Shown: in pieces, positions 1 through 42,910 of the stretch
Numbering within the stretch: position 1 is the first letter of the stretch
Layout of the letters: each line of letters opens with the position of its first letter
Assembly (NCBI GenBank): GCA_028819345.1
Contig: JAPPLW010000063.1
Coordinates: forward strand, 1 to 42,910
Reading direction: 5' to 3'
Length of the DNA stretch: 42,910 nt
Source of the DNA: a bacterium
GTDB lineage: Bacteria > Actinomycetota > Acidimicrobiia > Spongiisociales > ZC4RG35
Notes under the pieces: generated by a model
Seen by the model: the letters and a program-made list of their open reading frames with translations, nothing else
Told to the model about the DNA's origin: nothing
Databases searched by the model: none
Translations under genes and position numbers: made by a program

Positions 1-55
1 ACCTAAACACCCCACCCCTCCAAACACGATTTGGAAATCATAGAAGCATCAGGGA
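1..55. repeat. Left terminal inverted repeat (55 bp)
   Basis: Bases 1-55 are the exact reverse complement of bases 42856-42910; identity stops at base 56. The repeat cuts the ABC exporter gene, whose frame ends at a stop inside it. It may be the end of a longer repeat, such as an insertion sequence, of which only 55 bases fall in the window. The length equals a common assembler k-mer, so an assembly-graph origin is likely. Confidence 0.9.
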
Positions 56-1441
56 GGAAAGTTGGATGTCCCGTACGTCCACCCCGTCGATGCGCACCGC
101 GCCCTCAGCCGCGTCGTACAGCCTGGATATCAGGTAGGTGATGGAGGTCTTTCCGGCCCCGCTGGGACCGACGAAGGCGGCCAACTGGCCGGGTTGCACA
201 TCGAAGCTGATGCCGTCCAACGCCCAATGGTGCCCATCTTCAGGCGCGGTCCCCTCAGGACCGTTCACCGCCTCGGCACTGTAGCTCATCCGCACGGAAT
301 CGAAGGTGACCCTGCCCGCGGTCTCTTCGGGCCTGAGATCTCTGGCCAGCGGAGAATCGGTGATCTTCGGGACGATGTCCAGGTACCCGAATATCCGCTC
401 GAACAGGGCCAGCGAAGACTGTATCTCCACCGAGACCTGCAAGAGGCTGGAGATGGGAAAGTAGAGGCGGCTCTGCAGAGTGGTGAACGCCACGATCGTC
501 CCGGCGGTGATCCCCTCCGGGCTGCCTCCCGAGATGAGGTATCCCGCCAGCAGGTAGATGACCACCGGCGACACCGAGAAGAATATCTGCATCACCGCCC
601 AGAAGGACTGGCCGGTGATCTGCTGGCGCACGGACAGGTCCAACAGCCTCTGGTTCTCCAGGCTGAACCTGCGTATCTCGTGGTCCTGGCGTCCGAACAG
701 CTTGGACAGCGTGATCCCCGACACCGACAGGGTCTCCTGGGTGATGGCCGTCATCTCGGCCTTGGACTCCTGGGCCTCCGCCGTCACCCTGCGGCGCCGC
801 TGTCCCACGTACCGGGACATGAGAGCAAACACCGGCGCCATGGACACCGAGATGAGGGCCAACTGCCATGACAGGATGGCCATGGCCACCAAGGTGCTGA
901 TGAAGATGACCAGGTTGCCGATGGTGTCGGAGACGGTGTTGGTGACCACCGTCTGGACACCCCCGACATCGTTGGCCACCCGGGACTGAATCTCTCCGGT
1001 GCGGGTGTCGGTGAAGAAACTGAGTGGCTGCCTTTGAAGGTGACGGTACAGGCGCTCTCTGAGGTCGCCCATCACCCGCTGGCCGACCTGGTTGGTCAGA
1101 TAGGTGTGCCAGATTCCAAGCAGGCCGCCCACCACGGTGATCCCCGCCATCACTGCGGCCAGGACCCACAGCAGGTTCAAGTCCGGACCGCCACTGGCGG
1201 GAAAAAGGGCCGAGTCGAACACCACCCGGATGAGGAGCGGGTTCACCACCCCGATGCCGGCCGTGATGAGTATCAAGAGACCCACCAGGGTGACAACCGG
1301 CCAATAGGGACGAAAAGCCCCAACGATCCGACGCACCAACCTCTTCGGCTGCGGATTGTCTTCTCCGGTTGATGTTTTCACCTGCAGGCTCCGAGAATAG
1401 GTGGGGCGCGCATTGAAGACGGTATGCGTTCCCCTCGCCAC
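38..1441 (-). CDS. ABC exporter (MsbA/multidrug type), 3' truncated
   Basis: This is an inner-membrane half-transporter with a fused transmembrane domain and nucleotide-binding domain, the type that exports lipids or drugs as a dimer. The transmembrane domain spans about residues 38-320, with hydrophobic helices near 48-70, 90-112, 165-190 and 285-305. The nucleotide-binding domain begins near residue 370. Walker A (GPSGAGKTS, about residue 430) is present. The frame then ends at DIQLSSLMLL, so the Q-loop, ABC signature, Walker B and H-loop are missing; about 150-200 residues are lost. The break coincides with the terminal repeat, so a mobile element or contig end interrupts the gene. The start is uncertain: GTG at 1441, or GTG about 20 codons later (VKTSTGED). 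It is divergent from the NYN gene. The substrate is unknown. Confidence 0.85.
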   Translation of the reverse strand: MARGTHTVFNARPTYSRSLQVKTSTGEDNPQPKRLVRRIVGAFRPYWPVVTLVGLLILITAGIGVVNPLLIRVVFDSALFPASGGPDLNLLWVLAAVMAGITVVGGLLGIWHTYLTNQVGQRVMGDLRERLYRHLQRQPLSFFTDTRTGEIQSRVANDVGGVQTVVTNTVSDTIGNLVIFISTLVAMAILSWQLALISVSMAPVFALMSRYVGQRRRRVTAEAQESKAEMTAITQETLSVSGITLSKLFGRQDHEIRRFSLENQRLLDLSVRQQITGQSFWAVMQIFFSVSPVVIYLLAGYLISGGSPEGITAGTIVAFTTLQSRLYFPISSLLQVSVEIQSSLALFERIFGYLDIVPKITDSPLARDLRPEETAGRVTFDSVRMSYSAEAVNGPEGTAPEDGHHWALDGISFDVQPGQLAAFVGPSGAGKTSITYLISRLYDAAEGAVRIDGVDVRDIQLSSLMLL

Positions 1442-1551
1442 CGGTCCCGGATAATTGCCGACTCAATCGGGTGAAGGCGTCCGTGAGGAAGCGCCATCCA
1501 CCCTTTGGTAGGATGAGTGAGCCCCCATGGCTTGAAGGAAGGCCCCCGTCC

Positions 1552-2289
1552 ATGCCGCCGCAGGATTCGCACCCCAATCACATAGCTTTGCTGGTGGACG
1601 GGGACAACGCACAGCCCTCCCTCATTGAGCCCATCCTGACCGAGGTGGCCAAGCACGGCAGCATCACCACCAGGCGCATCTACGGAGACTGGACAACGCC
1701 CCACATGTTGGGATGGAAAGAGGTCCTGCAGACCTACGCCATCCAACCCATTCAACAGTTCCGGTACACGGTGGGAAAGAACGCCACCGACAGCGCCCTG
1801 ATCATCGACGCCATGGACCTCCTGCACACCGGGACCGTTGACGGGTTCTGCATAGTGTCCAGCGACAGCGACTACACCAGGTTGGCCACCCGCATACGGG
1901 AGGGGGGACTCTTCGTGATGGGGATAGGCCGCATGCAGACTCCGAACTCTCTGGTCAACGCCTGTGAGGTGTTCGTCTACACCGAGAACCTAACCTCGTC
2001 GGACCAGACTCCCGATGACCGACCCCTACCGCCCAAACCCTCGAAGTGGACCGGCACGGTTAGTCGCGCCGTGGAGACCGCCATAGAGACCGGGATAGAA
2101 GAGGACGGCTGGGTGATGCTCAGCATTGTCGGCAGCCAGATCCGCAAACTGGATCCCGCCTTCGACCCCCGGACCTACGGATTCTCACGACTGTCGCTCC
2201 TCGTCAAGTCCGAACCCGACCAGTTTGAAACCAGTGAGAGGGCGATCAGCGGGCACAAACAGCTCTTCATAAGACGGTCTTCGAAATAG
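1552..2289 (+). CDS. NYN domain (LabA/DUF88-like, PIN fold) protein with C-terminal OST-HTH/LOTUS-like domain
   Basis: The first half is a NYN domain, a PIN-like putative ribonuclease fold. Visible acidic motifs are LLVDGDNAQ near the N-terminus, the TDSALIIDAMDL helix and IVSSDSDYTRLA; these supply the Asp residues expected to bind metal. After a proline-rich linker, the last 80 or so residues (from WTGTVSRAVE to the end) resemble the small OST-HTH/LOTUS domain often fused to bacterial NYN proteins, which is thought to bind RNA. ATG 1552 was chosen because AAGGAAGG lies 9 nt upstream; ATG 1513 in the same frame is an alternative. Role (inferred): RNA cleavage or RNA-linked regulation; no target can be named. 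The downstream gap to the convergent acyl-CoA synthetase gene holds only short hairpins. Confidence 0.85.
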   Translation: MPPQDSHPNHIALLVDGDNAQPSLIEPILTEVAKHGSITTRRIYGDWTTPHMLGWKEVLQTYAIQPIQQFRYTVGKNATDSALIIDAMDLLHTGTVDGFCIVSSDSDYTRLATRIREGGLFVMGIGRMQTPNSLVNACEVFVYTENLTSSDQTPDDRPLPPKPSKWTGTVSRAVETAIETGIEEDGWVMLSIVGSQIRKLDPAFDPRTYGFSRLSLLVKSEPDQFETSERAISGHKQLFIRRSSK

Positions 2290-2394
2290 ACCCGCTAGTG
2301 GATCTGCCCTGTAGGGTCGGAACTAGCCATCCGCGACAGCCCGGTGGGTAGGTTCGGTCCGCCTCCAAACGAACCGTCTGCCCTGAGAGATCCG

Positions 2395-4038
2395 CTAGGC
2401 GGACTTGATGTCGGCGGCTTCCTCCAAGCCCAGTTCCGTCACCGAGACTTCCCGCATCTCAACTTTGCGGATCTTGCCGGTGGCGGTCATGGGGAAGTCG
2501 TTGACGAACTTCACATAGCGCGGGACCTTGAAGTGGGCTATGCGGCCCCGGCAGAACTCCTTGATGTCCTCAGCCGTCGCCACGGCGCCTTCCCGTAGCT
2601 TCACCCAGGCCATCACCTGCTCGCCGTACTTGGCGTCGGGGACCCCGATCACCTGCACGTCCTCGACAGCCGGGTACCCGTAGAGGTACTCCTCGATCTC
2701 CCTCGGGTAAATGTTGTCCCCTCCCCTGATGATCATGTCCTTGATCCGCCCCACGATGTTCACATAGCCCTCGGCGTCCATGACCGCCCGGTCCCCGGTG
2801 TGCATCCAGCCGTCCGAGTCGATGGCCTCGGCGGTCCTCTCAGGATCGTCCCAATAGCCCAGCATCACCGAGTAGCCGCGGGTGCATAACTCCCCGTCAC
2901 TCCCCCGCTCCACGGTCTCGCCCGTCCCCGGGTCGATGATCTTGATCTCGACGTGGGGGTGGACCCGCCCCACGGTGGAGACCCGCCTCTCAATCGAGTC
3001 GGTGGTGTAGGTCTGGGTGGACACCGGCGAGGTCTCGGTCATGCCGTAGGCGATGGTCACCTCGGCCATGTTCATGTCGGAGATGACCTGTTTCATGACT
3101 TCCACCGGGCAGGGTGACCCGGCCATGATCCCGGTGCGTAGCGACGACAGGTCGACCGACTCCAGGTCGGGATGGGCCAACTCGGCGATGAACATGGTCG
3201 GCACCCCGTACAGGCTGGTGCACCGCTCCCCCGCCACTGCCGCCAGCACCTCGGCGGGAACGAACCCCGGGCCCGGGAAGACGATCGCCGACCCGTGGGT
3301 GGTGCAGGCCAGGGTGCCCAGCACCATTCCAAAGCAGTGATACATCGGGACCGGGATGCAAACCCGGTCCTCCTCGGTGTAGGCGCACGCCTCGCCCACG
3401 AAGAAGCCGTTGTTCAAGATGTTGGAGTGGCTGAGCGTGGCGCCCTTGGGGAACCCCGTGGTGCCGGAGGTGAACTGGATGTTGATGGGGTCATCGTGAT
3501 GGAGGCCGGCCATTCGCTCGGACAGGGCCTCCTTCATGCCGTCGGCGCCCGGTTCCATCAGGGCATCCCACTCGGAGGTATCAAGGAGGATCACCCGCTC
3601 CAGGTCGTCCAGTTCGTGGCGGACCTCGGAGATCATGGCCCGGTAGTCCGACGACAAGTATTTCTGCGCCGAGACCAGCACCCGGCACCCCGATTGCGCC
3701 AGCGCGTTGCGCACCTCGATGGTCCGGTAGGCGGGGTTGAGGTTCACCAGGACCACCCCCACCTTGGCGGTGGCGTACTGGAGCCACACCCACTCGGCAC
3801 AGTTCGGGCTCCAGATACCCACCCGGTCGCCCACCCCGAGGCCCAGGCGGAGCAGGCCCATGGCCAGAAGGTCCACCGATCGGTTGAACTCCCGGTAGGT
3901 CTGGCGGATTCCCTGGTGCATCGAGACCAGGGCGTCCCGGTCGGGGAAACGGGCCACCATTGACTCGAGGTTCCGGCCTATGGTCTCCTCCAACAGGGGC
4001 GTCGCTGTGTCGCCCTGTGAATACGCTAAGGCGGGCAT
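2395..4038 (-). CDS. Acyl-CoA synthetase (AMP-forming; ACSF2/FadD-like)
   Basis: This 547-residue adenylate-forming enzyme activates a carboxylic acid to acyl-AMP and then to acyl-CoA in the cytoplasm. The ATP-binding P-loop reads [16 protein letters not shown] (about residue 190). Other motifs are [20 protein letters not shown] and the hinge region [21 protein letters not shown]; the C-terminal catalytic Lys lies in TATGKIRK. The length and the [21 protein letters not shown] stretch fit the ACSF2-like medium/long-chain branch, but chain length cannot be told from sequence. ATG 4038 has a GGGGAGAG ribosome-binding site 5 nt upstream. It is transcribed alone, divergently from the YibE/F gene. 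A hairpin TCCGC-TAG-GCGGA overlaps the stop codon. Confidence 0.92.
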
Positions 4039-4069
4039 ATCGCTCTCCCCTGTCGATGATCCTTAGGTG

Positions 4070-4075
4070 ACTATA
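4070..4075 (-). promoter_or_regulatory. Candidate -10 box for the acyl-CoA synthetase gene
   Basis: TATAGT on the minus strand lies 31 nt upstream of ATG 4038 in the divergent intergenic region. No convincing -35 box is seen. Confidence 0.35.
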
Positions 4076-4247
4076 TCAGGGGCCGAACAGAGCGGCATTT
4101 CGTCGCGACGTCAGGCAGGTCGCTCACCCAATCCGGAGTCCGGTAATACTCGACCCAAGCCCTCGCCACAAAGTCAGAGGCTAATCCCCGTAGGCCGACC
4201 TCACCTCGGGGCTTTCACCCCAGACCGTGAAACCCCTTCCACGCCCA

Positions 4248-4253
4248 TAGACT
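4248..4253 (+). promoter_or_regulatory. Candidate leaderless -10 box (TAGACT) for the YibE/F gene
   Basis: TAGACT fits the actinobacterial TANNNT consensus and lies exactly 7 nt before ATG 4261. No Shine-Dalgarno sequence is visible, so the transcript may begin at the start codon. No clear -35 is seen. Confidence 0.45.
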
Positions 4254-4260
4254 GACCTCG

Positions 4261-5541
4261 ATGGATCAAGTTCCGCCAGCCGGTTCGCAACCGTCCGATC
4301 GTTCGGGCGAACAGGGGGATCGCCTCCACCCCAGGCACGGGGGGCGGCATCGTCTGGACACCGGTTCGAGCGCCTGGAGGTCGCATCGCGGGCTGCAGGC
4401 AGTGCTGGTCTTCGTGGTGGCCGCTGCAGTCGCCACCGGGCTCGGGACATTGGCCCTGTGGCCGACCGAGGAGGGAGTCACATCGGCGACCGAGAGTGCA
4501 GCGGAGATCGGTCTGGCCACCGAACGGTACGGCGCAACCGTCCAGGAGGTCCGGGACGGTCCCTGCTCGTACTCGAGCGACGACAACCCTCGGAACTGCC
4601 GCCACGTCACCGCCGTCCTCGACGAGGGCCCCGCCGTGGGCTCGGCCATAGCCCTGACCGAGTTCGACCTCGGGTTCGCCGCCACGGCGCCCCGGTTGAC
4701 GGTGGACCAGAAGATAATCCTCGGATACGAGCCGGCCACCGACTTCTACTTCTACGCCGACGCCGACCGGCGGACCCCGCTCGCCTGGCTCAGCGCGTTG
4801 TTCGCGGTGTTCGTGATCGCCCTGGGGCGCAGACGGGGAGTGCTGGCCCTGGTAGGGATGGTGGGCACGGTGGCGGTGCTGGTGGCGTTCGTGGCGCCGT
4901 CGATACTGGATGGAAACGACCCTCTCCTGGTAGCGGTGGTGGCTGCCTCGGCGATCGCGTTCGTCAGCCTGTACCTCATCCACGGGTTCAACTCCACCAC
5001 CACCGTCGCCCTGGCGGGCACGCTCTCGGCGCTCGGCTTGACGCTGGCCTTGTCGTGGGCCTTCTTCGAGCTTTCCCACTTCACCGGTCTGGCCAGCGAG
5101 GAGGCCCTGACTCTCCCCTTCATCACCGGAGGAATCGATCTGGCGTCCCTGATCCTGGGAGGGGCGGTGCTCGGCGCCCTGGGGGCCCTGGACGACATCA
5201 CTGTGACCCAGGCGGCGCTGGTGGCCGAACTCCACTATCGCAACCCGGGCCTGGGGACCCGCCAACTGGTGGCATCGGGAGTCCGGGTGGGCCGGGAACA
5301 CATCGCCTCCACGGTGAACACCCTGCTGCTGGCCTATGCCGGCGCAAGCTTTCCCCTGCTGATGCTGCTGGCGGTCTCCGACCAGTCGATGGTGATGGTG
5401 GCCAACTCCGAACTGATTGCGGTGGAGATCGTTCGCACCCTGTGCGGGTCGATCGGGCTGGTGGCGGCGGTGCCGATCACCACGCTGCTTGCCGCCCTGG
5501 TCGCCGACCCGTCCCCGAGGCCGTCGCCACCGGCTTGTTAG
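4261..5541 (+). CDS. YibE/F-like multi-pass membrane protein
   Basis: The 426-residue protein has a charged cytoplasmic N-terminus, one transmembrane helix at about 46-67, an extracytoplasmic domain at about 70-170 with a Cys pair (GPCSYSSDD...RNCRH), and then about seven or eight helices from residue 172 to the C-terminus. The helical part carries conserved stretches of the YibE/F family: YLIHGFNSTTT, LGGAVLGALGALDDITVTQAA, VGREHIASTVNTLLLAYAG and ELIAVEIVRTLCGS. The family is widespread in Gram-positive bacteria and its biochemical role is not established; transport has been suggested. It precedes the acetamidase gene by about 50 nt on the same strand, so co-transcription is plausible. Confidence 0.85.
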   Translation: MDQVPPAGSQPSDRSGEQGDRLHPRHGGRHRLDTGSSAWRSHRGLQAVLVFVVAAAVATGLGTLALWPTEEGVTSATESAAEIGLATERYGATVQEVRDGPCSYSSDDNPRNCRHVTAVLDEGPAVGSAIALTEFDLGFAATAPRLTVDQKIILGYEPATDFYFYADADRRTPLAWLSALFAVFVIALGRRRGVLALVGMVGTVAVLVAFVAPSILDGNDPLLVAVVAASAIAFVSLYLIHGFNSTTTVALAGTLSALGLTLALSWAFFELSHFTGLASEEALTLPFITGGIDLASLILGGAVLGALGALDDITVTQAALVAELHYRNPGLGTRQLVASGVRVGREHIASTVNTLLLAYAGASFPLLMLLAVSDQSMVMVANSELIAVEIVRTLCGSIGLVAAVPITTLLAALVADPSPRPSPPAC

Positions 5542-5592
5542 CATCACAGAGCGTGACAACGTGCCGGCACCGGCTCTCGTTCAGGACAGACC

Positions 5593-6606
5593 GTGGTTGA
5601 ATTCGTCGAATTCCCCCTGGACCCCGACGCCCCGCTGTCGAGCCTGGTCTACGCCTTCGGCGGCGCCGAGGCGGTGGCGGAGCTGAAGCCGGGGCAGATA
5701 CTCTCCACCGCCACCCGGGACTGTTTCGCCGGACGGGTCCGCACCACGGCAGACCTCCCCTCCCAGGTGTGCGACCTCCGCTACATCAATCCCCAGACCG
5801 GGCCATTCCACATCGCCGGAGCAGAGCCGGGAGACACCCTGGCGGTGCACTTCCTCAGCATCGAGCCCAGCGAGTCGTGGGGGGTGAGCGCCACCTTCCC
5901 CTTCTTCGGCGCCCTGACCAGCAGCCGCGACACGGCCACGCTCCAGCCCCCGCTGGACGAACGGACCTGGGTGTACGACCTCGACAACCAGGCGCGGCTG
6001 GTCTATTACCAGGCGCTCGACGCCGACCTGCGACTTCCCCTCCCCATGGACCCGATGCACGGGACGGTCGGAGTGGCGCCCGCCATGGGCGAGGTCCGGA
6101 ACTCCCTTGCCCCCGGCGCCTGGGGAGGCAACATGGACACCCCCGAGATGCGGGCCAGAGCCACCTGCTACCTGGGAGTGAACGAGCCGGGCGCCCTGTT
6201 CAGCATCGGCGACGGCCACGCCCGCCAGGGAGAGGGCGAGGCATGCGGGGTGGCCGTGGAGTGCTCGATGAACACGGTCCTGGTGGTCGACGTGATCCGG
6301 GGCGACTACGCGCCCTGGCCGCGCCTCGAGACCGACGAGTTCCTGATCACCACCGGCTCCACCAAACCCCTGGAGGACGCCTTCCGCATCGCCCTCACCG
6401 AGATGGTGCGCTGGATCGAATCCCTATTGGACCTCTCCACCATGGACGCGTACCAACTGGTCTCCCAGGCCGCCCTGACGCCCATAGCCAATGTCTGCGA
6501 CACCGTCTACACGGTCACCTGCAAGGTGCCGAAGGCCCTCCTCCCTGAGACCGCCCCCTACGGGGGAATCCACCAGGCGCTGCAATCCAAGGCTGCAACT
6601 CTCTGA
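5593..6606 (+). CDS. Acetamidase/formamidase family protein
   Basis: The 337-residue protein belongs to the FmdA/AmdA family, which hydrolyses short amides such as formamide or acetamide to the acid and ammonia. Recognisable pieces are the NPQTGPFHIAGAEPGDTLAVH stretch (about residues 66-85), the MHGTVGVAPA segment, GGNMDTPEM, and the metal-site-like GVNEPGALFSIGDGHARQGEGE. The C-terminal segment (residues 260-335) is the helical domain of the family, with AYQLVSQAA. The start is GTG 5593; the alternative ATG 6053 would lose the fold. It follows the YibE/F gene on the same strand. The physiological substrate is unknown; homologues act on several small amides. Confidence 0.9.
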   Translation: MVEFVEFPLDPDAPLSSLVYAFGGAEAVAELKPGQILSTATRDCFAGRVRTTADLPSQVCDLRYINPQTGPFHIAGAEPGDTLAVHFLSIEPSESWGVSATFPFFGALTSSRDTATLQPPLDERTWVYDLDNQARLVYYQALDADLRLPLPMDPMHGTVGVAPAMGEVRNSLAPGAWGGNMDTPEMRARATCYLGVNEPGALFSIGDGHARQGEGEACGVAVECSMNTVLVVDVIRGDYAPWPRLETDEFLITTGSTKPLEDAFRIALTEMVRWIESLLDLSTMDAYQLVSQAALTPIANVCDTVYTVTCKVPKALLPETAPYGGIHQALQSKAATL

Positions 6607-6714
6607 CCGCAGGCGGCCCGAAGCGCGGCTGACGGTTGCCGCCCTCCGGGAAACGGCCCCGAGTCCCCTCGCTCGACCCTCGCCTAAGGATTAGTCCATT
6701 TAAATAAATCTAGA

Positions 6715-6720
6715 TAGTCT
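6715..6720 (+). promoter_or_regulatory. Candidate leaderless -10 box (TAGTCT)
   Basis: TAGTCT (TANNNT) sits in an unusually AT-rich patch (about 6695-6727) and is exactly 7 nt before GTG 6728. There is no ribosome-binding site. A weak -35 candidate, TTAGTC, lies at 6691-6696. Confidence 0.5.
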
Positions 6721-6727
6721 AAATAGG

Positions 6728-7435
6728 GTGTTCGGATCGCACCACCACCTCGCCCCAATTCCCCGCGAGGCGTCCGGGCGGGACTCCGCCGCCCGCGGCG
6801 CTGGCGCCCTGCTGGTGCTGACGGCCTTGGTAACGGCAGTCTCGGCGGTAACCCGCGTCTCTGCGGACGCTGACTTCCAACCCTCCTTGCAGGACACGCT
6901 GGAGGCAATCGCCGACCAATCGGTTCTCTACGGTTTGGGAGGGGCGGCGCGCCTGGTGTCCGGGGTCACCCTGGGGGCAGCCGCCTGGTTCCTGCTGAGG
7001 ACCTCGATCATCCGTCTGCGTCTCGGCTCCCCGGCGGTTCCCGGGTTGTTCCTGCTCTCCGGTGTCTTCACCGCCGCTTCGGGGTTGTGCGCGGTCGTCC
7101 TGGCGTTGGCGGCGCCGGAGATCAACCCCCTCATCGAGTCTTCCGCGCTCGTCCGCTGGCTCAGCGGAAAGATCGGCTTCGCATTGTCGGGACTGGCCCT
7201 GGTGGTCGCTTCCCGTTATCGGTGGAAGGCAGGAGGCGCCCTCCGTCGCATAGCGCCTGTGTCGGGCATCCTCGGCCTGGCGATGCAGTTCATCTGGATC
7301 GACTCGGCCACGCTGGCCCATCCCATCGTGGGCGGGGCCTTCTTCCTCTGGCTACTGGCAGTGGGGTTCCTGCTCTTCACCGGCCGGACCGAAGAACTCT
7401 TCCGGAAGATGGTCACTTCCGACTCCCCCACCTAG
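6728..7435 (+). CDS. Multi-pass membrane protein of unknown function
   Basis: I do not recognise a family with confidence. The 235-residue product has about six hydrophobic segments: roughly residues 24-42, 73-90, 100-125, 145-160, 175-195 and 200-218. A loop containing charged residues (about 44-65, DADFQPSLQDTLEAIADQS) lies after the first helix. The pattern resembles DUF4386-like small membrane proteins, but that is only an impression. GTG 6728 was chosen because a TANNNT box lies 7 nt upstream and the next candidate starts fall within the first helix. It is followed by a hairpin and appears to be monocistronic. Confidence 0.6.
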   Translation: MFGSHHHLAPIPREASGRDSAARGAGALLVLTALVTAVSAVTRVSADADFQPSLQDTLEAIADQSVLYGLGGAARLVSGVTLGAAAWFLLRTSIIRLRLGSPAVPGLFLLSGVFTAASGLCAVVLALAAPEINPLIESSALVRWLSGKIGFALSGLALVVASRYRWKAGGALRRIAPVSGILGLAMQFIWIDSATLAHPIVGGAFFLWLLAVGFLLFTGRTEELFRKMVTSDSPT

Positions 7436-7488
7436 CCCTCCAGCAGATTGCCCTGGGGGGATGCTCTCCCCTTCCCACTGCGGAGTTT

Positions 7489-7516
7489 GGATGGTCCACT
7501 CCCCATTGGACGATCC
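7489..7516 (+). terminator. Hairpin after the unknown membrane protein gene
   Basis: GGATGGTCCA and TGGACGATCC pair over nine of ten positions around an 8 nt loop. There is no U-run after it, so it would be a non-canonical terminator. A second GC-rich hairpin starts just after the stop codon (7436-7461). Confidence 0.4.
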
Positions 7517-7560
7517 CACAGTGAGTTACCCGTAGCGCGCCACCCGCCTGGTACCACGAC

Positions 7561-7588
7561 TTGACAACCCTCGGTTGTTGAGTAAACT
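7561..7588 (+). promoter_or_regulatory. Promoter of the ABC-exporter operon (TTGACA-N16-TAAACT)
   Basis: A perfect -35 box TTGACA (7561-7566) and a -10 box TAAACT (7583-7588) are separated by 16 nt. The spacer contains a small dyad AACC-CTC-GGTT (7567-7577). The ribosome-binding site GGAGG and ATG 7623 follow. This is the clearest sigma70-type promoter in the window. Confidence 0.75.
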
Positions 7589-7605
7589 AGTTTGCATTAC
7601 AAACT
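7589..7605 (+). promoter_or_regulatory. Palindromic operator candidate
   Basis: AGTTTG-CATTA-CAAACT is a perfect 6 bp inverted repeat with a 5 nt spacer, placed directly after the -10 box and across the likely transcription start. The second gene of the operon is a winged-helix regulator, so autoregulation through this site is a natural reading. That link is inferred. Confidence 0.55.
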
Positions 7606-7622
7606 TACTGGAGGTTCACACA

Positions 7623-8255
7623 ATGTCAGGCTCGGGAAATGAAGGGGCCGCCCTCACTCCTCAGGAGAGTTGGGGAGCGATCCACACCACCATCAACAAG
7701 ACGAGAAGTTCCATGTACCTGGCCGGGACTTCGCCGATTCTGCTTATGTGGGGCGCCTTGACGGCGGTGTTGTACCTGATTGAATACTGGTTCCAGACCG
7801 GGGGGTCCGCTCTGGCGGAGGAGACCCCGTGGATAAGGGCTCCGGTCTTCGGCGTTCTGGTGATTGCAGGAATGGTCGGCAGCGGCTTCATCGGCCGCCG
7901 GTACGGAAGCCGGAACGTCACCCCGGAAGCTGGTCGGGCGGTAGGCATCCGGGTCTTCTTCTACTGGGTGTCCGTGGCGCTGGCGGCCTGGTTCATCCCG
8001 GCGGCGGCGGGGATGTGGTCGCCCGAGGGCGGCCCCCAGATTCCCCACGTGGCCATCGGCATCGTGACCCTGGGTTACGTCCTGTACGGCATAATGACCC
8101 ACGCCGCGCTGGCGGCGGTCGGGGTGGGAATAGCCGCCGCCTACTATCTACCCGACTTTCTGGCGGGCGACGCCGCTCTGCCGGTCTCGGCGGCGGCGAC
8201 CTTCGCGGTCGTGGGCCTGGGCGCTCTGTGGTTGCACAGGATCGGGATCCGGTGA
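7623..8255 (+). CDS. Membrane protein, first gene of ABC-exporter operon
   Basis: The 210-residue protein has a soluble N-terminus of about 30 residues followed by about five or six hydrophobic segments (roughly 31-52, 67-85, 103-125, 137-155, 158-175 and 185-203). I recognise no named domain. Small membrane proteins like this commonly precede a winged-helix regulator and an ABC exporter in actinobacteria, but their role is not known; sensing or an accessory function is possible. ATG 7623 has a good GGAGG ribosome-binding site 9 nt upstream and lies downstream of a clear promoter, so the longer frame from 7575 is rejected. The stop codon overlaps the next start (GTGA), implying translational coupling. 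Confidence 0.75.
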   Translation: MSGSGNEGAALTPQESWGAIHTTINKTRSSMYLAGTSPILLMWGALTAVLYLIEYWFQTGGSALAEETPWIRAPVFGVLVIAGMVGSGFIGRRYGSRNVTPEAGRAVGIRVFFYWVSVALAAWFIPAAAGMWSPEGGPQIPHVAIGIVTLGYVLYGIMTHAALAAVGVGIAAAYYLPDFLAGDAALPVSAAATFAVVGLGALWLHRIGIR

Positions 8256-8614
8256 GCGACAACTCCGCGGTACTCGACGAGACCATCCACCAATCGGTCA
8301 GGTTGCGGATAATGACGCTGCTGGTCTCCCAACCCGCCTCGGCCCGGGTCGCCTACCGGTTCATCCAGCGGACCCTCGATCTGACCGGCGGAAACCTCAC
8401 CATACATCTGCGGAAGCTCAGGGAGGCCGGGTATGTCGCCATCGCCAAGGAGTTCCGTGATGAGAAGCCTTCGACCTGGATACAGGCGACGGCCACTGGC
8501 CGCCAGGCTTTTGCGAGGTATCTGGCCAACCTGGAGAGGGTTTTGAAGGGGGTGACCGTTCCCGGGGCTCCGGCTACAATCCCGCAAGGTCGGCCATCGC
8601 GACCGTCACCATGA
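8252..8614 (+). CDS. Winged-helix transcriptional regulator
   Basis: The 120-residue protein matches the small wHTH regulators that sit beside ABC exporters. The helix-turn-helix core is at about residues 10-60 (TIHQSVRLRIMTLLVSQP ... LDLTGGNLTIHLRKLREAGYV), followed by a wing with KEFRDEKPSTWIQATATG and a C-terminal dimerisation helix (QAFARYLANLERVLKG). GTG 8252 overlaps the upstream stop codon and the TGA overlaps the ATG of the ATPase gene, so the three genes are coupled. It is probably a repressor of its own operon through the AGTTTG-N5-CAAACT site (inferred). No ligand-binding domain is visible. Confidence 0.85.
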   Translation: MSDNSAVLDETIHQSVRLRIMTLLVSQPASARVAYRFIQRTLDLTGGNLTIHLRKLREAGYVAIAKEFRDEKPSTWIQATATGRQAFARYLANLERVLKGVTVPGAPATIPQGRPSRPSP

Positions 8615-9585
8615 ATACTCCAGTTACCGCCCCGGCGCCAGACGCCTCCCCCTCGGTCCTCCAGGTTGAGGACCTGCAAAAGAGCTATGGGGAGATCCAT
8701 GCGGTGAAGGGAGTCAGCTTCGAGATCGCCCCCGGTGAGAACTACGGCCTGCTCGGACCCAACGGCGCCGGGAAGACCACCACCATCCAGATGATCGCCG
8801 GGGTGCTGGCCGCCGACGGCGGTCGCGTGACGGTGTGCGGCAAGGAACTGACCACCACTACGACCTCCGTCAAGTCCCACATCGGCTGGGTTCCCCAGGA
8901 AGTCGCCCTGTACGACCGGCTGAGCGCCCGCGAGAACCTGGCCTTCTTCGGCCGCATGCAGGGACTGTCGGGGAAGGAACTGGCGAACCGGGTAGAGGAA
9001 GTCCTCCATCTAACCGCCCTGGCCGACCGGGCGGGCGACAAGACCATCAAGTTCTCGGGAGGGATGAGGCGGAGGCTCAACATCGGGATAGGCCTCCTCC
9101 ACCAACCGGACCTCCTGATCCTGGACGAGCCCACCGTGGGCGTAGACGTCCAGTCCCGGGCCAGCATCCTCGACCAGGTGGCCGAGATGACCCGTCAGGG
9201 GATGGCGGTCCTCTACACCACCCACTACATAGAGGAGGTGGAGCGACTCTGTCACCGGGTGGGGATCATCGACCACGGGACAATGATCGCCGAAGGGACC
9301 AGGGCCGAACTGGTGAAGATGGTCGGCGAGCGGGACCAGGTGCTGATCACCGCCGACGGCAACCTGTCGGAGGGGACCGACCGGATCTCGGAACTGGACG
9401 GAGTCCACCAGGCGGGGATAACCAACGAGGGGATGGAACTGCTGGTGGACGACGCCACTCCCCTCCTCCCCCGGGTGTTCGAGACGCTCACCCGGTCGGG
9501 GGTGGCGGCCAGCGGCGTGCGGGTGGAGGAGCCCGACCTGGAGGCTGTCTTCCTCCATCTCACCGGGCGCGCCCTCCGCGACTGA
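8611..9585 (+). CDS. ABC transporter ATP-binding protein (DrrA/CcmA-type)
   Basis: The 324-residue ATPase energises an ABC-2 type exporter made by the two following genes. It has Walker A GPNGAGKTT (about residue 50), the Q-loop WVPQEVALYD, signature FSGGMRRRLNIGIGL, Walker B LLILDEPTVGVD and the H-loop TTHYIEE. The last 80 residues form the C-terminal extension typical of drug or ion exporters of this class. ATG 8611 overlaps the regulator stop (ATGA), and the permease starts 3 nt after its stop. The substrate is unknown; family members export antibiotics, sodium or lipids. Confidence 0.93.
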   Translation: MNTPVTAPAPDASPSVLQVEDLQKSYGEIHAVKGVSFEIAPGENYGLLGPNGAGKTTTIQMIAGVLAADGGRVTVCGKELTTTTTSVKSHIGWVPQEVALYDRLSARENLAFFGRMQGLSGKELANRVEEVLHLTALADRAGDKTIKFSGGMRRRLNIGIGLLHQPDLLILDEPTVGVDVQSRASILDQVAEMTRQGMAVLYTTHYIEEVERLCHRVGIIDHGTMIAEGTRAELVKMVGERDQVLITADGNLSEGTDRISELDGVHQAGITNEGMELLVDDATPLLPRVFETLTRSGVAASGVRVEEPDLEAVFLHLTGRALRD

Positions 9586-9588
9586 CCG

Positions 9589-10773
9589 ATGCGGGACATT
9601 GGCTGGATCGTCCTGAAGGACCTGCGCCAGCAGGTCCGGGACCGGACCATCTTCATATTCGGGCTTATCGCTCCCCTGGCCATCGCCGCCGCCCTGAGCC
9701 TCGCCTTCGGGGGCTTCTTCCAGACCGAGGAGGCGGTCGTCTTCGAGTTCGGGGTCTCCAACGCCGATGCGGGAGGTCCGATATCGGAGGCCTTCTCGGT
9801 GGCCATGGCGGAGTTGGAGAGCGAAGGCCTGATCGGCATCACCTTCCACCGCGACCGCCCTTCTTTGGACCGAGCGGTGGAAGAAGGCGAGGTCGATGCG
9901 GGGTTCTTCATCCCCGACGGCTACAGCCGGGCGATCGTCGACGGGTCAAAGGCCGAGGTGGTCGTGGTGGCCAATCCCGAGGCACCGGTGATCGCCGGGG
10001 TGGCCGCCTCGATGGCCGAGCAGTTCGCCCTGGAGGTGGCCTCGGCCAGCGCGGCGGGGGCGACGCTCGCCATCCTGGCAGGGTTCACGCCCGAGCAGAT
10101 GGTCCAGGCGGGACTGACCGCGTCCCAGGCCAACCCTCCGGCGCGGGTCGCCTCGCTGGAGGCCGAGGTCCGCCAGTTGGACGGGCCTACCTACTACTCG
10201 GCGGGCGCCGCCATGTTCTTCATGGTGTTCGTGGTGGGGGTGGGCCTCCTCAGCCTCCTGGAGGAGCGGAAACGCCACACCCTTGCCAGGCTGCTGTCCA
10301 GCCCGGTGAGCCCGGGGCGCATCCTGGCAGCCAAGTTCATCCTCTCCATCACGGTGGGGGTGGGAAGCGTGGCCCTGTTCATGCTGTTCTCCCGGTTCCT
10401 GCTGGGCGCCCGCTGGGTCGAACCGCCGATCACCGCCCTGCTGGTGGTGGCTGCGGTCGGGGCGGCCGCCGGGATCGTCTCCCTGGTGGCCGGCTGGGCC
10501 AGGACCTCCGAGCAGGCCCAGAATTTCCAGTCGGTGGTGGCGGTGGCGATGGGCATCCTGGGAGGGACGTTCTTTCCCATCAGCGGTGGCGACTCCTTCC
10601 TCGCCACCCTTTCGCTGGCCACCCCCCATGCCTGGTTCATGAGGGGTCTGGGTGATCTGAGCGGCGGAGGAGGGCTGGGGGTGGTGGCGCTTCCCCTGGT
10701 GGTTTTGACCTGCATGGCGGCGGTGACCCTCACCATCAGCGTGCTGGGCGCTCGACGGAGGATGCGGCCATGA
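9589..10773 (+). CDS. ABC-2 type permease (NatB-like)
   Basis: The 394-residue integral membrane protein has the classical ABC-2 permease layout. One transmembrane helix lies at about 20-40, then a large extracytoplasmic domain (about 45-205) with a central SMAEQFALEV helix, then five helices from about 207 to the C-terminus. Conserved patches are EERKRHTLARLLSSPVSPGRILAAK (the cytoplasmic coupling loop) and GGTFFPISG. It has GC-rich codon use like its neighbours. It pairs with the next permease to form a heterodimeric pore with the upstream ATPase. Its stop overlaps the next ATG (ATGA). Confidence 0.88.
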   Translation: MRDIGWIVLKDLRQQVRDRTIFIFGLIAPLAIAAALSLAFGGFFQTEEAVVFEFGVSNADAGGPISEAFSVAMAELESEGLIGITFHRDRPSLDRAVEEGEVDAGFFIPDGYSRAIVDGSKAEVVVVANPEAPVIAGVAASMAEQFALEVASASAAGATLAILAGFTPEQMVQAGLTASQANPPARVASLEAEVRQLDGPTYYSAGAAMFFMVFVVGVGLLSLLEERKRHTLARLLSSPVSPGRILAAKFILSITVGVGSVALFMLFSRFLLGARWVEPPITALLVVAAVGAAAGIVSLVAGWARTSEQAQNFQSVVAVAMGILGGTFFPISGGDSFLATLSLATPHAWFMRGLGDLSGGGGLGVVALPLVVLTCMAAVTLTISVLGARRRMRP

Positions 10774-11936
10774 AGACCCTCTCGATCGGCTGGGTGTACG
10801 TACTGAGGATCCTGCGGGAACCCGCCTCCCTGTTCTTCTTCTTCGTGTTCCCGGTGGTGATGGTGTTCATCATCGGGATCCAGTTCGGCGGCCAGGGCGG
10901 AAGGGTGCAGTTGGGCATCTCGGGGGACACCAGTCAGGCCATCACCGACCAGATCACCGGGAACCTGGCCGGCAACCAGGCCTTGGAACTGGTCTTCTAC
11001 GAGGAGGACGCCGAGATGTTGGCCGCTGTGGAGAGGGGTCACATCTCGGCGGGGGTGGTCTTCCCTCCACAGATGGCGGCGAGAATGGCGGTCGGCCAGC
11101 CGGTTCTGATCGGTTTCGTGTCGACTCCCGCGGGGCTGGGGCCGCAGTTGCAGGCCACCGTCCAGCAGGCGGTGACCGAGGAACTGATCCCGTACCGGGC
11201 GGCGCGGTTCGCGGTCGACATCCTAGGAGTGGGGTTCCAGGAAAGCTTTCCCTTGGCCAGCGCCCTGGCCGACCAGGTTATCCTGACTACGGTCGCCGTG
11301 GAGTCGGTCGGCGAATCCCTGTTCCCGCCCGGCCTGGGCCGCTTCGACGGGGGCGCGGCCTCCAACCTGGTCCTGTTCATGTTCCTCACCGCCCTGACCG
11401 GGGCCACTGCCATGGTGGCCGACCGGGAGATGGGCCTCGACACCCGGATTGTCTCCACTCCCACCTCGGTTGCCCGGCTGATGTCGGGGTACGTGGCCGG
11501 CCAGTTCGGCATCACGTTCTTCCAGGGCGTCTACATCATGGTCCTGAGCCTGGCCATCTTCGGCGTGGACTGGTCGAACCTGGGGGGATCGGTGCTGTTG
11601 GTGATGGCCCTGTCCCTGGCGGGAGCGGGAGCGGGGATGCTGCTCGGCTCCTTCCGGCTGGCCGAGGCCGCCACCATCGGCATAGGGGTGACGGCCGGAC
11701 TGGTGCTGGGCGCCCTGGGAGGGGCGATGGTCCCCCAGGAACTTCTGCCCGACGCGGTCCAGACCGTCGCCAAGTTCACCCCCCAGGGGTGGGCGATGCT
11801 CGGCTTCAGAGACCTCCAATGGGGAGGCTCCGTCCTCGACCTCGCCGACAACATCGCAGTGCTGGCCGGGATGGGGGTGGTGCTCGCCGGAGCGGCCTCG
11901 GTGTCCCTCCGCCGCACCCTCGCCCGCCCCTCCTGA
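10770..11936 (+). CDS. ABC-2 type permease, second subunit
   Basis: The 388-residue protein repeats the ABC-2 layout: an N-terminal helix near 19-38 (SLFFFFVFPVVMVFIIGI), a periplasm-side or outside domain (about 40-195), and a five- or six-helix C-terminal half (GGAASNLVLFMFLTALTGA, then REMGLDTRIVSTPTSVARLMSGY as the coupling loop, and the MVPQELLPD segment before the last helix). It is the last gene of the operon and ends near a gene-free gap. Two distinct permeases plus one ATPase suggest a heteromeric exporter. The substrate is unknown. Confidence 0.87.
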   Translation: MKTLSIGWVYVLRILREPASLFFFFVFPVVMVFIIGIQFGGQGGRVQLGISGDTSQAITDQITGNLAGNQALELVFYEEDAEMLAAVERGHISAGVVFPPQMAARMAVGQPVLIGFVSTPAGLGPQLQATVQQAVTEELIPYRAARFAVDILGVGFQESFPLASALADQVILTTVAVESVGESLFPPGLGRFDGGAASNLVLFMFLTALTGATAMVADREMGLDTRIVSTPTSVARLMSGYVAGQFGITFFQGVYIMVLSLAIFGVDWSNLGGSVLLVMALSLAGAGAGMLLGSFRLAEAATIGIGVTAGLVLGALGGAMVPQELLPDAVQTVAKFTPQGWAMLGFRDLQWGGSVLDLADNIAVLAGMGVVLAGAASVSLRRTLARPS

Positions 11937-12303
11937 AAGATTATGCGAAAGCTGCCTGTACCACTACTCCCGATCGGAGAGTCGGCGTGGACCGCGGTAT
12001 CTGAACCGAGCCTATAGATCGCGAAAACAGGGGTCCCCCTTTGGGTTTCCCTCCCCCACCACCACCTTGCCAGGTCGAACAAATCCGTCCAGCCCGAAAC
12101 AGCTTGCCGATCAGATAATCTGATCCCTCTACGCGGTCCGAACGACGTCGGGACGAACCTTCTTGGTTTTGGTTCACATCAATGTGACCTGTGGATGTGA
12201 CAACAGTCAAGCCCCGCACCGCAGTTTGTTTCACAACCTCGACCAGTCGCGGCGTCACACGCTAAATGGCGTCTCCCCCATCCCTCCTGTTGGCGGCTAT
12301 AGC
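11937..12303. other. Gene-free gap between convergent genes; dyad and intergenic repeat
   Basis: No credible coding sequence is seen. Bases 12011-12080 are a member of the CGCGAAAAC repeat family. A near-perfect hairpin GG(T)TCACAT-CA-ATGTGACC lies at 12171-12189. It may act as a bidirectional terminator between the permease gene and the lipid kinase gene, although no U-run follows. The half-site order is opposite to a CRP site. Confidence 0.6.
12011..12080 (+). repeat. Intergenic repeat family, copy C
   Basis: In the plus orientation it starts CCTATAGATCGCGAAAAC and continues into CCCTCCCCCACCACCACC and a GGTCGAAC end. The reverse complements of 37933-38014 and 41493-41572 have the same order of blocks. 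The match is by eye and the middle is divergent. Confidence 0.45.
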
Positions 12304-13197
12304 TCAGATCTTGAACCGGATGGCGGCGGGCACGCTCGAGACTCTCATCGGCGTGAAGCCGACCATGTCGCCGTCTGCTTCCACCGGCCACGCAGGATCG
12401 GTCGTCACCTCGAAGCTCTCCCAACTCCGCCTCTGCACCCACCGCTCCTTCAGGTGCACTCCCTTGATGATCTTCGGCACGACCAGGGGGAGTTGACTCT
12501 TCCGAGGGGTGAATACCTGCAGATCCAGGCGGTTGTCCACCAGGTTCGCCTTCGGCGCGATGTTCCACTTCCATGCAAAGAACTGAGCGTTGGCCACTAT
12601 CACCGCCAAGGCGTCGGCTGTGATGGTCCGTCGGGCTCCCTGGACTGTCACTTCGGCCCGGGGGAACAGGGGCAGCCGGGCCAGGAATCCCAGTCCGTAG
12701 CGGGCAGCTCCCACCCACCCGGGGAGCCTGCCGGCCGTCTCGGCCGCCGCCGCGCCGACTCCTGCCTCGGCGACGTTGACGAAGAAACGCCTCCCCCAGT
12801 CTCCTTCCAGGCACCCGACGTCGATGTCGTACCACGAGGGCGTAACCAGGCGGGATACGGCTTCGGTCAGGTCGAGGGGCAGCCCGAAGGTGCGCAGAAA
12901 GTCACAGGCGGTCCCGCTGGGCAGCATCGCCACCCGGGGCGACTCCGGCCACTCCTCGGCGCACAGGGCGTTCACCGTAAGGCTGAGGGTGCCGTCACCC
13001 CCCGCCACCGCCACCCTGCCCTCGGAGGAGACCACCTCCACCACCCGCTCGGCCATCCGTTCCGAGGATGGGACCGACTCAACCCGGGCATTCACTCCTT
13101 GGTCAACCAGCAGTTCGGAGAGTGCCTGCACCGAGACCCTGCCGCGACCTGCCGCAGGATTGAGAAGAACCGTCCAGTCGGTGAAGCTCTCCGTCAC
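12304..13197 (-). CDS. Diacylglycerol kinase family lipid kinase (YegS/DgkB-like)
   Basis: The 297-residue cytoplasmic, membrane-associated kinase phosphorylates a lipid alcohol, typically diacylglycerol, with ATP. The N-terminal nucleotide-binding domain shows the family motifs LNPAAGRGR (residues 11-19), VAGGDGTLSLTVNAL (about residue 64) and MLPSGTACDFLRTFGLP (the usual GTGNDFA motif; here the Asn position is Cys-Asp). The C-terminal beta-sandwich domain runs from about residue 130 and ends with VEADGD, the usual DGE/DGD motif. The start is GTG 13197. It is the last gene of a minus-strand run after secG (22 bp gap). The GTxxD site reads GTACD where GTxND is usual, which may affect activity or just be branch variation. 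Confidence 0.85.
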   Translation of the reverse strand: MTESFTDWTVLLNPAAGRGRVSVQALSELLVDQGVNARVESVPSSERMAERVVEVVSSEGRVAVAGGDGTLSLTVNALCAEEWPESPRVAMLPSGTACDFLRTFGLPLDLTEAVSRLVTPSWYDIDVGCLEGDWGRRFFVNVAEAGVGAAAAETAGRLPGWVGAARYGLGFLARLPLFPRAEVTVQGARRTITADALAVIVANAQFFAWKWNIAPKANLVDNRLDLQVFTPRKSQLPLVVPKIIKGVHLKERWVQRRSWESFEVTTDPAWPVEADGDMVGFTPMRVSSVPAAIRFKI

Positions 13198-13219
13198 CGT
13201 GTTGCGACTGTCTGGGGCG

Positions 13220-13456
13220 CTAGGCCAGGATCCAGATGAGGGCGATGGTGGTGGTGGCGAAGCCCAGCACCGTTATCACAGTGAGGCGGCTCAGATTGCG
13301 CTCCGCCACGGTGGAACCGCCCATGGAGGCGCCGAGCCCGCCGCCGAATGCCTCGGAGAGGCCCCCGCCCCGTCCGGAGTGCAGAAGGATCAACAGGATC
13401 AGGCCCAGGGAGAGGAGTACGTGGACCCCTATCACCACTGCTTGCAAGATAGCCAT
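13220..13456 (-). CDS. secG: Protein translocase subunit SecG
   Basis: The 78-residue protein has two transmembrane helices (about 5-24 and 56-76) joined by a glycine-rich loop (HSGRGGGLSEAFGGG...MGGSTVAERNL), which is the SecG signature. SecG is the small subunit of the SecYEG channel. Position between gpmA and a lipid kinase, close to tpiA-pgk, matches the common actinobacterial and general bacterial context where secG follows glycolytic genes. It starts 5 bp after the gpmA stop. Confidence 0.93.
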   Translation of the reverse strand: MAILQAVVIGVHVLLSLGLILLILLHSGRGGGLSEAFGGGLGASMGGSTVAERNLSRLTVITVLGFATTTIALIWILA

Positions 13457-13461
13457 GACTT

Positions 13462-14208
13462 CTATTCTATCGCGGCCTGGGCGGCCACCCTAGCCGCGGC
13501 CTCGGCGGCGGCCTCGGGATCGCCCAGATACCTCGAGCCCGCCGGGCTCAAGTCGGCGTCCAGTTCATAGAGAAGCGGGATCCCGGTGGGGATGTTCAAG
13601 GCCGAGATCTCCGAGTCCGGGATATGCTCCAGGTACTTCAGAAGGGCGCGGATGCTGTTTCCGTGGCACACCACCAACGGGATTAGTCCCCGGCGGAGTT
13701 GCGGGACTATCCGGTCGTGCCAGTAGGGAAGGACGCGGGCCACCACGTCCTTCAGGCATTCGGTGGCAGGCAGCACGTCGGGGGCCAGGTCGGCGTACAC
13801 CGGGTCGTTGCGGGGATGGCGGGGGTCGTCCGGGTCCAGGGCGGGGGGCGGGACGTCATAGCTCCGGCGCCACAGGTGCACCTGCTCTGAGCCGTGCTCC
13901 CGGGCGGTCTGCTTCTTGTTCAGCCCCTGCAGGGCGCCGTAGTGCCGCTCGTTGAGGCGCCAGTGGCGGACCACAGGTAGCCAGGCCATGCCCATCTCGG
14001 CCAGGGCCAACTCGGCAGTGCGGATGGAGCGGAGCAGTACCGAGGTGTGGACGATGTCGAACCGCAGCCCCTCGTCCTTCATGAGCCGCCCAGCCTCCCG
14101 GGCCTCCTCCTCGCCCCGGGGGGTCAGGTCGACGTCGGTCCAGCCCGAAAACAGATTGGAGAGATTCCACTCCGACTCCCCGTGACGAACCAACACCATC
14201 CGATACAT
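13462..14208 (-). CDS. gpmA: 2,3-bisphosphoglycerate-dependent phosphoglycerate mutase
   Basis: This enzyme interconverts 3- and 2-phosphoglycerate through a phosphohistidine. The catalytic RHGES motif is at residues 8-12 and is followed by [37 protein letters not shown] and the second catalytic His ([15 protein letters not shown]) are present, giving a complete active site. The length (248 residues) is normal. ATG 14208 or the internal ATG nine bases further in may be the start; the latter gives MVLVRHGES, closer to homologues. The C-terminal 30 residues are Ala-rich. It is co-directional with tpiA, but a 243 bp gap lies between them. Confidence 0.95.
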
Positions 14209-14301
14209 CAGCAGTCAGGCTACCGGAAACCCTCCTCGATGACCAGCTTCCAAGGCGACGGTGCAGGCGTGGCCTAGGTCGCTTTGCAAAAGCGCCATGC
14301 G

Positions 14302-14329
14302 AATAAAGCAAAGGCCCAATTCCTTTATT
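14302..14329 (-). terminator. Possible weak terminator upstream of gpmA
   Basis: On the minus strand, AATAAAGG-AATTGGG-CCTTTGCTTTATT forms a short stem with a T-rich tail. It lies between tpiA and gpmA in an unusually AT-rich patch. A second small hairpin CGCTTT-GCA-AAAGCG is at 14280-14294. Confidence 0.3.
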
Positions 14330-14373
14330 GAAGTTCGAACATAGTAAAGCTGCCCTTAAGAAGACCTGCAACT

Positions 14374-14413
14374 GAGGCTGGCGCCGCCCACCAAGGCACC
14401 GTCGATGTGAGTC
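14374..14413 (-). pseudogene. Relic of the tpiA 3' region
   Basis: These 40 bases match 14494-14533 inside tpiA at 36 of 40 positions and lie 120 bp downstream of it in the same orientation. Read on the minus strand they still spell THIDGALVGGASL, compared with THIDGTLVGGASL in TpiA. The surrounding sequence is not recognisably TpiA. It is most simply the remains of a small tandem duplication of the gene's end. Confidence 0.75.
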
Positions 14414-14451
14414 CGCCAGGTTGAGACAACAGGGTTTTCGGGTTCGAACCT

Positions 14452-15222
14452 TCACATCCAGTAGCGGATCACGGCTGCGAAGGTGTCGGCGTCGAGGCTG
14501 GCGCCGCCCACCAGGGTGCCGTCGATGTGGGTCTTGGCCATGAAGCCGGCGATGTTGCCGGGGTTGACCGAACCGCCGTAGAGGATCCTCACGGCCTCCC
14601 CCACTTCGGGACCGCCCATGGCCGCCACCGTGTTGCGGAGCAACTCGCACACACCTCCGGCGTCGTCCGGGAGCGCATGGCGGCCGGTGCCGATCGCCCA
14701 CACCGGTTCGTAGGCCACCACCACGGAGGCTCGCTGTTCGGCGGTGAGCCGACGCAGGGCCCCGCGCAACTGGGTGGTCACCACCATCTCGGTCTCTCCC
14801 GACTCCCGCTCTGAGAGGGTCTCGCCCACGCACACCACCGGGGTCATCCCGGCAGAGAGCACCGCCCGCACCCGCTTTCTGACCGACTCGTCGGTCTCTG
14901 CGAACATGGCCCGGCGCTCCGAGTGCCCCACGATCACATAGCCGACGTCCAGCTTGGCGAGCATGCGAGCCGACACCTCTCCGGTGAAGGCGCCGTCGGT
15001 CTCCCAATGGACATGCTGCGCGCCCAGCCCGAAGGGCATCCGGTCGGCCATGATCAGGGTCTGGACGGTGCGCAGGCCGGTGAACGGAGGGGCTATCACC
15101 ACGTCGGTCCGATCGAAGTCGGCGGGATCCAACCGGTACCAGAGCTTCTGGACGACCGCGATCGCCTCCAGATGGTTCATGTGCATCTTCCAGTTGCCGA
15201 TTATCAAACTCTTCCGGGCCAT
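14452..15222 (-). CDS. tpiA: Triosephosphate isomerase
   Basis: The 256-residue TIM-barrel enzyme interconverts dihydroxyacetone phosphate and glyceraldehyde 3-phosphate. Catalytic residues are visible: Lys in IGNWKMHMN (residue 12 region), His in VIVGHSERRAMF, and Glu in VAYEPVWAIGTG; the phosphate loop YGGSVNPGN is intact. ATG 15222 was chosen over longer frames because AGGAG lies 6 nt upstream and the protein then starts MARKSLIIGNWK, the usual N-terminus. The ribosome-binding site overlaps the pgk stop codon, so the genes are coupled. Confidence 0.97.
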   Translation of the reverse strand: MARKSLIIGNWKMHMNHLEAIAVVQKLWYRLDPADFDRTDVVIAPPFTGLRTVQTLIMADRMPFGLGAQHVHWETDGAFTGEVSARMLAKLDVGYVIVGHSERRAMFAETDESVRKRVRAVLSAGMTPVVCVGETLSERESGETEMVVTTQLRGALRRLTAEQRASVVVAYEPVWAIGTGRHALPDDAGGVCELLRNTVAAMGGPEVGEAVRILYGGSVNPGNIAGFMAKTHIDGTLVGGASLDADTFAAVIRYWM

Positions 15223-15230
15223 GTCGTCTC

Positions 15231-16412
15231 CTAACGTACCCACTTTTCCAGGACCTCCACGCCGGGTAGGGGCTTTCCCTCCAGGAGCCGGAGGCTCGCT
15301 CCCCCGCCGGTGGAGAGGTGCGACACCCGGCCCTCCAGTCCCAGCAGCCGGATGGCCGCCGCCGAGTCGCCGCCTCCCACCACGGTGAAGGCGTCCGATG
15401 AGGCCACCGCCCGCGCCACCGTCTCGGTTCCCGACCGGAACGCCTCCCACTCGAACACCCCCATCGGCCCGTTCCAGAAGACGCTCCCGGCTCCCTCGCA
15501 GATCTCGGCGATACGCCGGGCGGAGCGAGGCCCGATGTCCAGACCCATCTCGCCGTCACCGATGTCCCGGACGCCGGTCACCCGGTGGGCGGCGTCGGCT
15601 CTGAACCCTCCGGCGGCCACCACGTCCTCGGGGAGGAGCACCTTGCCGCCTTGGGAGCCTTCGAGGAGTTCTCTCACCGACGGCGCCATCTCCTCCTCAG
15701 CAAGGCTGGTCCCGACCGAGTATCCCTCCGCCATGAGCGCCGTGTAGACCATGCCGCCCCCCATGGCCAGCACGTCGCAGATCTCCACCAGGGCCGACAG
15801 GACTCCCAGCTTGTCGGAGACCTTGGCGCCGCCCAGGATCACCACGAACGGCCGGGGCGGGTCGTCGAGCAACTGTCCCAGGGCTTCAAGCTCGCCGGCC
15901 AGAAGCGGACCGGCCACCGACTTCACCCGGGCGGCCACCCCCACCGTTGAGGCGTGGGCCCGGTGGACCGACCCGAAGGCGTCCTGGCAGAAGAGGTCGG
16001 CAAGCTCCGCCAGCCGGGACCCCAGCGCCGGGTCATCGGAGGTCTCCCCGGGATGGAACCGGGTGTTCTCCAGAAGGATCACGTCTCCGGGTCGCGCCTC
16101 AGCAACCGCCCTGGTCACCTCCGGTCCCACCAGGGTCGGCAGGTGGCGGACCGGAAAGCCCCCCAACTCCTCTATGCGCCGGGCCACCGGGGCCAGGCTG
16201 TAGCTCGGATCGGGACCCCTCGGGCGGCCCAGGTGGCTGCAAACCACCACCGCCGCGCCCCTCGCCCGGAGTGCCTCCACACCGCCCAACGCGGCGCGAA
16301 TCCGGAAGTCGTCGGCCACCTCCCCGCCGTCCAACGGCACGTTCAGATCAGAACGCACCAGCACCCGGCGTCCGGCGGCCTCGACATCATCGAGCGTCAA
16401 GTACTCAGCCAT
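15231..16412 (-). CDS. pgk: Phosphoglycerate kinase
   Basis: The 393-residue two-domain enzyme makes ATP from 1,3-bisphosphoglycerate. The N-terminal substrate motif RSDLNVPLDGGEV is near residue 20, followed by CSHLGRPRGPD and ENTRFHPGE. The C-terminal nucleotide domain has VILGGAKVSDKLGV and the end motif TVVGGGDSAAAIRLLG ... STGGGASLRLLEGK. Length and motifs are normal. ATG 16412 has a GAGGGG patch upstream. It is followed directly by tpiA; gap, the usual upstream partner, is not present here. Confidence 0.97.
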   Translation of the reverse strand: MAEYLTLDDVEAAGRRVLVRSDLNVPLDGGEVADDFRIRAALGGVEALRARGAAVVVCSHLGRPRGPDPSYSLAPVARRIEELGGFPVRHLPTLVGPEVTRAVAEARPGDVILLENTRFHPGETSDDPALGSRLAELADLFCQDAFGSVHRAHASTVGVAARVKSVAGPLLAGELEALGQLLDDPPRPFVVILGGAKVSDKLGVLSALVEICDVLAMGGGMVYTALMAEGYSVGTSLAEEEMAPSVRELLEGSQGGKVLLPEDVVAAGGFRADAAHRVTGVRDIGDGEMGLDIGPRSARRIAEICEGAGSVFWNGPMGVFEWEAFRSGTETVARAVASSDAFTVVGGGDSAAAIRLLGLEGRVSHLSTGGGASLRLLEGKPLPGVEVLEKWVR

Positions 16413-16549
16413 GAATCCAACCCCTCAACTCATCCTGTAGATGCTGCATGTCTCATAAACCCTGGATGGAGGATGCCTCCGAACGACTTCTTGGCGGAAG
16501 CACTCGAATCCTATTGCACCCGACAATCATCCGAACCAGGAGGGAAGGT

Positions 16550-17443
16550 TCAGCCCGAGCCCGCGTCACGGTGGAAGACGGAGATCTCCACCCCGCGGTC
16601 GGCCAGTCGGCGGGAGAGTTCCCCGGCCACCGCCACCGAGCGGTGCCGGCCACCCGTGCATCCCACTGCGATGGTGAGATAGGCCTTTCCTTCGGCGCGG
16701 TAGCGGGGCGCCAGGAACAACAGCAACTCCAAAACCCTCTCCAGAAAGCCCTGGGTGTCGGGGTTCTCCAGGACGAACGCCGCCACGTCCGGGTCGGTCC
16801 CGGTCCTGGGCCTCAGTTCCGGGTCCCAGTGCGGATTGGGAAGGAACCGGACGTCGAACACCACATCGGCGTCGCGGGGAAGCCCGTTCTTGAACCCGAA
16901 GGACACCATGGAGATGTGCATCGGCCGGGCCTTTCCCTCCCCGCCGAATCGGGCGACCACCCGATCCCGCAGCTGGTGGATGTTGAAATCGGAGGTGTCG
17001 ATGATCAGGTCCGAAGCCGACCTCAATCCCGAGAGCAGACTCCGCTCCGAGGAGATGGCCGCCGGGAGGGTCTCCCCGCCCTGGGGGTGGGGACGCCGTG
17101 TCTCCTCGTAGCGGCGGATCAGCACCTGGTCGACGGCGTCCAGGAATACCACCGCCACATTTATGCCGGACTCCTTGAGTCCTCCCACCGCCCGTCCGAT
17201 CGCCTCCTCCGGGGTGACCGAGGGGTCCCACGACCGGATCACCAACGCCAGGGGGGCGGTCTGGCGGAGTCGCTGGTCGGTCGAGGCGACCTCCAGGATC
17301 ATGGCCGGGGGAAGGTTGTCGATCACCCGGTAGGAGAGATCCTCCAGAACCCGGGCCATCGAACCGCGCCCGGCTCCCGACATGCCGGTCAATAACAGTA
17401 TCTCCGGCTTCTGCTCGGACAGATGCGGCGGCCGCTGGTCCAC
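16550..17443 (-). CDS. rapZ: RapZ/YvcJ family nucleotide-binding protein
   Basis: The 297-residue protein has an N-terminal P-loop domain, LLTGMSGAGRGSM (residues 18-30), followed by VIDNLPPAMI, LVIRSWD and VVFLDAVDQVLIRRYEETRRPHP. The C-terminal domain has VSFGFKNGLPRDADVVFDVRFLPNPHW and ends with TIAVGCTGGRHRSVAVAG, both RapZ hallmarks. In E. coli RapZ is an adaptor for RNase E acting on GlmZ; in actinobacteria the role is unclear. Arg replaces Lys in the Walker A, as in many actinobacterial members. GTG 17443 lies 5 bp after the uvrC stop with GGGGAG upstream. A 137 bp gap separates it from pgk, where yvcK, whiA and gap are commonly found. Confidence 0.95.
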   Translation of the reverse strand: MDQRPPHLSEQKPEILLLTGMSGAGRGSMARVLEDLSYRVIDNLPPAMILEVASTDQRLRQTAPLALVIRSWDPSVTPEEAIGRAVGGLKESGINVAVVFLDAVDQVLIRRYEETRRPHPQGGETLPAAISSERSLLSGLRSASDLIIDTSDFNIHQLRDRVVARFGGEGKARPMHISMVSFGFKNGLPRDADVVFDVRFLPNPHWDPELRPRTGTDPDVAAFVLENPDTQGFLERVLELLLFLAPRYRAEGKAYLTIAVGCTGGRHRSVAVAGELSRRLADRGVEISVFHRDAGSG

Positions 17444-17448
17444 CGGCC

Positions 17449-19275
17449 CTACTCCCCGCGCAGGATCAGGTACAGGTCGTCGGCCACCGCGCCGGGCACG
17501 ACCTCGGCCAGTTCTTCCACCTCCGCCTCCCGCAGCTTCCGGAGCGACCCGAATCTGCGCAGCAGGGCCCGCTTTCGGACCGGACCGATCCCGGGCGCCT
17601 CGTCCAGTAGAGAATCCACCATCCCCTTGGAGCGGAGTTTACGGTGGTATTCGACCGCGAAGCGGTGGGCCTCATCCCGGATCCGCTGCAGGAGATAGAG
17701 GGCCTCGGCCGTGCGGGCGATGCGGAGCGGTTCGGCCGCGTCCGGGAAGTAGACCTCCTCCATCCGCTTGGCCAGGCCCACCACGGGGATGTCCAGTCCC
17801 AGTTCGTCCAGCACGCGGACCGCGCGGCCCAGTTGACCGGCGCCGCCGTCGATCACCACCAGGGAAGGCGGGTATCGGAACCGGGCCTGCTGACTGGCGG
17901 GGAGGTCGCGGCTGGCCAGGTAGGCGGTGAACCTCCTGCGGATCGCCTCCTCCATGGCGGCGAAGTCGTCCTGGCCCCTGACCTTGCGGATCTTGAAACG
18001 CCGGTACTCGGACTTGCGGGCCAGGCCGTCCTCCACCACCACCATGGACGCCACGGTGTGGGTGCCCATCAGGGTGGAGACATCGAACGCCTCGATCCGG
18101 AGCGGCGGCTCGGGCAGGCCCAGCACCTCCTGGAGACTGCGGAGCGCCCGCGCCCGGGCGTTGTGGTCGGCCTGGCGCCGCAGCCGGTGACGGCCGAACA
18201 TCTCCCGGGCGTTGGTGCCGGCGGTCTCCATGAGACGGCGCTTGCCTCCCCGTTTGGGGACCCGCAACTCGACCGGCCCTCCCCTCCGCTCGCAGAGCCA
18301 TGCCCGGAAGGTCTCGTGATCGGGCGGCATGTCGGGGACCAGCACCAGCGGAGGCGGGGAACGGTCACCGTACAGTTCCCGGAGAATGGAGCCCGCCAGT
18401 TCCCGGCGGTTCAACTCCTCAACCCGGTCCACCACCGATCCTAGCCGGCCCACCACCCTCCCCCGCCGCACGAACAGCACCCAGATGGCCGTCTCCAACT
18501 CGTCGCCGTGCTCGGCTATCAGGTCGAAGTCCTCCCGGCGGTCGGTGACCATCTCCTGGCGGGCCAGTGCCTTCTCCAGGTCGGCCAACCGGTCGCGGTG
18601 CCGTGCGGCGGCCTCGTACTCCATGGCCTCCGACGACTGGTTCATCCGGTCGGTGATCTCCTCCACCACCTGGTCGATGTCGCCCTGCAGGAACGAGGAG
18701 AGCCCCTCCACGGCCTTGCGGTAGTCCTCGTCGGTGACCTCTCCCACGCATGGTCCCGAGCACTTCTCGATGTGGAACAGCAGACACGGCCGGCCCTGGA
18801 GTTGCTGGCGGCGGAACAGGGAGTCAGAGCAGGTGCGAACCGGGAAGGTGCGCAGCACCAGGTCGAGAGTCTTGCGGATGGCATAGGTGTGGGCATACGG
18901 CCCGAAGTAGGCGGTCCCCTTGCGCCTGCGCCCCCTCATGACATGGGCTCTGGGCCAGCGATCGGAGCGGGTTATGGCCAGGTAGGGATAGCTCTTGTCG
19001 TCCCGCAGCCGGATGTTGAAGCGGGGCCGGTGCTGTTTGATCAGGGAGTACTCCAGCATGATCGCCTCCACTTCCGAGGAGGCCACGATCCAGTCCACGT
19101 CGGCGGCCGACTCCACCATCGCCGAGGTGCGAGCGTGCAACTCTCGCCCGAAATAGGAAGCAACTCGCTTGCGGAGCGACTTGGCCTTCCCCACATAGAT
19201 CACCCGGGCGTGACCGTCCCGGAAGAGATAGGCGCCAGGCGCATCGGGGATCTCAACGGAGGGGGGACGGTCCAA
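17449..19275 (-). CDS. uvrC: Excinuclease ABC subunit C
   Basis: The 608-residue nucleotide-excision-repair endonuclease makes both incisions around a UvrB-marked lesion. The N-terminal GIY-YIG domain is at about 8-90 (GAYLFRDGHARVIYVGKAKSLRKR), followed by a Cys-rich region (RTCSDSLF ... GRPCLLFHIEKCSGPC), a UVR motif (about 200-235), the RNase H-like domain (AFDVSTLMGTHTVASMVV, VVIDGGAGQLGRA) and a C-terminal helix-hairpin-helix pair (DEAPGIGPVRKRALLRRFGS). The start is TTG 19275 (second residue Asp), with weak ribosome binding. It heads the rapZ/pgk/tpiA cluster. uvrA lies about 1.3 kb upstream on the same strand. Confidence 0.97.
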   Translation of the reverse strand: MDRPPSVEIPDAPGAYLFRDGHARVIYVGKAKSLRKRVASYFGRELHARTSAMVESAADVDWIVASSEVEAIMLEYSLIKQHRPRFNIRLRDDKSYPYLAITRSDRWPRAHVMRGRRRKGTAYFGPYAHTYAIRKTLDLVLRTFPVRTCSDSLFRRQQLQGRPCLLFHIEKCSGPCVGEVTDEDYRKAVEGLSSFLQGDIDQVVEEITDRMNQSSEAMEYEAAARHRDRLADLEKALARQEMVTDRREDFDLIAEHGDELETAIWVLFVRRGRVVGRLGSVVDRVEELNRRELAGSILRELYGDRSPPPLVLVPDMPPDHETFRAWLCERRGGPVELRVPKRGGKRRLMETAGTNAREMFGRHRLRRQADHNARARALRSLQEVLGLPEPPLRIEAFDVSTLMGTHTVASMVVVEDGLARKSEYRRFKIRKVRGQDDFAAMEEAIRRRFTAYLASRDLPASQQARFRYPPSLVVIDGGAGQLGRAVRVLDELGLDIPVVGLAKRMEEVYFPDAAEPLRIARTAEALYLLQRIRDEAHRFAVEYHRKLRSKGMVDSLLDEAPGIGPVRKRALLRRFGSLRKLREAEVEELAEVVPGAVADDLYLILRGE

Positions 19276-19510
19276 CCGTTATCTTTCGAGTATCACTAGG
19301 TTCAACATCCCGTCTTGGCTAAAGGTTCCTACCCTGTTAGGTGGCTTTTCCCTACAGACTCTAAGACCCTGTGAAAGGCCCATCCGCCCATGACCCGAAA
19401 ATGCATCACTACCGCCGGGCGAGTTGGCTGGTCTACAGGGCGGCGGGGTTTCTGGGGGTGGTCAACTCGGCCCAGGTGAATGACGACGCCAGAAGAATCA
19501 GGAGTAGCGG

Positions 19511-20074
19511 CTAGGACACCTCCCAGCTTAGAGTCTCTGTAACCACCCAGTTGTCCGACACCTCGGTGACGCGGTATGTGACCTTGGAACTGCATAGACC
19601 ACCACACCAGGACCCGACACTGACCGTTGCCCCATCTTCATCGAACTCCACATGATCGAGTCCAGCCAAAACGCTGCCGGGTATAGCCGGCTCTCCCCCA
19701 AACCCCCCATTATCTCGTACGAACCCCGCCTTGCTGTCTATGAACCTGAACCGCGGTTCGATTTCTTTGAGCGCGGTGGAAATCTCAGATTTCATGTCCT
19801 CGCTCAATCGATCTAACGGATCCGATCTACCCCCATAATTGCATACCCATTCGACCCCATTGTGGACGTATGTCCGGGAGAACCAATCTTCGATCAGTAT
19901 TTCACTAAAGGTGGTCAGGTGATCTTCAGCAAACTGGCGCATCGCAGCCGCATAGATGGCTTTCTCCGCGTTGATACGTTCCGGTTCTGTCAGCGAACCC
20001 TTCCCAAATACCGACGATAGGAAAACGCCGACCAAAACAATGCCCACCACCGAAAACGTAGCCCGTGACCCCAT
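19511..20074 (-). CDS. Hypothetical exported or membrane-anchored protein
   Basis: I do not recognise the family. The 187-residue product begins with a short basic start and a hydrophobic segment (about residues 5-24, FSVVGIVLVGVFLSSVF), which is either a signal anchor or an uncleaved signal peptide. The rest looks soluble and acidic, with two Cys in SWCGGLCSSK and one in WVCNYGG. ATG 20074 is preceded by TATAAAAT 8-15 nt upstream, so a leaderless transcript is possible; TTG 20083 is an alternative. The gene is AT-richer than its neighbours and lies next to IS3 debris, so it could be acquired. The downstream gap to uvrC (19276-19510) holds nothing I can name. Confidence 0.55.
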   Translation of the reverse strand: MGSRATFSVVGIVLVGVFLSSVFGKGSLTEPERINAEKAIYAAAMRQFAEDHLTTFSEILIEDWFSRTYVHNGVEWVCNYGGRSDPLDRLSEDMKSEISTALKEIEPRFRFIDSKAGFVRDNGGFGGEPAIPGSVLAGLDHVEFDEDGATVSVGSWCGGLCSSKVTYRVTEVSDNWVVTETLSWEVS

Positions 20075-20100
20075 CAGACTCAATTTTATACCAATAGGAC

Positions 20101-20224
20101 TGGAGTTGCCCCGTTTTGTGGACGGTTAGGTGTGCCCCCACTTTGGTGGTGTCGAGATATTTGACTTGGCGGTGTGGCCGACCCCTGAAGGAGGGTCTTG
20201 ATGCCGTATCGATATCCACCCGAG
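20101..20224 (+). mobile_element. IS3-family left-end relic with start of orfA
   Basis: The stretch runs from TGGAGTTGCCCC through a leader to AAGGAGGG and ATG 20201, and then encodes MPYRYPPE, a common N-terminus of actinobacterial IS3-family OrfA transposases. After residue 8 the frame departs from any transposase. Only the left end and the first codons survive. The family assignment rests on memory of such N-termini and was not searched. Confidence 0.5.
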
Positions 20225-20615
20225 TCGCCCCGGCCTCAGGCCCACCGGCGCAACCGCAAAAGGGACCTACCGAAGGACAGAAACTCCATCACACCTCACC
20301 GCGAGGCAGACACTTCGGTAACCGACGCGGCCAGACAAGTCCGCACCATGTCACCCGGGTGCTGCCCCGTTGGGTTACCATACCGTGCCTTGTGGTGCCG
20401 CGCCGAGCCCAGCCATGCCCGACCGCGCCGCGCCAAACCGACACCGCAACGTTGGGCCGGCCACAACACCCAAAGCTGCTCCCACACGGATAACGAATCG
20501 CACCGTGATGGGTCTCCACAGCAGCGGCCAGACCAAAAAACACACCGGCCACCGTTCCGAGCCAGCACCTGCGCACGCACAGACCAATTAAGCGGACCGT
20601 ACCCCGCTCCCCAGG
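20225..20615. other. Gene-free gap with no complete gene
   Basis: GC-rich sequence between the IS3 relic and the uvrA stop codon. Minus-strand bases 20532-20592 read SVRAQVLARNGGRCVF, like the start of an HNH nuclease Cys motif. A change of frame then gives ETHHGAIRYP. This may be an eroded HNH gene. The long frames in the region have no consistent coding character. Confidence 0.45.
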
Positions 20616-23456
20616 CTATCCGACCAGGGCGCCGGAGGAGGCCAGGATCCCGTCCAGGTAGTATCCGGTGTAGCTTGCCGGATTGGCGGCAACGTCCTCG
20701 GGAGTGCCGGTTGCCACCACCCGCCCTCCCTCGCTTCCCCCCTCCGGACCGAGGTCGATCAGGTGGTCGGCCGACTTGACGACATCCAGGTTGTGCTCTA
20801 TCACCACCACGGTGTTGCCCCCGTCGACCAGGCGGTGCAGGACCCCCAGGAGGCGGCGGACGTCCTCGAAGTGCAGTCCGGTGGTGGGCTCGTCCAGGAT
20901 GTACATGGTGCGCCCCGTGGACCGCTTGCGCAACTCCGAAGCCAGCTTCACCCGCTGGGCCTCGCCTCCCGAGAGGGTGGTGGCGGCCTGCCCCAGGCGG
21001 ATGTATCCCAATCCCACGTCGCTCAGGGTCTGGAGGGTCAGTGCGATGGGAGGATGGTGGATGAACAACTCCAGCGCCTGGGCGACCGACATCTCCAGCA
21101 CGTCGGCGACGCTCCGTCCCTTCCAGAGGATCTGGAGCGTCTCCCGGTTGTACCTCCTCCCCCGGCACTGCTCGCAGGGGACGTAGACATCGGGCAAAAA
21201 GTGCATCTCGATCTTGATGGTCCCGTCGCCCCGGCACTCCTCGCAGCGCCCCCCCGCCACGTTGAACGAGAACCGCCCCGGCTTGTACCCGCGCGCCTGG
21301 GACTCGGGCACCTTGGTGTAGAGGGAGCGGATGTGGTCGAAGACCTTGGTGTAGGTGGCCGGGTTGGACCGGGGCGTGCGCCCGATAGGGGACTGGTCGA
21401 TGTTGATCACCTTGTCGATGTGCTCGATCCCCTCGATGTCGCGGTGGCGGCCGGGGAGCACCCGGGAGCGGTAGATGGTGCGGAGCAGGGCCTTGTAGAG
21501 GATCTCCTCCACCAGCGTGGACTTGCCGCTCCCCGACACCCCGGTGACGCAGATCAGCTTCCCCAGCGGGAACTCCACGTCGATCCGGTCCAGGTTGTGC
21601 TCGGCGGCGCCCACCACCCGGATGTCCTTTCCGTTTCCCTCCCGGCGGACCGGCGGGACCGGGATCAGCCGCCGGCCCGAGAGGTAGTCGCCGGTGATGG
21701 AGGACCGCTCCTCACAGATCGCCTCCACCGGACCCTGCGCCACGATCCTCCCCCCGTGCTCCCCCGCCCCCGGGCCGATGTCCACCACATGGTCGGCGGA
21801 GCGGATCGTCTCCTCGTCGTGCTCCACCACCACCAGGGTGTTCCCCAGGTCGCGGAGCCGGGTCAGGGTCTCGATCAGCCGACGGTTGTCGCGCTGGTGG
21901 AGGCCGATGGACGGCTCGTCGAGAATGTACAGCACCCCAACCAGCCCCGAGCCGATCTGGGTGGCCAGGCGAATGCGCTGGGCCTCTCCCCCGGCCAGGG
22001 TGGCCGCCGACCTGCCCAGGGTGAGGTATCCCAGTCCCACGTCGAGGAGGAAGGAGATCCGGGAGCGGATCTCCTTCAGCACCCGCTCCGCGATGGTGGC
22101 CTCCCGGTCGGTGAGCTCCAGTCGCTCGATGAAGTCCAGGACCCCTCCCAGGGAGAGTTGGGAGAGATAGTGGATGTTCACGCCTCCCACCGTCACCGCC
22201 CGGGAGACCTCCCCCAGCCGGGCGCCTCCGCACTCGTCGCAGGGGACCTGTCGCATGTACTGGCGGTAGGAATCCCGCGCGGAGTCGGACCCGGTGTCCC
22301 GGTGCCGCCGCTCCAGGTGGGGGATCACCCCCTCGTAGCGGGTGGTCCACACCCGGCGGCGCCCGCGGCGGTTGCGGTAGCTCACCCGGAGCTTCCGGCG
22401 GAAGTTCCCATGGAGGACCTCGGTCCGCACCGCCTCGGGTAACTCCCGCCAGGGGGTTTGCAGGCTGAACCCAATGTCTTCGGAGAGCGCATCCAGGAGC
22501 CGTGTGTAATAGCCGCTGTACTGGTAGGTCCATGGAGCGATCGCCCCCTCGGTGACGCTCAGCCGGTCGTTGGGCACCACCAGGTCCTCGGCCACCTGGT
22601 AGCGGGCTCCGATCCCCGCACACGTCGGGCAGGCGCCGTATGGGCTGTTGAAGGAGAAGTTGCGAGGGGCCAGCTCGGAGAACGAAAACCCGCACCGGTC
22701 ACAGGCCAGATGCTGGCTGAAGCTCAGGGTGGGCCCGTCGATGACGTCCACCATCGCCTTCCCCTCAGCCAGTCCCAGGGCGGTCTCAATGGATTGAGTG
22801 AGCCGCTCTCCTATCCCTTCCCGCCGCACCAGGCGGTCGACCACCACCTCGATGGTGTGCTGGTAGTAGCGGTCAAGCCGGATGTCCTCATCCAGGGGAC
22901 GCACCTCCCCATCGACCCGCGCCCGGCTGTAGCCCTGCCGCACCAGGTCCTTGAAGAGTGCCTGGTACTCCCCCTTTCGTCCCTCCACCACCGGGGCCAG
23001 CACCATGAACCGGGCCCCGTCGTCCAACTCGAGGATGCGATCCACGATCTGCTGGGGGGTCTGGCGCTTCACCACCTCCCCGTCGTTGGGACAGTGGGGG
23101 ATCCCGATCCGGGCATACAGGAGCCGCAGGTAGTCGTGGACCTCGGTCACGGTCCCCACCGTCGAACGGGGGTTGCGGCTGGCGGTCTTCTGGTCGATGG
23201 AGATGGCCGGGGATAGCCCCTCGATGAAATCCACATCCGGCTTGTCCATCTGCCCCAGGAACTGGCGGGCGTAGGCCGAGAGGGACTCCACGTAGCGCCG
23301 CTGTCCCTCGGCGTAGATGGTGTCGAAGGCCAGGCTGGACTTGCCGGAGCCCGACAGCCCGGTGAGGACGATCAGGGCGTTGCGGGGGAGTTCGACGGTG
23401 AGGTCCTTTAGGTTGTGCTCCCGGGCACCGCTGATGAGGATGGAGTCGGCAGTCAT
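20616..23456 (-). CDS. uvrA: Excinuclease ABC subunit A
   Basis: The 946-residue DNA-damage sensor is an ABC-type ATPase dimer that loads UvrB. Two ATPase modules are visible: first Walker [15 protein letters not shown] (about residue 33) and second [13 protein letters not shown] (about residue 640). Both signatures are intact ([19 protein letters not shown] and [15 protein letters not shown]), as are two zinc modules, CDRCGFSF...CPTCAG and CEECRGDG...CEQCRGRR. The start is ATG 23456, giving [19 protein letters not shown]. It lies 13 bp downstream of the last hyuB stop on the same strand, so read-through from the hydantoinase operon is possible. Length is normal. Confidence 0.98.
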
Positions 23457-23469
23457 CGCATATCCAACG

Positions 23470-25194
23470 TCAGGGCGCCGGCCGGTCGAGACGCGCCATG
23501 GTGGGAGTCGGGGTCCCGTCCGCCTCCACCCTCACCCCGAATACCCGGTCGGCTTGTTCGGCCGAGACGTATTCGTCCAGCACGTCGTCGCGCACCGACT
23601 CGATGGGCCGGTCCAGCGGGTCTCCCCAGCCGCCCCCGCCGGCCGAGAGGTTGTGAAAGGACTCTCCGGCGTTCATGGAGAAACGCTCCATCCGCGCCCG
23701 GCGCTCACGGTCGGTGCCCGGCCACACCACCATGGCGTTGGTCTCCGGTTCATGGCCGCCCCGCAGCCCCCACGGCTTGGTCTTGGTCTTCTTCTTCATG
23801 GATAGCACTTCCCCCGGCGCCAGGAATTTTACCTGACGGGAGACCCCCAACCCTCCCCTCCAGCGTCCCGCCCCGCCCGAGTCCCGTCGCAACTCCAGGC
23901 GCTCGTGGAAGAGAGGCGACTGGTGCTCAAGAACCTCGATGGAGGTGTTCCGGACCGAGGTGGTGGATGGGTGCTGGAGGGCGTTGGCCCCGTCGTGGCT
24001 GGGAGTGGCTCCCCACCCAAGCCCCTCGTTGTTGCTGACCAGGTACATCTCGCCGGTGTGCGGGTGGGTTCCCACCGCCATGAACCCCGGCAGGTCGGAG
24101 CCGGAGCTGGCATGGATCCCGTCCATTCCCTTCGCCAGCGCCTTGTTGATCAACTCGAAGCCCGCCATCCCGGTCCAGAGGGTGTAGGTGGCGGACGGGT
24201 ACACCGCATGGAAGAGGTTTCCGGGAGGACAGACCACCTCGAGTGGCTGGTAGTGGCCGTGGTTGGCGGGCGTGTCGGGGGTGGTCAGGGACTTGAAGAC
24301 GTTCTTCGCCAGGCTCAGGGTACACCCGAACGGCATGTTCACCGGACCCGGCACCGCACCGTCGGAGTCGGCGAAGTCCACAGTGAACCTCTCGTCGTCG
24401 ATGGTGACTGTCACCGCCATCCTGATCAGATCGTGAGAGATGCCGTCGTCGTCCAGCCAGTCGAAGGCCGACCACTTCCCGTCCGGCATGGCCCGCACCG
24501 CCTCTGATGCGGTCTCCGCGCCGTGGGAGATGATCTGGTTAATCGCCCGGTCGACGGTGGCCAGGCCGAACTTCTCCCAGATCTGGTGGAGCCGGCGCTC
24601 TCCCACCCGCAGGGCGGCAATCTGGGCATGGAAGTCTCCGGTGATGTTCACCGGCAGGCGGGAGTTGTATCGCAGGATGTCCATCATCTGGGAGTCCACC
24701 TCGCCCTTGCGGACCAGCTTGACTGCGGGCAGGATCAGGCCCTCCTGGTGCATCGAAGTCGAATCCAGCACGTAGCCGGGGTCCTTGGCGCCCAAGTCCA
24801 TCCAGTGCGCCCTCACCGCCAGGTAAGCGTCGGGCAGATCGCTCCCCTCGGAGAACACCGGCGCGAACATCATGGCGTCGGCCGCATGGGCGCCGCTCCA
24901 GTAGGGGTAGTTGAGTATCACCACGTCGCCCGGGTGCAGATTCTCGACCCCCACCTTCTCCACCCCCTTGTGAATGGCGTAGTCGTTGGCGCCCAGGAAG
25001 AAGAGGATCCCCGACGACTCCGATATCAGCCGGCGGTCCCGGTCATACATGGATATCCCGAAGTCCAACACCTCATAGATCACTGGATTGAAGGCGGTCC
25101 TGACCAGAGTGCGGCGCATCTGCTCGGCAGTGGAGTTCAGATAGTGACGGATCACTTCCACGGTGGCGCCATCCAGGGCAGCGCCGGTGTTCAC
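23470..25194 (-). CDS. Hydantoinase B/oxoprolinase family protein, third tandem copy
   Basis: The 574-residue HyuB-type subunit works with HyuA in ATP-dependent hydrolysis of cyclic amides such as N-methylhydantoin or 5-oxoproline. Family marks: [15 protein letters not shown] at the start, [68 protein letters not shown], and the C-terminal [15 protein letters not shown] and [15 protein letters not shown]. Despite an open frame extending further upstream, the start is taken as GTG 25194, since it aligns with the other two copies and lies 17 bp after the previous stop. It is the most divergent of the three at visible positions (e.g. DFADSDGAV and NAGESFHNL). uvrA follows on the same strand. Confidence 0.93.
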
Positions 25195-25211
25195 CCCATG
25201 TTCTCGGTCGT

Positions 25212-26936
25212 TCAAGATTGCCGCCGGCGCCGACGCGCCCCGGTGAGTGTGGTGGTCCCATCCGGACTCACCCTCACTCCGTACACCCTCTCCGCCTGAT
25301 CCCTCGACACATACTCGTCGAGCACGTCCTCGCGCACCAGTTCCATGGGCCGGTCCAGGGGATCTCCCCACCCTCCCCCACCGGCCGAGAGGTTGCGAAA
25401 CCGATCTCCCGGCTCCATCGTGAAGCGCTCCATCCGCGCCCGGTGGGCCCGGTCGGTATCCGGCCAGACGATCATGGCGTTGGTCTCCGGCTCTTGGCCG
25501 CCCCGGAGCGCCCACGGGCGGGTCTTGGTCTTCTTCTTCATCGACAGCATCTCGCCGGTGGCCAGGAACCTGACCTCGCGACGGATCCCCACGCCGCCCC
25601 GCCACCGGCCGGCCCCGCCCGAGTCCCGTCGCAACTCCAAGCGCTCGTGAAATATGGGCGAGCGGTGCTCGAGGACCTCCATCGAGGTATTCCGGACGGC
25701 GGTCATGGCGGGGTGCTGTATGGCGTTGGCGCCGTCATGATGCGGAGTAGCGCCCCAGCCGATCCCCTCGTTGTTGCTGACTGCATACAACTCCCCGGTC
25801 TCGGGATGGGTCCCCACCGCCATGAAGCCCGGCTCGTCCGCACCCGATGAGGCGGCTATATGTTCCATCCCTTTGGCCAGCGCCTTGTGGGCCAGTTCGA
25901 AGGCCGCCATGCCGGTCCAGAGCGTGAAGGTGGCTGCCGGGTATACGGCGCGGAACAGGTTGCCCGGCGGACAGGTCACCACCAGCGGCTGGTAGTGGCC
26001 GTGGTTAGCGGGGGTGTCGGGAGTCGTGAGGGACTTGAACACCGCCTTGGCCATGCTCAGAGTCCTTCCGAACGGCATGTTCACCGGCCCGGGGACCGCC
26101 CCTGCGGAGTCCCCGTAGTCGACGGTGAACCGGGTCCCCTCGATGGTCACTGTCACCGCCATCCTGATCAGGTCATGGGAGATGCCATCGTCGTCCAGCC
26201 AATCGGAGGCCGACCACCGCCCGTCCGGCATGGCCCGCACCGCCTCGACTGCGGTCTCCGCACCGTGTTCGATGATCAGATTGATCGCCGCGTCCACCCT
26301 GGGCAGGCCGAACTTCTCCCAGATCTGGTGGAGCCGCCGCTCCCCCACCCGTAGCGCCGCCACCTGGGCGTTGAAGTCTCCGATAATGGTGTCGGGCATG
26401 CGGGAGTTGTATCGCAGGATTTCGATCATCTGGCTGTCCACCGCGCCGCGGTTGATCACCTTGACGCCCGGCATGATGAGGCCCTCCTGGTGCATGGAGG
26501 TGGAGTCCAGCACGTAACCGGGATCCTTGGCGCCCAGGTCCATCCAATGGGCCCTCACCGCCAGATAGGCGTCGGGCGCATCGCTCCCTTCTGAGAAAAC
26601 CGGAGCGAACAGCATGGCGTCGGAGACATGGGCGCCGCTCCAGTACGGGTAGTTGAGCATCACCACATCACCGGGATAGAGGTTCTCGGCCCCCACCTTC
26701 TCCACCCCCTTGTGAATCGCGTAGTCGTTGGCGCCCAGGAAGGAGAGGAGGCCCGAGGACTCCGAGATCAGCCGACGGTCCCGGTCGTACATGGAGATGC
26801 CGAAGTCCAGCACCTCGTAGATCACCGGGTTGAAGGCGGTCCTGACCAGGGTCCGGCGCATCTGCTCAGCGGCGGAGTTGAGATAATGGCGGATCACCTC
26901 CACGGTGGCGCCGTCCAGCGTGGGGCCTTCTCTCAA
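25212..26936 (-). CDS. Hydantoinase B/oxoprolinase family protein, second tandem copy
   Basis: The 574-residue HyuB-type subunit is collinear with both flanking copies from [15 protein letters not shown] to [15 protein letters not shown] 26936 was chosen, with GGGGA upstream, 16 bp after the first copy's stop; an ATG two codons away is out of frame. Distinguishing positions include [42 protein letters not shown] and MAAFELAHKALAKGMEHI. No frameshift or stop is seen, so it appears functional. The role and partners are as for the other HyuB copies; only one HyuA is available nearby. Substrate unknown. Confidence 0.93.
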   Translation of the reverse strand: MREGPTLDGATVEVIRHYLNSAAEQMRRTLVRTAFNPVIYEVLDFGISMYDRDRRLISESSGLLSFLGANDYAIHKGVEKVGAENLYPGDVVMLNYPYWSGAHVSDAMLFAPVFSEGSDAPDAYLAVRAHWMDLGAKDPGYVLDSTSMHQEGLIMPGVKVINRGAVDSQMIEILRYNSRMPDTIIGDFNAQVAALRVGERRLHQIWEKFGLPRVDAAINLIIEHGAETAVEAVRAMPDGRWSASDWLDDDGISHDLIRMAVTVTIEGTRFTVDYGDSAGAVPGPVNMPFGRTLSMAKAVFKSLTTPDTPANHGHYQPLVVTCPPGNLFRAVYPAATFTLWTGMAAFELAHKALAKGMEHIAASSGADEPGFMAVGTHPETGELYAVSNNEGIGWGATPHHDGANAIQHPAMTAVRNTSMEVLEHRSPIFHERLELRRDSGGAGRWRGGVGIRREVRFLATGEMLSMKKKTKTRPWALRGGQEPETNAMIVWPDTDRAHRARMERFTMEPGDRFRNLSAGGGGWGDPLDRPMELVREDVLDEYVSRDQAERVYGVRVSPDGTTTLTGARRRRRQS

Positions 26937-26952
26937 CTCATTCCCCGGGCAA

Positions 26953-28680
26953 TCAGGACGCCTGCCGCTCCAGACGCGCGGCGGTGGGAGTGGCGGTTCC
27001 GTCCGGCTCCACCCTGACCCCGTACACCTCCTCGGCCTTCTCCACCGACACGTATTCGTCGAGCACGTCCTCGCGGACCAACTCGATGGGACGGTCGAGA
27101 GGGTCTCCCCATCCTCCGCCGCCCGCCGAGAAGTTTCTGAAGCCCTCTCCAGGCTGCATGGTGAACCTCTCCATGCGCGCCCGGTGGGCCCGGTCGGTGT
27201 CCGGCCACACGATCATGGTGTTGGTGGTCTCCGGCTCATGGCCGCCCCGGAGCGCCCACGGGCGGGTCTTGGTCTTCTTCTTCATCGACAACAGTTCCCC
27301 CACCGCGACCCACGTCACCTCGCGGCAGACGCCCAACCCTCCCCGCCACTTCCCGGCGCCGCCCGAGTCGCGGCGCAACTCCAACCGCTCGTGAAAGATG
27401 GGAGACTTGTGTTCCAGGACCTCCATGGAGGTGTTGCGGACCGCGGTGGTGGAGAGATGCTGCAGAGCGTTGGAGCCGTCGTGTTCGGGGGTGCCGCCCC
27501 ACCCGATCCCCTCGTTGTTGCTGACCGAGTACATCTCCCCGTTGTCCGGATGGGTGCCCACCGCCATGAACCCGGGCTCGTCGGAACCCGAGGAGGCTGC
27601 GATGTGGTCCATCCCCTGAGCCAGCGCCTTGTTGATCAACTCGAAAGACACCATTGTCGACCAGAGCGTGTAGGTGGCGGCCGGGTAGACCGCATGGAAG
27701 AGATTCCCGGGCGGACAGATCACCTCGAGGGGTTGGTAATGGCCGTGGTTGGCGGGAGTCTCCGGTGTGGTCAGCGATTTGAATACGTTCTTTGCCTGGC
27801 TCAGGGTGCTCCCGAACGGGATATTCACCGGACCGGGGACGCCCGGGTCGGAATCGCCGTAGTCGACGGTGAACTTGTCCCCTTCGATGGTGACCGTCAC
27901 CGCCATCCTGATCAGGTCATGGGAGACCCCGTCGTCGTCCAGCCAGTCATGAGCCGACCACTGTCCGTCCGGCATCGCCCGTACCGCCTCCCGGGCAGTC
28001 TCTGCGCCATGGGAGATGATCATGTCGATGGCCGCATCGACGTCGGCAAGTCCGAATTTGTCCCATATCTGACGAAGCCGCCGCTCCCCCACCCGCATGG
28101 CGGAGATCTGAGCGTTGAAATCTCCGATGATGGTCTCGGGCATCCGGGAGTTGTACCGCAGAATGGCCATGATCTGAGGGTCCACCACACCCCGTTTGAT
28201 CAATTTGACGGCCGGCAGGATCAAACCTTCCTGATGTACGGAGGTGGAGTCCAGCACGTACCCGGGGTCCTTCGCCCCCAGGTCCATCCAATGGGCCCGC
28301 ACCGCCAGGTAAGCGTCGGGCAGGTCGCTTCCCTCGCCGAACACCGGCGTGAACAGCATGGCGTCGGCGGCGTGCGCCCCGCTCCAGTAGGGAACGTTGA
28401 TGATCACCACATCCCCGGGGTGCAGGTTCTCGATTCCCACCTTCTCCACGCCCTTGTGGATGGCGAAGTCGTTGGCGCCCAGGAAGGAGAGAATCCCAGA
28501 CGACTCGGATATCAACCGGCGGTGCCGGTCGTAAACGGAGATACCGAAGTCCAGCACCTCGTAGATAACCGGATTGAACGCGGTCCTCACCAGGGTGCGG
28601 CGCATCTGCTCGGCGGTGGAGTTGAGATAGTGGCGGATCACCTCCACGGTGGCGCCGTCCAGCTTCGGGCGGGCGCTCAT
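26953..28680 (-). CDS. Hydantoinase B/oxoprolinase family protein, first tandem copy
   Basis: The 575-residue HyuB-type subunit directly follows hyuA; ATG 28680 overlaps the hyuA stop (ATGA), so the two are translationally coupled and probably form the primary HyuA-HyuB pair. All blocks listed for the third copy are present. Distinguishing positions include SVYDRHRR, HAADAMLFTPVFGEG, GVVDPQIMAILRYN, DPGVPGPVNIPFG and one inserted Thr in PETTNTMIVW. The frame is intact. Confidence 0.94.
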   Translation of the reverse strand: MSARPKLDGATVEVIRHYLNSTAEQMRRTLVRTAFNPVIYEVLDFGISVYDRHRRLISESSGILSFLGANDFAIHKGVEKVGIENLHPGDVVIINVPYWSGAHAADAMLFTPVFGEGSDLPDAYLAVRAHWMDLGAKDPGYVLDSTSVHQEGLILPAVKLIKRGVVDPQIMAILRYNSRMPETIIGDFNAQISAMRVGERRLRQIWDKFGLADVDAAIDMIISHGAETAREAVRAMPDGQWSAHDWLDDDGVSHDLIRMAVTVTIEGDKFTVDYGDSDPGVPGPVNIPFGSTLSQAKNVFKSLTTPETPANHGHYQPLEVICPPGNLFHAVYPAATYTLWSTMVSFELINKALAQGMDHIAASSGSDEPGFMAVGTHPDNGEMYSVSNNEGIGWGGTPEHDGSNALQHLSTTAVRNTSMEVLEHKSPIFHERLELRRDSGGAGKWRGGLGVCREVTWVAVGELLSMKKKTKTRPWALRGGHEPETTNTMIVWPDTDRAHRARMERFTMQPGEGFRNFSAGGGGWGDPLDRPIELVREDVLDEYVSVEKAEEVYGVRVEPDGTATPTAARLERQAS

Positions 28681-30713
28681 CGAACCACCAGATTCCCCAG
28701 CCGGTCGGGCACCGCGATCTGATCGCTGTGAACGATCGTCACCGAGGTGGGCTCGCGGATGATGGCCGGACCCTCAATCTCTACTTCGGGTTGAAGCAGG
28801 CTCCGCTCATAGATCGGGAACACCCGGCGCTCCCGGGTGGCGAAGTCGAAGGCATGGCGCTCTCCGACCCGGCTGGCCGTTTGATCGATCCCGGAGGATT
28901 GGTCACCGAGATGCCGGGAGGGTTTGTCCAGGAGACCGACACCCCTGACCCGGGCGGTGAGGATCTGCACTTCCTCGTTCAGTTTGTGCCCGTAACGCTC
29001 CAGGTGTTGTTGGTGGAACTTGGCGGCCACCGACTCCTGGTCGTCGGCCTCCTCCAACTCGACCGACAGGGTGTGCTCCTGACCGTTGTAACGCAGATCG
29101 AGATGTCTCATGAACACCCGGTTCTCCGGCGGCACCGACTGCGCGGCCAGCACCCCGTCGGCCTCGCTCTCGAGTTGAGCCAGAACTCCCTGCATCTGCG
29201 CCAGGGTGGCGTCGTCCAGCATGGTCAGCACCGTCTGGCCCACGTCGTACTCCAGATCGGACATCAGCATCCCCCAGGCGGAGAACACGGCCGGAGCGGC
29301 GGGAACCACCACCTCGGGCAACTCCATCTCCCTGGCCAGTAGCGGGGCCAGCATCGGGCCGGCGCCCCCGAAGGCCACCAGGGAGAACTCTCTCGGATCG
29401 AGACCCCGTTCCACAGTGATCTCCCGGATGGCCCCCACCGTGCGGGCCAGCAGGACGTCGAAGACCGAAGCGGCGGCTCGTTCGGTGGACATGCCCAAGG
29501 GCTCTGCCAGTTTCTCGGTGACACCCCTCACGGCCGCCTCCCGGTCGAGGCTCATCTCGCCACCCAGGAACTCGTCCGCCGCCAGGTACCCCAGGCAGAG
29601 GGCGGCGTCGGTTACGGTCGGCTCGGTATTCCCTCGTCCGTAGCAAATCGGCCCGGGAACCGCTCCGGCGCTATGCGGCCCCACCCGGAGGAGGCCCTTG
29701 TCCATCCAGGCGATGGAACCTCCCCCGGCCCCTATGGTGCGGATGTCGAACACCGGGATGCGGATCGGCAGGGCCTCTATCTCGGCCTCATAGACCTCGG
29801 TGGGCGCCCCGTCCACGATCACGCAGGCGTCCAGGCTGGTGCCTCCCACGTCGAATGAGATCAGGGAAGACCGTCCGGTGGACTCTCCCAGGCTGATAGT
29901 CCCGGCGATACCTCCCGCCGGGCCGGAGAAGACGGTGAGCAGGGGTGACACCCGGGCGATTTCCGAAGTCATCGCCCCGCCGGCCGAACGCATTATCAGA
30001 AAGGACCCGTCGAACCCCCGGGCTCGCAACCGCTCTTCCAGGTCGGTGAGATACTTGCCCAGGATGGGCCTTATGTAGGCGTCGGCCACCGCCGTGGAAG
30101 TCCGTTCGTACTCGTGGTACTCCCTCACCAGATCGATCGAGACGGAGACCGACAGATCGGGAAAGGCACTGGTCAGGAGGCTCTTGGCGGCTTCCTCGTG
30201 TTCGGTGTTGGCATAGGAATGAAGAAAGCAGACCGCCACCGATTCCACTCCCCGATCCGAGAGGAGGCGCCCGGCCTCTACCACCGCCTGGCGGTCGAGG
30301 TCCGTCACCACCTTGCCCCGGTGATCTATGCGCCCCGGGACCCCCACCGTGTGACGCCTCTTGACCAACAATTCCGGGCGGCGGTACTGGAAGTCGTACT
30401 TCGAGCCGCTGGGCAGATCTCCCCTGGCGATCTCGAAGATGTCCCGAAAGCCCGCATTGGTGATGATGCCGGTCACCGCCCCCTTCCGCTCCAGGATGGC
30501 GTTGAGCCCCAGGGTGGTGCCGTGGGTGTAGACCGAGGCCTCTTCCAGGGAGGCTTCGGTGGCCTGCGTGGCGGTTATCACGCCGTCCGCCGGAGCCGCG
30601 GGAGTCGTGGGAGCCTTGCGGACCGTGATCTCTCCGCTCTGCTCGTTGTAGGAGATGGCGTCGACGAAGGTCCCGCCTATGTCCACCGCCAAGCGGTATT
30701 TGCGTTCAGTCAT
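28677..30713 (-). CDS. Hydantoinase A/oxoprolinase family protein
   Basis: The 678-residue HyuA-type subunit carries an actin-like (ASKHA) ATPase fold that activates a ring amide by phosphorylation for HyuB. The N-terminal phosphate-binding loop reads RLAVDIGGTFVDAI (residues 7-20), then YTHGTTLGLNAILERKGA, YEYERTSTAV-like HEYERTSTAVADAYI, ISFDVGGTSLDACV, IGAGGGSIAWMD and GPGPICYG-like VPGPICYGRG. The C-terminal part from about 510 is the hydantoinase-A extension. The start is ATG 30713 with a GAGAAAGAAG patch. It follows the deleted amidohydrolase by 26 bp. HyuA/HyuB homologues include N-methylhydantoinase, oxoprolinase and acetophenone/acetone carboxylases, so the reaction is not fixed by sequence. 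Confidence 0.94.
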   Translation of the reverse strand: MTERKYRLAVDIGGTFVDAISYNEQSGEITVRKAPTTPAAPADGVITATQATEASLEEASVYTHGTTLGLNAILERKGAVTGIITNAGFRDIFEIARGDLPSGSKYDFQYRRPELLVKRRHTVGVPGRIDHRGKVVTDLDRQAVVEAGRLLSDRGVESVAVCFLHSYANTEHEEAAKSLLTSAFPDLSVSVSIDLVREYHEYERTSTAVADAYIRPILGKYLTDLEERLRARGFDGSFLIMRSAGGAMTSEIARVSPLLTVFSGPAGGIAGTISLGESTGRSSLISFDVGGTSLDACVIVDGAPTEVYEAEIEALPIRIPVFDIRTIGAGGGSIAWMDKGLLRVGPHSAGAVPGPICYGRGNTEPTVTDAALCLGYLAADEFLGGEMSLDREAAVRGVTEKLAEPLGMSTERAAASVFDVLLARTVGAIREITVERGLDPREFSLVAFGGAGPMLAPLLAREMELPEVVVPAAPAVFSAWGMLMSDLEYDVGQTVLTMLDDATLAQMQGVLAQLESEADGVLAAQSVPPENRVFMRHLDLRYNGQEHTLSVELEEADDQESVAAKFHQQHLERYGHKLNEEVQILTARVRGVGLLDKPSRHLGDQSSGIDQTASRVGERHAFDFATRERRVFPIYERSLLQPEVEIEGPAIIREPTSVTIVHSDQIAVPDRLGNLVVR

Positions 30714-30739
30714 CTTCTTTCTCGCTGGAGCCGTAAATG

Positions 30740-31120
30740 TCAGGAAGCCGATCGGTCATCTCGCACCACGCGACCAGACTGCATCACCAGGGAGATGCCT
30801 CTCATCGCCGACACGTCCGACAACGGGTTTTCATCCACCGCCACCAGATCAGCCATTTTGCCCTGCTCAACAGTACCGATCTGCGACTCCAATCCCAAGA
30901 GGCGAGCAGCGTTGGAGGTGGCCCCGGCCAGGGCCAGTTGGGGGTGAAGCCCGGCCCCTTGCATGAGTTCCATCTCATGCACCGTGACCGAGGTCCCCCC
31001 GATGGGATCTCCGGGGGGATAGTCGTTGACCAAGGTAACCCCCGCCGATATCTCCCCACTGACGCCGTCTAGGACCTGTCCGCGGACAACATCAACCACC
31101 CTGGCGTCGGTCAACCACAC
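30740..31120 (-). pseudogene. Amidohydrolase paralogue with large internal in-frame deletion
   Basis: The 126-residue frame is a copy of the adjacent 393-residue amidohydrolase (31248-32429) lacking its middle. Residues 1-25 (MWLTDARVVDVVRGQVLDG...) match the parent's start, then at about residue 26 the sequence jumps to AGVTLVNDYPPGDPIGGTS, matching the parent near residue 290 to the end (TSNAARLLGLESQIGTVEQGK, VMQSGRVVRDDR). About 267 residues are missing, with the HTH metal motif, the carboxylated Lys region and both later His. Only the Asp of the GTDYPP motif region remains, as NDYPP. It cannot be an active amidohydrolase. The GTG 31120 start keeps an AAGGAGG ribosome-binding site and the frame is open, so it might still be translated. 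The deletion kept the frame and left a short similarity at the junction. Confidence 0.9.
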
Positions 31121-31177
31121 CTCTAGCCTCCTTGTCCGAGTCTTTCGGGCGGGCCGCCCACTGTGCAGGTGTTAGCC

Positions 31178-31220
31178 ATGGCGTCGAATAGGGTCCCGCC
31201 TATGTCCACCGCTAAGCGGT
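31178..31220 (-). pseudogene. Relic of the hyuA 5' end
   Basis: These 43 bases match 30655-30697 (the first codons of hyuA) at 39 of 43 positions. On the minus strand they read HRLAVDIGGTLFDAM, compared with YRLAVDIGGTFVDAI. The start codon is gone (CTA in its place by alignment) and the similarity ends within a few codons. It lies between the full and the deleted amidohydrolase genes, exactly where a second hyuA would lie if an amidohydrolase-hyuA unit had been duplicated in tandem. Confidence 0.85.
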
Positions 31221-31247
31221 GCTTCTCTCCTGTTAGGGAGGTGGACG

Positions 31248-32429
31248 TCAGGAAGACGGCCGGTCGTCGCGGACCACCCTGCCGGACTGCATGACGAAGG
31301 AGATGTTCCGCATGGCCGCCACACCGTCGAGGGGGTTGTCTTCCACAGCCACCAGGTCGGCCACCTTTCCCTCCTCGACTGTGCCGATCTCCGACTCCAG
31401 TCCGAGCAGGCGGGCGGCGTTGGAGGTGGCGCCTTGGAGCGCCAGATGGGGGTGGAGGCCGGCGCCCTCCATAAGTCCCATCTCGTACACCGCCACCGAG
31501 GTGTCCTCGATCGGGTCTCCGGGGGGATAGTCGGTGCCGTTGACCATGGTCACTCCCGCTGCGATCGCACGCTGGATGCTGGCCAGGTGCATCGGTCCCA
31601 CCTCCAGCGACGACTCGATCTGAAACTCCTCGAACCCCTTCCACCGCATCCACTCCTGGGAACGGGTAACGCACAGGGTGGGAGTGAGGAAGACTCCCTT
31701 CGCCGCCATCCGGCCGGCGGTGTCGGCGTCCAGGTCGTAGGCGTGCTCGAAGGAACGGATCCCGGCGTCCAGCGCCCAGTTGATGGCCAGCGATGATCCG
31801 GCGTGGGCCACGACGTAGGTGTCGTGGTGTCGCGTGGCGCTCACCGTGGCCGCCATTTCCTCGCGGGTCATCTCCGGGTGGTCGAACTGCTCTCCCAGCC
31901 CGGCGATGCCACCGGTGATGAAGACCTTGATGTGGGAGCATCCCGCGTCCAACTCGGCCAGGGCGGCGTCCCGGAAGGCCTCAGGTCCGTCGGCCAGGAC
32001 GCTCCCCATGCCGTCGCCGTGACCGCCGGTGGTGGAGAGCGCCCTGCCGGCGCCCACGATCCGGGGAACGTCGGCCCATCCCGCCCTGGCGGCCTCCGCC
32101 AGCAGCAGGTCGGCCTGGTTCTGTTCATGGACGCAGCGGATGGTCGTCACACCCGCCCGCAGGGCGTCCTGGGCCCGCTGGTAGGAGCGGAGCACCGTCA
32201 GCCCGGGGTTCTCATTCAGGTCTATGGAGGAGAAGGGGTACACCACCGACAGGTGGGTGTGGACCGATATGAGTCCGGGGACCAGGTAACGTCCGCCCAG
32301 GCTCATCCGCTCCCCGGCGCCGGGTTGGCGCTGGATGGATCCGATCCGCTCCCCCGAGATCTCCACGCTCACCCCGTCCAGGACCTCGCGTCTCTCTACA
32401 TCAACCACCCTGGCGTCGGTCAGCCACAT
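31248..32429 (-). CDS. Amidohydrolase family protein (imidazolonepropionase/prolidase-like)
   Basis: The 393-residue metal-dependent TIM-barrel hydrolase has a complete set of family residues: GLISVHTHLS (two metal His, about residue 56), HIKVFITGG (carboxylated or bridging Lys), VVAHAG and RSFEHAYDL (His ligands), and VNGTDYPPGDP (catalytic Asp). N- and C-terminal strands form the small beta-sandwich (MWLTDARVVDVE... and VEEGKVADLVAVEDNPLDG). ATG 32429 has AAGGAGG upstream that overlaps the end of the glycosyltransferase gene, with 3 bp between stop and start, so it is translationally coupled to it. The substrate is unknown; it probably hydrolyses an amide or cyclic amide, in keeping with hyuA/hyuB downstream. 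Confidence 0.92.
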   Translation of the reverse strand: MWLTDARVVDVERREVLDGVSVEISGERIGSIQRQPGAGERMSLGGRYLVPGLISVHTHLSVVYPFSSIDLNENPGLTVLRSYQRAQDALRAGVTTIRCVHEQNQADLLLAEAARAGWADVPRIVGAGRALSTTGGHGDGMGSVLADGPEAFRDAALAELDAGCSHIKVFITGGIAGLGEQFDHPEMTREEMAATVSATRHHDTYVVAHAGSSLAINWALDAGIRSFEHAYDLDADTAGRMAAKGVFLTPTLCVTRSQEWMRWKGFEEFQIESSLEVGPMHLASIQRAIAAGVTMVNGTDYPPGDPIEDTSVAVYEMGLMEGAGLHPHLALQGATSNAARLLGLESEIGTVEEGKVADLVAVEDNPLDGVAAMRNISFVMQSGRVVRDDRPSS

Positions 32430-32432
32430 TCT

Positions 32433-35063
32433 CTACCTCCTTGTTGCTCCTTCGAAGCTCTCGACAACGGTGCGGGCCCTGGCTAGCCAGGAATTCTCTT
32501 CTCCCCTGCGGCGAAGAGTATCGCGGATCTCCGGGTTCTTGGAGTCGGCCAACGCCAGATCCAGGGCGCCGGACATGCCCGCCGCGTCCGAGTATGAACG
32601 GACCTCCGGGAAAGCCACCACCTCGGGCATCTCGCTGCAGACCACCGGCTTTCCTCCCGCGAAGTACTCGAAGAGCTTGAGCGGGGATGTCGACCGGGTG
32701 ATCTCGTTCACCGCGAACGGGATCATCGCCACATCGAAGCACTGGAGCCACCGGGGCAGGTCCCCGTAGGGCTGGGCGGAAATCCACTCGACGTTGGGGA
32801 GGTTGAACAGCGGGCGGTGCCTGGTGCTCCGATCGTAGGGAGGGCCGATCAGGAGAAAGCTCCAGTCGCCTCGCGTCTCGGCCACCTCGGTGAGCAGGTC
32901 GTAGTCCAGCCACCGGGCGATGGCGCCGTAGTAGCCGGCGATGGGCCGGCCCTCTGCCAGGAGACGCTGGAGGACCGGATGGGCCGGAGAGGAGACCTGC
33001 CAGTCGGCGAAGTGCTCGAACTCCACCGCGTTGGGGAGGTAGACGGCGTCGGGACGCGGTTGGCTCGCCCGTTCCAGGAGGCTCCGGGCGCTGGCGGTGA
33101 TCATCCCGGCATCGGCCAGTCCGAGGGAGTGAAGCCTTCTCAGTTTGTTCAGGTCGTGGCCGTCGAAGACCTCGATCTCGTCTATCCAGTCGTACACCGT
33201 CCGGGTGCCCTCCGGGTAGCGGGACGCCTGCTCCCAGTTGTAGGTGATCGCCCACACCAGGGGATCGGGCAACTGGTGCAAGGCATCCTGGGGTCCGTTG
33301 TAGAGGAACAGCCGGGGCTCGATCTCCTCCCATCCGGGCGGGCTCTGCTTGGAGTTGTCATAGATCACCGTGTATCCCAGGCGGGAAAAGGCCTGGGCGA
33401 GTTGCTGGGGTCGTTGGAACAGGTGGATGTACCACTCGATCGTGGGGAGGAACACCACCACCCCTTTGCTTTCCGCGATTCGGTCGGTGACCTGGGGGGG
33501 AATCGGCTGTCCCGAGGGCTGGGATGTCCGGAGGCCGGGCGTCTCGGCGCCAGGCAGTACGCGGGCCATTCGGCGACGAAGCCGGTGGCGAAGCCTCCAG
33601 TACCTGGTGACCAGCTTGATGGCGCGGGTCTGGCGGAGATTGTCCAGTTCCAGTTGGAGAAGGTCCCCTCTTCGCTCGGCGTGCGCGTGCTGATCATGGG
33701 CTGCCTGCAACTGCGCCCGGGCGGCCTCCGATTCCCGGATCAACCGGTTTCGAAGCTCCAGGTTGTCCGCCAGAGTCTCGTCCAAATCCTTCTGGGTCCC
33801 AGCCAGGTTCCGGGTCAACGCCAGCGCGATCTCCTGCTGGATCTCCTGGTAAGAAGTGGTCTGCTGTGCTCCCGAGTGCTCGCCAAGCGCCTCCTCGATC
33901 AAGGATGGGACGGCACGGGCCTTCCTCAGCATGGCCTCCGCCCACTCGTACATCATGTGGGATTGGTCGGCGTAGTCCTCCCAGAGGCTTCGGAGTGTTT
34001 CCGGTAATTCGTCCCATGACTCCGGCTCATCGGGAAGACACCAGGGTCCCAGTCGGAGTTCGGCGGCCATGCGGGCCACCTTGGGGTCGTAGGAGATCGA
34101 TACGGACGGGGTGCGTCCCATCGCCGCCAGGATCATCCCGTGCAAGCGCATGTTGAGAGCCATGTCGCTTCGCCCGAAGACCGTGATCATTTGCCCCGGG
34201 CTGAGGTCAGGGGGGGTCAGATGAATGGCGGAGGAGCGCATGAGTCCGGCGATCCGCTCGCAACAGCGCCGGTCGTCGAAGTCATCGGATCCCAGTTCCT
34301 GCATGGGCGCCAACAGCACCGATCCCCCGTTCTCCTCAGCGAAGGCGTCCAGGGCCCGGGCGAGATTGCGTTCCCGTTCGGCCTGGGTCTCAGCCGTTCC
34401 CCAGGACCGGGGCGCCACGGCCACCAGGGGTCGGGGAAGGTCGGAGATGGTCTGGTTCAGCTCGGGCGGCAGATCGACCCGGTCAACCAGCCAGGCAGGA
34501 TCGCCCACCACCGGGGCATCGGTTATGCCGAGCGACTCGAGTTCTAATCGGTCCTGGTCGGTACGCACCGTGAACGCCGAGGCGCTCTCCGCCAATGCCC
34601 TGACCCATTGAGGGGACCGGGGATCATGGAACGGACCGACCCCCACCCCCCAAACCAGGACGGGTGTTCCCGCGGCGGCCGCCGCCAGGGCCGGGGCCAG
34701 ATAGCCGGGGATGTCCGCCGCGTCGCGGCTGAGCGCGTGCTCCGGTAGGAAACCCCACTGATCGGACAGGAGTCCCCCTCCACCCACCATCACCATCCGG
34801 GACCTGTACGCCTCCGACAGCACGGCAGGGACGTCGGCCCGATCCACAGCCTGGACGCCGTGGCTGCGACGGGTGTCCTCCGGATCGCCGGACGCCACGA
34901 CCCACCTTCCATCGGGAAACCTGTCCCGCAAGAGGCTCAGCATCCCGGCTAGGATTGCCTCATCACCGAGGTTCTTGAATCCGTAGTGACCGATTATCAG
35001 TGCGTCGGGCGGGGCCGGGTTCAACTCCGAGTTGTCCGGGCGCACCGAATCGACACTTGTCAC
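32433..35063 (-). CDS. Polysaccharide pyruvyltransferase-glycosyltransferase fusion protein
   Basis: The 876-residue protein joins two enzymes of surface glycan assembly. Residues about 15-400 form a polysaccharide pyruvyltransferase (CsaB-like) domain, with GHYGFKNLGDEAILAGML, MVMVGGGGLLSDQWGF and AVAPRSWG. A coiled-coil and basic linker (about 420-540, QEIQQEIALALTRN ... TRYWRLRHRLRRRM) follows. Residues about 555-870 form a GT-B glycosyltransferase of the TuaH-like type: FLPTIEWYIHLFQRPQQLAQAF, GYYGAIARWLDYDLL, and the nucleotide-sugar motif STSPLKLFEYFAGGKPVV. GTG 35063 was chosen because the longer open frame runs into the divergent M20 gene. Product (inferred): a pyruvylated cell-wall or capsule polymer. 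Confidence 0.88.
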   Translation of the reverse strand: MTSVDSVRPDNSELNPAPPDALIIGHYGFKNLGDEAILAGMLSLLRDRFPDGRWVVASGDPEDTRRSHGVQAVDRADVPAVLSEAYRSRMVMVGGGGLLSDQWGFLPEHALSRDAADIPGYLAPALAAAAAGTPVLVWGVGVGPFHDPRSPQWVRALAESASAFTVRTDQDRLELESLGITDAPVVGDPAWLVDRVDLPPELNQTISDLPRPLVAVAPRSWGTAETQAERERNLARALDAFAEENGGSVLLAPMQELGSDDFDDRRCCERIAGLMRSSAIHLTPPDLSPGQMITVFGRSDMALNMRLHGMILAAMGRTPSVSISYDPKVARMAAELRLGPWCLPDEPESWDELPETLRSLWEDYADQSHMMYEWAEAMLRKARAVPSLIEEALGEHSGAQQTTSYQEIQQEIALALTRNLAGTQKDLDETLADNLELRNRLIRESEAARAQLQAAHDQHAHAERRGDLLQLELDNLRQTRAIKLVTRYWRLRHRLRRRMARVLPGAETPGLRTSQPSGQPIPPQVTDRIAESKGVVVFLPTIEWYIHLFQRPQQLAQAFSRLGYTVIYDNSKQSPPGWEEIEPRLFLYNGPQDALHQLPDPLVWAITYNWEQASRYPEGTRTVYDWIDEIEVFDGHDLNKLRRLHSLGLADAGMITASARSLLERASQPRPDAVYLPNAVEFEHFADWQVSSPAHPVLQRLLAEGRPIAGYYGAIARWLDYDLLTEVAETRGDWSFLLIGPPYDRSTRHRPLFNLPNVEWISAQPYGDLPRWLQCFDVAMIPFAVNEITRSTSPLKLFEYFAGGKPVVCSEMPEVVAFPEVRSYSDAAGMSGALDLALADSKNPEIRDTLRRRGEENSWLARARTVVESFEGATRR

Positions 35064-35088
35064 GACCTCAAGGTTATCACAGCAAGTA

Positions 35089-36363
35089 ATGGGACTCTGT
35101 ATGCAAGTTGACCTGCCTGCTGCCCTGAACGCCGTCGATGACCTGGGGGGATACCAAGGAGAGTTGCTCGCCTCCCTGGTGTCGGCGCCCAGCGTCAGGG
35201 GGGATTCGAGTGACGTGCATGAGTTGTGCGCAGGCGAGTTGGAGAGGGCGGGAATGCAGGTGGATTTGATCACTCCCCGGGTGGGCGAGTTGGAGCGCCA
35301 TCCCGAGTGGAGCCCGCCCGATCCGTCCATCGACGTCGCCGCGCCGGAGCGGTTGGTGAGCGTCCTTGGATCATCCGGTGAGGGACCGGGTATCTTCCTC
35401 TTCGCCCACATCGACACCGAGAGTCCCGATCCCCGGGGGGACTGGGAGACCGACCCCTACCGAGCCACAGAGGTCGGAGGCCGTATCTATGGGGTGGGGA
35501 CCGCCGACGATAAGGCCGGGGTGGTGTCGGTACTGGCCGCCGCTCGGGCGCTACTCCCCCATCTGCGAGGAGTGCGGCTGGTCGTGGGACTGGTGCACGG
35601 AAAGCTGGGGGGTGGGCTGGGGACCCTGCCGACCATGGCGGGAGTGGGAGACGTGGACGCCGCCGTCTACTGCCATCCGGCCGAGACCGGGAAGGGCATG
35701 GCCCATTTCAAGATCGCCACCCGGGGCTTTTTCAACTTCCGCATCGAGACCGAGGGGCGGCGGCCCGCTCCGGTGGAGATCCGCACTCCGATCTCTGAGG
35801 ATCCGCGGCAGGGGGCAAATGCCTTCACCCGGTTGCGGGGAGTCCTGGAGGAAGTCGACCGGTGGGCCGACCGGGAAGGGGTGCTGTGCTCGGTTAACCG
35901 GGTTTCGGCGGGTACCGATCCGATCGTGCTGCCAGAGCGGGCGGTGGCGGAGGGAGCCGTCTGGTTCCGGAACGGGACGGTGGCCGAGGTGTTCGGGAGC
36001 TTGAAGGCGGCTGCTCTGGAGGCCGGCGCCGGGTCCACTCGACTGTTCGGGACGCGGTCCAACCCGGCGGAGATCCCACCCGGTCATCCGCTGGTGGCGG
36101 CCACGACGACGGCCATCGCTGCCGAGACCGGAGTCACGCCCCACCTCTATCCGGCTCACGTGGCCTCAGACATCCGCTTTCCCATCCGGTGCCTGAACGC
36201 GGCCACCGTGGGCTTCGGGGCCCTGGGCGGGAACTTCTACGGCCCGAACGAGTGGGTGGACGCCGAGGATATGCACCGGGCTACCCGGGTGTTGGTCAGG
36301 ATCGTCTCGGCCCGGGTCGAACAGGCGGGCCGGGGGACGCCCTGGCCTCCGGTTGGTGACTGA
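35089..36363 (+). CDS. M20 peptidase-like protein lacking key catalytic residues
   Basis: The 424-residue protein has the fold marks of M20 metallohydrolases (ArgE/DapE/carboxypeptidase). The first metal motif FLFAHIDTES and the second GRIYGVGTADDKAGVV are present, then the lid or dimerisation domain (about 205-320) and a C-terminal GGNFYGPNEWVDAEDM. However, where homologues have the catalytic and metal-binding Glu-Glu pair, this protein has HGKLGGGLGT, and where they have the last His ligand (typically GNAHGPNE), it has GNFYGPNE. Three expected metal or catalytic residues are therefore changed in clean sequence without frameshift. It may be inactive, regulatory, or use another chemistry. 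The start is uncertain: ATG 35089 or ATG 35101, neither with a good ribosome-binding site. It diverges from the glycan gene with only about 25 bp between them. Confidence 0.8.
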   Translation: MGLCMQVDLPAALNAVDDLGGYQGELLASLVSAPSVRGDSSDVHELCAGELERAGMQVDLITPRVGELERHPEWSPPDPSIDVAAPERLVSVLGSSGEGPGIFLFAHIDTESPDPRGDWETDPYRATEVGGRIYGVGTADDKAGVVSVLAAARALLPHLRGVRLVVGLVHGKLGGGLGTLPTMAGVGDVDAAVYCHPAETGKGMAHFKIATRGFFNFRIETEGRRPAPVEIRTPISEDPRQGANAFTRLRGVLEEVDRWADREGVLCSVNRVSAGTDPIVLPERAVAEGAVWFRNGTVAEVFGSLKAAALEAGAGSTRLFGTRSNPAEIPPGHPLVAATTTAIAAETGVTPHLYPAHVASDIRFPIRCLNAATVGFGALGGNFYGPNEWVDAEDMHRATRVLVRIVSARVEQAGRGTPWPPVGD

Positions 36364-36376
36364 GAACTCGGTTCTC
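36362..36376 (+). terminator. Hairpin overlapping the M20 gene stop codon
   Basis: GAGAAC-TCG-GTTCTC is a perfect 6 bp stem beginning within the TGA. No U-run follows, so it is only a weak terminator candidate. Confidence 0.3.
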
Positions 36377-36467
36377 GGAGATCGTCATTGGATGTCCGGC
36401 GGGAGGGCCGCATGAACACTGGATATCGGTTGTGGGAAAATAGCGCAGTATTTGAGGGTGTCTAGCA

Positions 36468-36496
36468 TTGTTTTGTCACACCCCATGTAGTACATT
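36468..36496 (+). promoter_or_regulatory. Candidate leaderless promoter of the HNH gene (TTGTTT-N17-TACATT)
   Basis: TTGTTT at 36468-36473 and TACATT at 36491-36496 are 17 nt apart, and the -10 box ends 6 nt before ATG 36503. No Shine-Dalgarno sequence is present. Confidence 0.5.
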
Positions 36497-36502
36497 GATG
36501 CC

Positions 36503-37762
36503 ATGGGAGTTGAAGAGTCGAGAGGCCGACCCGCAGACGGAGGTCGGGTGTCGGATCGCAACCGGGCCAGGTTCGTGCCGCCCGCGGCTTCGCTGTCCGA
36601 GGCGTCGATAGCGGACCTGCGCGAACAGATCCGCTCCATCACCCGGGCAGAGTCCCAGGCCGCGGCAGCCCGGGGGAAGGTAGCGGCCGAGTACGCCCGC
36701 CGACTGGGGCAGAAAGCCGCCGAGAAGATGGTCCGTAAACAGTCGGGACAATCGGCGCGGGGCTCGCGTACAGAAGTCGAAGTGGCCGACAAACTCAAGA
36801 AACTGCCGGGCACCAGACAGGCCTTCGAGGACGGCCAGATCAGTTACGGTCACGCCCGGATCATCGCCGACACCGCCGACCGGGTTGGGATCGATGAGGA
36901 CGAACTAGTCCAAAAGGCCAAGAAACAGCCGGTGGACGTGTTCGCTCACACTGCCCGCCAACACGAACAACAGAGATCGGAGGACGACGGTTTGTCCAAG
37001 CTGGAGGGCCAGAAAAAGGCCCGCAAGGCTTGGATAAGGACCGATCGCTCCGACGGGATGGTGGTGTTGGGGGGACGGTTCGACCCGATCACGGGCGCTC
37101 TGATCAAGGACGCTCTGTCGGTCCGGACCGACCAGATGTGGAGAAAGGAAGACCCCGAGCGGAGACCCACCACCGCTCAGCGCATGGCCGACGCCATAGC
37201 CGGCCTCCTGTGCGAACCCGGCACGACCGAGTCGGGGAAGGAGGAAGCAGACAGGTTCAAGCGTCCGGGAGCCACGCTGTTACTGATAGCCCATTAAGAC
37301 GCCGAGGGCCGGAAGATCAGAGACGCCACCCTCGCCGACGGAACGCCGGTCCCCGTGGCGGTCTTCCGGGACATGGCTTGTCAGGGGAAGATCGTTCCCT
37401 CCGTTTTCGACACCCGCGGCCAACCCCTGTGGGTGGGAATGAGCAAACGCCTGGCCACCCGGGCCCAGCGTCTGGCGTTGATTGCCCGCGACCGGGGGTG
37501 CGTGGGGTGTGGCGCCGATCCGGCATGGTGCCAGGCCCATCACATCGTCCCCTGGGAAGCGGACGGTCCCACCGACATAGACAACCTGGTCCTCCTGTGC
37601 AGCCGATGTCACCACCAGGTCCACGACGACGGGTGGCGAGTCCAACAGTCCCCCGACGGGAAACGAAGACTCCGACCCCCCGCCAAAGGACACCGCCCGC
37701 CGCCGTCCAACAAGATCCGGCGGCGCCGAACCGCCAAACCCAAAACCAAGCTGTTGTTGTGA
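36503..37762 (+). pseudogene. DUF222/HNH endonuclease (13E12-type) split by a nonsense codon
   Basis: One reading frame of 420 codons is interrupted only at 37295-37297 (TAA). Codons 1-264 encode the helical DUF222 domain (SLSEASIADLREQIRS ... TADRVGIDEDELVQ ... MVVLGGRFDPITGALI ... TTAQRMADAIAGLL). The frame then resumes directly with DAEGRKIRDATLADGTPVPVA, and the HNH nuclease follows: CVGCGADPAWCQAHHIVPW ... NLVLLCSRCHHQVHDDGW, with both Cys pairs and His residues intact. A basic tail ends at 37762. One substitution, for example from TAC or TAT, would restore it. Actinobacterial DUF222-HNH genes are multicopy and mobile-element-like (REP13E12 of mycobacteria). A downstream start near 37355 could express the HNH part alone. 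Confidence 0.88.
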
Positions 37763-37932
37763 AAACCCGAACCAGGCCGCGAAACAACCCTCCCCCACAG
37801 GCCAACTTTGGTCGCCTCGCAGACCCAAACTGACTGTCAGCTACTAGAACAAACACCGTCCGGGCGCCAGAGCTCTACCCGGACCGGCACAACCCAAACA
37901 AGCGAGTCACCAGCCTCACCCGAGCCTGGAAA

Positions 37933-38014
37933 CTCGCGAAAACCAACGGAACGGAGGTGGCGGCGGGAGGGCCCATAGGGGACCAAGCCGGACATCCGGT
38001 TTTCGCGACTTAGG
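37933..38014 (+). repeat. Intergenic repeat family, copy A
   Basis: It is bounded by inverted arms CGCGAAAACC (37935-37944) and GGTTTTCGCG (37998-38007), perfect over 10 bp with a 53 bp GC-rich interior. It lies between convergent genes. The rest of the 37763-38041 gap is without a recognisable gene. Confidence 0.65.
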
Positions 38015-38041
38015 TTTTGTAGGTTGGTTGGCTACCGGAGG

Positions 38042-38797
38042 TTACGCGATGGTCTGGCCGGCGTCCAGGTAGATGGTGGTGCCGGTTGCCATCCGGGAGT
38101 CGTCGGAGGCCAGGAAAACCGCTGCTCCTACGATGTCTTCGGGGACGCCGATGACTCCGAACGGAATCATGGATAGCCGGTAGGCGCGGAACTCCGGGTC
38201 GGCCAGGTCCTCGCGGTTCAGGTCCGTCTCGATCAGACCCGGTGCGATGGCGTTGGCCCGGATCCTGTGAGGAGCCAGTTCGGACGCCAGTTGGCGAGTG
38301 AGCATCCGCACGCCACCCTTCGCTACGCAGTAGTGGGTCAGGTCCCGGCCCGCCAGCGTGTCGCCCGCAGAGGACATGTTGATGATCACCCCGCCGTCGC
38401 CCTGGCTGACCATCTGTTTGGCAGCCGCCTGGGAGCACAGGAAGAATCCCTTGAGGTTCACCTCGAGGATCCGGTCCCACTCGGACTCCTCGATTTCGAG
38501 GAAGGGCGTCCGGATCAGGATGCCCGCGTTGTTCACCAGGATGTCGATCCTTCCGAACCGGTCCACCGCGGCCGACATCAAACCGGCCACATCCGAGGAC
38601 GAGGAAGTGTCGGCCTGCACGGCTATGGCTTCCGACCCCATCGCCTCGATCTCGGCCACCGCCGAGTCGGCGGCTCCCTGATCGCTGTGATAGTTGACCA
38701 CCACCTTCGCCCCTTCCCTCCCGTATCCCAGGGCGATGGCCCTCCCAATGGAACGGGAGGACCCGGTGACTACCGCAACTCTGTCTTTCAGTCGCAT
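38042..38797 (-). CDS. SDR family oxidoreductase (FabG-like)
   Basis: The 251-residue short-chain dehydrogenase/reductase oxidises or reduces a secondary alcohol or ketone with NAD(P). The Rossmann glycine motif is TGSSRSIGRAI (residues 11-21), followed by VNNAGI (about residue 88), the catalytic Ser in INMSSAGD (about 143) and the YxxxK pair in HYCVAKGG (about 156). The C-terminal PGLIETDL and GTTIYLDAGQTIA are typical. All catalytic residues are present. ATG 38797 has AGGAG upstream and lies 13 bp after the nicX-like stop, so the two form an operon. It probably acts on a product of that pathway. An N-terminal relic of a second copy exists at 40084-40160. Confidence 0.95.
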   Translation of the reverse strand: MRLKDRVAVVTGSSRSIGRAIALGYGREGAKVVVNYHSDQGAADSAVAEIEAMGSEAIAVQADTSSSSDVAGLMSAAVDRFGRIDILVNNAGILIRTPFLEIEESEWDRILEVNLKGFFLCSQAAAKQMVSQGDGGVIINMSSAGDTLAGRDLTHYCVAKGGVRMLTRQLASELAPHRIRANAIAPGLIETDLNREDLADPEFRAYRLSMIPFGVIGVPEDIVGAAVFLASDDSRMATGTTIYLDAGQTIA

Positions 38798-38810
38798 GGA
38801 TTACTCCTAA

Positions 38811-39851
38811 CTACTCCAACTCGAATCCGGGCACCACGAAACTCCCCCGATCAATGATCTGGGTATCACCAACCGCTATGGAGTGGTTGCGAGTGGGGAT
38901 GTCGAAATGGAAGTTCACCCGGTTCTGGCCGCCCAGCTTGTGGGTGAAGTTGGCGCCGAATGCAATCAGCATGTTGCCGTAATAACTCTCGGTGTCCATC
39001 ACTCCCCCGCCTTCCCAGAAGCGAAGGCCCAGGGCGTTCCAATTGGCTCGATGCTCGTACCCCCAACCGATGTGAGACACACCGTAGGCCCGCTTGTCCT
39101 TGGGCAACTCGAAGAAGTCCTTGAGCAGCCGCATGTCGGCGCCGCCATCCATGGAGACGATGCTTCCTTCCCGCAACTCCATACGGATCGGCTGTTCCAC
39201 ATACTTGCCCATCGGCAGCAGAGCATCACCCGCATCTATCACCAAGGTTCCCTCGGCCGAGTCCTCCAAGGGCGCCAAGCCGCACTGTCCCGAAGGCCAG
39301 TGATCCCACCGTCCCTGCTGGTCCGTGTAGCCATACTGGCATCCCAGCGGACGGCCCGTGTACCTGACCGTGAAGTCGCTCCCGGCATCCGACCAAACCC
39401 GCATGGTGTCTGAGGTCGCCAACAGTTCCATGCTTCTTTCGCCCCGCTTGCGGATCTCAGGAAGGGGGAACATCCGGCGTAGGTGGTCCTCAGGCTCCTC
39501 GATCATCAGGGAACGGACACCCGCCGCCAAGGCCTCATTATGAGCATCGGAGTAGATCCAATGGGACCCCATACTGGCCAGAAAACCCACCACCAGGTCG
39601 CAACCCTTCCAAGCATCGACGATGGTACGCGACTTCATCCACGAGTCGTCAGCGGCCACCATGATCTGAAAGAAATCACCACCCAGCACCCTGACCGCTC
39701 CCATCAAAGCCGTGATGTAAGCCGGGTTGCTCTGAGTGTTGGTGAAAGCCATAACCGTCTGCCCGGGGCCGACCCCGCACAACTCCATATGATCTCGGAA
39801 CATCGGCACCAACTCGGCGCCGGCGGCCGAAGTAGTGGGGACTCTACGCAA
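38811..39851 (-). CDS. NicX-like protein (2,5-dihydroxypyridine 5,6-dioxygenase family), copy 1
   Basis: The 346-residue protein resembles NicX, the iron-dependent enzyme that opens the ring of 2,5-dihydroxypyridine in nicotinate breakdown. Matching blocks are YTGRPLGCQYGYTDQQGRW followed by DHWPSG, EDSAEGTLVIDAGDALLP, YGVSHIGWGYEHRANW, MDTESYYGN and HFDIPTRN. In NicX, as I recall, the iron ligands are the His of SHIGWG and the His and Asp of the HxDIP motif; all are kept. Substrate residues may differ, so the ring substrate is not certain. The start is TTG 39851 by alignment with copy 2, with AGGAGG upstream. It pairs with the SDR gene downstream. About 32 of 346 residues differ from copy 2 by my count. 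Confidence 0.8.
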   Translation of the reverse strand: MRRVPTTSAAGAELVPMFRDHMELCGVGPGQTVMAFTNTQSNPAYITALMGAVRVLGGDFFQIMVAADDSWMKSRTIVDAWKGCDLVVGFLASMGSHWIYSDAHNEALAAGVRSLMIEEPEDHLRRMFPLPEIRKRGERSMELLATSDTMRVWSDAGSDFTVRYTGRPLGCQYGYTDQQGRWDHWPSGQCGLAPLEDSAEGTLVIDAGDALLPMGKYVEQPIRMELREGSIVSMDGGADMRLLKDFFELPKDKRAYGVSHIGWGYEHRANWNALGLRFWEGGGVMDTESYYGNMLIAFGANFTHKLGGQNRVNFHFDIPTRNHSIAVGDTQIIDRGSFVVPGFELE

Positions 39852-39881
39852 CGGTCTCCTCCTTGGGAAAGTATTGGCTCT

Positions 39882-39887
39882 ATCGTA
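39882..39887 (-). promoter_or_regulatory. Candidate -10 box (TACGAT) of nicX-like copy 1
   Basis: TACGAT on the minus strand lies about 30 nt upstream of TTG 39851. The same box occurs at 41247-41252 before copy 2. No clear -35 is present. Confidence 0.4.
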
Positions 39888-40083
39888 GCCCTCCCGACCC
39901 TGCCTCCCCCATGGACGGCCTACCTCCCTTTGCTCGGTGCAAGGTCGGTCGTTCCTTCCTGCAAGCCACATGCGCGCACCGAGACACATGGGCCGGTTCA
40001 CCACCAACAACCGCCGGGCGGCCCTCAATCAGTAGTAGCTTCTTTGCCGCTCGGGCCTCCGGGGAAGTTAGGGGACAGTTTGG

Positions 40084-40160
40084 CCGTATCCGAGGGCGAT
40101 GGCCCTCCCGATGAAACGGGAGGATCCGGTGACCATCGCAACTTTGTCATTCAGCTTCGT
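40084..40160 (-). pseudogene. SDR gene 5' relic
   Basis: These 77 bases match the first codons of the intact SDR gene (its start at 38797) at about 65 of 77 positions. On the minus strand they read KLNDKVAMVTGSSRFIGR and onward for a few codons; the ATG has become ACG. The remainder of the gene is gone and the sequence to 39852 holds nothing else that I recognise. The position directly downstream of nicX-like copy 2 mirrors that of the intact SDR after copy 1, so the two are the remains of a duplicated nicX-SDR unit. Confidence 0.9.
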
Positions 40161-40177
40161 GGTGGACGGTGGCTCAA

Positions 40178-41218
40178 CTACTCCAGCTCGAACCCGGGAA
40201 CCACGAAGCTCCCCCGATCGATGATCTGGGTATCCCCGATGGCAATCGAGTGGTTCCTGGTGGGGATGTCAAAGTGGAAGTTCGCCCGGTTCTCGCCGCC
40301 GAGCTTTCGGAAGAAGTTGGCGCCGAAGGCGATCAGCATGTTGCCGTAGTAGCTCTCGGTGTCCATGACTCCCCCGCCTTCCCAGAAGCGGAGGCCCAGA
40401 GCGTTCCAGTTGGCCCGGTGCTCAAAGCCCCAGCCGATGTGGGAGAGGCCGTAGGCCCGCTTGTCCTTGGCGTTCTCGAAGAAGTCCTTCAGAAGCCGCG
40501 CGTCGGCGCCTCCGTCTATCGAGATGATGCTTCCCTCCCGCATCTCTATGCGGATCGGCTGCTCGACGTACTTGCCCATCGGAAGCAGAGCGTCACCGGC
40601 GTCGACTATCAGCGTTCCCTCGGCCGAGTCCTCCAAGGGGGCGACGCCGCACTGCCCCGAGGGCCAGTGGTCCCAGCGACCGGGGGTGTCGGTGTAGCCG
40701 TACTGGGAGCCCAGGGGTCGACCGGTGTAGCGGACCGAGAAGTCGCTTCCCGCATCAGACCAGACCCGCATGATGTCGGACGTGGCCATGTATTCGACGC
40801 TCTTGTCGCCGCGCTTTCTGATCTCGGGAAGAGGGAACAGCCGGCGCAGGTGGTCTTCGGGCTCCTCGATCATCAGGCTCCGAACGCCCGCCTCCAGAGC
40901 CTCGTTGTGGGCATCGGAATAGATCCAGTGCGATCCCATGCTGGCCAGGAATCCCACCACCAGGTCACATCCCTTCCAGGCGTCGACGATGGTGCGCGAC
41001 TTCATCCAGGAGTCGTCGGCGGCCACCATGATCTGAAAGAAGTCTCCCCCCAGCACCCCGACGGCTCCCATCAGGGCGGTTATGTAAGCCGGATTGCTGT
41101 GGGTGTTGGTGAAGGCCATGACGGTCTGCCCGGGGCCCACGCCGCACAACTTCATGTGGTCTCGGAACATCGGCACCAGTTCGGCGCCGGCTGCTGAAGT
41201 GGTTGGGACTCTACGCAA
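40178..41218 (-). CDS. NicX-like protein (2,5-dihydroxypyridine 5,6-dioxygenase family), copy 2
   Basis: The 346-residue protein is a near-duplicate of copy 1, with about 32 differences and no frameshift. SHIGWGFEHRANW and the HFDIPTRN motif are intact, so both copies should be active. Several differences cluster in the middle (KSVEYMATSDIM against RSMELLATSDTM) and in the NAKDKRAYGLSH region. The start is TTG 41218 with AAGGAGG 7 nt upstream. Its downstream partner, the SDR, is only a relic here. Identical architecture and promoter box imply a tandem duplication of one transcription unit. Confidence 0.82.
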   Translation of the reverse strand: MRRVPTTSAAGAELVPMFRDHMKLCGVGPGQTVMAFTNTHSNPAYITALMGAVGVLGGDFFQIMVAADDSWMKSRTIVDAWKGCDLVVGFLASMGSHWIYSDAHNEALEAGVRSLMIEEPEDHLRRLFPLPEIRKRGDKSVEYMATSDIMRVWSDAGSDFSVRYTGRPLGSQYGYTDTPGRWDHWPSGQCGVAPLEDSAEGTLIVDAGDALLPMGKYVEQPIRIEMREGSIISIDGGADARLLKDFFENAKDKRAYGLSHIGWGFEHRANWNALGLRFWEGGGVMDTESYYGNMLIAFGANFFRKLGGENRANFHFDIPTRNHSIAIGDTQIIDRGSFVVPGFELE

Positions 41219-41246
41219 TTCTTTCCTCCTTCGCTGTTACCGGTTT

Positions 41247-41252
41247 ATCGTA
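41247..41252 (-). promoter_or_regulatory. Candidate -10 box (TACGAT) of nicX-like copy 2
   Basis: TACGAT on the minus strand lies about 28 nt upstream of TTG 41218, matching copy 1. No clear -35 is present. Confidence 0.4.
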
Positions 41253-41684
41253 ACCGCTCGGCGGGGACCCCTTTGGTGTGGAGAGGCCTTTCCTATCGAC
41301 TCGATGAACGAGAGTCGTCATACCGGAACGAGGTCCGCGAAAAAACCAACATCTGATGGGTTGACTCTGTCACAGTCCTGACCAATACTCACAGGAGTCA
41401 CAAACACCTTCCGGTCCGCCCGACGTCGCCGGACCGCACTTTCGAGGAGAAGGTCATAGCCGTCGAAAACATGCCCCTGGCGGGTCCAGCGGCTCGCGTT
41501 TCGACCAATGGAGGCGGTGGCGGGGGTGGGCCCTGGTGTGAGGAGAGTCGGTGCGGTTTTCGCGGGTTAGGGGTGGTTCTCCGCGAGTTTTGCGTAGGCG
41601 GCTCAGGTTTCTCCGGGTGAGGCCCCACCCCTCGGCTCTAGGGCGTCAGTGTGGATAATCATGAGGGGACACTCCAAACGACCA
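41253..41684. other. Gene-free gap with intergenic repeat
   Basis: No coding sequence is supported. A proline-rich frame at 41398-41628 (minus) overlaps the repeat and has no coding character. The repeat at 41493-41572 is listed separately. A related CGCGAAAAAACCAAC fragment occurs at about 41336-41350. Confidence 0.6.
41493..41572 (+). repeat. Intergenic repeat family, copy B
   Basis: It begins CTCGCGTTTCGACCAA and ends GGTTTTCGCGGGTTAGG, with GGAGGCGGTGGCGGGGGTGG between. Copy A has the same order of blocks: CTCGCG, ACCAA, GGAGGTGGCGGCGGGAGGG, GGTTTTCGCG, CTTAGG. Confidence 0.6.
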
Positions 41685-42910
41685 TTACTTGATCTCGACC
41701 AGGCTGAATCCGGAGCCATATATCAGGATCTCCAGATCATCTATACCGTCAACCCGTTGCTCCCACAGTTCCTCGAACCTCTCCAGGCTGATGAACTCGT
41801 CGTCGGCTCGAAACTTGTGGCTGGCGTTGTAACTCCACAGCGTGAAGAAAGTGCGGTACTTGCGGCTGGTGGGGTACAACTCGACTTCTTTGAGGCTCAG
41901 ACCCGGAGGCGTGACGAAGCTGCGGCCCCGGAGTCCGTCGAGTTCATCCTCCCCGGTCGCATTCTTCACCACCCAGACAATCAGATCGGAGTTCACATAC
42001 CGGACTTCGCTCGGGTCCAGAACGTCATCGTCATCTCTATCGCTGAAGACCTGGGCGCCGATCTTGACCAGGTACTCATAACCATCCCTGTATCCGGTCG
42101 GGATGTCGATCTCGACGTTGGCGGTCACGCCGGTGCGGTTGACAGTAACGCTCGGGGTCCCGGATGCGCCTGGGGTTTCCTCAACCCGGTAGGGATCGTC
42201 ACCCGTGGGCGTCGGGGCATGGTACAGCCGGTATGTGAGCTTCGCGGTCAAATCGGTGTTGGGCCGCCCCGTGTAGCGGGAGTCGGTGCCGTGCAGCGGG
42301 TCTCCGTACTGATTGAGCAAATCGTACGCGATGGTCAATTCGATCTTGTCGCCGACCCGCCGCTGGTACAGCTCGAAGTCGGGCCGGGCCGCCACCAGGA
42401 CGGAGTCGCCGTCGCTCCAGACGATCTGATGGGTCTGTTTGGCGCAACACTCCGCTTCGATGGTCACCGTGTCCAGGCGTTCGTCGCTCCTGGGACCCCT
42501 CAGAGTGAAAATGGCGGCGCCTTTCTGATCGGTGAGCACTGTCGTGTCGGTGCTGGTGTCACGTCCTGTTCTCACGATGTCTGGATCGGGACGACCGCCA
42601 GTCACATCCTCCGCTTCGACCCTTATCTCACGGCTCTCGACTTCGATTTCTACAGGCACTCCCTCCCTCTCGAGGTGGGCGCCGTCCTCGTCGAGGAGTT
42701 GAATGGCGAACTCCACCGACGAACGCCGATCCAGGTCGACTATGTATGCCCCGCCACCGCCTATCCGGGCGGCGCCGGCAGGTGCGTCGTGCTGCACCGA
42801 CAGGCTGTCGGCGTTCTTCTCCGACACAGCCCGGGCCTTGGAGAAGTTGGCGGTGTCCCTGATGCTTCTATGATTTCCAAATCGTGTTTGGAGGGGTGGG
42901 GTGTTTAGGT
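41685..42910 (-). CDS. Partial protein with beta-rich, probably extracellular repeats; 5' end beyond the window
   Basis: The frame is open through the right terminal repeat to the window edge, so at least 407 residues of the C-terminal part are present and no start can be assigned (GTG 42827 is only the first internal candidate). The sequence is beta-rich, with repeated Val/Thr-rich strands such as SVEFAIQLLDEDGAHLEREG, VLTDQKGAAIFTLRG and VTVNRTGVTANVEID, resembling Ig-like or invasin-type modules. A calcium-site-like acidic stretch, FSDRDDDDVLDPSE, is present. The C-terminal 90 residues (from GRSFVTPPG) look like a separate end domain. It is probably a surface or secreted protein; no named family is claimed. 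Confidence 0.65.
   Translation of the reverse strand, partial: LNTPPLQTRFGNHRSIRDTANFSKARAVSEKNADSLSVQHDAPAGAARIGGGGAYIVDLDRRSSVEFAIQLLDEDGAHLEREGVPVEIEVESREIRVEAEDVTGGRPDPDIVRTGRDTSTDTTVLTDQKGAAIFTLRGPRSDERLDTVTIEAECCAKQTHQIVWSDGDSVLVAARPDFELYQRRVGDKIELTIAYDLLNQYGDPLHGTDSRYTGRPNTDLTAKLTYRLYHAPTPTGDDPYRVEETPGASGTPSVTVNRTGVTANVEIDIPTGYRDGYEYLVKIGAQVFSDRDDDDVLDPSEVRYVNSDLIVWVVKNATGEDELDGLRGRSFVTPPGLSLKEVELYPTSRKYRTFFTLWSYNASHKFRADDEFISLERFEELWEQRVDGIDDLEILIYGSGFSLVEIK
42856..42910. repeat. Right terminal inverted repeat (55 bp)
   Basis: It is the exact reverse complement of bases 1-55, with the mismatch beginning at the next base. The partial gene reads through it on the minus strand without a stop. 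Confidence 0.9.

Follow-up and report, generated by a model that had tools for sequence, protein, structure and literature searches.

In homology-facilitated illegitimate recombination (HFIR) one homologous and one illegitimate crossover together join foreign DNA and leave partial duplications. Join points of tandem duplications have been characterised in engineered strains of E. coli and of B. subtilis, where microhomology was reportedly not required for them (PMC11111574). As for the genes concerned here, PMC5649159 places hyuA and hyuB (COG0145/COG0146) among the symbiont-enriched functions of sponge symbionts.

The locus described below lies in a window of 42,910 nucleotides, i.e. the whole stretch of DNA analysed, which comes from a genome of Acidimicrobiia (G000) and was compared with five other genomes of its genus (G001–G005). 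A search for literature on hydantoinase in Acidimicrobiia sponge symbionts found none; several of the relatives presumably come from MAG sets of sponge metagenomes. In this window a short piece of hyuA stands between two amidohydrolase genes. We consider it probable (about 70%) that this relic is a join scar left by a tandem duplication some 1.33 kb long, which occurred on a chromosome of beta type, that an alpha allele later took the place of the upstream copy, and that the tripling of hyuB was a separate event.

The operon and the hyuA piece inside it

On the minus strand of the window the order is glycosyltransferase (GT), A1, relic, A2 remnant, hyuA, hyuB1-3 and uvrA; from A1 to the three hyuB genes it had been given correctly in the earlier note. 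GT is a pyruvyl transferase/glycosyltransferase gene (32433–35417; Pfam PF04230 and PF13692), and its 3' tail, compared below with the join, holds the ribosome-binding site of A1 and bounds the copied unit on its upstream side. A1 (31248–32429) is an intact amidohydrolase of 393 codons (PF01979). Downstream of the remnant follow a complete hyuA (28677–30713; PF05378, PF01968, PF19278) and hyuB1 (26953–28680), hyuB2 (25212–26936) and hyuB3 (23470–25194, the start being taken from the sequence as the GTG at 25194), each with PF02538. Hydantoinase_A and Hydantoinase_B domains exceed the curated cut-off in HyuA and the three HyuB proteins, and A1 belongs to the amidohydrolase family. None of the five proteins (A1, hyuA, hyuB1-3) reaches the threshold of any named NCBIfam equivalog among the matches listed, and no substrate is assigned to them.

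The segment 31178–31220 forms a direct repeat (D16) with 30655–30697, 39 of 43 bases being identical, and corresponds to nt 17–59 of hyuA. When the first 62 nt of hyuA were compared with all loci by blastn, it was the only second match in the window (E 1.7e-11). Direct repeat and blastn thus bear out the initial observation that a piece of the hyuA start, identical at 39 of 43 bases, lies between the full and the deleted amidohydrolase. Its description as the first codons of hyuA holds in so far as the piece is a 5' one; it covers, however, codons 6–20 and not the very first codons. At the identical site a relic was found in G003 and G004, there with a complete A2. Both retain GTG at the position of the start codon, which in G000 was taken out by a deletion of 15 nt relative to them.

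The relic is decayed. Differences between relics are distributed over the first, second and third codon positions as 11/7/7 (three pairs pooled) and those between hyuA genes as 2/2/28 (six pairs pooled), the pools being different sets of pairs. In terms of variable columns the relic gives 6/5/4 versus 0/0/5 for hyuA of the same three genomes (Fisher p 0.008) and versus 2/1/9 for hyuA of six genomes (p 0.021). Judged by these substitutions the relic evolves as non-coding DNA, and it does nothing now. A functional relic was considered as a candidate and ruled out by the same codon-position pattern.

A2 of G000 (30740–31120, 'beta' lineage) has lost 795 nt and another 6 nt without a shift of frame, so that 126 codons stay open; the larger deletion has CGG at both edges. 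That A2 is a deleted copy, as proposed earlier, is confirmed by the intact A2 of G003 and G004, which looks constrained (dN 0.008, dS 0.15). The lost part covers H57, H59, H209 and H229 (A1 numbering), which from knowledge of the family we take to be likely metal ligands, and with their loss the remnant should be inactive, as predicted from sequence. The 126-codon frame keeps a ribosome-binding site; that both deletions are in frame may be due to chance or to a kept link to hyuA translation.

The copied unit and its join

The suggestion that the segment is a duplication relic was well founded: because G003 and G004 carry it at the same place together with complete A2 genes, it can be read as the join point of a tandem duplication. 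In these two genomes A1 and A2 are both complete and point in the same direction. Between the copies the distal end of the unit (the hyuA 5' piece) is fused to its proximal end, which is GT-tail-like, this likeness being firm only with G002. The undivided order GT-A-hyuA, with a gap of 31–32 nt including the stop codon and with no relic, is found in G001, G002 and G005.

The stretch from relic to A2 (57–61 nt; 31121–31177 in the window) carries the A2 ribosome-binding site and resembles the 3' tail of GT, the gene preceding A1; it appears to be a diverged copy of that tail. In G002 the match takes in the GT stop region and the ribosome-binding site. Local scores against this tail were 34, 43 and 38 versus shuffle maxima of 29, so that none of the 1000 dinucleotide shuffles made for each of the three genomes reached the observed score, and in the whole 17-kb G002 locus the GT tail was the top-scoring place. 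With the ribosome-binding end removed, p-values were 0.014, 0.004 and 0.237. GT tails of other genomes matched more weakly or not at all; with the tail of the own genome the match was weak (p 0.007 in G000) and vanished without the ribosome-binding end.

The starts of A1 and A2 are 1328 nt apart in G003 and 1327 nt apart in G004, which corresponds to one amidohydrolase, the spacer, about 59–60 nt of hyuA and the GT tail. At the join itself, hyuA ...GACGCCAT / GGC..., few bases are shared, and about 20 nt of the join region have no assigned source. Neither further hyuA body nor any hyuB piece was found between A1 and A2 in the three genomes (G000, G003, G004). Given the GT-tail-like stretch behind the relic, the unit copied in tandem would have run from the GT tail through one amidohydrolase to about codon 20 of hyuA, that is over some 1.33 kb, with no whole hyuA or hyuB in it.

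Allele lineages and alternative histories

The amidohydrolase tree places A2 as sister to the one gene that G002 has (98.6/100 when the truncated copy of G000 is left out and 98.5/99 when it is included), and A1 groups with the gene of G001/G005 (100/100; dS from A1 to G001 0.25–0.31). The tree thereby assigns A1 and A2 to two old lineages, alpha and beta. A recent duplication in situ with A1 and A2 as sisters was ruled out by this topology. Examined as direct descendants of the duplication, the two genes were found in two older lineages; the scar is not affected by this, yet A1 is not clearly a sister of A2.

The DNA immediately behind A1 is of another type than the gene itself. The A1 stop codon and the spacer (31221–31250) are of A2/G002 and not of G001/G005 type: all 12 comparisons of the spacer with those of A2 and G002 show resemblance (p ≤ 0.007), and with those of G001/G005 none of six fell below 0.05 (p 0.055 to 0.16), although these shuffles count three genomes separately that are related. 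Positions 6 and 14 of hyuA distinguish G001/G005 from G002, and there the G003 and G004 relics have the base of G002 (in G000 both positions are deleted), these two sites being all that types the relic within hyuA as beta. Because spacer and relic behind A1 are both of A2/G002 type, we infer that the duplication took place on a chromosome with an A2-type (beta) amidohydrolase. Later homologous recombination with a relative would then have replaced the upstream copy, to approximately the stop codon, by the alpha allele (A1), and in G000 the redundant A2 would have lost 795 nt in its middle.

Traces of exchange are also seen in hyuA. In G004 likeness to G002 is seen at nt 6, 14 and 22 but nowhere clearly in the remainder of the first 300 nt; in G000 and G003 the pattern of types is mixed over nt 27–330 (to about nt 300). 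Such switches point to recombination, the breakpoint not being clean. Between G003 and G004 the last two thirds of A1 (loci L031:10714-11892 and L032:11012-12190) are 99–100% identical, hyuA is 89% and GT 81% identical; the near-identity of A1 looks like a recent exchange tract.

One can also suppose that alpha and beta are old paralogues, made by a duplication before the split of G002, in which case the scar would be as old as the A1/A2 split, G002 would have lost alpha, and G001/G005 beta plus the relic. The dS between A1 and A2 (0.79–1.04) is indeed on the order of the values separating G002 from the other genomes for rpoB (1.16–1.33) and uvrA (0.74–0.82), and the grouping of beta with G002 in the tree fits as well. 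We nevertheless regard this history as unlikely, since it needs at least two precise losses, leaves the spacers of G001/G005 unlike the one behind A1, and makes the relic too close to hyuA. Compared with the hyuA start of G000, which is of beta type, the relics differ at 5/44, 10/59 and 12/59 positions. A neutral relic of the age of the A1/A2 split is expected to differ by about 0.36–0.41 against 0.11–0.20 seen (P 0.007 to <0.0001, under a neutral clock, allowing 0.05 for changes in hyuA itself and taking each relic alone); at 44–59 nt the relics are short, and the dating is rough.

According to the earlier note, an amidohydrolase-hyuA(-hyuB) unit had been amplified and partly deleted, so that one unit would have lost its hyuA and hyuB, and the extra hyuB genes came from the same amplification. 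The dS between hyuB paralogues (0.48–0.76 in G000, G001, G003, G004 and G005, 0.74–0.97 in G002) lies near that of A1/A2, as such an origin would have it; yet we find this very improbable. The join leads into GT-tail-like sequence and, together with the start spacing, leaves no room for a complete hyuA or hyuB, of which the interval between A1 and A2 holds no trace in three genomes. Furthermore, in G000 only hyuB itself is repeated, the copies lying tens of bases apart, and in G001 and G002 hyuB is triple without relic or A2, which contradicts a shared amplification. Three hyuB genes are present in five of the six genomes of the genus, and the sixth (G005) shows two before its contig ends in hyuB2. 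As hyuB1, hyuB2 and hyuB3 each form their own clade including the G002 gene (support 99.9/100, 97.1/93 and 97.6/97), the tripling is at least as old as the G002 split; it was an event separate from the amidohydrolase duplication. Among the relatives there was none that had the relic but lacked a second amidohydrolase or extra hyuB, the case which had been named as refuting the amplification. Hardly any weight falls on the idea that a short coding or regulatory element has been retained in the relic region, for instance a leader coupling translation of A1 to that of A2. Open frames of 34 (G003) and 43 (G004) codons and the in-frame nature of the 15-nt deletion in G000 speak for it, but substitutions are spread evenly over codon positions and strike the conserved DIGGT motif. 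The region gave no Rfam match, and scans of it found no promoter-like site.

The three hyuB genes beside one hyuA (23470–28680) are all under constraint (paralogue dN ~0.12, dS ~0.7). A dispersed repeat of ~230 nt, apparently non-coding (41355–41588 in the window), has 7–11 matches in each of the six genomes of the genus, with one copy between hyuB2 and hyuB3 in G003 (L032:3760-4164); the stretch 30600–42910 gave no Rfam match.

Distribution and relation to known systems

Two amidohydrolases occur in three of the six genomes of the genus (G000, G003, G004), and the relic is found in exactly those three, being absent from the three with one amidohydrolase (G001, G002, G005). Trees of rpoB and uvrA disagree on the order of species within the genus, and a single origin of the relic in the ancestor of its three carriers is therefore not proven. 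Across the order, 17 of 138 genomes have an amidohydrolase of closely similar form (E ≤ 1e-120), namely the six of this genus and eleven (12 loci) of one other family, f6. In the class it was registered in 16 of 296 sampled genomes, belonging to the same groups, and among the genomes listed no other f1 genome has it. A search for close relatives on plasmids returned 323 records, all below 60% identity. The arrangement in f6 is a single amidohydrolase, a single hyuA and a single hyuB, with kilobases visible beyond hyuB in 9 of the 12 loci and the contig end reached in G059, G063 and G065. Between the genus and f6 the amidohydrolase-hyuA-hyuB operon (23470–32429) is 81–86% (amidohydrolase) and 79–87% (hyuA) identical at the amino acid level; uvrA, with 69–71% for three f6 genomes, is less alike than the operon. 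The operon has likely been transferred between families.

The finding is ordinary in kind, its modest twist being that the genes flanking the scar seem to have diverged before the scar arose. Divergence of tandem copies, then, need not date their duplication, which is a caution for dating amplifications from operon paralogues, and in this operon the amidohydrolase event is set apart from the tripling of hyuB. We would give even odds to the broader idea that recombination between species of these symbionts maintains two divergent amidohydrolase alleles next to each other: a rather young tandem duplication would have provided a second seat, the allele of another lineage would have taken it, and the scar would date this event apart from the divergence of the alleles.

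HFIR is like the present locus in that it would leave partial duplications. The relic behind A1 is, however, of A2 type, and one-step HFIR into an A1-type chromosome needs an extra step. The portion of PMC5649159 considered here shares with this operon the hyuA/hyuB COGs and contains no duplication history. With the join points of PMC11111574 the present locus shares a hybrid junction, with the end of the unit fused to its start and a piece of the next gene left behind. Unlike those junctions, the present one is old and decayed, and the copies flanking it come from two allele lineages.
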